From contig JAVLUZ010000162.1 of NCBI GenBank assembly GCA_036768485.1, forward strand, positions 605,845 to 669,844: 64,000 nt of DNA, in the 5' to 3' direction. Position numbers and translations under genes: made by a program. Below, piece by piece: positions 1 through 64,000 of the stretch (the stretch's first letter is position 1; every line of letters starts with the position of its first letter). The notes beneath the pieces were generated by a model, which saw only the letters and a program-made list of their open reading frames with translations, did no database searches and was not told the origin of the DNA. The DNA is from Mermis nigrescens. Taxonomy: Eukaryota; Nematoda; Enoplea; Mermithida; Mermithidae.

Positions 1-2655
1 ACCCCCAACTTATGTCTACCCCCATCAGCTATAACAGGACGCATTCGGGATGTGCAGTTTTTTAAAAGATGGATAATAAAAAAAGCCGGTGGAGTTTGTT
101 TTGTTCATACTCAATACCGACTTTGTAATGAGCGTGTAAAGTTTTGGCGTAACCTTATAACATATAGCGAATTTCAGTGGTTTTTTTCCGCGGCTTATGA
201 ACAACTCAGTATTAATGCCTCGAACAATTTAATGGTTTTAAATTGTACAAATAGAAATGTTGCAGATGGCCCTTTTTATTGTTTTTTTTTTGAATTTTTG
301 ATTAATTCTCGAATGGGAGTGTGAAGGGTGTGAAAATATAGGGGTGAAAAAACACATTTTGGTCGATTTTTCGACTTGTTTATGTCTGCCAACAACTCCG
401 ATTTTGAGTCCTAAGAAGGTTTTTTGCTGAAAGAAATGTACTACGGCTTATGGGCTACTTTCTGCTTACCAGCAAACTTTTGTACACGTAATACGGACTT
501 AGAGGTAGGGTTTAAACTTTACAGTCTAGTGGATAGTGTAAAAAAGATATTTTGTCTGAGATTTCTCTGCCAACTTTTCTGCTTATAAGTCGAGATAAAT
601 TGAATGAAATCGAAACAGCGTACATTATAAGGGCTACACGTCGCAGCAAACCGCATTTGAAAAACGCAATATTGAGATATTTATGGTGGTATAAATGCTA
701 CAAACTGGCTGAAACTAACTTTCTTTACATTCAATGGGGAGTTGAGTTTAGATAAGTTTACAATGTGGTGGATAGTAACAAAATAAGACTTTTTTTTGTT
801 CGCCACTTTCTCCGTTCAGAAGTCAGGATAGGTCGACTAGGATAAGGAAAAAGTATTTTCTAAGAGGTACACATCACGTCAAACGGCGTTTGTTTACATC
901 AATATTTAGCCTTTTCGTCTGGTGTAAATTCAAGAATTTAGTATGTTGAACATGTTTCTGTGTTGTTTCTTTCTGCCAACTTCTCCGCTCATGAGTCTGG
1001 ACAATATCTCAAGTCTAAAAATGTACCAGGAATCAAACGTGATATGCCATTCGATCACGTTTGTTTACACTCAATTTGGTGTAAACTTGTTCACATCTAA
1101 TATTTGCTTGACTTCAGGCTCTTACTGAGACTCAATTTTTTCATAAATGTTGATCGTAATATCAGAGTAGTATCAGAATTACGAATCCGACAAAAAACTT
1201 CTTTACACTCTTTGATTGTGTAAAGTTTACGCTGCAAATTAGCTTTTGTTCTAGAACCTTGCAGAAGCTTAATTTTTTAAACATTTTCTACGTAACGTCA
1301 GAATTAAAAATCGAACTCTTAAGTTTATCTACACCCAGTATTTGTGTAAAGTTTGCACTATTTATTTATTGTCATTGTATAGTTTACACTTCAAATTTAT
1401 TTTACTTCCAGAGCGCTGAAAAACGTAAATTGTTTCAAAATACATTCCGTAAGGTCATGATTATAAATCTGACTGCATGTTTTTCTTCGCACCTTGTAGT
1501 TATGCAAAGTTTACACTGAAAATTAAATTTAGTTTCAGAGCGTTGCAAAAGCTTAATTTCTTTTCAAAATGTTCCATGTCCCGTCAGAATTACGAATCTA
1601 AGCGTAAGCGTTCTTTACACTCAAAACTTGTATAAAGGTTATGCTGAAAACCTTTGATTGTTTAAATACAGTGAGGTTGTCTTCTTTTTAAAAATAATGC
1701 TGATGTTCAGAACAGTATTGTTTACCGCGATCTTGGACTGCTTTCATTATTGTGGCATGTTACCGTAAGTGTTTGCTTACTGATTTACTCAAATCGTGCC
1801 AATAAAATGTAGGGAACAAGCAAAGAAAAATAATCCGATGAAATAAGAAAGACGGATATACTTGGGATTGCAGAGTATCAAGCATGTAAAAGGAGGGGAC
1901 TTGGAAAAATCTACCTATATCTATATGCCCAAAGTCGAAAAATCTGTTGAAAATCAGACTTTCTCTAAGCAACGTAAAAATCGAAGTATATTCTGCGGCT
2001 TCTGAAAAAAGTGTAACCTTCTTTAAAAAATTTTCAATGCTTTACATAAGAGTGTACAAACATAAGTTAAAAAGTTTACTTCATGTAAATTGCTTGCAAG
2101 TTGCAACGCTGACTTCCTTCGTATCGTGATTGATAGAAAACTGACTGCAATTGTATTTGAAGGTGTTTTATTTTGTTATCATGCGCATCATAGCAAGCAA
2201 ACCTGGCGTCAGTTGATCAATGCACACAATCGTTGCGGGCATGCAAGTGTACCTACTTGAACATAGTCTGTTTCACGTAAGCTTACGCGCTTCCTTTTAC
2301 TTAAAACCAACAATTTCCCTGATTGTCTTGACTGCATTAATGTTTGCTATTTCATCCAATTGGCTTGCAAAGTCTCTCCTGGTCTACTCCATCTTATTTC
2401 CCATAGCTACTGCATAGCTAACTTGCTGCTTTTTCAATCGTTTTTTGGTTCAATACTTTATTTCAATCTGCAAACCGCAGAATATACTTCGAGTTTTTGC
2501 GTTTCTCAGAGAAAGTCTGATTTTTAAGAGATTTTGCGACTTTAGGCATATACATAGGTAGCTTTTTCCCAGTCCTCTCCTTTTACATCTTTAATATTCC
2601 ACAATCCCGAGTATATTCGTCTTTTTGTTCGATCGGAGCATTTTTCTTTAGTAGT
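1..2655. repeat. Large dispersed repeat, copy 1 (left end cut by window)
   Basis: Non-coding. It resembles 17220-20590 in the same orientation over most of its length; for example 302-480 and 18345-18530 share the same run of words around cgacttgtttatgtctgcc. Both copies contain degenerate internal subunits built round gtgtaaagtttacact and tcagaattacgaatc spaced one to two hundred bases apart. The short open frames inside have no recognisable product and I treat them as chance. The copy ends with an inverted-arm structure (separate entry) directly beside exon 3 of gene A. The repeat class is unknown. Confidence 0.7.
1806..2655. repeat. Inverted arms with central spacer, copy 1
   Basis: The left arm (about 1806-1997) and right arm (about 2470-2655) are inverted copies of each other: gcaaagaaaaat plus gtatattctgcggc on the left, and gcagaatatacttcg plus atttttcttta on the right. 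About 470 bp of unrelated spacer lies between. The same arms occur at 19772-20580, but there the spacer reads in the opposite direction. A single degenerate arm remains at 41980-42060. This could be a terminal-inverted-repeat element or an invertible segment. Confidence 0.65.
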
Positions 2656-2671
2656 CTAATAAATGTTTTAC

Positions 2672-5600
2672 CCGTTTCTTGTCAGCCGCAATGGTTTGAT
2701 TAGTCAGAGATTGCTGTGATACGCCCAGCTGTAGACTGACGTTGTAGCGCATGTTAGGTTGCAGAATCGTCAATTCGACCTTCAAAGCGTCGCCGGTCAC
2801 CTTAGCCGAATCAATATCGACGTATTTTTCGTATTTTTGCTAAAAATATACGAAATAGCTAATAGCACACGTATAGGCAAGTAGAAATTACAGGTATAAG
2901 CGTAGGGGGATCTAGACACCCCCTCAAATCTGAGAGACCCCCGAAATTCGATAGATCCAACCCGTCAATTTTGTCACTTCAAAGCACCGGAATTTAGTTG
3001 CTGCCCATGCATGGTCGAAAAATTTTCAAATACAAAAAAAGGACCGGAAAATTGATGTAGCACAAACATTTCAGGACGTTTCTTGTCTCGCCCTATTCTC
3101 TGGCATCAAAGAATAGCAAAGAAAGAACAATGAGGCATTACGGAACCATTTTGAGGTAAAACTGGTCAATTTTGCTGGCTGCCAGGTCTAATATCGCAAA
3201 CTTCCCAATGGGAGATATTTAAAAGAAGATGTAAAAAAAATGCTGCCATAAAAAATAGAAAATAAAGTGTCGAAAATTAAGGTTGTGTCACGTTATATTA
3301 GCTTCATCTTTAACGAATAGAAATCTAGTGAAGAGTAATGTAGTTTTTGTGAAAATATAAATACATAAAAATAAAATATTTTTTTGAAAATTTTTTTGTA
3401 AAGCTTTTATACATTACATGTAACCTACGAAATAGGTTAAAATGGAACTTAGATTTGTTGAGAATTTTCTTATGTTCGAATTTTTTAAGCAACTCGAGGG
3501 ATGACAAATCTAATCGTAACAGAAAATTGATTTTTTAGAATGGTTACTTTTTTTATCATACCAATAAAGCTGTAAAACAAGGTATGTAGCTATTTTATTA
3601 AATTAAATAAAACCTTTTCTCCATATACAATTATCTCCCTCGTTTCTTGAATGCTAATGTTTTTGTTACCTTCGATTATAACGATTGGTGGGCAGCAACG
3701 AAATTCTGGGGGGAGGGTGAAAAAATTTCTGGGAGGGGGTGGTGAAAAAATTTTCATAGGTCAAAAAATAGTCTCAAAAGTGGTTGTATGGCGAAAAAGC
3801 ACCATTTTTTGACGTTTCTCATCGAGCACTATACAACGACATCAAAAAATCGCTAAAAAAAGCAAAAAAAATTTCCAAAAATTGAATTCTGGTCGATTTC
3901 TGGGAGGGGTATTCCAACTTCTGGAGGGGTGCATATCCTCCAAAGCCCCCCCTTCCCATGCCCACGCGTAATTATAACTCATTCTTTGTACGTAATTAAA
4001 TAAATTTAGTTAACCTGGGACGGTTCAGAAAATTTTAGCAGACATATCATTTGCCTGGGATACTTACCTTCGACAAAGCCTTGTTAAACGTTAACGTTGT
4101 TTAAAAATATCGTTAATTTTTAAAACGCGTTTTTCAGCATTACTTTCTTCATAAATTTTTGTATTCTTTGAATATTCTGATAGAGAATTTTGTGCAAAAG
4201 CTAAAAATGCTATTTAAAACCGCAGGCATTAATACTAAGATTTAAAAAAACGAAATCAACGTTATTTCAAAATTTTCACTACGGCGGAAAAAGTCAAAAC
4301 ATTCATTCACTGATTGAAGCATTCTACCAAAGTTTTATGGAGAACGCTTCATTATCCGGCAACTAACGATATTAAAACGATTAAGAAACCTATCGACGGA
4401 AGTGAAAAATAAAAATGAAACCGAAAATCCCATTTTTATAATATCTTCATGCTGATCGTCGACGAGACGATATCAATTGATTATCGTCAACGAAAACAAA
4501 ATGATTACGGGTTCACAGCATTAATCGTCGACGGAACATCAATTTGATGCCGTCGACGAATTTATTTTAGAACGATCACAGTCTTTGGACGATTTGCCAA
4601 TAACGATGGACAAACTTTGATCATAATTTAAAGTTAAGGTATACATTATCATAATTACAAAATTGTGTAATTGAACGTCATTGATTATATTTCCAATCTT
4701 CCTTTTACCGTATCATTCAATCTGTCAAGATGACAAGCCGTGCAAGTTCTTTCGCGGCAAATGGCGTAGAATTGATCGGCTTTGAGGTTCTTAAAATTCG
4801 GATTCTGATTAAAACAAAGCGTCTGGGATCGGGGCGATTTCGTCAACTCTTTGTGATCCGGATTTTCGGTCTTGTAGCCAGGAGGGCACTTGATCGTCGT
4901 GGCGTCGGCTTCAAAAACCTTCTTGTTGAAAAGCAACGTACCTTGCGAAAAATGAATGTGCTGTACTGAATATATCTTGTGCTATACAGTACACGTGGGT
5001 ATATGGGGGGCTCGGGAGTAGTGTTGGCAGAGTTAACTCTAACTCAACCCAAAATAGGGTTAACCCATCACTTTTTCAATAGAGTTAACCCTATTTTGGG
5101 TGAGTTAGTGACCATCGGGGTTAACCCTAACTCTTTGAATTTCCAACCGAGAAAGGGTTAAAAAAGGGTGAGTAAGTTATTCATTCGTGCAGTTATAACT
5201 GACGATTTTTATTACTGTTTTTTTCAAGTAAATAATTCCCGTCGTCGTCGTCTCCAGTGTTGCCGAGTTAGGAGTTTTTCCCCAATTTAGGAGTTTTTTG
5301 GGGGCATTGGGGGCACCTTGAAGCGATTGGGTTTTTTTGCGCCTATGCTTCACCGTTGTGTGGGGGTTTTAAAGCCATTTCTAGCCATTTTGAGGTTTTT
5401 TGTGACCGAAAATGGGGTTTTTTGACAAGAGCACTTGGCAACCCTGGTCGTCTCATTGATCGAGCCGATGTGCGACCTGGCTGGTTGTCTTAACGCCTCT
5501 TCTCGCGTGGTGCTGTTTACTTTCCTTTCCTTAATCACTCGTTTTTCCATCCAAGCTTTTTCAATATGCATGCTTTTGCCAATAGATTCCCACCATTGTG

Positions 5601-8127
5601 GTTATAATCACTCGGTATTCCTGTGCGTGGTGCACACTTACCTTTCGTACATGAATTCAAATGACGCAACAACTTATCCGAGCGGCCATTATTATGTCTT
5701 ATTTCGTTCTTTTCCTAGGTTTTCGAATGCGCTGATCTCATTGGTGACATTTTTAAACTCTTAGCTTATCGCATCCCTCTTAGGTTACCGCATTAGGTAA
5801 TTAGGTAATAATCTTTTGCGAGAGAATAATATAGGTAGGTAAGTTTCATGTGAAAAAAGTTAAATTGAGTTTAGGAAGATTTGAGGAAGGGCTCTTTGTT
5901 TTTGACTTTGTTATGGCCTCTTAATTCCGAATAGCAACATCTCTCTGCTGTTAGCTTCGTAGTTTTCTAGTATTTTATGTTTCCAGTAGGGACACCTAAC
6001 ACAACGCTTGCTGGCGAACGAATAAGACTTGATGTTATAAATTTTTTTGATCCTTATGGAAATTATTTTCTTTTAATTGACTGATTTTGAAGCAACTTCA
6101 ATAAAGCAATTTCAATAAAGATGCACAATTTAAAAGTCCAGCCTATTTTGAATCAAATTTTTCGAGTGCCAAAAAGCGTGCTTTGTTCATTATATAAATA
6201 ACCCTTTTAAAACGGGTTAACCCCTTTTTAAGGAATAGGGTTAGAGTTAACTCTAACCCTATTAACTTTTTTGGAATGGGGTGAACCCTAACCCTAACTC
6301 TATCGTATTTTACTAACTTTGCCAACACTACTCGGGAGGTATGCCTTCCCTACAAGGCCAAATACCCTACCCCCCAGAAACCAAAATACTCCCAGAATTC
6401 AATTCTTGATTTTTTGTTTTTTTCGCAATTTTTTGATGCCAATGGATAGTGTTTGATGAAAAAAGTTAAAAAATGGTATTTTTCGGCCATACCACCTTTT
6501 TTGGGACCATTTTTTGACCTTTTAAATATCTTGCATAGCCCCCGCCCAATTTTGGCGCTGCCTACGTATGCTATACAGCCTATGGTCATCAGACAAACAG
6601 GTGTGGGGGCTAAGGAAATTTTAAAGCGTACCAGACGCATATGTGGCTTATATGAAAACTGGGCGCACTTGCCCAGCATAGTGATTTTATGGAAAGCGAA
6701 AACTTATTTATCATAAAGTGCTTAAAAGTAGGGATATGCGTCTAACGTACCATTATCAGGCGTTTCCGACGACGATCGTTGTTTTTAGATCATATTATGA
6801 GAAAACGAATTCGAGTCAATTGAACAGATGGTAGTCTACAAATGGCGCTAGGCAATTAAAATATGACACTTTTGAGCCAAAAGATCGCTAAAAACGGTCA
6901 AAACAACACCTTTTTGAAATTTTTTTCAAAACGGAAAAATTCCTCAGCCAAGGTGTGAAAACTTTGTTGCAGGGGAGGGGTTGAAATCCCCCAAGATCAT
7001 TTATGCTCCCTGAATTCCTTCGCTATACTAAGCATGTTTGCATGTTCTTTTCTTATCCCTCCGTTTATCGTGATTTTTTTACAGTCGAATTTTTCCATGA
7101 CTAAAGGCCGTTATAGTCTACGCTAAACTACTCGTGCTTAACATTTTCTGGTAGTTATGTGTTTCATTTTGTGCAATTTTTATGCTGTTTCTAAATATGT
7201 GTGTCATTTTTTGAGAAAATCATTTTTTAAAGAGTTACAATCAAAAAACCGCTACAATGCATAAGCCAAGCCAATTGGTGGACATTCATGCAAAAAAAGA
7301 AGAAATAGATTTTTGTTGTGTTAAGCACAACCAGTGAATGCTATTATACGTTTTAAAAGAAAGAGACGACTAAGTCTTTTATTAGAAATCTATTTTCTCA
7401 TCTTACAGTTTTTGTGATGTCACTGTGAATATACCACAAAATGCTTATTTCTTGCTAAAATATGATTTCTCATAGAGCTAAAGCATTCAAAACGATGTGA
7501 CTGGAGCTCAAATAACGCTAGACAAAGTTCAAGACGCATTAGTCAAGAAAGATTTGAGCCCGGTTTCATTATCTTTAGGCTTAAGCCAGGCTTCAACCTG
7601 ACTTTATTGTTTAAACATACGTGGCCGAATTTGAGCCTGGCCCAAGCTATGATTAAGCCTGGCTTGAGCGTGACTCGAGCCTAGTTTAAGCCTGGCTTGA
7701 GCCTAGCTTAAGCCGGGCTTGAGCCAGCCTTAAACCTGACCACGTATGTTTTAACATTGAAATCAAATTTAAGCCTACCGGGCCCAGAAAAATGCTACTA
7801 TACTGATTGATGACTATAATTCCGTTATAATTCATGGTAAACGGACGGTGAATAACTCACTTGTGGATCTACTTCGAATACTTGTACCCTCGAAACCAAG
7901 GCGTAAGGGTCGTAAAGGGTATAGCTGACTGACGAAGTTTTTCCTCTGCTTGCCGATCCTCTAATCTCTTTGGATATCCAAACTTTGCCCTCGGGGTATA
8001 CTGCTTGAGCGCAGCAGGCCAAAGAGTCATCATCGGTAGAAGTTCGTGATACTGCAGAAGCACAAATATCGCATAAGAAGGCCAACGAGGAGATTAGCAA
8101 AAATTTTTTGTATAATAAATTGGACAT
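2672..8127 (-). CDS. Gene A: secreted protein of unknown function (3 exons seen, 3' end not found)
   Basis: Three exons join in phase 0: 8127-7861 (89 codons), 4960-4709 (84) and 2839-2672 (56), each bounded by AG and GT (donors gtgagt, gtaaaa and gtaaaac). Exon 1 begins MSNLLYKKFLLISSLAFLC, a clear signal peptide with a likely cleavage site near ICASA, followed by a CC pair and the segment YPEGKVWISKEI. Exon 2 is cysteine-rich, with a CPPGYKTENPDH segment and the closely spaced cysteines CRERTCTACH. Exon 3 (VTGDALKVELTILQPNMRY) is strand-rich and distantly recalls an immunoglobulin-like or FN3 fold, which is only an impression. The last donor points leftwards, so more exons should lie beyond the window. 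GC content is clearly higher than in the introns. I do not recognise the family. Confidence 0.6.
2840..4708. other. Intron 2 of gene A
   Basis: AT-rich, with no coding signal. It holds one minus-oriented copy of dispersed repeat family 1 (3690-3967, separate entry) and otherwise unremarkable sequence. Confidence 0.5.
3690..3967 (-). repeat. Dispersed repeat family 1, copy
   Basis: Degenerate copy in reverse orientation. Family hallmarks are a gggtatgcacccc start, repeated ccccagaa words, the core ttttttgatgccaatggata and tgctcgatgagaaacgt, an end at ggtgctgcccacg, and short complementary ends cacgtgggc / gcccacgtatg. Other copies lie at 4990-5018+6331-6600, 15945-16215, 20895-21175, 24295-24560, 27770-28050, 28170-28455, 30195-30450 and 39005-39285. 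No coding capacity; the ends suggest a MITE. Confidence 0.7.
5019..6330. mobile_element. hAT-like non-autonomous DNA transposon with 8-bp target duplication
   Basis: Ends are inverted: tagtgttggcagagtta at the left and taactttgccaacacta at the right. Both ends are rich in aaccctaactc/gagttaaccc words. The flanks carry the 8-bp direct repeat ctcgggag (5011-5018 and 6331-6338), as expected for hAT transposition. There is no transposase frame. The element sits inside a copy of dispersed repeat family 1, whose two halves flank it (4990-5018 and 6331-6600). It is itself interrupted by a smaller hAT-like MITE. Confidence 0.88.
5255..5446. mobile_element. Nested hAT-like MITE, 192 bp
   Basis: Inverted ends cagtgttgccgagt and acttggcaaccctg are flanked by the 8-bp direct repeat gtcgtctc (5247-5254 and 5447-5454). 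It lies within the 5019-6330 element and is therefore the younger insertion. No coding capacity. Confidence 0.88.
6339..6600 (+). repeat. Dispersed repeat family 1, right half of split copy
   Basis: It begins at atgccttccctacaaggcc, carries ttttttgatgccaatggat, and ends near gcgctgcctacgtatg. Its left end is at 4990-5018, separated by the hAT-like insertion. Confidence 0.8.
7557..7785. mobile_element. Palindromic MITE A (CTTAAGCC-rich), copy 1
   Basis: It starts agcccggtttcattatcttt and ends aagcctaccgggccc. The body repeats ggcttgagcct / aggcttaagcc words and contains inverted acatacgtgg / ccacgtatgt segments, so it would fold into a long hairpin. A second copy is at 12296-12516. Confidence 0.8.
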
Positions 8128-9076
<949 letters not shown>

Positions 9077-9469
9077 TATATTATATCAATATAGATTATA
9101 TTAATCTTCGGATATATACGTAGAAATCATAGATAAATAAATAAAAAATTATAAAATAAATATGATAACGTAAATTATTCAAAAAAATGTAATAGATAAA
9201 TATAAACTTCCAATGAGATAAAAGATTAAATGGACTTGAAATAAAACACTTTTTAGCCCTCCTTCCTCTGCATTATGACTGGAATATGCATGAACCTTTT
9301 GTGATATATGTGCTCTATTATTTGATTGAGTCAAATTATTCCTACGGTGCCACACATGAGCGTGAAGAGTTTGGGGGTTAGAATCACCAGAATCCAAAAG
9401 CCTATAACTCAGAATTTAATTTCTGCGTTTTTTCGGATTTGCCCTTCTGAACCCCAGAATATGGTTGCC

Positions 9470-9890
9470 ATATATGATCTGGGGGAAGAAGGGTCAGACA
9501 GTTTTCATCCTATCCCAAAAAATTTAAACCCCTCAAGAATTCTTTCATCCCCCAGAATTCGCGATTTTTCGGAAGTTTCCAAAAATTTTCAAAAAAATTC
9601 GTAAAAAAGGCGCTCTTTTTAGGCTATTCAAGCTATGTATTTGCTCAAAAGTGTCAAATTTTTAGCGCTTCGCGCCATAAACTCATATTTTAATATGTTT
9701 TTTCAATATGTTTGACGTTTTGGTTCGATATTATATGTTTTTATGCTTAAGAAAGGAAGAGCGTCGTCAGAAACGCCGAAAAACGATGTTTTTGACGCAT
9801 ATCCGCCATTTTCGGGCAAAAATTAAGGGCTCTTTAAAATTTCGCCCACCCGCTCGGAAAAATTGCATCGCTGCGCATGTTTGCTGGTTG
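9470..9890 (+). repeat. Dispersed repeat family 2, copy
   Basis: Marked by cccccagaattcgcgattttt, then gcgcttcgcgcc, tatgttttttcaatatgttt, aaacgccgaaaaacgatgtt and a gcatcgctgcgcatg end. Related copies are at 13073-13430, 13975-14215 (partial), 30450-30720 and 32265-32850. No product is recognised in any frame. Confidence 0.6.
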
Positions 9891-12066
9891 CTGCCCATTA
9901 ATGCAAGCTGCATTCCTGAACACAACGTTAAAACGCTTAAATTTTCTCTCTTTTCTATGACTCGACGAAGAACACACGTTTTCCATTATTGTTTTAATGA
10001 GAAAAATAAATATTTCTCAATTTTCTCTCACGTGATCAAACAATTAGGTTGCTTCTATAAACCTCCAAATTTTTTTTAATTTGTCACAAAAATTTCAGTC
10101 TTGCAATTTAAAAATTAAAAAATGTTTACAATTAAAACGAAAATATAATTAAATATTCTTATCGTGGGGTTAGCTGATCTAGACAGTAGAATGAAAAAAT
10201 GGTAGATTTTCTGACGTAAACGATTGAACGAAGGATAACAAATAAATAAAAGAAAGGTTACTTTGCAAAAGTACTCCAAAATGATCAAAGGCTCCAGATT
10301 AAGATCGCATAGTTGATACGCATTTTTTTATTTTAATTGTTTAAAAACAGCGTTTTATACAATCGGTCGAGGAATCATGATGGTCAGAGAATCGGGACGG
10401 TCGGAGAAGTCGAGACGGTCGGAGATACGGGAATATCAGGAATCTAGAAATAACCTGTTTTTTTCATTAGGCGGAGAAGCGGGACGGTCGGAGAAACGGG
10501 AATTTAGGGAATCTAAAAATAACCTGTTTTATCATTAGGCGGAGAATTGGGATGGTCGGAGAAGCTATAAAGAGCGTCCGAAATACCGTCAAAATGAATT
10601 TTAGTATACTTTTGGCATAAGATGCTCCAACATTTAGATTAATGTGTCGAAATTCCTTGACACTTCGCGCAGACTTTTTTATTTTTCAAATTGCTTTTCA
10701 ATGCAATGTACCGAAAATTGGGCGTAAAACAAGTAAATACTTTTGCAGCACGGTCGATCTTGATATAACGTTTAGGAATAATTTATTTGGCCATTTTTTA
10801 TGGTATTCTTTTCAGAAAACAGTTCAGATCAAAAAGAATTTTTTATGTTTTTTTATAATTTTCACTCTCAAATGTGTACCTTGTAGAGCTCGCTAAGAAA
10901 CGGTCAAAAATGCCTTCATATTTGTTTATTGACAAGTCATACAATTATCTACCAGACTTCAAAATTTTAGCCACCCGAAATACAGAAGGCCAGCTATCCC
11001 CCTTGGTTCTTCCGCTGATGACTCGCGTGTTATACGCCTTCAGTAGCCACGGGTGCTCGTCCGACAATGGGAGACGAATTATTGACTAAGCTCAAAAGCT
11101 TCTGATTTTCTGGAGAAAGATGCAACTTTTGAATGCTCTTAGAACATTGGAGCCGAGCCTGTAATTTAAGAGATTAACATTTTTGGAACTTAGTATGATT
11201 TACTAATTCTTGTGCATGTAGCACAATTTCGCAGTCTAAGTTATTAGATTACAAAAGTGGCTTAAACTAATTTAATAATCATGGCACTATGCATGCAGCT
11301 GATAAGTTTATTTAAAATTTTACTATGCAATAACGTAGTCTGCCTAGAAATTGCTTACGTAGCTATCCGTTTATAGAATATCAGATTCGCGGGTATAACT
11401 CCTAAAGATCCATTTCGCCTTATTGATAGCGCTTCTGATACAAATGCGATAATCGCTAGCCGTCAGCTTATTATTCGTCATAAATATAAGATTTGTCACA
11501 AATCTTGTGTGAATAATTGGAATAAGTTAGAACCTTTAGTAGAAAAGCATCAGCGCTATATCCACACGAAATCGGCATAAGAGTTATGTAAATAACAACC
11601 AGAATGAAAACATGGGAATCTTTTTATGTAAGAATATGGCAAAAGGACGACCGAAAATCAATGGAAGTCGAATTTTCTTTACAAGTGCATAAAATTCAAC
11701 AGAAATTGCGTAGGTACCTATGTACTTAATAGGAAAAGTTTTCGATAGTCCAGCATTAATGACCGGTTTCAGATTATTTCGGCTTAAAAGAGCTTTTTCG
11801 CTGATTAGCGTGGCCTACCTGAATGATATAATTCATCCACAAATTTTGTTCCATTTCACATCCGGCACATACTCTCAAATATTCGAGGATTTAAATTGCT
11901 CACGAAAGCAAGAAGATAATTAGGTAAATATGTATCTCTTTTGATCATGGTAGCAATATGTCAAGCCATTATATCAGTGTAAAACGATGCGTCGTATTAG
12001 CAAATACCTACATGATCTGAAAGGGGGCGTTTATACCCCCCACATAACACTTTTCATCTCCCCCAA
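9891..12066. other. Intergenic, no gene recognised
   Basis: It contains a short tandem repeat (10370-10575) and AT-rich unique-looking sequence. The open frames at 10642-11089 and 11720-11923 show no recognisable domain, and I do not call them genes. Confidence 0.4.
10370..10575. repeat. Tandem repeat, about 2.4 units of 70-88 bp
   Basis: The unit carries gcggagaagcgggacggtcg, then gggaatctaaaaataacctg and ttcattag; three successive diverged copies are visible, the last truncated. Confidence 0.8.
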
Positions 12067-13072
12067 GGGCCCGGTTCCACCAAAAATGAGAAGTGACTAG
12101 TGACTAGTGACAAGTCTTGTCATGACAAGTCGTAAAACCTAAGGTTCCACCATTGACTTGTCAAAACTACTAATTTTTGACAAGTTCATGTCAAAATTAA
12201 AGACTTGTATGACAAGTAATCCTTTGTAGTATCACGAGTTATGCGTTATGATGCAAAAGTTATATTGCGCTTAGTGTAAGTATTACAATTTATCTGGGCC
12301 CGGTTTCAATATCTTTGGGCTTAAGCCAGGCTTAAATCTGACTTAAATGTTTAAACATACGTGGCCTGTATTAGTCTTGCCTAACCCAGGCTAATCTAGG
12401 CTTAAGCCAGGCTTAAGCCTGGCGGCTTAAGCAAGGCTCAAAATTGGCCACGTATGTTTAAACATTGAAGTAAGATTTAAGCCTGACTTAAGCCTAAGGA
12501 TATTGAATCCGGGCCCTGATTCACTTCCGTCATCCTCCTTGGAAATCAGATAACTCCTCTCGAGTATGTCAAGTTTAACTTCGTATAAATTAAGTGCCTC
12601 AGACCAAAGAAAGTCTACCATTGATAACGATTGGCAGGAACAGAATTGAATATTTTGATCTTTAATTCACGTAAACTAAATAAAATTCGCGAGTTGAAAT
12701 AAAACAATGGGAAGAATTTTGGATTATGGGATTTTTCCTCGCATAAGATGAGTCCCGCATCATGTATGCTGAACTGGTTTGTGCCCAAATGTATATTTTT
12801 TTGTATAAAAAACAGCAAAATAACACTAGTCAAGGCAAATGACTAGCCTAATTTTGACTTGTCAATATTTTACTAGTTTTGACAAGTAAATTTTGTACTT
12901 GTCATTTGGCGAAACGGCTTACTATTTTACTAATAAATTTTACTTGTCAAAACGTACTTTTTTACTAGTTTTGACAAGTGACAAGTCCTTGTCCGACAAG
13001 TTTTCGGTGAAACCCGATTACTTGTCGGACTAGTACTTCTCAAGCTTGTCAATGTTGGGTGGAACCGAGCCC
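12067..13072. mobile_element. MITE B (ACTAGTGACAAG-rich), copy 1
   Basis: Ends are inverted: gggcccggttccacc at the left and ggtggaaccgagccc at the right. Subterminal regions are full of the palindromic words actagt and gacaagt in both orientations. It carries a nested MITE A at 12296-12516. A second, diverged copy lies at about 16330-17058. No coding capacity. Confidence 0.8.
12296..12516. mobile_element. Palindromic MITE A, copy 2, nested in MITE B
   Basis: Starts gggcccggtttcaatatctt and ends aaggatattgaatccgggcc. The interior is made of ggcttaagcc palindromes with inverted acatacgtgg arms, like 7557-7785. MITE B copy 2 lacks this insertion at the equivalent position (around 16505) and gives a view of the empty site. 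Confidence 0.88.
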
Positions 13073-13430
13073 AGAATTCTGCTCCCCTCAGAATTGACGA
13101 TTATTTGAAAATTTACAAAAATTTCTCCTAAAACTTTCGTAAAAAAGCGTGTTTTTCAAAGTGTTTAGCTATCTATTTGCTTAAAAATGTCAAATTTTAA
13201 GCACCTCGCACCATATTATATTCATGTTTTAACTGTATTTTGTTCAATTTGTTCGACGTTCTTGTCTTTTTCGAATTTTTTTGTTCGTTTGCCCTAGAAA
13301 GATAGTGCTTCGTAAACGCGAAAAACGATGTTTGTAACGCGTATCACAAAAGTTTTCGGCACCAAAAAAGGCACTTCAAAATTGTGCCTCATCCCCCCAG
13401 AATTCCCTTGCTGTGCATGTCTGGTAGATA
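13073..13430 (+). repeat. Dispersed repeat family 2, copy
   Basis: Follows MITE B directly. Shows gcacctcgcaccata, ttttaactgtattttgttca and cgcgaaaaacgatgtttgta, as in the 9470-9890 copy. Confidence 0.6.
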
Positions 13431-14207
13431 CGTATTTACACTGACAAAGAGGAGTGCAGCGTCGTTTTTTGCGCGTACGTTTTTATTCTGCTAAGGACGA
13501 TGCGTTATTCGAATTCGAAGCACAAGGAATAAGTGGTTGATTTTTCGAAATAGCGTCGTGGTGTAAAAAAGTCAAAAACAGACTTTTATTCTCGTAAGAA
13601 ATTAGTCATAAAAATAGAATGACGTAAAAAACAGTCTTAAAAACAAAACGATTAATCGTGCCAATAAATATGAGACTTTCATCCTCTTTATGCAACGGTA
13701 AAAAAATACGAGATCAACACGCTTAAGAAGTATAAATCAAAGATAGAAAATAATAAAAATCAAAATCCCCCGAATAGTTAATGACCGCCGCAAAATAGCT
13801 GCGACCACACGTGGGCCTGGAGGGGGGATTTAAGGGAATAGGCTGCACCCCCTTCAAAAGATGATATACCCTCGCAGATCACTGTAGACCCCAGAATTCT
13901 ATTTTTAGTAACATTTTTGGCGATTTACCCTATCCTGACCTCCCCAGAATTTGAGTGCTGTCCATGTATGGCTGCAACCCCCCCCCCATGAAATCATTAA
14001 TTTCTCATAAAAGCTCCAAAAATGTGCCGTTTTAAGCGTTTTTAGCTTGTTTCTGTCTCAGAAGCCTCTAATTTTCGGCGCTTTGCGCCACGTAACTTTT
14101 GAATATATTTTGTTCAATTTTCCCGATTTTTCCAATATTTTTCAAATTTTTTTTATGTTCTAGAAAGAACGAGCATTGTCTGAAACGTGACAACAGTGTT
14201 TTCGACG

Positions 14208-14460
14208 TGTTGTTCTAGCTGTATGGCTAGTTACATTGGCGAAACTCGCCGACCTTTGGGGAGTATAATTGCAGAGCATACTGGCATCTCTTTTGCTACA
14301 GAAAAGCCAATTCAGGGTGATATCTTATCTGCTATTCACAAACATATCTCAAATAGCAATCATCCAATTACATCAGATTGCTTCAAGGTTATCAGTCTCC
14401 ACGTGATCGTCCTATTCTCAACAATAATGTTTTATCATATCGTTTAAATTTGCTTTAATT
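14208..14460 (+). pseudogene. Penelope-like element fragment: GIY-YIG endonuclease end
   Basis: One frame reads CSSCMASYIGETRRPLGSII, then an EH dipeptide and later HKHISNSNHPI. This is the Cys pair, YIGET core and downstream histidines of GIY-YIG nucleases found at the C terminus of Penelope-like retroelements. A one-base shift after DCFKV moves the reading into a short tail ending in a stop near 14460. No reverse transcriptase part was found next to it, so this is a short decayed remnant. Confidence 0.6.
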
Positions 14461-14924
14461 TACCGATATCTAACCTTTTTAATTTTCTTTAAGTTTAAAA
14501 TCTTTTATAATTCTCTTTTGAATGTTATGACAGGTCTAAACTTTAAATTTGTCTTGGTTTACAACTCTGACTTAGCAAGCTAATTTTTCAAAATTATTTC
14601 ATGGCGAACAGTCGTGTTCATATAAGATATAATAGATACACCGTTTTTTTGTACGGGACAAAGATTTTGAGGCTCGTACAAAGATTTTTGGAGCGATCTT
14701 TGAACAACTTTGTACACAATATATAGGTACTTTTTGGTCGATTATTCATTGTACAAAAAACGCGAGTTTTCGTACAAAAAAAGTGGAGATATATAAATTC
14801 CTTGAGGGAGTTAAAAACAACCCTCCCCCAAGATCACGTATGATTATAACGCGTGAATATACAAATTTGTTTCGGACGGCGTTAGTGTTTTTCCCCAACC
14901 ATCCTTCTTCGGCCCCTTTTTCAC

Positions 14925-15908
14925 TATTAAGTTTCGATTCCCCAAAATTAAGGCCCTATGCAGAATCGCTCGCTCCCTTATGCGCCCATCTTCTACGATA
15001 TATCTTTTCCTACGTCGTTTTCTTCTTGACAAAAAACTGGGCGACGCGAACGACGTAAAGTCACGTTTGGGCGATTTGATTTGAGGCGACATGAAATCGG
15101 GCGACAAGGCCTTGGTCGCCTTGACGATCGGACTCTTGACCACGGGACTGAGTGCCCCGGGTGACAAAATCAGAGGACTCAAAACCAACGGCGACAAAAC
15201 GACGGGCGTCAGGAGCAGCGGTGACAGGATTAACGGCGACAGCACCAGCGGGCTGAGGACCACGGGAGATAGGGCCAGGGGCGAAACGACAAATGGGGTC
15301 AAGACCAATGGGCTCAGAATGACGGGGAAAAGCAGGAAGGGCGAGAGGATGATGGCGTCGATGATCAGGGGCGTCAGTATAATGCCTCCAAGGACTAACG
15401 GCGACAAGATGACCGGGGTGAACACCGCCGGCGACAGGACGATGGGCCCCAGTAGCACGGGCGATAAAATGATGGGCGAGAGGATCAGGGGGTGTAGAGT
15501 AATGGGCGACAGGAGCAGCGGGTTTGTGATTATCGGGGCCAGCACGGACGAGCCAAGGGTTATTTGACGCCCGGGCCGCCGATGTTTGGTGGATTCTGAT
15601 CCTTGATTATCCTCAGTGGGCCTCAATGACGCAAAGTATTGCAGCAAGGCTTCCTCTCGCTCCCATTCGTCCATTCTGGCGTAGGCGTCCAAGTCGAAGG
15701 GTGGTCGTTCTTTGCCATTGTTATAATCCCCAGAAGCGCCCGTCGCATTGACGTTTCGTCGATCGCCGCCACCGTAGACGAGGCGCGCTTGCTTCGGTGT
15801 CAAGAACGCGTAACCGCGATCTTGCAACTGCCGAACTTGATGCGGCGATATGTCGCGATACAGTTGCCTGAAAGTTTTCCTTTTCAAATAATCATCGAAG
15901 TATTCTGA
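14925..15908 (-). CDS. Gene B exon with P-x-x-L-S/T-P tandem repeats
   Basis: The exon opens with YFDDYLKRKTFRQLYRDISP and RGYAFLTPKQARLVYGG, a conserved MLT-10 family segment. About thirty five-residue units (LSPLV, LSPLI, LTPVV and similar) follow between roughly 15570 and 15110, then a basic stretch RRKRRRKR. The likely donor is gtgaaa just after 14925. The acceptor is uncertain: aagcc...gagtcag at 15905 or a nearby AG. Beyond 15945 the frame runs into dispersed repeat family 1, which is not exon. GC content is far above the surroundings. Confidence 0.85.
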
Positions 15909-18900
15909 CTCGGCGTGCAAATGGGGGTAGGAGGCTTGCAGCCACATCTGTGGGTGTGGGGCCGGGTTCGGGGGTATGCACCCCCAAGAAGGCCAAATTC
16001 CCCTCCCCTCAGAAACTAAAATACCACCAGAATTCATTTTTTTTAATTTTCATATTTTCTCGCAATGTTTTGATGCCAATGGATATTGCTCGATAAGAAA
16101 CGTTTAAAAATGGTATTTTTTCGCAATACCGCCATTTTTAGACCATTTTTTACCTTTGAAAAATCTTGCACTCCACCCCCCCCCAGAATATTGGTTGTGC
16201 CTACGTATGCTTGCGGCTCAGATAGAGCTTGGAAGACCAAAGGAAAAATCCGCTAGCAAAAATTAAGACAAAATGAAAGCCGAAAACGGAAATTTCCCAC
16301 ACTATCTTCGAAGTGCTTGAAATCGACCAGGGGTTCCACCAAAAATGACAATTGAAAACGACTAGTGAGACTAGCGACAAGTTTCTTCATGACAAGTCGT
16401 AAAAACTAGTATTCCACTACTTACTTGTGCAAAACTAGTGGTTTTTGACAAGTTGTTGTCAAGCGCTCATGATGCATAAGATATTTGTACTGTAGTGTAC
16501 CATAACTTATCTAATTAACTTTCTTCATCTCCCTAGACGAAATAAGAACTTCCCTAGAGTATGTCAAGTTTAAGTTCAATTATATTCAGTGCCTCAGACG
16601 ATAAACTTTTGTCTTACTTAATTATGACGTTTAGGAAATTTCACCGCTGATATTACGAATGGCTGAAAAGCCCTGAATTTTGATCATTAATCTACACAAA
16701 ATAAAAATTGTGAGGTTATATAAAAAAGTGAAAAGAATTTCTTGAAAAAGCGCTGATTATGCGATATTTACACTTGTTCTCGCATAAGATGATCTCCATA
16801 TCATCAATGCTAAATTAGGTTGTATCCAAAATTTATATTCTTCCGCACTAAAACAGCAGAATAACACTAGTCAAGGCAAATGACTAGCCTGATTTCGACT
16901 TGTCAAAATTTCACTAGTTTTGACAAGGTAACGGCTTACTAGTGTACTAGTAAATTTCACTTTTGAAAACGAATTTTTTTACTAGTTTTGACCAGTGACA
17001 ATTCCTTGTTCGACAAGTTTTTGGTGACACCCGAGTACTAGTCAGACTAGTACTTGCCATATTCATGAAATAAATCGAAATAAACTAGATAAATGAATGA
17101 AGAGAATAAATTAATATATGAAATACTGCTGTGAAATAAACAAACAATTAAATCATAGGTAGCGTGATAGCGCTACAATTAATATACTTGGCCATCATTT
17201 TTTCTTATATGTTTATCACAGCGAGTGCAAAATTTGTGTCCCCCCTCACAGCTATAAAGGCACACATCTGGGAGGTGTGGTTTTTTTTAAATTAGATAAA
17301 AAAACTTAAATACCCTCCTTTTTTGTTTACTCTCAATACCGAGCTAGGTGTGAGTGTGTAAAGTTTACACCGAAAATTCAAATGATCGGCGCAGGGCCAA
17401 TATTAAAAAAAACATTTTCCTCGATCAGTACGATTACGAGTCTGGTCTTCAAATTTTTTTACACTCATTAGTTTTGCACATGAGTGTAAATTAGACGGTT
17501 TTTACTGTTTTAATGTGCAAGAGCATATCTAACTCATTTTTCCATCCTATGCAGTCTGATTGGTTTCAAAAGGTAGACGTTTATAAAATCTAGGGGAGCC
17601 TTTTTCATTTTTTGAAGTAATACTTTCAAATTTAGAGGCGGTTTATTGTGAAGAGTGTGGGACAACAAAATATTTTTTCTGCCATATTCTCCACTTAGTT
17701 GACAGAACGTGGTAACTACCTTTAAAATGTGCCTCGTCCGAAGCGCTACACGTAAAAATTTATTTTGTTTCTTTACAATCAATATTGCGTTATTAGCGCA
17801 GGTGTAAACTTTACACTGAAAAAATTTTTTCCGCCTGTATTGTCATGGATGATGAATTAAAAAAATGTCCTCCGTAAGGTCAGAATAACGAATCTGACCT
17901 TTAAAATTGTATACAGCCAGTGTTTGTTGAGGTATGAAGAGGTGAACTTTGAATTATACATCTATTTTCTAATGCCGATAGATAACTCCGTATTGCATAT
18001 TGTTTGATCAGATTTTTCTCATTTCAGAGGTTTTTGACTCGTCTTTAATGAATAATTATTTTTATTATCATAAATGCACTATTCTTTAACTTCAGTGAAT
18101 TGATGAATATTTTTCAATATAGTGTAATCAAGCTGAAATCTTCGCTGCGAGTTGAGTTGGTGCAATGGCTGACGTATCCGTTCTCGCATGTGGATTTAAA
18201 AAGAGTAGCGGCTTCAAGTCTTCTGAATACTAACTTTTTCCTTTTTTTGATTCTTTTGGCAAAAACCATGCACTTCATTTGACTTATTGATCTATTTAGG
18301 TTCTGCAGATGACACTTTTTTGTTTTTTGAATTTCGCCTCAGTTCTCGAATGGGAGTGTGAAGAGTGCGAGAATCTGGGGGTGAAAAGATACATTTTGGT
18401 CGAGTTTTCGACTTGTTTATGTCTGCCAACAACTCCGGTTATGAGTTTTAAGAAATTTTTTCTGACAGAAATGTACTACGGATAAAGAGCTATCTTGTGC
18501 TTACCAGCAAACTTTTATACAATCAATACGCAGTTAGTACCAGGGGTTTAAACTTTACACTCTAGTGGATGAGTAAAAAGCAGATTTTGTCCAAGATTTC
18601 TCTGCCAAGTTCTTCTGTAATGAGTTGAGATAAATTGATTAGAATGGAAATAAAGTTACTTTTAAGTGCTACGCGTCGAAGCAAGCCGCGTTTTAAAAAA
18701 CGTAATATTCAGTAGTTTATGGGAGTGTAAAGTTCGAAATCTGAGGTGTAAGATGGGCGAAAAAACAGGTTTTTTTCGTATTTTGATTGGTAAATCATAT
18801 CAAATATTTAGCGGAACATAAGTTTGGCACATACAAACGTACTACTATCAAAGGGCTACGAACTGGTCTGAACCGAATTTATTTACACTCAACGGGTCGT

Positions 18901-21900
18901 TAGGTTCAGATTTTTAAAATTTACAATGTGGTGGACAATGGAAAATACGTGTTTGTACGTTTTTTGTTCGCCACTTTCTCTGTTCAGAAGTCGGGCGAAG
19001 TCGAATAGGATAAAAATAAAGTACTTTCTAAGGGGTACGCGTCACAGCGAATAGCGTTTGTTTACATCGATATTTAGCTTTTCCGAGAGGTGTAAAGTCA
19101 AAAAATATGGGAGATACACGTGTTTCTGCCTTGTTTTTTTTCTGCTCAGTTCTGGGTTATGAGTCTGGACATAATCTCAAGACTAAAAATTAACCAAAAA
19201 CCAAATGTGATACGCTAGTTTGTTTGCACTCAACAGTGGTGTAAAGTGGTTTACATCTGATATTTATTTGTCGTCGGGTCATTGTGAAGACTTGGTTTTT
19301 AATAAATGTTGATCGTAATGTCAGAGTAATATTAGAATTACGAATCCGACTTAAATTTTCTTTTTACTCTGTGGTTGACTAAAGTTTACACTGCATATTA
19401 ACTTTAGTTCTAGAGCCTTGCGGAAGCTTAATTTTTTTCCAAAATGTTCCACGTAAAATTAGAATTGGGATTCTGATTGTTAGTTTTCTGTATACTTAGT
19501 AGTCGTGTAAAGTTTGCACTATTTATTTGTTGTTAACATGTAATTTATACTACAAATTTATTTTACTTCCAAATCTGAGCGTTAGTGTTCCTCACACCTG
19601 ATATTTGCGTAAAGTTTAAGCTGTAAAACTTCGATCTGTTATCTTGTTTGAAAAGGATAATGCTGATCTTAAGAGCAATATTGTTTTCCGCGTTCTTGCA
19701 CTGCTGTCATTATTGTGGCATGTTACTGCATGTGTTTACTGACTGATGTACTCAAATCAGGCTAATTAAAAGTAGGGTAATAGCAAAGAAAAATGCTCCA
19801 ATGGGACAAAAACGATGAATATACTTGGAATTGTGGATTATTAAGGAAATAAATGGAGGGGACTAGGAAAAAGCTACCTAAAGTCGCACAATCTGATAAA
19901 AATCACACTTTCTCTAAGCAACGCAAAAAAATCGAAGGATATTCTGCGGCTAACAGATTAAAATAAATATTTAACCATAAAAATGATTTAAAAAGCAGCA
20001 CGTTAGCTATGCAGTAGCTATGGGAAATGATATTGAGTAAACTAACAGTCTTTCTAAGCTAATTGACTTAAATAGCAAACATTGATGCATCCAAGACAAT
20101 TGAAAAAATCGTTGGTTTAAAACAGTAGGAAACGCGTAAGTTGACTTGAAACAGACTAAATCTGGGTACACTGGTATGCCCGTAACAATTGTGCGCACTA
20201 ATCAATCGGCCCTGCTTTGCTTGCTATGATGCTCATAAACAAAATAAAAACAGCTTTAAATACAATACCACTTAGTTTTCTATCAATCAGGATACGAAGC
20301 TAGTCACCGTTGCTACTCGCCAGCAATTTAAAAAAGTAAACATAGATTTCGTTTATAGACTCTTGTCTGAAACTTTGAAAATCATTTAAAAAAGACACTT
20401 TTTAGAGGCGGCAGAATATGCTTCGATTTTTCGCGTTGCTTAGAGAAAAAGTGATTTTTATCAGATTTTACGACTATAGGTAGCTTTTTCCTAGTCCCCT
20501 CCTTTTCCATCCTTGATAATCCACAATTCTAAGTATATTCATCTTTTTTGTTCCATCGGAGCATTTTTCTTTGCTATAAATAAATGAATAAAGAGAATGC
20601 AACTAAATGATTACTGATAAATGTTAAATACAATAATCTGATGAAATTAATGAAATAGAGAATATGAGTGAATAAAAACTAATAAATGCCATGAAACGTT
20701 ATGCTTGGTCATTCCTTATGAGTACAGTACAGTGAGTTCGGAGTTAGCTAGGTGCAATGGGTTCGTTTTCAGTGTTTCGCATAGAACGATTTAAAAATCT
20801 TCTTAATCAAAGACTTATGATCTGTATTATCGCTATACCAAATTTTATCTGACTTATATTTCTTGTCAAAAATCAGAACAACTATATGCTGGCGGGCACA
20901 CGTGGGCGGGGGAGACGGGGTGCTTGTAGAAGGGTATGCAACCCTAAAAGGCCGAATACCCTCCCATAAACAAAAACACCCCCAGAATTTTAATTTTTAA
21001 ATTTTTTTTTATTTTTCGCAATTTTTTGATGCAAATGGATATTGCTCGATTAGAAACGTTGAATATGGTGTTTTCCCGCCTTATCACCATTCTAAAGACA
21101 GTTTTTTAGCTTTGAAAAATCTTGCATACACCTTTTCTCCCAGAATTTTGGTGCTGCGCATCTATGCTGGCGGGTCACAAATATCGATATTGAGGTAAAT
21201 ACTGTGGTTTTTTTTGTTGAAAAAAACAGGTTGAAATCGGAAAATTAACATCTTACGGATGTGTAACAAGTCGTGATTAGATTGCTATGACAAGGAAGTA
21301 GATAGTAATGCTGTTACTATCACTTTGGATAAATTAACAGTTGTTATAATAATGAGCGATAAATTAATAATTAATTATCCGCTCTGTATTTAGCCTTCTA
21401 TTTAATAATTACTGATTAGTATCAACCCGCATCTATCACTTAAAAATTATTAATTACTAGTTGAGCTGCCCGGCGTTGCCCGGGCTGAACTTAGGCCTGA
21501 TAGCTATATGGAATTAATATGTCTCTTGTATTTTTTATTTTTCAAGACTTTTGATGTTTTTGGGATATTTCTAAAAAAATTGTTGGTACAAACCATATTT
21601 TATTTTTTGGATTTTTTAAAATGTCTTTTGTCAACCATTTTTTTGATCGAACCCATATTTTTGACGTTACAGAATGGTTTTGAAAATTGTTTAGCCATAA
21701 TCATATTTTTGATGTCCTGGGGTGTTCTGGAAATTTTTTTAATAAAACCCATATTGTTGATGTTTTGGGATGTTTTGGAAAATTTTTTTTCGTCAAAGCA
21801 TGTTTTTGATGTTTTAGGATGTTTTGGAAAATTTTTTAATCAAACCCATATTTTTGATGTTTTGTGATGTTTTGGAAAATTTTCTTCGTCAAACCATATT

Positions 21901-24900
21901 TTCGATGTTTTAGGATGTTTTGAAAAATTTTTTCGGTCAAACCATATTTTTGATGTTTTAAAAATTTTTTGTTTGTCGTAGCAAAGGGTGTCATATATCA
22001 CGTGATATGTTATAGCTGATGGTATCTCCTATCTTATATCACTGCATGTTATGGCACAGACAGGGTATCTATACCAAACCTATCTTATAGCATTGCCTAT
22101 CTCGTAGCACAGGGTATCTTATATCCCATACTATCTTATAACATTGCCTATCTTGCAGCTCGGGGTATCTTATATCACTTCCTATCTTATAGCACTGCCT
22201 ATCTTGTAGCACGGGGTATCTTTTATAACGTTCTATCTTATAGCATTGCCTATCTTGTAGCACGGGGTGCCTTATATCACGTCCTATCTTATAGTATTGC
22301 CTATCCTGTAGCACAGAGTATCTTATATCACGTCCTATCTTTATAGCATTGCTTATCTTGTTGCACATAGTATCTCATACCATGCCTATCTTATAAAATT
22401 GCCTATGTTATAGCATCATTTGGTTAAACCCGTATTATGATGTTTCACAGTGCCGACCAATGCTATAACATATAACAATGTACATAGTGTCGCCAGGCAT
22501 GCTCCTCTTGGGCCGGGGTATCCCTATACAAACAGTATAAACTAATTTTTGAAAAAATAGCAAATAATCGGCCATCTCCCGAAATCGTGGAGGCTTATAG
22601 CACAGGGGCCAAACCCTGCTCCCTCCCTGCCCAGGGCCAATGGGTGCGTTTGTCGAAATTTCAAGATCGCTACGGCTCCTTCCTCCATTGGACCGACCTC
22701 GGCCCAAAATATCAGCCCACCAAATTTCACTGGGCCGGAGCCAACCCGGCACAAACATACGAACATACAAACAAACAAACTTTCAAAAATATATAGTAGA
22801 TTAATTAATTATAAATAATTTCCTAATAATTATAATTTGTTTATTCAACTACAGCCGATTTATTTAATAATTTATTTTACTTAAGCCATTCCACCTGATC
22901 GCTAAACAACGAGGTAGTATATGTTCACCTGAACATGTCGCTGTGTTTTTCGGTTTTCTTTTCGAAATCATTTCCAAATTTAAGAGCCAGATTTCCGTAA
23001 GCGTTCCTGGCAGCTTCTTTTTCTTCTACTTCTTGCCAGCCGCCACTGACTCTCATGATGAGATTAGTCAGCGCCTTGCGGTCGCCCTGGGTCGAATTGC
23101 CCAAAAAATGCCTCAACGGCGCGATGTCGTCCGCGTCGTCGTCCGAACTCTCGCCGAAACCAAAAACGTCCGGCGACAATAACCTTTGACCTTTATCCCG
23201 GACGCTCAAAGGTAAAACCCGTGGTGACATGATGAACGTATTACCACCATCATCTTGTCTGTCGTTTAATCGATTTTCATTAACATTGGTAAGCTTCTTG
23301 ACTATTTCTTGAACGACCTAAAGCATTTCGCAACTTTCAAACATTTTAACTGTTAGCTTAAATGTAACTTTTGATATTTCACTTTTAAATTTTTGTCTAA
23401 TTTTCTTATTTATCATTTGACTTTTATTTCTAACTTTTTAATTTTAGATCTCATCCATAGCTTGAATCTTTTTACTCAATAAAGCTTTTAGAGCTAAGAA
23501 GGAATTGAAATGTTTACTAAAAATTTCAATGGTACGTATTTACTTTTTTATTGCCTTATATTTGCTATTTATGAATTAAACTAATAGTAGTAGTAAAGGG
23601 TCGCCCAACTAACGACAGTGTAGGCACATAGCGCCTATATTATAATGTACTTAAGTTAGTGCACTTGCACTTCAATCAATAAACTGACAAGAAATTTAGT
23701 GATTTATTCTGATTAAGCGTTAATTAATTATAATTTGTCTATTCCCAACCTATTTATTATTATTAAAATTATAAATAATTGATCATATTTTTTTATTCTC
23801 AATCTGTCCATTTAATTTGTTTATCACGAAGCTTAATCACATCTATCTTTGTGTAGCTCAGTTTGTTCATATTAAACTTTTCTAAGAACCCGCATAAAAA
23901 ACTTTTCGGCAAAATGAAAAAGTTTTCGCCGCGCAAACTTGACGTCGCTTTTGCGATTGACATCGTTTAAGAAAAATAAAAGTGCGGTAACAAATTTAAA
24001 ATTAAAATGATATCCCTCGGTGAAGGTCCTGATAATTTTGTACTGCTTCTTGCACAAAATCTGATCTTTCAATCGGGTCAGCCGTTTCATTCAAATGACT
24101 TGTCAATTCCTTTCGAAAAATATCAATTTAGTTCAAAATAAGTTTCCTGAACAAAAAAATCTTCTGCTCTCCGAAAATGCATCCTTAGATTCAGTTTTAC
24201 TACACTTCAAATCTTCCCGATAATAATTGCGTGTCTCTTTTAGTTTCCGTTGTAGATCACTGTAGACCATAGCCTTATGCAGGAAGACATGACCATGGGT
24301 TGGCAGCACTAAAATTCTGGGGGAGGTGGGTGCAAGACTTTCTGAAGGTCAAAAATGGTTTTAAGATGGTGGTACAGCAAAAAAACGCCATTTCCAACAT
24401 TTCTCCTTGAGCACTATCCATTGGCATAAAAAATTACGAAAAAAACAAGAAAAAATTTCAAAAATCGAATTCTAGTGGAAGGGGCATTTCGGTTTTAGTG
24501 GGGGCTGGTATTCGGCCTTCTGCGAGGTGCATACCCCAAAATTCCCTCCCCACGCCTTCGTGTGGACAGGACTGTCATGAAAGTGGCGTAGTTATTCAAT
24601 AAACATGGAATAAAGTGGTTCTGCCCGTAATTCTTGAATGCTGCCCTGGAAAGGATCATTGTTCTTAAAAGAGCATTCCATCCGTCCCCAGAAGGGATTA
24701 TTCCAGCCACTCACTATCATACATGTAGCTGTCATCAGTTTCGTATGCATCCTTATCATCATCATTATCACTGTTATAATTATTATTATTCTTTCCTTCG
24801 TCTGAATTGCTATCGTCTTCAGTAAAAATGTCCTCCGATTTTTTCACTGCATGTACTAGTTTTTTGTCTTTTCGGTGAATAAGAAATTATGTTTAATAAC

Positions 24901-27900
24901 TCCTTATTGAAAATGTCACAGAGCGTTGTCATCTTTGTAAAGTTGTGCATTTTGTGTACATGCATTGCTTTTATAGACTTCGTAGATGCGTGCACATTTT
25001 TCTACACATTTTGCACATTTTGCGCAGAAACGCCATATTCTTGAATGCGCTATCCACATTCCTAAATAGTGCTGCGCTCATGGCATTCGACACATTTACT
25101 TCATATTTTACACAAAAACGCCACCAATCAACACATTCCATGATGTACAATTTTATGCGTTTATTGAGATTATTCGTAAATTTAGCAAAAATTAAATAAA
25201 ATGAGCCAATTTTCATGCTTTTTGGCTGCATATTTTACCTCACATTAAGTATTTTTATTCTCCCATGTTTTGTTTCACATTCCACCACAATTCTTGACGT
25301 TTTATCAACATCCTTCACATTTACCATCAGATTCGGCATATTTCGTAAAAAACCTGAGCACTTTCATGCAGTGTGCGCTTTCTTTACGAGCCCGAGTTAT
25401 TTCGGGCATAAAACTTACCTTACCGGACGCTCGAGCTACTCAGGGCTCTGCTTGGGGTTATAGCGGTCCTGGGCAACTGCTTTTAGCGCCCCTGAAAAAT
25501 TCTCATAAACCATAAAAAGTTTTTAAATGCCCAAATTTTCGGACACAAAAATGACTGTCACGTAAAATATCATTTTTCGATATTTCTGAAAATGCTTTTT
25601 CTTAGTAGAAAATAAAAACATGAAATAATTACGAAAGGTTTCATGAAATTGAACAAAATATAGTCATAAATGAATATCCCGCGCGATGCGTGTGGAAAAA
25701 TAGATATTTTCAAGCCAAAAAAGCCGCCAAAAGTGCTTAGAACAGCACGGTTTCTTAGCTGGCTAATAAAAATTCCGGGGGGGACCAGCCAGCAATTTGC
25801 AAGGTATTAGCCATTTCTGTTGGGGTCAAACCGCAATGAACACGTTTGACAGTGATTCATTTGTTAGGCGTAGTACAAATTTTTCAACGTTCGTAGATAA
25901 ACAAATTTTATAAAAATTTCTTCATATAATAAATGCTTTGAGACTAGAGAATGTTCATCATGGTCACAAATGACATTTTAGTTCATATGATTTGTCACAG
26001 AGGGACGCTAGCAGGTTTTTTTCGCATTTTCTGACATTTTTTGCGGCCCTCATTTTTGTCAGCCCTGGGCGACCGCCCAGCTCACTCCCCCGAGCACGGC
26101 TATGGAACCACTGTATCAATATATACCACTGGAAAAATTGTCATGTCATGACTAGTCTTATCAGAATCGGAGATGCGTAGATTTTTAAAAAAGATTATGT
26201 GATTGCTCGAAATTTTCAAGTCACGTGAATAAAAAACAAACATTGCGTTTACGGTTAAGAAAAAATAAGTTTGGTCTCTCTAATGCACATGTATTTGGCT
26301 AAAAGGTTTTTATGTTGCCTAAAAAGTTACTTTTTGTTTGCTGGTTCGCTTGATTCTCAGAAAAGTTTAATATGAACGTTTGTTTTTAGCCGAGTACAAA
26401 TGAACAGAAAGATAAAAGAATTAAGCTAAAGGATAAACAAATTAAATGTATAGGTTAAGAATAAACAAGATATAATCAATTATGATTTTTATTCATAATA
26501 AATAGGTTGGGAATAGACAAATTATAATTAATTAATTTTAATACTTGTGTCAGCATGTCTACGAACTATGTATGTATCTGCACAACAATCAGCTGAGGTA
26601 GTAATTTTCAAGTAGTTGACTTATGTTAAACTAGCTGAGCAGCCCGGCGTTGTCCGGTCTGAACTAAGACCTGATAGCTATATGGAATTGAGATGTATCT
26701 TGTATTTTTTATTTTTCGGGACTTCTGATGTTTTGGGATATTTCTAAAAAAATTGTTGGTAAAAACTATGTTTTATTTTTTGAATTTATTCGAACTGTTT
26801 TTTTGTCGACCAATTTTTTGAATCTAATCCATATTTTTGACGTAACAGAATGGTTTTGAAAATTCTCTAGCCAAAATCTTATTTTTGATGTTTTGGGATG
26901 TTCTGGAAATTTTAATGGTCAAACCCATATTTTGGATGTTTTGGGATGTTTTGGAGAAATTTCTTCGGTCAAACCATATTTTTGATGTTTTAAAAATTTT
27001 TTGTTCCTTGTAGCAAAGGGTGTCATATTCATATATCACGTAATATCTTATATCACTCATATGTTACAGCAGAGGGTATTTTCTATCTTATATTAGTGCA
27101 TGCTTTGGCACGTGTTATCGGCTAGGTCCGAAATCGGCAATGCTTAAGCATGGGGACGCCTCCCGCTTCATCCCTGTACAGGGTTCATGTCGCTAATACA
27201 CCCCAGCCGGTAGGTCGAGCTCAGGCCGAAACGTCAGCCCCCCAAATGTTATGGGGCCGGAGCCAACCCCGAACACACAAACAAACTTTCACAAATATAT
27301 AGTAGGTTGGCAATCAACGATATCTGCGAGAATAATGTATAAAATACCGTCGAGATTTTTATTTATATTGTCCAAAGTTCTGCGATGAATGTCTGGAGAA
27401 TTGAATGATTGGAGCTTTCACATAATTTTTTAACATCGAACAATCATCCTATTTCGCAGCTTTCATTTTTTTCGGAATGAAGTAAAAATTTAAAAATATC
27501 TAGATTTAGAAAAAATAAATTTGATATTCATCAAAATCGTGCCCAAGTAATTTCTAAACGACTAATACAGCGATTTCTTTGTTGCAAGGAAAGTTAAACG
27601 TACGCCGGGGCGGAATTGGTGGGGCGCCGAGGGTGGTTGCTACACGTGTGCGTTTGAGTTCACACCCTCCAGAATCTAAAGAAACCCCGAGGAATCGATA
27701 ACCCGATTGAATTTTTTGACAATTTTTTACCCTTTTGCCGGATCTGACCCACCCCCAAATATATCTGCTGCCCACGCATGGTGGCCGCCACAACTGGGCG
27801 TGGGTGGCGGTTTGGGGGTATGCTACCCCTCCTTCGAGAAACTAAATACCCCCATAAACCAAAATAACCCCCAGAATTCAATTTTTGAAAGTTTTTTTGT

Positions 27901-30900
27901 TTTTTTTCGCAATTTTTTGATGCTAATGGATAGTGCTCGATGAGAAACGTCTAAAAACAGTGTTATTTCGCCCTAACACCATTTTAAGGTCATTTTTTGA
28001 CCTTTGAAAAATCTTGCACCTCCTCAGAATTTTGGTGCCGCCCACTAATGATGGCCGCTCCCTCGTCGTCGGAAATATTTGGGCGCAAAAAAGAATAAAT
28101 GTGTATTCTTTGACGATTTTAGCCAATTTTTCATAATTTTTTGAAAATTTTCCAACACTTCGCGACGGCTTAATACCACACGTGGACGGGGGTGGAGGGG
28201 TTGGGGTATTCCCCGAGAAGTTGAAATACCCCCGAGAAATCAAAATATCCCCCAGAATTTAATTCTTGAAATTTTTCGCTTTTTTAGCGATTTTTTTATG
28301 TTGTTGGATAGTGCTCGATGAGAAACGTCGAAAAATGGTATTTTTTCACCATACGACCACTTTTAAGACCATTTTTTGACCTTTGAAAATTTTTTCACCT
28401 TCTCCAGAAATTTTTTTAACCCCTCCCAGAATTTCGGTGCTGCCCACCTATGCTTAATACTCATTAATAACATTTCTTGACGTTGTACTTAACGCTCTAA
28501 AAAGCTATTTTTCACGTCAAAAGAATAGACGTCGTTAAGAAAACAGATTTTATAGTTCTTACAAGAATTTCTCGAGTATTTTTTTCGGCGCTTTGTGTCG
28601 TGTTTAGCTTTAATTCTGCGGATTATTCATAGAAAACTCTCAAACGTTTTTAAAAATTTTAAACTCATATTTGTGTCAGAAATTATTCTGTCTATCAAAG
28701 GACAGCAAAAAAACGGCTACTTTAAGCATAATGGGCGGATTATTCAGACAATTTTTGTCACTATTAGGAAAAATCAGAATACCGCCTTCTCGTTCCGTAA
28801 GAAAAGCTTGCTTCCATCACTTATTAAGATATATTTACTTGTATTAATTCCAGTTGATTCGTTGGCCTCGATTTCTTGAACTGGGATTCGTCCTGAAGGC
28901 TGCCTAATTTTTTGAAGTAGTTCTCTAGAACCCTGTTGAATCGATCCTTTGATTTGGACGCCTGAGATGGATCAGATTCTTCATCGTATAAGGCATCGGT
29001 TAACCCTTCGACCGACTGGAATAGCTCTCTGACGTATAATTCAACGAGTGTCCCTGACATCACGTTGGTTTTTTTCGCTTAAAAAGCTGACAATTGTCAC
29101 AATAGAGATAAAAAATAAATAAAAGAAACCCTGTTCAAAATAACAGACAAAATTTAGAATTTTATTATCGAAAGAAAAATAAAAAAAGCTGTAGAATTTT
29201 TCAAAAAATTCCAATATCTCAAATCAACAAAGATTATAAGTAAATTTAAAAAAATTGAAATCAATACATTAAAATCAATAAATTGAACAAAATTGACTTT
29301 ATGCATTAAGAATTGTCCGTTGCGAAAAATTGTTATATTGATACGCCTCATCGATAAGATGAACGAATAATACATGGACGTTTCAGATCGGCAATTCGGG
29401 CATTAGAAAAAATTGAATTTCAGGAAATATTGAATATGAGTATATATTCAATAATCTGAACTTCTGTAGTTTTTATCGTTTTTGTCAAGGGCAGCATATA
29501 TAAAAACATAAAACCTTTGAAGAAGAAACAATTTTGAACAAGAATGACAAGGTGATAAAATAAGTGAAGCAGGTTATGTATGGAAAAATATTAAAAATGA
29601 GATAAAATTTACCGGCTCGAACAAAGTTTTGTCATCATGAGTAAACAAATTTTTAAACAAAAACCGTCAAATTTGCAACTCTTACCGTAAGTTAGGACAA
29701 AGAGAGCGATTCCTGATTTTAGACTCGATAGCTGCTGAAGCAATTGTTTTAAAACTACTTTATTGTCGTCATTTTTTTCCAGCACTTGTTTAGCAAAACC
29801 ATGTTTGCTGAATATTTTAAATATCAGGATCCTTCCACGCATACCAATACTAGAATTTCAATTAATGTGATGCTCCGCGTTAATAAGCCTGTTTCTGAAA
29901 TTCATCGCTTTTTTCGCCTTAATTACGTGGGTAAAATATTTAAAAAATTGAACGGAAAACCGGGATCTTATTCTCCTGATGCATAATACACGTAAATACA
30001 TCTATGTCTATGATGATTTCTAATATTTTAAGAAATAAAGAGCAAAAAATTTAATGCTATTTAGGTTCTAGCCGATTTTCAGCCGTCTGCTTGCAACCCA
30101 AAGCCCTACCGGCTATGCAACTTTACGAATATCTATGTCATTACCATATGTGTTCTTATGAGAAGTTTGACCTATGGCTGCTAAGTGCTAACCATAGCTG
30201 GACAGCAACAAAATTCTGAAAGGGGATGCAAGATTTTTCAAAGGTCAAAAATCGGTCTTAAAAATGGTGGTATAGCGAAAAAATACCATTTGTTAACTTT
30301 TATCATCAAGTACTATCTATTGGCATCAAAAATTGCGAGAGAAAGAAGAAAATTGAAAATTGAATTCAGGGGGGGGTATTTTGGTTTCTGGGGGGTGTTC
30401 GGCCTTCTGTGGGGTTCTTACCCCCTACTACCCACGACAATGTGTGCTGCTGACCACTCCCAGAATTGTCAAGTATCGGAAAAAAGTGTGCTTTTGAGGC
30501 ATTTTTAGCTAATTTTGGCTATAGGAGTGTCAAATTTTCGGCGCTTCGCGCCGTACACTCATTTTTCGACTATATTTTGTTCGATTTACTAAAACTTTTC
30601 TGACTTTTTTCCAAACTTCTTTATTTTTATGTTCCAGAAAAAACGAGCTCCGACTGAGATGTCGAAAATGCTTTCTAAGCCCAAAACGGCACTTTTTAAA
30701 AATTACTTAACGTTGACTCCCGCCGAATTTCCCTTGGTCATACGTAACCTTATATCTTTATAAATTTTTGTTGCAGGAATCGGTGATTTTTTTTGTATTT
30801 GCATAAAATAGCTGCATTTTCCCACTTTCTTACGCGGCGATCCGCTAATTATATCTTGGCGATCAACCGACGGACTAAAGTCCGGATTGGAACGATGCTG

Positions 30901-31958
30901 CAACTTTGGCACGATGCCAGCTAAAAAATCAGCCAACTTTCCGACGGTCGATTTTCGCCTTTCCGAAACGTGAGCGTCTAATGTTCTCCGGTCTTCCATC
31001 AAAATTTGCTCCCACTGAGCCTTTTCGAATTCGGCATTTCGTCGCATTCTGCTACGTTTCTTCCGAAAAAGTTGAAGAACATTGTTTTACATCTAATTAG
31101 AACTTCCGAAAAAAGATTATTTAATCTAGAAACGAACTTACGAGTAGTTTGGCTTGAAAACAGGGCGGAAAAAAGGTTTTTTCTATCCGAAGCCATCCAT
31201 AATTTCCTCGAAGTATCAGTGATTTGGCTGGGAGGAACCAATTTTCGGCTTTTCTTAACAGTAACGAGCGGTAAAGGACTTGAAAAGCTCTATTTTTGAA
31301 AACCTTTGAAATTTATGCAAATTTTATAAACACGTAATGAAGCCAATTTTGGCACGTGTACGCTGCTTGACCTAAACATTTAGCCTATAAACTAGTGTAA
31401 AGTAGTGGAAAAAATAAAAAAATAATAAAACTAAGAAACGGTTGTGCAAAAAACATCAAACAAATTTGGATATTTGCCAAAAATAACGAAAAATTATAGA
31501 AAGGCATAAGGCTGTACGTATACTGACTCATGACGCAAAAGGCTAAACTTAGCTATTCGAGTCGGTCCATTTTGTTCAAATCAAAATTCTGTTCTTCCGT
31601 TCAAGAAAGCCTAAAACCAGATTATTTTGAGATAACACACAAATTTAATTTTTCGTTTCGACCATATTCCAAAGTTTTAGCCCCCTTTATATACGCACCA
31701 AATGTTTTAAGCCGAATTTCCAGACGGGTTTTGTGCATTCTGCGTAGTCGTCGAGACCTCGAGTCGTTTGGGCGCACGATTCGATTTTGATTTTTTGGTC
31801 TAAATCCATCAAACTGGTGATTTTACCGGCTTTCACTGACATCAAAGAGGCGATCGCTTGTTTTTGCATTCGATTCATTAGTTTTGTAACGTCTCGCGAA
31901 TCGGTCGTCGAATATTTGGGGAAATAGTACCGGTCGAATATTGATTCGGAATTCAAGT
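14925..31958 (-). CDS. Gene B: MLT-10-like moulting protein (partial model, 5 exons)
   Basis: Exons on the minus strand: about 31958-31699, about 31059-30834 (donor gtaaga), 29077-28839 (donor gtaaat), 23317-22929 (donor gtgaac) and about 15908-14925. The first four join in phase. Exon 3 into exon 4 reads LELIQ then VVQEIVKKLTN, followed by FIMSPRVLPL and RLLSPDVFGFGES, both hallmarks of the MLT-10/DUF644 family. The fifth exon supplies the C-terminal proline-rich repeats. Exon 4 ends in phase 2, while no acceptor tried for exon 5 matches, so a small exon between them is probably missing. The true start and stop were not located. Members of this family are secreted, cuticle-associated proteins needed for moulting in Caenorhabditis elegans; function here is by family inference. 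Confidence 0.72.
15945..16215 (+). repeat. Dispersed repeat family 1, copy beside a gene B exon
   Basis: Typical copy with gggggtatgcacccccaaga, ttttgatgccaatggatatt and ggttgtgcctacgtatg. It ends within about 40 bp of the gene B acceptor, so the acceptor tract may be partly repeat-derived. Confidence 0.85.
16330..17058. mobile_element. MITE B, copy 2
   Basis: Starts ggggttccaccaaaaatgac. Shares ataacactagtcaaggcaaa and other words with 12067-13072 and lacks the nested MITE A. The right end is diverged (tttttggtgacacccgag). Confidence 0.75.
17220..20590. repeat. Large dispersed repeat, copy 2
   Basis: Same family and orientation as 1-2655. It lies in the long intron between gene B exons 4 and 5 and ends in the inverted-arm structure. 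Short open frames inside have no recognisable product. Confidence 0.7.
19772..20580. repeat. Inverted arms with central spacer, copy 2 (spacer flipped)
   Basis: Arms at about 19772-19955 and 20406-20580. The spacer reads atgcagtagctatgggaaat near its left and aatcggccctgctttgcttg near its right. In copy 1 the matching words appear as reverse complements in the reverse order (cccatagctactgcatagct near 2400 and the related agcaagcaaacc near 2190). Confidence 0.65.
20895..21175 (+). repeat. Dispersed repeat family 1, copy
   Basis: Starts cacacgtgggcgggggag, contains tttttgatgcaaatggatat, and ends ggtgctgcgcatctatg. Confidence 0.8.
21460..22800. repeat. Composite dispersed element with two internal tandem arrays, copy 1
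   Basis: Opens agctgcccggcgttgcccgg and closes with acaaacaaac, tttcaaaaatatatagtaga. Inside are an array with a ~60-bp unit around ttttgatgttttgggatgtt (21530-21960) and a second ~60-bp array around cctatcttatagcattgcct and ttgtagcacggggtatctta (22020-22420). A shorter copy is at 26631-27307. Open frames through it are repeat artefacts. Confidence 0.75.
24295..24560 (-). repeat. Dispersed repeat family 1, copy
   Basis: Reverse-orientation copy: tgggttggcagcactaaaat, later catttctccttgagcactat, then ccattggcataaaaaattac and an end near cacgccttcgtgtgg. Confidence 0.8.
24698..24846 (-). CDS. Possible acidic terminal exon
   Basis: A 49-codon frame preceded by AG (catgcag) reads SEDIFTEDDSNSDEGK, then Asn/Asp-rich sequence, and ends SYMYDSEWLE with a stop. 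Composition resembles an acidic protein tail rather than random AT-rich sequence. It lies inside a gene B intron in the same strand but cannot belong to gene B because exons 3 and 4 already join in phase. It may be a remnant of another gene or simple-sequence artefact. Confidence 0.22.
26631..27307. repeat. Composite dispersed element, copy 2 (shorter)
   Basis: Opens agcagcccggcgttgtccgg and closes acaaacaaactttcacaaat. Carries the ttttgatgttttgggatgtt array but only a remnant of the second array seen in 21460-22800. Confidence 0.75.
27770..28050 (+). repeat. Dispersed repeat family 1, copy
   Basis: Starts cacaactgggcgtgggtggc, contains attttttgatgctaatggat and tgctcgatgagaaacgtcta, and ends ttggtgccgcccactaatg. 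Confidence 0.85.
28170..28455 (+). repeat. Dispersed repeat family 1, copy
   Basis: Starts taccacacgtggacgggggt, contains gtgctcgatgagaaacgtcg, and ends tcggtgctgcccacctatg. It lies shortly after another copy in the same orientation. Confidence 0.85.
30195..30720. repeat. Family 1 copy (reverse) followed by family 2 copy
   Basis: 30195-30450 is a reverse family 1 copy (tggacagcaacaaaattctg, ccattggcatcaaaaattg region). 30450-30720 is a family 2 copy with ggcgcttcgcgccgtacact and ttttgttcgatttactaaaa. Both lie in the intron just below gene B exon 2. Confidence 0.7.
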
Positions 31959-31959
31959 C

Positions 31960-32264
31960 TTCAATAGTAACATCGCAGTTTGAAATAACAGTAAATTTTT
32001 TATATGCGGATGTTTATTCATATTCCTCGGAGCCGAAAAGTGCCCAAATTGATGGTCGGAGCAACGCTTCTTTTAACGCTTCTCATCCAGCTTTATTCAT
32101 CGGCAATAAAAAAATCGCGAAAGCAGACAAGCAATTTTCAAAAATGGGTTTATGTTATTTTGGAATTGATCCGGATTCTTTGGTTCCATGATAGACCCCA
32201 TTCCTGTGCGATGCAGACGTGTTCTGGGAGTTGACCCTCTCCAGCATGGCAAAATGACCCCCTC
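31960..32264. other. Upstream of gene B exon 1, nothing recognised
   Basis: Presumed 5' side of gene B. No signal-peptide exon or promoter could be identified in it. Confidence 0.3.
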
Positions 32265-32850
32265 AAAATGACTGCGACCCCCCATAATTGTCGATTTTTC
32301 GTAAAAGTTGGTAAAAGTTGCAAAAAAGTGCCCTTTTAAGCGTTTTTAGCTTATTTTTGGCTCAAAAATCTCAAATTTTCGGCGTTTAGCGCCATATACA
32401 AATTTTTTAACTATATTTTGTTCAATTTACTTAATTTTTTTAAATTTGTTTGAAACTTTTTTAAGCTTTTATGTTATTGAAAGAACAAGCATTGTGTAAA
32501 ACCAGGTACGTAGCTGTGGGGGGAATGGGAGGTCAGGACCCTTCCCCAATTACAGAGAAAACCGGAAAAATAGGACTTTTTTTGAACGTTATTTTGTGCT
32601 ATTTTTTAGCCTTTTGGGCCCCGGACCCCTCAAAATCGGTGTTGGTCCCCCAAAATAGGACGGCCAGCTACGTACCTGTCTAAAACGTCAAAAAACAGTG
32701 CTTTTCACAGCTACGTACCTGTCTAAAACGTCAAAAAACAGTGCTTTTCACATGTACGAGTAGAGTACCTTTTGTTTTTTAGCCCAACAAGAGCATTTTT
32801 TAAAAATTTTCTGGATTTGACCCCCTCCCCCCAGAATTCCCATACTATAA
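32265..32850 (+). repeat. Dispersed repeat family 2 copy, interrupted
   Basis: Family 2 words (ttttcggcgtttagcgccat, actatattttgttcaattta, tgaaagaacaagcattgtgt) are broken by a 176-bp insertion and resume at taaaacgtcaaaaaacagtg. Directly after the insertion a 43-bp unit beginning agctacgtacctgtctaaaa is present twice in tandem (32666-32708 and 32709-32751). Confidence 0.7.
32503..32678. mobile_element. Small hAT-like MITE, 176 bp
   Basis: Inverted ends caggtacgtagctg and cagctacgtacctg. The flanks form an imperfect 8-bp duplication, tgtaaaac (32495-32502) and tctaaaac (32679-32686). A family 2 repeat is the target. Confidence 0.72.
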
Positions 32851-32872
32851 ATGTATGGTCCAGTGGCGTATC

Positions 32873-33039
32873 TATAGTCTGTTTCACATAATCTTGTGCA
32901 TTAATGCTAAGAATTTTTATCGACAGTAAGCCGATGGTTATGCTAATTATATGTCAGATTAACGCTATAATCGCACTCTGTCAGCTTATTCTCGGAGTAG
33001 TTTCGAAATTTACGACCACACTGTGTGAAACAGACTATA
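32873..33039. mobile_element. Small TA-flanked MITE, 167 bp
   Basis: Ends tatagtctgtttcacata and tgtgtgaaacagactata are inverted copies with one mismatch in 18. The outermost TA can be read as a Tc1/mariner-type duplicated target. Confidence 0.7.
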
Positions 33040-33099
33040 AGATCCGTGCACCAGATTTTTTTAAGTCATATAAAAATGATGCAAAAATCTGATATTAAC

Positions 33100-34541
33100 G
33101 TGGTGCAGAATAGAGTGTTTAACCGCCCTGAATTAACAGCCCTAAATCAAAATTATTATGGTGTAGTAATTTTTCAGTATTTTTAACGATTTTTGGCAAT
33201 TTTCTGCGAAACAGCTCAAATTTATTTCAATGTCTGCGACGATCCGGCGCGAAGCGTCAGAGAATTAGTGAAATTTACTAACAGAAACACATTACTACAC
33301 TATTTTCTGTATTTGAGCACATACAGCCAGCAAAGCTTATTGAAGCAGTAGACGTCGAAATTTTTTAGAATTTATATAAAAAATAGAAAAAACCACAAAG
33401 ATACGGCTTCCACTCCACGAGGAAAGTAAATAGATTTAAATAAATAAAATAAGTTTTTTAAATAGATCAATGTTGGATTCCCAAAAAAAATTGCAAACAG
33501 TCACGAGTACTTTGATAAATGGGCTCTTGAGATGATATTGCCATTAATTTTTTATTAATTATAAACCGTAAATTCATGACATTTTTTTCATAATTAATTA
33601 TTATTAAATTTATTAAAATTATTGAGGGTAAGCTTTTGGAGATCTGTCATGAATAATCAAGTTAAGCATAAGCTCGGCGACAAGCGCTTACTTCTACCTG
33701 CTAAGATTGAATTATAAAGCACCAAATAACAAATAACGCGAAACTCAGACATTGTACGGCACAGTCAGACTTGCGTAATTAGCATAAATAAATATTAATC
33801 TGAAAAATAAATTAGTAAAATTTTAAGCTTTGCTAAACATCTCAAGCAGAAAACGGAGATTTTAATGCCAGTCCATTATGAAGAAATCCAGCACAAAATA
33901 ACATCTCATAAAGATGAGAAAAATGTATAATAAAAAATTTATTTAAAAGTTAACAAGGAAGTTTCGTCTATGCTCTTTTTTATTACTGGGAAGGAAATGT
34001 TCGCATGATGATGTGTCTAGCATAATTAAACGGAAAAAAAACGGGAAAAAGTGACGTCTTGTGATGACCTATAATTTGTCATACAGTGAGGAAGATGACA
34101 AATTAGGTCATCAAAAAAAGCGTAAACCACGATTTTTCGCTTAATTACCGCGGAAGGTGCTATTTGTGAACAACTGTCATTTTATAGTGCATAATGTACC
34201 ACTAACACTGTAATTCGTCACATTAATTTTAATCACTGCGAATTGAAAAATAAGGAAAAGATCACACACCGTAAACGTTCGATAATATTGATTGTATCCC
34301 GCTGACCCACATAGAGTAACGTGGTGCCAATCGCCTGATATCTGTCAAAATAAAATGCTACTTACCCATAAGTCACTCTTCGTGATTATATCAGCAAAAT
34401 ATTACTACTAGTATAATAAAAAACATTGATAAAAAAATAAAAATTAATAATGATTATGATCCATTATAATAATGATGATATAAAACCTCTATAAATGGTA
34501 CACATAACAATAAAATTATTATAATAATAAAAACAAATAAG
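33100..34541. other. Intergenic, nothing recognised
   Basis: AT-rich. No domain-bearing frame and no clear repeat other than scattered A/T tracts. Confidence 0.4.
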
Positions 34542-34542
34542 A

Positions 34543-34630
<88 letters not shown>

Positions 34631-34641
34631 GAATAATAATA

Positions 34642-34674
<33 letters not shown>

Positions 34675-34680
34675 CAATTA
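34542..34680. repeat. (TAA)n microsatellite with inverted neighbour
   Basis: About 30 TAA units on the plus strand, followed by TTA units, so the two could pair. The long poly-Leu/Ile frame across it is an artefact. Confidence 0.95.
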
Positions 34681-35498
34681 TAATATTAATAATAATAATA
34701 TTGATAATTATAAAATTGATATAATAATAATAATAAATGAAAATAATAATAATAGTTTTAAGTAAAAATAGCAATAACGGCAATGAAACAAAGCAAAAAT
34801 ATTTAATTGCGTCGTTATAAATCCGGAAAAAAAAACAAAGAAACAGCTTGCAACTTGACTGAAAACATAATTGTCTTACATTATTTATACATGTGTGTAC
34901 ATTTCTTTGTGTACGCGATACGCGGTATCGGCGAAGGACAAATTAAATTTCAAGTTTGCGTTATTTATTGCTTGTTAACGAGTGCCTAAGCACGTTGAAA
35001 AATTTCAAGATGTTGTTGATTAAGCGACTCAAAAAACACAGGAACTAGTTTTAAATTTGTGATTTAAATTCGGAGATTCTCTTTGATATTTGCGATGCGT
35101 GCTCTAACTGCAGGGGGTATAAAACAATATCCGAGCTCTGGATTTTTTAATACACGCATACATGCATTTTGTTTCATTAAATCGCGTCGGCGATCACTTT
35201 GTTCGATACTGTTGCTTACATTAAGTCGAAAGCTCTGTACAGGACTTGAGTGCGTTTTGCATATTCTTTTTTACCTCCTAGACGTTCTGGCTACAGTATA
35301 CCCAGTCAAGAACATAGCTGGCCTCCGGATTCCGGGAATAGGGCAAAAAGTTTGAAGTTAGAGGTAAGAATAATTGATTTTGTGAACGTTCCTCAGCGAA
35401 GATGGGGAAATTTTAAAAATTTGGAAAATTTAAGACGATTAAAATGTTTTTCGAAAACATACATTGTTTGAAATGGCCAACACAAACGATTTCTCAAC

Positions 35499-35881
35499 GG
35501 TCTACGACGTTTCCGCGCCGCCGTTTTGGCGCCAGTAACTTATAAATTATTCTAATTAAATCAATTTGGAAGCAATTTTAAAATAAATTAAATATTCTGA
35601 AAGCAGCTTCTATAAGCTACAAAAAAGCATATTGTTCTTTTGATTCGATGAGTATCTATTTGTTTACGACTGAAAAACTGTGGGAAATCCAATATATTTT
35701 TAGATGCATTTAATTATCTCACTAAATTCAAAGCTATTCTAAAACTAATTTATACCAACACGTAGAGAATTGAATGAACTTTCAGAAACTGTATTTTACT
35801 TGAATAATAAATGAAATGTAAACAACTAATAATATTACAATGGGTGTGGCGCCGAAACGGCGGCGCCAAAACGTCCCATTC
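35499..35881. mobile_element. MULE-like MITE with GC-rich terminal inverted repeats
   Basis: 28-bp inverted repeats near each end (35506-35533 and 35848-35875) match at 25 of 28 positions; their core is gccgccgttttggcgcc. The direct repeat cgatttctcaac flanks the element (35487-35498 and 35882-35893). A 12-bp duplication is longer than hAT or mariner would leave and fits Mutator-like elements loosely. The interior is AT-rich and non-coding. Confidence 0.75.
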
Positions 35882-37861
35882 CGATTTCTCAACATGACAC
35901 GGCCGGACTCGAATAATGCAAACCTTTAGTCTCGGTCCCTAAGGTGTGCACATTATCCGATTTCGATTGTATCTACATGCAGGACCGTAGCCAAGATTCC
36001 GTTTCGGGGAGAGGGTGGAATTTTGAAGGTTAGATGTCGCGAGAAGCATTAGGGGGTAGTCAAAAATAAGGGCATTTTTTAACGTTTCTTAACGATTTCT
36101 ACGCAATAATGAAGATAAATTTGAAAAATAATTGAAACATGTTCAGTTTACTTTATGCTCATACACAACAAATCTATCGTTTAAACTATCCAGTTTTAGC
36201 CTCCGACAGAATTTCACCCCTTTTAGAGTAGTTTCATTCGAGGCCCGAAAACGGGATGTTCCGTCCGTTCCTTCGGGATGTTTTCTTCCTCTGGACCGGT
36301 TTCCGAATACAGGGGTTAGCTAAGCCCGGGGTTAAATTAATCCCCAGGTTCAGTTAACCCCAGTGTTAGGTTAACCCTCGGGGATAACTTTATCCCCTGT
36401 TTCCGAATGAAATTTAACCCTGGGTTACTAACCATTAGAGGTTCAATTAACCCTCAGGGGTTATGTACTCCAAGCATTCAATGTGTACATATTCGTTTAT
36501 GCATTGCATTTGTAGATAGAGTAGCAACAAGCAACTAATCGATATAAATAAAATATCTGAGGAATTCTCATCAAACACACCTCGCACCTATCAGTGTTGG
36601 AATGCACTGTACTTGGGATCGACTACACGGTTTGTCAAATTTAATGGACAGTTCAACCTAATAGACTAAATAATAATCAGTCAATGGCGGATCAAGAGTT
36701 TTTTGGAAGGGGGCGTGTAACCCCAATTTTTTCCAGTGAAGTCAAAAAGAAGTCTAAACCCGCTGCTAACATTAAAAATAACTTTTTTCGTCATTCTATA
36801 CTGCCTGTTTTTAGTCAAATGATTTCTAGTTTAAAAATTTCGCGAAAATTTTACAATTTCAAGCTAATTTTGTGCAAAAAGTGTTTAAATTGCATTAAAT
36901 TTAGCTATCGTGGAATTTCGACAGAGGACCTTTAGAGACTTGAATAATTCGTTATTTCCTGTTCTTGTTGCATTAAAGCATTTAGCGCCAAGCGCAAAAT
37001 TTTTTAGAATTTATCTTTAAAAATGGAAGAGACTTACAAAATATGGCTTTCAGACCAAGAAAGTAAATGAATGTTATAAATATGCCTTGAATTTGAGAAT
37101 TTACGATGGTCGATGGCCAAAAATTGTTGCAAAAGTACATATCCATTCTTTTTATCTCGCCAACTATTTTAACCGATGGGGAAGGACGGCCGCCACCTGC
37201 TCCCTCTTAAATGCATCCCTGCATATATTAAAATGGAATCAACAAACTCGGAATAGAACATATGTGATGAATTGCTAGATAGTCAGACTCAGAATTCCGG
37301 TAATAACAAATTTGGAACTGAACGATCGAAGATTTTATAATATTGGAAGAGTGTTATAAAAAACATCAAAAATTATGGAATCTGCATTTCATTGTATATT
37401 GAATATATAACTTACATACTATAGTCCGCTTCTGAGGTTTTAAAAAAATTTAAAGTATGTAAAAGTGTTATAAACTTACACCATAGTTTCGAAGTTCCCA
37501 CAATTGATCGAGTAATGGGGAGACGTTTGCCATCTCTAAAGCGCAAAACTGCATCAAAATTTTAATCCCTTTTTGTAGCCTGATTCATCCTGATTGATAT
37601 CAAATGTAAACTGCAAAGTTGAATGGAACAGACTACAATTCAATTAACTATTTCTCACAAACAGCACAAAATTTAAGGCTATTCAAAGTTCTTATACACA
37701 CCAAACCGTGAGCGACCAATATAGTTTGCAGAAATAAATCCTGATCGGCATCAGGGTTCACTTTTATGGGACAAAACAATTGAAGTTAACCCTCAACAAT
37801 TTAACCCTTTTATTCGGAAACCTGAGATAATTACTGATATCAAATGCATATTACATACAGC

Positions 37862-40805
37862 TAGTGATGTGAAAGATCCAGATTTTTACCCAGATCCAGA
37901 TACAGATAAAGATCTGGTTCAGATTTTCTAGCAGATCCAGATCCAGATCAGATAACCAGATCAGAAAATAACCAGATCCAGATCCAGATCGTTTTGCCAG
38001 ATCAAAATTTAAAAAGATCCAGATACAGATCCAGATCCAGATAAAAATATTTTTGTGCAGCAATTTGTATTGCTAAAAAGCAGGGCATAAAGCGCCCAAG
38101 CCCACATGGATTGGGAGGTCTCGGGTGGCAGGACTAATATAACAGCCCTCAGCGGGGTCTGGGGCAGAGCCGAGGAAAATTTGCATTTTAGAGCATTCAC
38201 ATAAAAATGATATCAGTAAAAATAGCTAAAGTAAAAACTCACAAGTTTAGACTTTTACCAATGGGCATGAAATTGAGGCATGAAAAATGTAAAAATTATC
38301 ACAACAGCTTTAATTGACAACTTTATAAACAAAACGGCATTAAATTTTCACAGAACGTGAGATGTCTGGAATTTGGCAACATTGTGGTTGAACAGGAGAA
38401 ACAATTGCTTCTTTCGATTGAAGGATGTATTATTTCAGAGAGATATCACTGTCAAATAACAAACGATACATTACCTAACACAAAATGCAATACTATGAAG
38501 AAACCTGCTTAATTTAAATTCAACAAAGAAAAACGCTGTTAAAATTCATGAAAAATGACAGATGCACCTACTAAAACTATACATGTACAGCATAGAAATT
38601 CTGGTGGGTCAAGGTCAAATTTTTTTCAAACATCAGAAGAAGCGATAAAAATGGCCCATGGGCACTGAAAACATTCTTTTTAGACGTTTCTCGATGTCGC
38701 GCATCCACTGAAACAACTTTTATAACAAAAATTTTTCGAAAAATGTCTAAATTTTCCCATTTTTAGGCAAACAAGTCTCTCAAAGGTCAATTCTGATGAT
38801 AATTTATGTGAAAAAAACCACCTTCAATACATTTTTATCACTTGAGTTACTTTTCTGCAGAGCTCAGAGCTTTGAAAATTTTTCTAAACCCAAAAAAATT
38901 ATGGGGGGTCAGCGGCACTTTTTGGCCATTCTAAGGGGGGTCAGCACGGATCTAGGGAGTGGGGGTCAAAATCCCCAGCAGACCCCTCCCCCACCTCCGC
39001 GTGCATGGGTGATGTCCACACCTGGGCGTGAGGGGGTTTAGGGGTATGCACCCCCTTGAGAAAGCAAAATACCCCCCAGAAATCAAAATACCCCCACCCA
39101 GAATTCAATTTTTAAAATTTTTTCCGATTTTTTCGCAATTTTTTGATGCCAATGGATAGTGCTGGATGAGAAACGTCGAAAAATGGTGTTTTTTCGCCAT
39201 ACCACCATTTTTAAGGCAATTTTTTGACCTTTGAAAAATCTTGCAACCTCCCCTCAGAATTTTCTTGCTGCCCACGTATGGTGATGTCTCAAAAGCCCCA
39301 CCAGTCCCAACAGCTTCACCGTTTCAACAGCCCCACCAAAAATCCCAGCAGTCCCACCCGTCCCAACAGCCCCACCAGTCCCAACAGCCCTACCGTTCCA
39401 ACAGCCCCACCAATAATCCCAACAGCCCTACCAATCCCAACAGCCCCACCAATCCCAACAGTCCCACCGTCCCAGCAGCCCCACCAGTAATCCCAGCAGC
39501 CTCACCATTACTGCAATTGCTATTATACAATATAAAATAATCAGGCAATATTAATTTTGTATGAAAGATATTTTTTGACTATTTTCCGAATTCGTATATT
39601 CCATCAAGACCATAAACGAGTGTGCAGGTTTACATTTTCAGAATAAGTCTACCTGAGAAACTGGTAGACCTGCCAGAATTTAAGCCTCAGCATTTGTGCG
39701 CAATCCAGGATTTTGCCTCATTCAAGTCAACTCGCAAGATTGGATTCCTGCTCATTATGGTCTACTCTACACTGCCAGAAAAAAATGAAATAGATCCTAG
39801 TGAAAAAAGGAAAGATAAGTGCTAAAATTAAATGAAAATCAAAACTTTCATGCTAATCTGCTTCAAAATAGCCAGAAAATGTGGATTCGCGTAGTTTTAA
39901 CGCTATTTTAACATTCATACCAGTTTTGAGGTCAATTTTTGGCTCAAAACTCATTCTCCAGACCGGTCGTGCTGTGCATCTATGATTATAACAGTGATAC
40001 AGTTGGAAACAACATTGGCAGCGAACAAATTCTGTGGGTCTGGTGGGTTAAAGTGACCAAAAAATGTGCTAAAAATAGAATTCTGGGGGTCTAACATAAT
40101 TTGGGGATTTCCAGAATTTCGGGTTGGGGGTTAAACTCTAAACATCCCTTCCCCCACGCTTATGTGTGCTTAGGACAGTGCGACTGTTGGAACGGTAGGA
40201 CTGCTGGAACGGTGGAACTGCTAGGAATTGATGGGGCTCGTGGGAGTGGTGGGGGTGTTGGGATTATTGGTGGGGCTGTTAAGACGGTGGGGCTGTTGGA
40301 ACGGTGGGGTTGTTGGGACGGTGGGACTGTTGGGATTGGTAGGGCTGTTGGGATTGTTGGGCTGTTGGGATTGGTGTGGCTGTTGGGATTATTGGTTGGG
40401 CTGTTGGGATGGTGGGGCTGTTGGGATGGTGGGGCTGTCGGGATTATTGGTGGGGCTGTTGGGATGATGGGGCTGTTGGGACGGTGGGGCTGTTGGAGAC
40501 TGATGGGGCTGTTGAGATACAATCCGTGCATGTAAGGCTACAACTAATTAGATGACCTGCCTACAGTAAATCGTAAAACAGGAAGAGTACCATCGTGCAA
40601 AAATAACTTTCTGATCTGTTTAACCAGATATAACTTGACTAAACAGATCCAGATCCAGATAAAGATTGGGTTCTGATTTTCTGGCAGATCCAGATCCAGA
40701 TCAGATAACCAGATCAGAAAATAACCAGATCCAGATCCAGATGATCTGGATCTGGATCTGAATCTGGATAAAAAGATCAGATCCAGATGATCTTTTACAT
40801 CACTA
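37862..40805. mobile_element. Non-autonomous hAT-like transposon, 2.9 kb, 8-bp target duplication
   Basis: Terminal inverted repeats tagtgatgtgaaagatc (left) and gatcttttacatcacta (right); flanking 8-bp duplication catacagc at 37854-37861 and 40806-40813. Both subterminal regions (37880-38045, 40620-40795) carry dense gatccagatccagat repeats, including a near-identical ~80-bp segment in the same orientation at both ends. The interior has an inverted minisatellite pair and one family 1 repeat copy. No transposase frame was seen. Confidence 0.9.
39290..40530. repeat. Inverted minisatellite pair inside the hAT element
   Basis: 39290-39525 is an array of agccccaccaatcccaac-type units on the plus strand. 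40165-40530 is the reverse-complement array (gttgggattggtggggct). The arms are about 235 and 365 bp, separated by about 640 bp, so the strand could fold into a long GC-rich hairpin. Poly-Pro/Asn and poly-Gly/Leu frames here are artefacts. Confidence 0.9.
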
Positions 40806-40999
40806 CATACAGCGCCATAATCTCAAGAGTCAAATTAACCCTGGGATTAAATTATCCCCAAATGGTAAAAATTAACTGTTGAGAGTTAAGTAACCCTTCG
40901 TTTGGTAACCGGGGATAAATTTTCTAACCTCATTTCGACAAAATGTATCGAACTTTAGCTCGGGGTTAACAACCCCTTCATTCGAAAACTGGGCCCTGA

Positions 41000-43019
41000 G
41001 TTGGTCAAAAGTACCGGAACAAGGTTTCCAAGAGGACCTGTCAGGATGAACATCCTGATTCCGTTTCCGGCGAAATTTCTCCCGCTTAAGGTTAAGTTCA
41101 GGGCTCAAAAACGGGCACTGGGCACTCATCATTTTCATGCTATGCTTACCCTATTACCGTCGCGGGTTTCTCCACCTCGAGGGTTCATCACAATGAAGCT
41201 ATGCTGTGCGCCTATCTATAGCTGGCATGAGCATCTCTAAGTGATGGGGTAACATTTTTATATAAAACAACAAATGCGAAAAAATCTCAAGTAGGATTAC
41301 ATGAACATGCAGACAAAACAATCTAAGTACGCAATAAAGAACAGCTTCCTAAAAAGACGCTCGGAAAACGGAAAAAAGTTTTAATTTGAGCTGCAGAGCT
41401 CACTAACCAAAAACCGGTCAGAAATGCGTTCACTGACGTATAGAAGAAAAAACGTTCTTTCTACCGGTGTTTATAAAATACTCAATGTTATGCAGCATTA
41501 TTATTTAGATTTAGCATCAAAGATGTCAATGTTAAAAGCATAATTTTTTGGCTTATCTTAACTTCGCCTAATACTATAATATAAATATGTAGGCTATTCA
41601 TTTGCGCTTAGAGAAAAAGTTCTATAAGAAATCTTGATTATCAAAGGAGTTGTGAAGAAAAATAAAGGTAAAGGTATACTGTAGGAGTGATTTTAGATTG
41701 AAATTTTAGTTAAATTTCAGTCAAAATTTTCATAACTTCAATTTTATTTCAGGTATACTGTAGGATAAAACAGTCGTTTATCTGCATGCGCGCTACATCA
41801 TTAGAGTTTCCTTTAGAACTTTACGCTACCAGTTGATAGCTATGTATCTCTTGTAAAATTTGCACGAAATCGGTGTTTATCGATCGAGTCGATCTGAACG
41901 GCCTTAGTACAGATGCTCTTATCACCAATTACCTTGCTTTATTATTACTATGAAAATACTCGATGGAACAAGAATTGGACAAATATTTTTGGGATTGCGG
42001 ATTATGGAAGATATGAAAGGAGGGGACTAGGAAAAGTCACCGACGCGCGCGAAAAATCAAGAGAATCTGCTAAAGTCCAGACTCCTCCTATAGCAAGATC
42101 CAAAACTCGAGCAAAATCTGTCTTTGAACCCAGAGATTTTTTTGCTCTTTAACTCCCACTCGACTACTTATGTAAAATTTAAAAAAAACTGCAGCTGGAG
42201 AATTCAATCTTCTACAAATCTTAACTCTCGAAATATGTGAGTTTTTACAATTAGTTGTTTACAAGCCGTTGAAAAAACCGTCCAAACCTGCCATATGCTA
42301 TAACATAGGGCCAAAACTTTGCACGCTCATTATAAAATTGGTATTAATTGTAAGCTAAAAAATTCTCAATAATCTTTTTTTATTCTCCACATATGCAAAA
42401 AAGGTGTTCTCCGATTTATTTTACATTTTTTTGTGCAAGTTTCATGTATATAATTATATAATTCTGCCTACTTTTTTGCATCATTTAGACTTTTGTGCTT
42501 CATAAAACACGTAATCTCTCATAATATAGTTTTTTAGGTACACTTGTGCTACTTCACACATCTTTTTTGTCACTGTCTTACTGATAGCATGCTGCTCTTC
42601 TATCTCTGTCTTTCTTTTTTTAATCATTTTTTTCTTTTTATTTGATATTTTCTTTTTAATTTGTTTATTTATTTATTTAATTATTTATTATTTTTCTCTG
42701 TATTGTCATTCTTCTTCCTTGCTTCTTTCTCGTAAGTAGTATACCCTGTCACCCTGGCGTGTAACGTTATAACATAGCCCATGTTATAAGATAGGTGGAA
42801 CTAGGTTCGGGAACTTTTATCCTGTGTTATAGTATAGGCGGCCGTGGTAGGCAGGTGGAAAATGGGGGTTGAAATGTGCGCCCTGGCTCTGAGAACGTGC
42901 GCCCTGAGGGGGTTCCTGTGTTATAATATAGGCGGGGGTGAGGGGTGCACCCTGAGTGCGCCCTGAGTGCGCCCTGGGTATTTTGCCGAAAAAAATATTT
43001 GTCCCTGGTGAGGATGAGG
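41000..43019. other. Intergenic, nothing coding recognised
   Basis: Holds one degenerate inverted-arm fragment at 41980-42060 (ggaggggactaggaaaagtc) and, from 42740, sequence related to the tandem array that follows. Confidence 0.4.
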
Positions 43020-43260
43020 TAGTTCCGGAACTTTCAAAAACTTATCCCTGGGGGAAGGGGGTAGTTCGGGAATTTTCTAAAGTCCCTAGGGAAGGGGGTA
43101 GTTCGGGAACTTTCAAAAACTTATCCCTGGAGGAAGGGGGAAGTTCGGGAACTTTCAAAAAAGTTATCCATAGGGATGGGGGTAGTTCGGGAACTTTTGT
43201 CCTTGGGGGAAGGGAGTTCGGGAACTTTCGAAAAAATTGTCCCAGGGGGAGGGGCCACCA
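43020..43260. repeat. Tandem repeat, about 60-bp unit
   Basis: Four to five units around ggggtagttcgggaactttc followed by aaaaacttatccctg. Confidence 0.9.
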
Positions 43261-43364
43261 ACAAGGGTTCATTAGCGCCTTCTCTTTAAACTCAGGATAA
43301 GAGGGGCCGAGGGAGGGTAGTATAAGGTAGGCCTATGATAGGAATAGGATAAGAATGGGATGGT

Positions 43365-43535
43365 GAATCACTTTACACTTTACACTAGTTTACACTTTAA
43401 ACTACTTTACACCACTTTACACTTTACACTACTTTACACAAGTTTACACTTTACACTACTTTACACTTTACACCACTTTACACTTTACACGACTTTACAC
43501 TTTACACGACTTTACACCTCTTTACACTGTACGTT
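43365..43535. repeat. Low-complexity TTTACAC array
   Basis: Short units actttacac and actactttacac are repeated about a dozen times. Confidence 0.9.
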
Positions 43536-43942
43536 AAATTTTTTGCTGCTCTTTAAGCATGAGCATAGAATGAGAGGATTTGCGTGGGTCACAAGCACCA
43601 CCAAAAGTGCTGTTTTTGGAGGAAAAAACTTACTGCACTTGAGGCATTTTTGTAATCAGATCATAATGATGATTATTAGCAGCATGTAAATCAAGCACCT
43701 TATCAGCCACAGGTCCTTGAAAAAAACAAAATATTATTATAATATACTTTTATTTGGTAGTCGGGCACTAGAACTTTTTGTATTTTTGCAGAGTGTGACG
43801 TGCTACTATAGTCTGCTAAATTAGGCAAATTACCATAACTCATTTTCATATACATGGATCAACCCCATATGTGGAATGTAAGAGCACCAACAAGAAAATC
43901 ATTTTTGTATTATATGTAACCTACATAGGTTTTATTTATAGT

Positions 43943-44719
43943 CTATTGGTGTCTAAAATGCAATTTTATGATAGTTTTGCCGAATTCAAAAGGTACGGGC
44001 TGATTTTGATCCGTTTTGATATTTATTTCAATTGTGTTAAATGATTTCTTCAGCACGGGTATATAGTGTGAGCTAATATATGCATGGTTTACAATATCCA
44101 TGTATTTTCCTTCAATGTTTACAACCTGCAAAAGTTGCGCAAAAACGTTTCCAACAATTTGAGGCTCAATTATATCGCAATAAACGTAAAAATTGTGCAT
44201 TCCGCCTAGCATGTCAGGAGAGTGATGGGCAGCTATGGTCACTTCTTGTGCAAGAGTATAATTTACATTTTTAAGCTGACTATCTAAAAAGCCTAACATA
44301 TACATCAAATGATTCGTTAGCTTTAAGCTTTTAATGTATGCAGTGTTAATTACTATATGACAAAATTTCTTATTTTCATTGTATTTGAACTTTAGGTACT
44401 CTGTGTATTCAAATTTTTCTTTCAAACTGACCGTTTTTAAACCATTGGTTATAGTTTGAATGAAGTCATGTATATTTAAATATCTTGCTCGAGGAATAAG
44501 CAATTTTTGTCGCACATTGTTTTTTATATCATAAAATTGTATCATATTCTGCTCCTCGGAAACATTGTGCCATGTATTTGCATAAATTATTTCTACTAAA
44601 CCAACCTCCCACTCACCATTCAATACAATTTGTCTAGGCAGATTGGTAAGAAATGTAGCCGCAGTATTGGCTTCCTGTGAATTGCTCGGAAGCGTTAAAT
44701 AGAATTGTTTAGTATCCAT
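43943..44719 (-). CDS. Polinton minor capsid (penton-like, single jelly-roll) protein
   Basis: 258 residues, uninterrupted. It begins MDTKQFYLTLPSNSQ and continues with FLTNLPRQIVLNGEWEVGLV (residues about 24-43), the conserved opening of the Polinton minor capsid family. YVYCDII near the middle and PFEFGKTIIKLHFRH at the end are family signatures. The role is the vertex capsomer of the virion, by family inference. It is preceded by a TATA-like motif 26 bp upstream. The first 36 codons reappear in copy B at 61310-61420. Confidence 0.85.
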   Translation of the reverse strand: MDTKQFYLTLPSNSQEANTAATFLTNLPRQIVLNGEWEVGLVEIIYANTWHNVSEEQNMIQFYDIKNNVRQKLLIPRARYLNIHDFIQTITNGLKTVSLKEKFEYTEYLKFKYNENKKFCHIVINTAYIKSLKLTNHLMYMLGFLDSQLKNVNYTLAQEVTIAAHHSPDMLGGMHNFYVYCDIIEPQIVGNVFAQLLQVVNIEGKYMDIVNHAYISSHYIPVLKKSFNTIEINIKTDQNQPVPFEFGKTIIKLHFRHQ

Positions 44720-44744
44720 TTTTATAATTTAAGCTTATCAAAGT

Positions 44745-44754
44745 ATTTATAAAT
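44745..44754 (-). promoter_or_regulatory. TATA-like box before the minor capsid gene
   Basis: The palindrome atttataaat lies 26-35 bp upstream of the minor capsid start codon. Equivalent motifs precede other genes of this Polinton, and the copy B fragment at 61280-61310 keeps it. Confidence 0.5.
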
Positions 44755-44762
44755 TTTTTCGC

Positions 44763-45146
44763 TCAGCATAGATAGAACAATATTTTTGAAGGGAATATCA
44801 TTACTCCTGCATAAGAGGAAGTAGATGCACATATGTCCACAACTAATGGAAAAAGCCCTTGTGTTTGGACATTATTGTATGTAAATGAAAGCGCATTATC
44901 AGAAATATAATGCTTCAATTGCACAGGTGGCTCTAAGCCATAGCTATCAAAATAGTCACAGCGTTTCTTGCTTACAAAATGCAAAGCAACCCAGTGTGAA
45001 CCAGGCTCATTGCTATTGTCCAAATTAACCACTATAGCTGCAGGATAGTTTTTTATAGGTGGTAAGCGGTCTAATGGAAAAATGCCCAAAAACATATTCA
45101 TTTTGATATTATGTTCAAGAATTTTGAATATTTCAATGGTATTCAT
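44763..45146 (-). pseudogene. Polinton adenain-type cysteine protease, copy A, frameshifted
   Basis: Starts MNTIEIFKILEHNIKMNMFL. The catalytic histidine segment PGSHWVALHF and acidic segment CDYFDSYGLEPP are present at about residues 50-75. A one-base difference in a T run near 44850, relative to copy B, moves the frame just before the catalytic cysteine segment, so the encoded tail is out of frame. The start codon lies 2 bp after the stop of the major capsid gene. Its role is maturation of capsid proteins, by homology to adenovirus protease. Either a true mutation or an assembly error. Confidence 0.82.
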
Positions 45147-45148
45147 GT

Positions 45149-46437
45149 TTAAGCACTATAGTCATGAAACGTGTTTCGATTCTTATCAATCATTACCAAA
45201 TTATCAAATTCAGCATATATAATGATTTCTACACCAGAATCAGGCAAATTATCAGCAAACCTTACATTTATGCTTGTTGTACCTTCATGAGCAAGATCCC
45301 AATGCCCCCCATCATCTGCATCGGGAGTCAAGTCGAATACAAAAAAGCAGTGACTTGTCTTAAACTCATCTCTGCTAATGAAATTACCTTCACGGCCTAT
45401 ATCGAGTGCATCATACATTTGATTATAGGCTTGCAAGTACCTATCATGTTTGAATGCAATGCCAAGTGGGTAAGCAGGGTAGGTTATACCCCCACACGTT
45501 ACTTTTGCATCATATATGCTGAAAGGTTTGAAGTTGAAAGGCGATTTTGCTAGATTGCCTCGATAAGCACTGCCTTCAACACAAGCAAATACAATACGTC
45601 TAGGTAGCTGACCAATGAACAATGTATAATTTGGCGTTTCCCTAGCAGGGTTTGATATATGCAAGTTAGTGACAGCTATGCGCCTTATAGGATATTTGGC
45701 TGTGTATGAAAGCATTGTTTGCTCTAGAGCTAAATTTACTGTGTCCAAAACCTCAACTTTTCGAATAAAAATTTCATTTGAGAGACTTTCAAATCTAAGT
45801 TAACATCTTCAAAACACTGCAAAGCAAATGCATTACTATTTCTGTGTAATTCTAAGCGAAAATGGGTAAAATTGACTAAATACCTATCTTGCAAGAACAT
45901 ATCAATATGCAGTGGAGCCGCAACTTCTAAAAATTTTCATCTTTAAACATAGCAGCTCGCTTTTTGAATGATTCACTATCTTTTGTGTCAACATTAATGC
46001 CGCCATCATGAAAATATAATGCTGCCTGTAAGTGTGAATGCTTTGCATCAAATCCATAATTTAATTCAGTTTCAAAATAAGATCTAAATGCATATTTATC
46101 GGAGCTGTCAAAAACTAAACGGCCTCCTAGAAAACATTTTACTTGCTTGAAAAAGTTTTACCAATAAGATTGATAGGTGCATAGTCAGGTACTACTGATC
46201 CTGCAGCAACTGTTGGTTTTTTAATTCTTAGTAGCATATAAATGTAATTTTTGTTCAGCTGAATATAATGAGGATCGGGAGGTATTCTAAATTCATATGG
46301 TCCCTCATTAGTTATGGGATGCGTTGGTTGTATTTCATGCCAAAAGTCGCCCTTTACTACCACTTGGGTAGGAGGGACCGTGAAAGGTCTAACTCAGTTT
46401 TAGTACTTGGAATAGATTTTACGTCTATGAGAGCCAT
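45149..46437 (-). pseudogene. Polinton major capsid protein (double jelly-roll), broken by several frameshifts
   Basis: Start at 46437 inside the pVI-like gene: MALIDVKSIP, then the family hallmark of an ELDL segment followed by VPPTQ, then GPYEFRIPPD and YIQLNKNYIYMLL. The middle (46138-45760) gives LNYGFDAKHSHLQAALYF and later DMFLQDRYLVNFTHFRL. The C-terminal third (45748-45149) is one clean frame with LPRRIVFACVEGSAY, FVFDLTPDADDGGHW and IIIYAEFDNLVMIDKNR. About 429 codons in total, fitting invertebrate Polinton capsid genes. Frame changes occur near 46415, 46140, 45940 and 45755. Either decayed or assembled with errors. Confidence 0.82.
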
Positions 46438-46834
46438 GTTTTTTAGAAAACGCATCAAGTGCATTAGCATTTATAGACTTTGGGCGACTACCAAGACCCT
46501 CTCCTTGCTGCATAGCTTGAGAAGCTTCATCAAAAAGTTGGGCAGCTTCTCGCTTTGAATGCTTTTTAGTAGACTCAAAAAGAGGTTTTCCCTGGGCCAA
46601 ATCGGATGCTATATTTGAACCTGCAACTAAAGCATGCTTTCCAACTTGCTTACCAATTGATTGAAAAACAGGGATGGCAATTCTGAATAGGGAGCGGAAA
46701 AAGTTGCCAAGACCAACGCCCCGCTGGTATGGGATGCCTTTAAACCCATCCAATCCATAACCAGTTTGGGCAGCCTGCCCTGTATAATATTCCGGCCAAA
46801 TGTTGTAATTGTCGGGAGTAAATTGAACATGCAT
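46400..46834 (-). CDS. Polinton pVI-like / minor virion protein
   Basis: 144 residues from ATG 46834; an upstream in-frame Met at 46864 is less likely because the TATA-like motif lies only just before it. The core is GVGLGNFFRSLFRIAIPVFQ, followed by GKQVGKHALVAGSNIASDLA and an REAAQ segment: an amphipathic glycine-rich helix and basic tail typical of Polinton and adintovirus small virion proteins compared to adenovirus pVI/pX. It may act in membrane disruption or core packing; this is inference. The 3' end overlaps the major capsid start by 38 bp. Uninterrupted. Confidence 0.7.
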   Translation of the reverse strand: MHVQFTPDNYNIWPEYYTGQAAQTGYGLDGFKGIPYQRGVGLGNFFRSLFRIAIPVFQSIGKQVGKHALVAGSNIASDLAQGKPLFESTKKHSKREAAQLFDEASQAMQQGEGLGSRPKSINANALDAFSKKHGSHRRKIYSKY

Positions 46835-46870
46835 TTTTGTGATTATTTCACAAAATTGAAACACACAAGG

Positions 46871-46878
46871 TATTTATA
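46871..46878 (-). promoter_or_regulatory. TATA-like box before the pVI-like gene
   Basis: TATAAATA on the minus strand, 37-44 bp upstream of the preferred start at 46834. It probably serves the overlapping pVI-like, capsid and protease genes. Confidence 0.5.
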
Positions 46879-47440
46879 GACTTTCGTCCCAGTCAAAGTC
46901 ATCACCTGCGGCAAAAATTTCCCTACCTTGTCTATTACCAATACTTGCTAGTGGGACATTTGTGCGGTTCAACATTTTCAGCAATTCCTTTGTACCAGGA
47001 TGTCTGCTTATTTTCTTATGCTCACGTGCTAAATCATTAACTAAATCTGTAATGTTTGAGCCTTCAATTTTTTGCCCATCTATAACAAGCTCACCATCAG
47101 ACTCTATTTCAATAAAAGGGTTTGTACGAATATAGTGGAGAAGCATTTTAGCCTTCGGAATTTGATTTTTGGCATAGCAGTTAGTATTTCATCATTGCTA
47201 AGTACATCTTTTGTATGTTCAATTATATTGGCTTTGTACGGTTCCTGTTTCTGTTCATGCAATCGCTTAAATTGCCAAGTATCTGATTATATTTTATAAG
47301 TTTTAAATCAGATGGTATATTTTTTGCTGTTCAACACTTTCTGCATCTCATTATCCAAGGACTTCTAGCACAACATCAATAGGTTTAGTCCGCTCACTGA
47401 TTTCAGTGGGTATAAGAATCATTTTTTCAGTATGTTTCAT
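46874..47440 (-). pseudogene. Conserved small Polinton protein with GSNI-DLV and NVP-IGN motifs, frameshifted
   Basis: The start at 47440 (MKHTEKMILIPTEISER) overlaps the stop of the preceding gene as ATGA. Two or three one-base breaks fall between about 47340 and 47150. The last 90 codons are clean: IESDGELVIDGQKIEGSNIT, then DLVNDLAREHKK and NVPLASIGN. This pattern recurs in invertebrate Polintons and in my recollection lies beside the capsid genes; its function is unknown. The start was cut off from the upstream gene by the LTR retrotransposon a few bases away. Confidence 0.65.
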
Positions 47441-47449
47441 TTTCTACCT

Positions 47450-48261
47450 TGTCACGCTAGAAAATTGCCGAACTTGATTCTTGTGTTCTTTATTATTCAA
47501 AAAAAAAACTTGATCGTTTACACAAATTTCATATATATTAAAAGACGGATATAATAAGAACTGATGAACAAAGTCGACCAAGCCAACAATCCCGTCACAA
47601 ACTCTCTCTCCATCTTTTCTCTCTCTTATTTAGCTGAGTAGATTCTTATCAATCAGGTCATGTTTGTTTGTTATTCATTTTCCATATTCCTTGTTTCTAC
47701 ATGTTCAGCTTATTAGGATCATTAGCTTGTTGTTGATGGTCTATTATGGCACTTTGATTTCAGGTAGGTATTTGCTAAAGCGGTCAGACGGTCGGGTGTG
47801 AGTAAATATTATGGCGTTTCGGTGGTCAGTATGAGTCAATATTTTGATAAATATTGGAGTTCCTTTGTAACTAGCTGCCCTTTAGCTAATTTTACATATT
47901 TTGGTCTCTTTTATGAGGTCATGTGGACATTAGATACGAATTTATTTTCCGTTTAATATTTCGTAAATGGTACTATGGAGTGCTAGGTGCGGGGGTAGCA
48001 CAACTCAGCTTATGTTCATCTTTGAGTTATCGTAATTTGGGCCAAAAGGACAACTTGGGTTGAGAGTTAATAAATTGTAAACAAGTAATAGCGCAACAAA
48101 CTTAGATAATTATTAATACATGTTACCTATGAATAAATATAGAATCGTTTTCGCGTAGTATAAGTATTTTAACGAAGAAAAGAATGTAATACGTGATCTA
48201 TTAAAATTAAGAACACAATAATCGTTTCTATCATATGATTCGATCATCACCTCGTGTGACA
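47450..48261 (-). repeat. 3' LTR
   Basis: 812 bp. Shares nearly all sequence with 57645-58477, e.g. gctagaaaattgccgaactt and cgatcatcacctcgtgtgac. On the minus strand it follows the integrase gene; the tract just before it (agtgggaccg) is only a weak polypurine tract. Confidence 0.95.
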
Positions 48262-48279
48262 CGGTCCCACTAAAAATAA

Positions 48280-49944
48280 TCAAACGTCCTTGTTTGATCG
48301 CTGATCGGTCATGCTGCGTAAGTTGTATGTATGCTGCGGTCGAGCTTGTATAGATTGAGTTGCCTCCAAAACTTCTTTTATCGATCCCCTTGGTGCTTGT
48401 TCCCTTGCGTTGTATAGTTTAGTGCGGTTGACATGTACTGTGGTCGATTTTCCTTTTCCAAGATCAATTCGGAGGTTTGGGTATTTTACGGCAATGATGC
48501 AAAATGGTCCTAGATATCTGGGTAGAAATTTTTGAGGAGTTCCACGTTCAATTGTTTGATTTTCTAGCAATATCAAGTCACCTACTTGATATTCGTAATT
48601 GCTTGATTTACTATCATAAGCTGTTTTATAGCGTTTTTGGGACATTTCAATTTCTTTTTGAATTCTGGTTAGGGCCTCGGAAAAGTGTCTTTTTACTTCT
48701 AAATCGTAGGTTTCTGCATCGACTAGATAAAAAGGGCGATCGAAATTCAAAACTGCGTCAATAGGGAGCTTAGGAATTCTCCCAAACATGAGAGTGAATG
48801 GGTTGTGTCCCGTAGTTTCGTTTTCATGTATATTCGTGGCGAACACTGCATATGGGAGGTGTTCATCCCAGTCAAGTGTATTTTGTTTTAAATAGATCCT
48901 GATCCGCGTTGTCAGTGTCTGATTCGCTCTTTCGACTTCACCATTTGCCATTGGGTGATAGGCGGTGGTGTGTATCTTTTGGGTCCTGAAGAGCTGTGTT
49001 ATGTCGCTCATAAGCTGTGAGGTGAAGTCAGTGCCTCTATCTGATTGTAAAATTAATGGTGCTCCGTGACGACAGACTATTTGCGTAATAAATAGTTTTG
49101 CAATTGTTTGGGATGTAATATCGGCGGTTGCAAACGCTTCTACATATTTCGTGAAGTAGTCTATAAAAACGACTATGTATCTATTCCCTGTTTCAGTTAA
49201 GTTCAAGGGACCTACACAATCTACTGCTATGCGTTCAAATGGACCTGTGCAAGTAATGGGCTGTAAATCTGCTACTATTTTCTTTCGATTTGTTTTATTC
49301 TTTTGACATGTGTCACAAGTTTTGCAATATTCGATTACATCTTTGCTCATGTATTCCCAAAAATATTTTTTCGTTATTAGACTGAGTGTCTTTTTATATC
49401 CAAAGTGGCCTGCAAATTCATCATCATGATGTGTATAAATTATAAGTTTCTTAAGTTTTTCCGGTACAATCATTTGTTTTATTCCATTATCAACTTTATA
49501 TAAAATTCCATGCTCTATTGTATAATCATTTCGAATTTTATTCTTTGAGAGATACTCTTTCAATATTATATCTTCTTGTTGTAATTCGGCCATGTTTATT
49601 TTTGGGTAAGCTTCATTTGTATTTCCTTCTACAAGTTCAAGATTCGAGTCTATATTGCAGTTTGTAGTTATTTCACTCACAAAATCGTTTTCGTCTATAT
49701 CAAAATGTGATTTTTCGCTATAATCAGGTAGTCTCGATAATGTGTCAGCATTTTGGTTTTTATTTCCTTTTCTAGGTATTACAGTGATTTTTATACCTGC
49801 CAAAGCGAGACCCCAATGTGCTATTCGAGATGATGGGTTTGGTTTTTCCAGAATGGACTTGACCGCAGTGTGGTCTGTTTCTACAGTAACTTGTTGTTGA
49901 TACAAATAGGGTCTAAAATATTTAATAAATTCGACGACAGCCAA
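48280..49944 (-). CDS. Retrotransposon pol: RNase H end and integrase
   Basis: Long clean frame. It opens with the last part of RNase H (VTVETDHTAVKSIL and NQNADTLSR). The integrase follows with an HHCC zinc finger (HHDDEFAGHFGYKK ... CKTCDTCQ), then the DDE core: IAVDCVGPLN, LILQSDRGTDFTSQL and HPMANGEVERANQTL. After the core are a GPFCIIAVKYP segment and a basic tail. It is separated from the RT frame by a one-base shift at an A run near 49975. Catalytic residues are intact. Confidence 0.9.
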   Translation of the reverse strand: MAVVEFIKYFRPYLYQQQVTVETDHTAVKSILEKPNPSSRIAHWGLALAGIKITVIPRKGNKNQNADTLSRLPDYSEKSHFDIDENDFVSEITTNCNIDSNLELVEGNTNEAYPKINMAELQQEDIILKEYLSKNKIRNDYTIEHGILYKVDNGIKQMIVPEKLKKLIIYTHHDDEFAGHFGYKKTLSLITKKYFWEYMSKDVIEYCKTCDTCQKNKTNRKKIVADLQPITCTGPFERIAVDCVGPLNLTETGNRYIVVFIDYFTKYVEAFATADITSQTIAKLFITQIVCRHGAPLILQSDRGTDFTSQLMSDITQLFRTQKIHTTAYHPMANGEVERANQTLTTRIRIYLKQNTLDWDEHLPYAVFATNIHENETTGHNPFTLMFGRIPKLPIDAVLNFDRPFYLVDAETYDLEVKRHFSEALTRIQKEIEMSQKRYKTAYDSKSSNYEYQVGDLILLENQTIERGTPQKFLPRYLGPFCIIAVKYPNLRIDLGKGKSTTVHVNRTKLYNAREQAPRGSIKEVLEATQSIQARPQHTYNLRSMTDQRSNKDV

Positions 49945-49949
49945 AGTTT

Positions 49950-51586
49950 CTAACTCAGTGACTGTATAATTCTTCTCAGCTTTTTTAAACTTCTGCTGGC
50001 GTATGCAATTGGATGCTCCAGATTATCTTCTTGAATCTGGGACAAGACAGCTCCTATGCCGTTTTGTGACGCATCAGTTTGGAGAATAAAAGGTTTCTTA
50101 AAATCAGGGTGTCTTAATATTGGTGGATGTATGAGTTTTTCCTTTATTTCTTTAAATGCATTTTCCTGATCGATTTCCCATTGATACTGCGCATTTTTTC
50201 TGAGCAATTTATTCATAGGCTCAGCTATTTTAGAGCAATTAGGTATGAATTTTCTATAATAAGAGATGATACCGAGAAATGATTTAATTTCTTTTATGCT
50301 TTGCGGTCGTGATAGATTCTTAACGATCTCTATTTTCGCTTCGTCTGGGAGAACGCCGTTTTCTGCTATTTTATAACCTAAATATTGGGTTTCATCATAG
50401 GAAAATTTGCATTTTGAAAGACGAAGTTTCATATTAGCCTCGCTTAAACGTTTCAGGATTAAATATAATCTTAAAATTAATTCATCGTGATTTTTTCCGA
50501 AAATTAAAATATCATCAAGGTATACTAGACAAAGATTCCATTGTAATCCTGATAAAATTATGTCCATAAGGCGTGAAAATGATGCGGGGGCGTTGCATAA
50601 TCCGAAAGGTAAATAGTTGAATTCGTAGAGTCCGATAGGGGTTATAAAAGCAGTTTTTTCTTTATCTGATTCTTTAATTGGCACACTGTAGTAAGCATTA
50701 GCTTGATCTAAGGTGGTGAAAAATTTCATTCCATTTAATGTATCTAATATATCATCAATCCGAGGCAAAGGGTATACATTCTTTTTAGTTATTTCATTTA
50801 GCCCTCTAAAGTCTATACACATGCGGTGTTTACCATCCTTTTTCTGACCAGTACAACGTTGGTTGACCATGGAGAAGAACTAGGTCGGATTATTCCTTTA
50901 TTTTCCAGTCTTTTTACTTCATTCGTTATTATCTCTTTTTCTTTTGGTGCAGTTCTAAACGAATATTTTCGTACAGGGCCTCTATTCTCTGTGTCAATAA
51001 TGTGTTCCATTAAGTTTGTTTTTCCCGTGTCCATTTCTTCTTTAGCATATAAGTTAGGAAATTTTAATAAAATGTTTATTACTTGTTGTCTTTCTTCGGG
51101 CTTTAGTTTTGGAGAAATGTCTGCGTTACTTTTGATCCAACTGTTAATATCTGTATTTGTGAGTACTTCGCATTCCGCAATTTTTGGGACATCTTCTCGA
51201 TGGGCGTGGATTGTCCCTAAGTGAGTATTGTGATACATTTTAATACTGTAAGTTCTCGGGTTCATGATCTGTACGGGTATTAGTCCGTTATAAGTTGTGC
51301 ATAGCGCTCGAGCTATTTGTAAATGATTCTCACGATTATTTTCTTTAGGTGTAAAAACCACTACTTCGTTTTCGGGATACAAAAGTGGTACTTTGCCATA
51401 TACAATGCCAATTGAGCGTGGTGGAATTATTTCATCGTTTGCTAAAATAATTGTGCTTCTCCGCTCGGGTGGCGAATAATGCATTCCTTCACAATGTGAT
51501 GTGACATTACAAAGCTGTACTGTAGAATTTTTCCAGTTTAAATGTATGTTGGCGAATCTAGCTAAAAAATTAGTCCCTAGGATCAA
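49950..51586 (-). pseudogene. Retrotransposon pol: reverse transcriptase and RNase H start, one frameshift
   Basis: Two frames overlap. 51586-50813 starts at the end of the protease (ILGTNFLARF) and runs to GIIRPSSSPWSTNVVLVRK; 50870-49950 continues with DGKHRMCIDFRGLNEIT, LPFGLCNAPASFSRLMD and the active site VYLDDILIFG, then RNase H (LQTDASQNGIGAVLSQ). The break is at an A run near 50850. The sequence is clearly Ty3/gypsy-type and otherwise well preserved, so the break may be recent or an assembly error. Confidence 0.88.
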
Positions 51587-51666
51587 AGATGCTGAACATT
51601 TTTCTTGTATGTGAGTTAGAATTGTTTCATTAGTATCTGCCAGCTCTATGTTAATCAGTGCATACC

Positions 51667-51912
51667 CTACAATTGTATGATTTCGCCATTTGCAGCAATA
51701 GGTCGGACTTCAGTTTTATAAATCTTTAAATGGGGGATCGAATCAGCGATTGTTTTATCTAAAAGTGAGAAAACTGCTCCCGTATCTATTAGAGCTGATA
51801 CTTTTACACAATTATTCAAGATAACATTCACATGTGGGGTTCGTAATATTTTATTATTTATTGCTGAGATTGTAATCGATGCTTCTGATGAATTTTGGGT
51901 GTTTTCCGCCAT
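51667..51912 (-). CDS. Retrotransposon aspartic protease
   Basis: Starts with ATG (MAENTQNSSEASITISAINN). The active-site segment is VSALIDTGAVFSLLD. The frame stops shortly after NGEIIQL, where the neighbouring frame continues to ILGTNFLARF, so a one-base shift lies near 51675. The start overlaps the end of the envelope-like frame by 55 bp, meaning pol sits directly downstream of the envelope-like region. Confidence 0.8.
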   Translation of the reverse strand: MAENTQNSSEASITISAINNKILRTPHVNVILNNCVKVSALIDTGAVFSLLDKTIADSIPHLKIYKTEVRPIAANGEIIQL

Positions 51913-53528
51913 GACACTTTCGTACTTTTACGATTCAGGACATTTTTAGAATTTTTTAGCTTTAGTAATCTCCAAAGTGTGTTTCCTATAGGCTCAGTGG
52001 GTGCTGCTGTGGTGCAGGTGGTTGGAAGAATCGATGTGTAAACTTGATTTCTACGTTTTGTGATATAAATATAAGCAAAGTATGCAATTATGAGTGCGAC
52101 TACGCTTATTAATAGCAAGTTCATTATTAGTTGGATCGGGCCTTTTAAGAGAGCATTAAAATTAGACATAAAACTAGTCTGAGTTCCACTTATTACATGT
52201 TCTATGGCATTTCCAACTCCAATTAAGCTATTTTTTATTCCATTCCCAGCTGCAGCTAATGTGTCGTAAATAGCTCTAGGTTCTAAGGACATCTTAGCGG
52301 TATACTGTGCCAAGCGATTGAGAATTTTTTCTAAGTGTTCCGTTTTATACAAATAGTTTCGAAATGATCCAAAAGTAGGTTGACCTGCAGCCAAACGATC
52401 ATAAAAAACTGATGGTGTATCAAATTGAAAGGAAGTTTCATTTTGCTCCTAATTTAATTCCAGTGGGACATCTGATACATGCGTTATTCCTGAATTTGTG
52501 ATCCATTTATCTTTATATCGAAAAATTTCTATTTTCTTGTGAAGACAATTTATCGTTTCGGAGAAATGCACGAGATCTGAACTTCCGGGTAGTGAAAACC
52601 ATGTTTGCCCTTCATATTCCACGGGTAGGTATTTATAACACGTATCATTTATTTTATAGTCCATATAAACTCTACTTACATTTATTTGTTTACACGTCCA
52701 TATTGTTAGAGTTTCGCCTGTAAAATCAGCCGTGATGTCATTTTGACGGAAAAATGCACGCGCACCTACAGTAGGATCTAGGTATAAGAGCTGCCAAATC
52801 ACGTCTACGTGCCTTTGCAATTGTCTACACAATTCTAGCCAGATTCTACGAAATGCTTGCATTTCTCCTTGTAGCAATCTGAATTCTAAATAATTCAGTT
52901 TAAGATTCACTGGATCATAGTGTGTACTTTTATTTAATTTATTATTTCTCTGCTCGCTTCTCTGAGATAAGACAAGTTGTGTTTGCACTAAAATTCCCTG
53001 CTCTGTGCTGTATGCTCGATCAATGTCTGCACACTTCAGGTATTGTTCACGGATTGAAAACGCAGATTGTATTTCGTCTATGACTATATAAGGTAAACTT
53101 ATTTGTGCCATATATCTCCCTTTAAGTATAAATGGACAAATTTCTTTGAAAACATCGCCGTCCCATATTATCGTACTATCCGTAGTTTTACAGTTACCAT
53201 ATGTGGGCCTACAAATACTTAGGTCCCCTAAATCAGACATAAGCGTATCACTGTTCCAACTCGCGACTCTCCCTTCTTCAATCACAAAATTAGAGACTGT
53301 GGAACAGATTTGCTTACAGCACCACGAAAAATCAACATTTAATTCAAAATTCGTACTCCAAAAGCCATGCATATCTTTTTTTAGCTCAGTTCCCATATAG
53401 CTCTTTTCGTTGAATGAATTTCTGCATACCTCATATGACACAGAAAAAGTAGAAGATTGGTCTGAGATAATCCCTTTTGATCCAAAAATCCAGTGTAAGT
53501 GCAAATAGTTCGAGTTAAAATCATACAC
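51858..53528 (-). pseudogene. Envelope-like glycoprotein, ectodomain and transmembrane part, one in-frame stop
   Basis: A cysteine-rich ectodomain (SWCCKQICSTV, ICRPTYGNCKTT, IWTCKQINVS, CYKYLPVEYEGQTWF) runs to a TAG at 52449-52451. The same frame continues through a region without Cys to a membrane anchor (LIMNLLLISVVALIIAYFAY, at about 52110) and a short basic tail. Family is unresolved: the architecture fits a captured viral fusion glycoprotein. No obvious furin site plus fusion peptide of the baculovirus F type was seen. The 5' part is in the next frame upstream. Confidence 0.68.
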
Positions 53529-54571
53529 TTAATCGCCTTAGTGTTTTTTGGAGTTAAACGAGGAATATAAATCGCAACCGTCTGTTTCTCTGGTTTGGTT
53601 AAAGGCCCATCTGGAAAATAACACTGAACAGTACAGGGCAAATTTACGGGGTGTCCACTCTTACTGGATCCACAAATTTGAAACGAGCATTCAGAGATTA
53701 TTGGCAATAACATGAAGATAAATATGATGATATGAAATGCGAATCGGCTACATAAAATTCGCAACCGTGTGATTATATACGAATCATGATAAAATCTAAG
53801 TTTATCGAATAAATGCATCATATTTCGAATCATTTTCATTTCGCTTGATAAGCACGTTTTATCGCCATCGTTTCCTGTGGTTACACTCGCCTCATTCATC
53901 TTCTTCATCCGAATCTTTTGCAACAAAAGATTCGTTTTATAGTTGAAATCTGACACTTTTTTCGTCCATAGCATGAATATCCAACGAAAATTAGGGGATG
54001 TATTAATACATAAACTATTCATTCCAAAATATTCGAACGTTTTGATGATGTTCTTCGAATATTTTTGCAATTTTGGCGATACATTCTTTAAATTATTATT
54101 CACAGATTCTTTCTCCTTTCGGCTTTTCCAATTTTTTGTGACTTTATCTGTAATTAATTCTGTACTCTTACAATTAAAAAGCAGGAATAAATGATTTAAT
54201 TTTCGACGAACAACCAGATTTAGGGTATTTAACATTTTGTTTTCATCGCTGAGGGCCAGATTACAAGTGAAAACAGTACAACAGACCAATAACACGATAA
54301 TACTTGGTACGATTATAAAGATAATATGACAACAGCGTGTAGTATTTAAGGCAAAATCAATAAAACACTTGGAACAATTTTCATAATTATTTATGAATAT
54401 AAGATTTATGAATATAATCAATAAAATACGTGTGGACTTGGTGCTTTGTAATAGTTTTTTCATTATAGAATAATAAAATTGTTTTATTTTTGTATAAAAT
54501 TTGTAATTCAAATTGACAAAAATTGAAGTTTGAATAATTCTCAATATTAGCAAACTAAAAACGGAAAACAT
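53381..54571 (-). CDS. Hydrophobic ORF leading into the envelope-like region
   Basis: 396 codons. The N-terminal half has three hydrophobic segments (start; ILLIIFINLIFI; CHIIFIIVPSIIVLLVCC) and a basic linker. Near residue 290 a signal-like segment (FHIIIFIFMLLPIISECS) is followed by a cysteine-rich stretch (FQICGSSKSG, LPCTVQCYFPDGPL) that passes into the downstream envelope-like frame within the 148-bp overlap, through a frame change near GFLDQKG. The second half is probably the true N terminus of the glycoprotein; the first half is unrecognised. Confidence 0.55.
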   Translation of the reverse strand: MFSVFSLLILRIIQTSIFVNLNYKFYTKIKQFYYSIMKKLLQSTKSTRILLIIFINLIFINNYENCSKCFIDFALNTTRCCHIIFIIVPSIIVLLVCCTVFTCNLALSDENKMLNTLNLVVRRKLNHLFLLFNCKSTELITDKVTKNWKSRKEKESVNNNLKNVSPKLQKYSKNIIKTFEYFGMNSLCINTSPNFRWIFMLWTKKVSDFNYKTNLLLQKIRMKKMNEASVTTGNDGDKTCLSSEMKMIRNMMHLFDKLRFYHDSYIITRLRILCSRFAFHIIIFIFMLLPIISECSFQICGSSKSGHPVNLPCTVQCYFPDGPLTKPEKQTVAIYIPRLTPKNTKAIKCMILTRTICTYTGFLDQKGLSQTNLLLFLCHMRYAEIHSTKRAIWELS

Positions 54572-54671
54572 CAGGATAAAAATTTTCTCACCACACTGAC
54601 GCTTACGTTCCCATTTCGTAGTCCGTTTCTGTAATTCTTCCGTTGCGTCCAGCTTTCAGTGGGTTGGACGT

Positions 54672-55757
54672 CTATCCCAATTTAGCTCGTTTTTCTTGTT
54701 GTTCGCACGATTTTTCAGCCGGCTCATCTTCGAACTCCATCTTCGGTCGCTTTCGTCCGTCTAATGCCGACTGCGAAGGACGAATGCCACTGGGACGACC
54801 AAACCAATGCTCCATCGAACGCCTACGCTCTTCGCCATGAATAGGGCATCCGCTGCAGATGCACGGAGATTCGACAGGCATTTGGAAAAGTGGCTTGTTG
54901 CCAAATGTACGGCCAAATGGGGTTGCTGGAACATTCAAATCGGGAGAACTTAAATCATTCATGCCTTCCTGAATTTCGGTGACACTCATATCATGAAATT
55001 GTCGAAGTGGAAAAGCAGTAACAATAAAATAATCCGGAGTGTTTTTCTCAGAACTCTCCTTATTGCCAAAACATGCATATCTAAAAGGCATTTCAGTTAG
55101 GTCGAGATTTTCGGGGTCAAGATTAATTTCTTCGTTGGGTTCCTTGATCTTAGGGGATTCCGACTGGGCTGGACTTATGGGTTCGATTGCATCATTAGCC
55201 GTTTCATTGCCTGAGGTAGTGCTGTTTCCATTCCAGGCGGAAAAGAGACCAAAACATCCAGGTTGAAACTCGTCTTTAGACGTTTGGAACCAACGATTTT
55301 CTTCCTCTTTTCCAGTTTCTGGGGAGGATTGCAAATATATAGTATTAATATTTATATCAGTGGGTATTTCTTGGAGGAAAAATTCGTCATCAACGTCTAG
55401 AATAGGAGTAATTTCAAAACTTTTGTATGTTCCATCCTCGTTTCTATCATTACTGTTACTTGAAATGGCATGAGATACATTAGAGTTTGTTTGAAAACGC
55501 GCGTTTTTCCTTTCAGGGCCATAAACATTAGATGAAAAACTTCTAGGGGCACTCATAATACCATTTCTGTTCGAGCCGTTACTTGATCGATTATCAAATT
55601 GCATTTTACGGCTATCTTTACCACTATTTATATTCGTTCCTTTATTAAAATTATAATTTCCGTAGTTATTATTACTTCTCTGATCATAACGATTATTTGC
55701 TTGCATTTTGTTATAATTTCGTGCATTATTATTTCCACTATGATTACAATTACCCAA
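54672..55757 (-). CDS. Unknown Asn-rich/acidic retrotransposon ORF following gag
   Basis: 361 codons. The N terminus is Asn/Gly/Arg-rich (MGNCNHSGNNNARNYNKM). The middle is acidic (EPNEEINLDPENLDLTEMPF). A short Cys cluster CICSGCPIHG is near residue 305 and the tail is basic (RKRPKMEFEDEPAEKSCEQQ). No reverse transcriptase, protease or envelope motif. It overlaps gag by 130 bp in the -1 frame, after the second zinc knuckle, and may be expressed as a gag extension. No family recognised. Confidence 0.6.
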   Translation of the reverse strand: MGNCNHSGNNNARNYNKMQANNRYDQRSNNNYGNYNFNKGTNINSGKDSRKMQFDNRSSNGSNRNGIMSAPRSFSSNVYGPERKNARFQTNSNVSHAISSNSNDRNEDGTYKSFEITPILDVDDEFFLQEIPTDININTIYLQSSPETGKEEENRWFQTSKDEFQPGCFGLFSAWNGNSTTSGNETANDAIEPISPAQSESPKIKEPNEEINLDPENLDLTEMPFRYACFGNKESSEKNTPDYFIVTAFPLRQFHDMSVTEIQEGMNDLSSPDLNVPATPFGRTFGNKPLFQMPVESPCICSGCPIHGEERRRSMEHWFGRPSGIRPSQSALDGRKRPKMEFEDEPAEKSCEQQEKRAKLG

Positions 55758-56683
55758 TTTTTTTGACAGTCACGAGCATAATGTCCGAATCCACAGCAAA
55801 AATTGCATATGGCACGCCCCATTTCACAATAACGGCAATCCACTGTTAAATGATTATTACGTCCGCATACTTGACATTTTCGCGCCTCTAACGCCTCGTC
55901 CAATAACGTTTTTAAATCGCGTATACTTCTCTGCATTTCCTTTCCTGCATTACTTAAAATGGATAAGTTATTAAACGATGTATCAGGGACTACAGTATTT
56001 GTGGGGTAGTCTTGAATAGATTCGCGGAGCTGTTGTTGCTCAACATATGTTGCTTTGCTCACTGCAACAGAAAGTGTTTTAAAATCTTGATACTTTACAC
56101 CTTCATAAATTTTAGGGAGTAAACCTCTAATTAAAATTGGTTTTAATATAGTTTCTTGAAGCTTAGTGGAAAGTTGTGGATAAGCAGAACGAGCCATTCT
56201 TTTCAAACGCTCCGAAAATTCCAAAACTGTTTCATTTTTCTTTTGTCTTGCATCATAAATCAATTGTTGATATACATCAGAGTCCTTTCCTTCCGGGTAC
56301 ACTGTTCTTAAATGATCAATCAAATCATCAAAAGATGTATCTATCAATGTTTTTTGAGCGTTAGTTAAAGTGGCGAGAGCAGGACCAATCAAATTATTTT
56401 CTAAAAGAGCAATCTTATAATCAGATGGCATATTAATAGCTCCTTGTAACGTCATATATTTTTTAAATTTTTCATACCATTCTTCAAAGGATTCTCCAAA
56501 ACTGCCGGAAAAAACTTTTGGGGGACGATTTCCTATAATAGTTCCGAGACGCATAAAAGAATCTGAAAAATCATTACCACGCATTGATTCTCTTATTCCC
56601 TGCAATTCCTGAAAAATGGGTTCACCGAAACCTTCAAATGCCCTCCTCAAAGTCATTTCTAATTCCTGGGGATCTTTTGCCAT
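55628..56683 (-). CDS. gag: Retrotransposon gag with two CCHC zinc knuckles
   Basis: The capsid-like core contains FSGSFGESFEEWYEKFKKYM, MPSDYKIALLENNLIGPA and ARQKKNETVLEFSERLKRMA, typical of Ty3/gypsy gag proteins. Two knuckles follow: CQVCGRNNHLTVDC and CNFCCGFGHYARDC, both C-x2-C-x4-H-x4-C. After the second knuckle an A7 run (A-AAA-AAT heptamer near 55763) allows a -1 shift into the next ORF. The frame is open for another ~385 bp upstream of the first ATG (to about 57070) without a Met, so the true N terminus may use another start. Confidence 0.85.
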   Translation of the reverse strand: MAKDPQELEMTLRRAFEGFGEPIFQELQGIRESMRGNDFSDSFMRLGTIIGNRPPKVFSGSFGESFEEWYEKFKKYMTLQGAINMPSDYKIALLENNLIGPALATLTNAQKTLIDTSFDDLIDHLRTVYPEGKDSDVYQQLIYDARQKKNETVLEFSERLKRMARSAYPQLSTKLQETILKPILIRGLLPKIYEGVKYQDFKTLSVAVSKATYVEQQQLRESIQDYPTNTVVPDTSFNNLSILSNAGKEMQRSIRDLKTLLDEALEARKCQVCGRNNHLTVDCRYCEMGRAICNFCCGFGHYARDCQKNWVIVIIVEIIMHEIITKCKQIIVMIREVIITTEIIILIKERI

Positions 56684-57625
56684 GTTTCGCGTTACTGTTC
56701 TACCTGATTTATAAGTTAAAAAATCTTTAAAACGATCAGCTATTTCCTTGGTGAATTTTGGTGAATCACTCTTATCAATTTGCGTATTATTTATTTCACT
56801 TAGTGATAATCTCCGACTCGTAGACTGAAATGAACGTCGTATCGGAGTACTAAACTTTTGGAATTTGCTAGGCGTAACAGAAGCTGAACGAAAAATTGAT
56901 TCAAGCAGCTTTTGTTGTGCGTTAAGCGTTTCTTCAAGATTCTCAATTTGTTCCCGTGAAAGCGTATTATTTTCAGAACTTTCACTATTACTTGTTTCCT
57001 TCTCAGATAAAGACTCTAAATTTTGACCCTTTTTTGAATCAATTTTTCAATTCTTTCCGCTAACGTTTATTTCGTAATTTAATTTAACCTTAGGTTTTTC
57101 TCAAATTTACGTTCTTCAAACTATCGTGTTTCAAACACCGTTTCTCTAATTACCGTCCCTCAAAAACACTTTTTCATCCGAATGAATGAATTGCCAAGAC
57201 AGCGTTGGCCACCACTGTTCAGCTAAAATATAGGGTACCCACAAATAATAGGCCTAAAATTACGTAAAACGACATATAAGTAATTAATTAATTGTTTTAT
57301 CGTAGTTTACTCTTACTACGCTTATCCAATTAACTTTTTCCTCCTAAACCGTATTTCACCTTAAAAGGATTTATATACGGAATAATTAGTGTTACTTTAT
57401 CGTAGCTTCACTGTCCCCTTTTACAGAACTGTATCTACGCTTTATTAACACCACGCGTAAAATTCTCAGAAATTAGACTGAAAATATATTACGCCGTAAT
57501 TTCTAAACCAAATGAGGAAAACGGTTAGGGGCCGATTAAAATCGAGAAAAACCCTGAACAAATTAAATTATTAAGTTAGGTACGATTTCTCACGTTAGCC
57601 GCTCAATTTCGCCTTCTTCGTTGTT

Positions 57626-57642
57626 CCCTGGCGCGCTCGCCA
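57626..57642 (-). other. Putative primer binding site
   Basis: Immediately after the 5' LTR, with a 2-bp gap on the minus strand, comes tggcgagcgcgccaggg, which starts with the TGG expected opposite a tRNA CCA end. The matching tRNA was not determined; the start resembles sites read as tRNA-Arg in other gypsy elements. Confidence 0.55.
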
Positions 57643-57644
57643 AA

Positions 57645-58477
57645 TGTCACGCTAGAAAATTGCCGAACTTGATTCTTGTGTTCTTTATTATTCAAAAAAA
57701 AACTTGATCGTTTACACAAATTTCAAATATATATAAAAAGACGGATATAATAAGAACCGATGAACGAAGTCGACCAAGCCAACGATCCCATCACAAACTC
57801 TCTCTCCATCTTTTCTCTCTCTTATTTAGCTGAGTAGATTCTTATCAATTAAGTCATGTTTGTTTGTTTTTCATTTTCCATATTCCTTGCCATTACATAT
57901 TTTCCTTGTTTCTACATGTTCAGCTTATTAGGATCATTAGCTTGTTGTTGATGGTCTATTATGGCACTTTGATTTCAGGTAATTTGCTAAAGCGGTCAGA
58001 TGGTCAGGTGTGAGTAAATATTATGGCGTCTCAGTGGTCAGTATGAGTCAATATTTTGATAAATATTGGGGTTCCTTTGTAACTAGCTGCCCTTTAGCTA
58101 ATTTTACATATTTTGGTCTCTTTTACTTTGAGGTCATGTGGACATTAGATTCGAATTTATTTTCCGTTTAATATTTCATAAATGGTGCTATGGAGTGCTA
58201 GGTGCAGGGGTAGCACAAATCAGCTTATGCTCATCTTTGAGTTATCATAATTTAGGCCAAAAGGACAACTTGGGTTGAGAGTTGATGAATTGTAAACAAT
58301 AATAGCGCGACAAACTTAGATAATTATTAATACACGTTACCTATGAATAAGTATAGGAATCGTTTTTGCCTAGTATAAGTATTTTAACGAAGAAAAGAAT
58401 GTACATATGTGATTTATTAAAATTAAGAATACAATAATCGTCTATATCATATGATTCGATCATCACCTCGTGTGACA
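57645..58477 (-). repeat. 5' LTR
   Basis: 833 bp. Copy of 47450-48261 with an extra ccattacatattttccttg-type segment near 57890. Followed on its right by the target duplication acct and the rest of the interrupted Polinton gene. Confidence 0.95.
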
Positions 58478-58481
58478 ACCT

Positions 58482-58820
58482 GTTATTGCATCAGCTAAAA
58501 GACTGCCTGCAATTGTAAGTATCGGAGTTAACAAAAGAGGAAGAAAACCACCGTCCTGTACTATAATATTTTTTCTTTCTTTTGTACTGATTTGTTTATT
58601 ATTTGCCAGACGTCTTATTTGATTTTGATATCTCCGAAGTTTGTTTATATCTTTTTCGGAAAAAGGAATGTTACCATTTAAAAAATTGCTTGCACAGTCA
58701 CAGTGACAAAGTATTTGATCTTTACTGGCAGTATTTATAATTGACTCTCTTTGAGGTTTTCTTTGCTCGACTCAAAAGGTGTAAGCACACAATATTGCGT
58801 TTTAATCGTTCTTTACCCAT
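58482..58820 (-). pseudogene. Small Polinton protein (basic, hydrophobic tail), interrupted by the LTR retrotransposon
   Basis: ATG at 58820 overlaps the end of the ATPase by 8 bp. The start reads MGKERLKRNIVCLHLLSRAK; a one-base shift near 58760 leads to DQILCHCDC, NGNIPFSEKDINKLRRYQNQ, RRLANNKQISTKERK and the tail DGGFLPLLLTPILTIAGSLL. This K/R-rich body with a GGF-plus-hydrophobic tail is common in invertebrate Polintons; its role is unknown. The retrotransposon entered a few codons before the stop; the displaced last codons and TGA lie at 47445-47437, beyond the element. Confidence 0.72.
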
Positions 58821-59466
58821 TTTTATTGGTTACACCGTCATTATTAGTATTTATAGATTTTTTTACATAAACAGTCGGATGCTTGCTAAATATGTTTGTT
58901 TTAAGTCTTAATTCATCTCTAGCATTTTGGGTGAGATCTATCAAGAGATAGCTATATGGCTGAGAGGTAGCATCAGAATAAGCTTCTAGGAAATATTTGG
59001 AATTTGTTGGATAAAGTTGGCGAGACAAAATTTGTGACTGTAATTGATCGGCAGGGTTTTTAAATAAGACTATATAATCAGAGTTTATGCGTGAAGTTCT
59101 GAGGCCTTCAAAGAACACATTTTGAACAATGTGAATGATGCTAATATTCCAATGATGACATCTCCTTGTGAAAAGCTGTACAATTTGAACATTACCCTTG
59201 CTCTCTTGCATTAGATCATCTAATATCAAAAGTTGCGGCATTGGACTAAACTTTTTTAAATAGCTAAAATCAGGAAGCCCTTCTATAAATGAAACATCTT
59301 GCATTTCCCTATACAGCGGCTGATTTTCGGCAAAGCACCACCAAATCTTTTTAAGTTTTGTATCAATCAAGTGTGCTCTGTTTTCTAATAATTGCCTGAC
59401 AAAAGTTGTCTTGCCAGACTTTGTTGGCCCAGAAACAAGACAAGTAAAAGGGTGTTGAAAAATCAT
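58813..59466 (-). CDS. Polinton packaging ATPase (FtsK/HerA, A32-like), copy A
   Basis: 217 residues, intact. Walker A GPTKSGKTT at residues 13-21, Walker B LLILDDLM at about 80-87, then the conserved HHWNISIIHIVQNVFF. The C-terminal tail extends to NNDGVTNKNG. Role: motor that packages DNA into the capsid, by family. The start is 43 bp from the divergent TBP gene; the stop overlaps the next small gene. Nearly identical to copy B apart from a few residues and the tail. Confidence 0.88.
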   Translation of the reverse strand: MIFQHPFTCLVSGPTKSGKTTFVRQLLENRAHLIDTKLKKIWWCFAENQPLYREMQDVSFIEGLPDFSYLKKFSPMPQLLILDDLMQESKGNVQIVQLFTRRCHHWNISIIHIVQNVFFEGLRTSRINSDYIVLFKNPADQLQSQILSRQLYPTNSKYFLEAYSDATSQPYSYLLIDLTQNARDELRLKTNIFSKHPTVYVKKSINTNNDGVTNKNG

Positions 59467-59509
59467 GGTTTATAAATATGTATTAAGAAACAGGTGGGAT
59501 ATATAGAAA
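59467..59509. promoter_or_regulatory. 43-bp divergent promoter between ATPase and TBP, copy A
   Basis: Two TATA-like motifs in opposite directions: tttataaata at 59469-59478, 32-41 bp before the TBP start, and on the minus strand tatatat at 59499-59505, 33-39 bp before the ATPase start. The same arrangement is kept in copy B (61992-62035). Confidence 0.55.
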
Positions 59510-60027
59510 ATGGTTACCTATTCAGAACATAGTGCTTACTGCAGCACTTAAAGACACACTTGATCTAGATGAGATATATGCAAAATTACCAAATACTGCA
59601 CAATATAACCCTCAGAAATTTCCAGGTATCATATATCGACCACCTCATGCTAGCATTATTGATATTCAAGTCAGGTAAAATAGTATGCGTAGGAGCTAAA
59701 AAAGTTAAAGATGGCAAAAATGCAATAAAACATTTTATAGAGTTAATAAATGCACGAGCCTGTTACCTAAAAATACAGCCTCAGCTGTTTGTAGGCTCTG
59801 CTGATTCAGGATTTTGTATAAATCTTTGCAAATTTTATGAGTTGGTTAAAAGAAAATGCATGTATGAAGTAGAACTCTTTCCTGGCTTAATATATAAATT
59901 CAGAAATGTAACGTTTTCACTCTTTACAAGCGGAAAAATGATTCTCACTGGAGCAAAAAGAGAACATGAATTGCATATAGCACATAAAATAGTTGAATCA
60001 ATGCTTGAGCAATGCCAAATTGAATGA
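59510..60027 (+). pseudogene. Polinton-encoded TATA-binding protein homologue, copy A, frameshifted
   Basis: Same gene as 62036-62551 with two one-base insertions relative to it (near 59516 and 59650), which break the first TBP repeat. From about 59650 on the frame is clean: LLIFKSGKIVCVGAKKVKDG, VELFPGLIYKFRNVTFSLF and TSGKMILTGAKREHELH. It may be decayed or affected by assembly errors. Confidence 0.85.
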
Positions 60028-60059
60028 ACTAAAGTTTCTTTCATTGCAAAAATTTTTCA

Positions 60060-60235
60060 ATTCCAGCAAGAAATTTTTCAAACTTTACAAGAAATTTTCT
60101 AATGTCTACAAATTTGCTATCCTTAAGCATACAAAATTGATTCCAAACTCTGCGAGAAATTTTTCAAACTTTACAAAAATTTTCCAAAACTTTGCAAGGA
60201 ATTTTCCGAACTTTACAAAAAATTTGCGCTTTTTA
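60060..60235. repeat. Array of ~20-bp units downstream of TBP, copy A
   Basis: Imperfect units of the form aaactttacaagaaattttc are repeated about seven times. The same kind of array lies downstream of the copy B gene. The core gaaattttc is nearly its own reverse complement. Confidence 0.75.
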
Positions 60236-60481
60236 GATGAAGAAATGTAATCATAATAAAGCTTTTTGCATAAAGATTAGCAGAATAAAATTCAGCCTTG
60301 GGGGTTAAATACTGTCATAACTTGGACAGGGTCCACACGTCGCCTTTTTCTGAGCATTTCCTAATGAAACTTGAAAAGACTAAAATAGCGTGTCAGAAAA
60401 GTAGACATTTTGCAATTTGCTTGAAGAAACAATGACCAGCCTCCATTTTTCCTGTTTCAAAATCAGATTCAAAATTACCAT

Positions 60482-60820
60482 TTATACGTTTATCAGATCA
60501 GGGACCCAAGAATCAAATTTGGGCGGGTAACCTCTCCATCGAACAAAATAATCAGTTTTGTTGCCGCGTTTTCGAGTTTTTAGAATTTTTTCGACAATGA
60601 ATAAATCTTCAGTTGAAACGTCAATTTTTTGCAGTTCTGGTTCATAGAAAATACCTTCCAATTTTTCACCCATTTGGTCTTCTAAACTATACCCTGGTGG
60701 TGTTCCAGCGTATCTCTCTAACGATATAAAATTCTTCAGTCCAATTGGGCCAGTATCCTTTTTCAAAAGTGCGCTTAACTTTACTCAACCTTACTTTATC
60801 GCCAACATCAAATCTAAATT
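60482..60820 (-). pseudogene. Polinton integrase C-terminal fragment with chromodomain, copy A
   Basis: It keeps the linker (KVRLSKVKRTFEKGYW in one frame), then GEKLEGIFYEPELQKIDV and a chromodomain (FIVEKILKTRKRGNK, YFVRWRGYPPKFDSWVP). The upstream catalytic core is missing: the sequence switches near 60817-60820 to an inverted capsid-gene tail. One further frame change lies between the linker and the chromodomain. A decapitated duplicate of the copy B integrase. Confidence 0.82.
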
Positions 60821-60878
60821 TGATAATTTAATAATGATCGATAAAAATCGAAACACATTTCATGACTATAGTGCATAA
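60817..60878 (+). pseudogene. Major capsid protein tail fragment (copy B, inverted)
   Basis: The last ~19 codons of the capsid gene (MIDKNRNTFHDYSA then stop), on the plus strand, directly before the protease start as in copy A. It is joined to the integrase fragment with a few bases of shared sequence (aaat). Confidence 0.85.
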
Positions 60879-60880
60879 AC

Positions 60881-61282
60881 ATGAATACTATGGATGTATT
60901 TAAAATTCTTGAACGTAATATCAAAATGGATATGTTTTTGGGCGTTTTTCCATTAGACCGCTTACCACCTATAAAAAACTATCCTGCAGCTATAGTGGTT
61001 GATTTGGATGCTAGCAATGAGCCTGGTTCACACTGGGTTGCTTTGTATTTTGTAAGCAAGAAACGCTGTGACTATTTTGATAGCTACGGCTTAGAGCCAC
61101 CTGTGCAATTGAAGCATTATATTTCTGATAATGCGCTTTCATTTACATACAATAATGTCCAAACACAAGGGCTTTTTTCCATAAGTTGTGGACATATGTG
61201 CATCTACTTCCTCTTATGCAGGAGTAATGATATTCCTTTCAAAAAATATTGTTATATCTATGCTGAGCGAAAAAATTTATAA
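60881..61282 (+). CDS. Polinton adenain-type cysteine protease, copy B
   Basis: 133 residues, uninterrupted. MNTMDVFKILERNIKMDMFL; histidine segment PGSHWVALYF; acidic segment CDYFDSYGLEPP; cysteine segment SCGHMCIYFLL. The triad order His-Asp-Cys matches adenovirus protease. The tail is shorter than in adenoviruses. Inverted relative to the other Polinton genes. Confidence 0.85.
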   Translation: MNTMDVFKILERNIKMDMFLGVFPLDRLPPIKNYPAAIVVDLDASNEPGSHWVALYFVSKKRCDYFDSYGLEPPVQLKHYISDNALSFTYNNVQTQGLFSISCGHMCIYFLLCRSNDIPFKKYCYIYAERKNL

Positions 61283-61309
61283 ATACTTTGATAAGCTTAA
61301 ATTATAAAA

Positions 61310-61420
61310 ATGGATACTAAACAATTCTATTTAAGGCTTCCGAGCAATTCACAGGAAGCCAATACTGCGGCTACATTTGTAACTGGCCTGCCAAGGCAAA
61401 TTATATTATCTGGCGATTAA
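61310..61420 (+). pseudogene. Minor capsid protein 5' fragment (copy B)
   Basis: The first 34-36 codons only (MDTKQFYLRLPSNSQEANTA and LPRQIILSGD). Then the sequence changes into the 3' end of the opposing ATPase gene, giving an early stop. It marks the second rearrangement junction. Confidence 0.85.
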
Positions 61421-61991
61421 TTGTTTTAAGTATTAATTCATCTCTAGCATTTTGGGTGAGATCTATCAAGAGATAGCCATGTGGCTGAGAGGTAGCATCA
61501 GAATAAGCTTCCAGGAAATATTTGGAATTTGTTGGATAAAGTTGGCGAGACAAAATTTGTGACTGTAATTGATCGGCAGGGTTTTTAAATAAGACTATAT
61601 AATCAGAGTTTATGCGTGAAGTTCTGAGGCCTTCAAAGAACACATTTGGAACAATGTGAATGATGCTAATATTCCAATGATGACATCTCCTTGTGAAAAG
61701 CTGTACAATTTGAACATTACCCTTGCTCTCTTGCATTAGATCATCTAATATCAAAAGTTGCGGCATTGTACTAAACTTTTTTAAATAACTAAAATCAGGA
61801 AGCCCTCCTATAAATGAAACATCCTGCATTTCCCTATACAGCGGCTGATTTTCGGCAAAGCACCACCAAATCTTTTTAATTTTTGTATCAAACAAGTGTG
61901 CTCTGTTTTCTAATAATTGCTTGACAAAAGTTGTCTTGCCAGACCTTGTTGGCCCAGAAACAAGGCAAGTAAAAGGGTGTTGAAAAATCAT
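61401..61991 (-). CDS. Polinton packaging ATPase, copy B, C terminus replaced
   Basis: 196 residues. Walker A GPTRSGKTT and Walker B LLILDDLM intact. Collinear with copy A up to NARDEL, then diverges (ILKTINRQII) because of the junction near 61415-61425, losing about 20 residues of the tail. The ATPase core is complete, so activity may be retained. Confidence 0.85.
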   Translation of the reverse strand: MIFQHPFTCLVSGPTRSGKTTFVKQLLENRAHLFDTKIKKIWWCFAENQPLYREMQDVSFIGGLPDFSYLKKFSTMPQLLILDDLMQESKGNVQIVQLFTRRCHHWNISIIHIVPNVFFEGLRTSRINSDYIVLFKNPADQLQSQILSRQLYPTNSKYFLEAYSDATSQPHGYLLIDLTQNARDELILKTINRQII

Positions 61992-62035
61992 GGTTTATAA
62001 ATATGTATTAAGAAACAGGTGGGTATATATAGAAA
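61992..62035. promoter_or_regulatory. Divergent promoter between ATPase and TBP, copy B
   Basis: Same arrangement as in copy A: tttataaatatg on the TBP side and a TATATA run serving the opposite strand. 44 bp in total. Confidence 0.55.
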
Positions 62036-62551
62036 ATGGTTACTATTCAGAACATAGTGCTTACTGCAGCACTTAAAGACACACTTGATCTAGATGAGAT
62101 ATATGCAAAATTACCAAATACTGCACAATATAACCCTCAGAAATTTCCAGGTATCATATATCGACCACCTCATGCTACATTATTGATATTCAAGTCAGGT
62201 AAAATAGTATGCGTAGGAGCTAAAAAAGTTAAAGATGGCGAAAATGCAATAAAACATTTTATAGAGCTAATAAATGCACAAGCCTGTTACCTAAAAATAC
62301 AGCCTCAGCTGTTTGTAGGCTCTGCTGATTTAGTATTTCGCATAAATCTTTGCAAATTCTATGAGTTGGTTGAAAGAAAATGTACATATGAAGTGGAACT
62401 GTTTCCTGGGCTAATATACAAATTCAGAAATGTAACGTTTTTACTGTTTACAAGTGGAAAAATGATTCTCACGGGTGCAAAAAGAGAGCACGAGCTACAT
62501 ATAGCTTACAAAATAATTGAAACAATGCTTCAACAATGCCGCATCGACTGA
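62036..62551 (+). CDS. Polinton-encoded TATA-binding protein (TBP) homologue, copy B, intact
   Basis: 171 residues, the size of the TBP core alone. Two direct repeats: residues 4-80 (IQNIVLTAALKDTLDLDEIY, YNPQKFPGIIYRPPHATLLI, FKSGKIVCVGAK) and about 88-168 (FVGSADLVFRINL, YEVELFPGLIYKFRNVTFLL, FTSGKMILTGAK). The four phenylalanines that kink DNA in cellular TBP are conserved at F37, F52, F123 and F138, as is the E-x-E-L TFIIB-contact stirrup (119-122). There is no long N-terminal extension. It sits between the packaging ATPase and the integrase of the Polinton in both copies, so it is part of the element. Likely role: directing transcription from the element's own TATA-like promoters, or competing with host TBP. 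Confidence 0.93.
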   Translation: MVTIQNIVLTAALKDTLDLDEIYAKLPNTAQYNPQKFPGIIYRPPHATLLIFKSGKIVCVGAKKVKDGENAIKHFIELINAQACYLKIQPQLFVGSADLVFRINLCKFYELVERKCTYEVELFPGLIYKFRNVTFLLFTSGKMILTGAKREHELHIAYKIIETMLQQCRID

Positions 62552-62554
62552 GTA

Positions 62555-62760
62555 ATTTTGCAAGAAATTTTCTAAAGTCTGCAGGAAATTTTCCAAACTC
62601 TGCAAGAAAATTTCCAAATTCTGCAAACTTCCTATGCTTAAGCATGTAGAAATTTTGTCAAACTTTACAAGAAATTTTCTAAACTTTACAAGAAATTTTC
62701 TAAAGTCTGCAAGAAATTTCCCAAACTATGCAAAAAAGTTTCAAAACTTTGCAAAATAAA
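62555..62760. repeat. Array of ~20-bp units downstream of TBP, copy B
   Basis: Eight or more imperfect units such as tgcaagaaattttctaaagt and tttacaagaaattttctaaa. Lies between the converging ends of the TBP and integrase genes, as in copy A. Confidence 0.8.
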
Positions 62761-62821
62761 ACTGAGTCTTGTGTGCATATTTGTCTTTTTGTAAGCATTT
62801 CCCCAGCTAAAATAGCGCTCA

Positions 62822-63882
62822 CTATACGTTTATCAGATCAGGGACCCAAGAATCAAATTTGGGCGGGTAACCTCTCCATCGAACAAAATAATCATTTTTG
62901 TTGCCACGTTTTCGAGTTTTTAGAACCTTTTTCAACAATGAATAAATCATCTGTCAGAACATTGATTTTTTTCAATTCTGGTTCGTAGAAAATACCTTCA
63001 AATTTTTCGCCCTTTTGGTCTTCTAAAATATAAACTGGTGGGGTTCTAGTGTACCTCTCTTTAATAATAAAAAATTCTTCGGTCCGATTTGGCCAATATC
63101 CTTTTTCAAAAGTGCGCTTAACTTTACTCAACCTTACTTTATCGCCAACATCAAATCTAAATACTGTATCTTTTTTTGTAATGTGAAAGGCTTTATTTAA
63201 AATTTCTTGCTCATTTTTTGATGATACGTTCGCCGGAAACGATACCTATAGTTCTATGCATCAAATGATTATAATTATACATAAGATTGTCTAAGACATC
63301 AATATACCTGTATGTATTCTTTTTAGTAAAGTAGCGCCACATCTTTTCTTTTAACGTTCGATTAAATCGCTCTACTACCCATGCTTTCATTTCACTTTTA
63401 GTAACAAAAAAGTCGACAGATTCAGATTTCAAAAATTTCTGAAATTCCTTGTTCACGAATTCTTTTCCTGCATCAGTCTGCAATTTATATGGTTTGCGCT
63501 TTGACAGTGCAAAAATATGCTTAAAAGCCTCAGCAATATCATTAGAATACTTGCTTTTCAAGGGTAAAGACCATGCACACTTTGAGAAAATGTCTATACA
63601 GTTCAATAGGTACTTGTAGCCATCATTCTGCTTAGCTAGTGATTGAAGATCAACCAAATCAGCTTGCCACTGCTCATCAATGCTGCTCACTAGAACCCTA
63701 TTCCGTGAATATTTTCTTAATGCAGGTTTGTGTAAGGTATAAGTAGGCTGTTTTTCTAACCACGCTTTTACATCTTTAAATTTTGCTTTAGGGCGCAGCT
63801 TTTTTACACGAGTGTAAAGCTGAGCAGCACTAGTATACCCGGTTTTTGGGTTATAATACAATTTTTTCAATGTTTTATCCAT
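62822..63882 (-). pseudogene. Polinton integrase (DDE, chromodomain), copy B, two frameshifts
   Basis: 63882-63211 is a clean frame: MDKTLKKLYYNPKTGYTSAA, QWQADLVDLQ (first D), LQTDAGKEF (second D) and KAWVVERFNRTLKEKMW (E). The frame breaks at an A run just after SGERIIKK near 63211, continues as the linker VKRTFEKGYWPN and GIFYEPELKKINV, and breaks again near 62930 inside the chromodomain. The last codons (ending INV) lie at 62822. The catalytic triad is intact. It inserts the element DNA into host DNA. Confidence 0.88.
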
Positions 63883-64000
63883 TTTTTATGAGAAAACTAC
63901 ATTACAATTTATAAAGGGGAGCTATATAAGACAATTTACGTTGTACCAAATACAATTATCGTGCATATCTTCAAAGAGGTTCTTGCCGTTTGAATTGAGC
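63883..64000 (-). promoter_or_regulatory. Integrase upstream region
   Basis: On the minus strand ctttataaat lies 26-35 bp before the integrase start, the same spacing as before the minor capsid gene, with a second tatata motif further up (about 63923-63929). No terminal inverted repeat can be recognised before the window ends. Confidence 0.45.

Follow-up and report, generated by a model that had tools for sequence, protein, structure and literature searches.

Evidence for a TATA-binding protein gene carried by Polinton-type elements in the genome of Mermis nigrescens

Promoters in eukaryotes and archaea are marked by the TATA-binding protein (TBP), and to our knowledge no Polinton has been described with such a gene. 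Several DNA viruses do have one. TBP is encoded by a megavirus (PMC11464507) and by mirusviruses (PMC10132985, PMC12768974), and herpesviruses have TBP-like proteins for late genes (EBV BcRF1, MHV-68 ORF24 and CMV UL87; PMC4893493). TBPs are also reported from Cymbomonas in elements with no identified double-jelly-roll capsid gene (PMC10675990); the available main text of a history of double-jelly-roll viruses has neither TATA nor TBP (PMC11071308), and the available part of an account of cryptophyte Polinton-like viruses has no TATA-binding protein (PMC12220804). Titles and abstract openings in the open literature on Polinton, Maverick and adintovirus, a scope outside which most subscription papers lie, hold no report of a Polinton-encoded TBP. 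The elements described here resemble Polinton/Maverick elements, such as Polinton 1 of Caenorhabditis briggsae, in their DNA_pol_B_2 polymerase, rve-type integrase, adenain-type protease and, probably, A32-like ATPase, and differ from them in bearing a TBP gene and TATAAATA before many genes. They resemble the Nucleocytoviricota and mirusviruses in that a DNA virus there encodes a TBP, although those viruses are much larger than these elements. Herpesvirus BcRF1 is only distantly TBP-like, whereas the element protein is an unmodified TBP in which most residues are the canonical ones; if the mechanism proposed below holds, the element would work as the herpesvirus does, pairing a viral TBP with a viral promoter box (TATT in the herpesvirus, TATAAATA in the element).

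The TBP frame lies in a 64,000-nucleotide stretch, here called the window, which belongs to the genome that was searched (G000; 523,963,438 bases in 860 contigs). Table 1 lists its features. The window holds rearranged Polinton remnants interrupted by an LTR retrotransposon, and no intact element. The initial annotation had placed the TBP frame between packaging ATPase and integrase genes and described it as duplicated with them. The placement stands: an ATPase frame and an integrase frame, both on the minus strand, flank the intact TBP, with 44 bp between the start codons of ATPase and TBP. The duplication stands for the ATPase-TBP block (present twice, 92% DNA identity) and for the C-terminal piece of the integrase (twice, 90%), the upstream TBP being broken by frameshifts. 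Protease and putative capsid genes are inverted at 43943-47188, and the retrotransposon, at about 47.5-58.5 kb, separates this inverted part from the TBP blocks. The only trace of a polymerase in the window is short, a remnant that matches the N-terminal polymerase frame of locus L029 at residues 213-261.

Some further features of the window may be recorded here. The retrotransposon (47531-58510) is of the Ty3 type, and its frame 52449-53528 (-) matches Monjiviricetes_fusion (PF24664, 8.4e-16), an envelope-like gene of the kind seen in negative-strand RNA viruses. Repeats with a 21-bp period (AAACTTTACAAGAAATTTTCT type) lie directly 3' of both TBP copies, at 60039-60240 and 62533-62776. Pfam gives a weak Moulting_cycle match (2.3e-5), which would suit a nematode host, and an Rfam search found no match anywhere in the window.

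Table 1. Annotated features of the window, in order of position (position 1 is the first base of the 64,000-nucleotide stretch)
Feature	Coordinates	Strand	Basis or remark
Polymerase N-terminal remnant, two pieces	43639..43786	-	tblastn 1.3e-19, 90% and 95% identity
Putative minor-capsid-like protein (mCP)	43943..44719	-	258-aa frame; 35-38% homologues beside divergent TBPs L041, L042, L044
Protease frame, inverted copy	44763..45146	-	repeated in inverted form at 60814-61245 (94% and 97%)
Putative major-capsid region, several frames	45149..46393	-	same order at many element copies (tblastn)
Small conserved element protein, pX-like	46400..46864	-	TATAAATA in 12/13 distinct homologue upstreams
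Conserved element frame c46874, start codon guessed	46874..47188	-	recurs at inspected element places
Small conserved element frame adjoining ATPase	58463..58771	-	recurs at inspected element places
Second ATPase frame	58813..59466	-	Pox_A32 9e-5, below cut-off
Second TBP copy, frameshift-broken	59510..60027	+	PF00352 8.1e-28 on frame 59569-60027
Second integrase C-terminal piece, frames broken	60482..60827	-	90% identical to copy at about 62823-63162
Adenain-type cysteine protease frame	60881..61282	+	Peptidase_C5 0.0051, below cut-off
mCP-like gene start, cut off where second ATPase begins	61310..61400	+	TATAAATA at 61278-61285
Packaging-ATPase-type frame, divergent with intact TBP	61401..61991	-	Pox_A32 1.4e-4, below cut-off
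TATAAATA box, ATPase/TBP intergenic, 40 bp 5' of TBP start codon	61996..62003	+	sequence
Predicted element-encoded TBP (P0001)	62036..62551	+	intact frame, 171 aa plus stop
Integrase C-terminal piece, chromo-like by eye	62892..63245	-	tblastn matches beside integrase at most of 28 places
Integrase core (rve) frame	63211..63882	-	PF00665 5.2e-11, above cut-off

By its profile and predicted model, the 171-residue frame (P0001) is a true TBP. Its best Pfam profile is TBP (PF00352; E 8.8e-45, 150.9 bits against a curated cut-off of 22.9), in two stretches, with both tandem repeats above the curated cut-off and no better match to a non-TBP family. A PDB search gives 35 distinct sequences with solved structures at E <= 0.001 (best 1.2e-31), 34 of them named TBP or TFIID and the remaining one, 4wzs_D, named only as ECU04_1440 protein. 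The AlphaFold2 model, built from an alignment of 8 sequences, is confident and has two strand/helix repeats (pLDDT 92.0, pTM 0.80). As the initial annotation had read from the frame, F37, F52, F123 and F138, which we take to be the intercalating phenylalanines, and the stirrup E119-x-E121-L122, presumably the residues that contact TFIIB in cellular TBP, all occur in it and line up with the corresponding residues of 25 eukaryotic TBPs. P0001 shares with cellular TBP its family, the four Phe and E-x-E-L, and differs in its identity (at most 43% among the matches listed), in the absence of an N-terminal extension and of introns, and in a substitution common to its own family.

That substitution emerges from an alignment in which ElA denotes the P0001 family (10 rows) and ElB the divergent TBPs described below (10 of 126 used). 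The four Phe are all kept in 10/10 ElA rows, and F stands at the four positions in 10, 10, 10 and 9 of the 10 ElB rows. Residue 122, in the stirrup, is L in 10/10 ElA rows and L or I in 10/10 ElB and 22/25 eukaryotic rows, whereas its equivalent is Q in all 17 archaeal and all 9 IMG/VR rows. An Asn in both repeats, which we take to sit at the TATA dyad and to be typical of the family, is kept in repeat 1 of 10/10 ElA rows; in repeat 2 (residue 92 of P0001) these rows all have L or M, against N in 68/68 other aligned rows. Judged by alignment, the loss in ElA is a deviation inside the TBP family, whose profile these proteins match, and it may point to an altered specificity or to weaker TATA binding. 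Among the rows listed, helix H2 has 2-4 K/R in four ElA TBPs, compared with 6-7 in the host TBP and in two further ones from eukaryotes.

With P0001 as the query, 150 of 2119 candidates in the genome were scored, in an order that favours intact copies; all 150 encode TBP, at 72-100% identity, and 10 have internal stops. Twenty-eight of these places were inspected (8 returned loci plus 20 chosen across identity bands). At 28/28 the TBP has an A32-like ATPase, in pieces in some copies, no more than 2 kb away, and at 27 an integrase is near it. The gene order is ATPase-TBP-INT at 23 places and ATPase-INT-TBP, with a divergent integrase (36%), at four (L010, L011, L013, L015); at L014 the ATPase and TBP are present and no integrase was found. 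Chance linkage is excluded because the TBP adjoins an ATPase at every place inspected. Contamination or an assembly artefact might be suspected in an assembly of 860 contigs, in which two locus pairs (L004/L005 and L006/L007) share 3513 bp at 100% identity although the members sit on different contigs; we give this almost no weight, as copies occur on many contigs, one of 48.8 Mb, with graded divergence. The identical pairs may be haplotype duplicates or recent copies.

The copies are also under constraint, with purifying selection on the TBP. The median dN/dS of the TBP is 0.154 over the 280 of 300 pairs with dS 0.05-2, in a sample of 25 different sequences; these represent 28 of 29 TBPs found at the 28 loci (one of the two L025 TBPs was omitted); the maximum, 0.95, belongs to the pair L001-L009, and L009 is visibly frame-shifted. 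A uniform count gives medians of 0.065 for the ATPase (57 pairs), 0.147 for the TBP (302 pairs) and 0.126 for the integrase (24 pairs). The initial claim that the TBP travels with the element is borne out by this constraint and the linkage to ATPase and integrase, together with the profile and the predicted fold, and the same evidence supports the view that a Polinton-type element encodes it.

Other genes of the elements were compared with those expected of Polintons. The ATPase frames score 21.5-22.5 bits against Pox_A32, just below the cut-off of 22.8 (Pfam). The one beside the intact TBP has 332 relatives in the protein database (the best 79% identical among the best 120 of 332), and many of those among the matches listed bear a Pox_A32 domain. 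The retroviral-type integrase (rve) characteristic of Polintons is found, with element matches of 5.2e-11 and 3.2e-14 (Pfam); its C-terminal piece in the window gives no Pfam family at 0.05. An adenovirus-type protease is found as well, since the homologue at L032:350-766 matches Peptidase_C5 above cut-off (2.9e-5, 24.3 bits against 21.3). The candidate capsid frames have no capsid match in Pfam; the labels minor-capsid-like (mCP) and pX-like in Table 1 are presumptive.

DNA_pol_B_2 (PF03175), which we take to be the protein-primed type of family-B polymerase, matches the genome at up to 1.6e-32 and matches 0/14 control genomes. The scan gave 168 matches from 80 scored of 1062 candidates, and 80 places were taken from the matches listed. 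Seventeen of them have one of the 276 scored TBPs within 20 kb, where about 1.7 would be expected; the 17 include near-copies, so that the number of independent events is smaller. Each of these TBPs lies on the same strand, 9.7-16.5 kb downstream. No scored TBP occurs within that distance of the remaining 63 places, but as most TBP candidates were unscored, some of the 63 may have one. All 17 linked TBPs are divergent ones and none is from the P0001 list, which counts against the overall reading offered below. For the P0001 family and its nearest relatives the link is a different one, a polymerase N-terminal frame that adjoins the integrase at nine loci that were fetched (L009, L012, L018, L019, L022, L025, L027, L029, L030). 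The PF03175 polymerases of L141 and L142 match this frame at 28-52% identity, and they match inner parts in L010, L011, L015 and L034 too. At L029, which forms the outer part of copy L008, the frame is only 264 aa long, and PolB fragments beside elements have no Pfam match. On these comparisons, the family-B DNA polymerase of Polinton/Maverick elements is present.

A beetle TBP query on the same genome (128 matches scored of 1688 candidates) distinguishes the host gene from further element-type copies. The host-type TBP stands apart as a gene on contig C73 that is split by intron, two of its exons having 88% and 78% identity to beetle TBP. A further 126 TBP frames are intronless, with 34-45% identity to beetle TBP; none is common to the P0001 list, and 16 have internal stops. 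Ten of these divergent TBPs were fetched with 1 kb on either side. An mCP homologue lies near three and the start of an integrase near one (tblastn); by eye, homologues of the small membrane-type frame of the elements stand beside two (L045, L047), and a polymerase-like frame without a Pfam match beside one (L048). L046 has an extra TBP piece nearby, 61% identical to P0001, and the element-gene queries recognised none within 1 kb at L039 and L043. The integrase gene found near the TBP at 27/28 places, in two orders, might suggest that the TBP guides integration, tethering the integrase to promoters that bear TATA or serve Pol III, much as TFIIIB guides Ty3 integration; TBP-INT adjacency, however, is not conserved, and divergent TBPs lie beside mCP (3/10) or other genes, so that we find this role improbable.

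F-box-type frames occur near divergent TBPs at L043:1-1104 (-) (PF12937, 1.1e-8) and, by eye, at L046:1416-2513 (+) and L040:1919-2251 (+), those in L043 and L046 being head to head with the TBP. A cysteine-rich small frame of secreted or membrane type, also recognised by eye, is found in several element families (L045:42-392, L047:1905-2246, L032:1583-2035).

The origin of these proteins was approached with a TBP tree of 78 rows. Its eukaryotic rows are 25 from the best 120 of 5215 profile matches, and it is without nematode TBP and TBP-related factors; 63 of 80 archaeal loci, three of 12 IMG/VR loci (L050, L056, L059) and P0004 were left out, as were a further 13 rows (long branches or near-duplicates) for topology tests. 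The 10 ElA rows and six divergent rows form one clade (96/93). The other four divergent rows (L039, L041, L042, L044) form their own (100/100), apart from it in the best trees. Host TBP groups with eight arthropod TBPs (98/95), a placement that, in the absence of nematode rows, suits a nematode host as well as an arthropod one, and P0001 falls outside the animal TBPs. A clade of element TBPs with host TBP is rejected (p 0.0166), as is one of ElA with host and arthropod TBPs (p 0.0036); a clade of all element TBPs with host and arthropods is borderline (p 0.0587), and the data are compatible with a single clade of all element TBPs (p 0.347). These tests reject recent capture of the host TBP for the full set when grouped with the host and for ElA when grouped with host plus arthropods, and the element TBPs stand apart from the host gene in a phylogeny of the kind the initial annotation had proposed, with host and viral TBPs. 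Given the split in the best trees, two origins of the element TBPs are possible, in a tree that long branches limit. We read the element TBP as an old eukaryote-type TBP and no recent copy of the host gene, because of these tests and because its stirrup residue is L or I as in eukaryotes, in contrast to the Q of archaeal and IMG/VR rows.

These results bear on the idea that the frames are processed copies of host TBP mRNA that lie near Polintons by accident. The non-host TBP frames are indeed intronless, as such copies would be, but an ATPase is the neighbour at 28/28 places, the divergent frames have only 34-45% identity to beetle TBP where the host exons have 88% and 78%, a clade with host TBP is rejected, and the TBP is under purifying selection. 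Such an accident is scarcely credible.

Among 5.8 billion proteins in the database, P0001 has 7 direct matches and 5215 profile matches, and no relative more than 43% identical occurs among the 7 and the best 120 of the 5215. Viral contigs searched with P0001, the ATPase, the integrase and queries A2 and A3 gave no match; query A5 found 12 TBP loci there (IMG/VR, L049-L060). Seven of the nine IMG/VR rows used group with archaeal rows (branch not starred), and these viral TBPs differ from the element TBPs at the stirrup residue, as noted above.

Element genes are often preceded by TATAAATA. The box lies within 60 bp 5' of the start codon, mostly at about 30-46 bp, in 38 of 55 representative upstreams, whereas 1000 first-order Markov resamples gave 1.83 on average and never more than 7; the representatives are partly dependent, as ATPase and TBP share one intergenic region and the ungapped comparison leaves near-duplicates. 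By gene, counting distinct upstreams, it is found before TBP (14/15), pX (12/13), PolB (8/9), orf113 (7/10), mCP (3/4), orf150 (1/1), INT (7/15) and ATPase (6/14). Its absence from the other eight integrase and eight ATPase upstreams counts against a general association, as does its absence before the protease (0/4) and c46874 (0/5, start codon guessed). The box occurs 0.24 times per kb at positions 1-42000 of the window, 0.46 times in the retrotransposon, 0.88 times in the element parts of the window and 1.32 times in L009-L028. Only three of 10 divergent TBP upstreams have the box (L041, L042, L044). The other seven, which also count against it, have TATATAAGG (L045, L048), TATAAATT (L043, L046) or neither (L039, L040, L047). 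In L045 and L048 a neighbouring frame bears TATAAATA, and we speculate that the TBP there possibly has an early promoter read by the host. Moreover, TATAAATA is an ordinary strong TATA box and could serve host TBP too, which counts against a private pairing.

Taken together, these observations show that Polinton-type elements in this genome encode their own TBP as a regular gene, present in high copy number and linked to A32-like ATPase, integrase, protease and family-B polymerase genes. We think it probable that this TBP is a promoter-recognition factor with matching boxes, whose expression and binding we infer. The element TBP would bind the TATAAATA boxes before element genes, its conserved E-x-E-L stirrup would recruit host TFIIB, and host RNA polymerase II would thereby be brought to the element genes, the promoter-recognition step passing under the element's own control. 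The closest working precedent is herpesvirus BcRF1 with its TATT late promoters (PMC4893493). A dominant competitor would work differently: the element TBP would occupy host TFIIB, TFIIA or promoters and shut down or redirect host transcription, with element genes left to host TBP acting at ordinary TATA boxes. The retained TFIIB stirrup, the reduced K/R count of helix H2 (2-4 against 6-7), which could alter contacts with regulators, and the generic nature of TATAAATA would all suit this, but the concentration of TATAAATA before element gene starts suggests a partner in cis and the four Phe are kept in all ElA rows, and we regard competition as unlikely. A more ambitious form of the reading in which the TBP serves the element's own promoters is that Polintons of animals, in an old and large radiation, have a private promoter system, made up of TBPs that split early from eukaryotic TBP and of TATAAATA-type boxes before many element genes; in the main clade, where all 10 rows lack the repeat-2 Asn, specificity for DNA would be shifted, and host regulators would have poor control of the TBP that reads element genes. 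This we put forward tentatively, believing it somewhat more apt to fail than to hold.

If the proposal is correct, these elements, with a TBP under selection, hundreds of scored copies and a paired box, would offer a small, testable model of a mobile element that controls its own transcription. They would be the equivalent, among transposons, of the TBP-like factors that herpesviruses and giant viruses have, and the element TBPs may bear on the source of viral TBPs.
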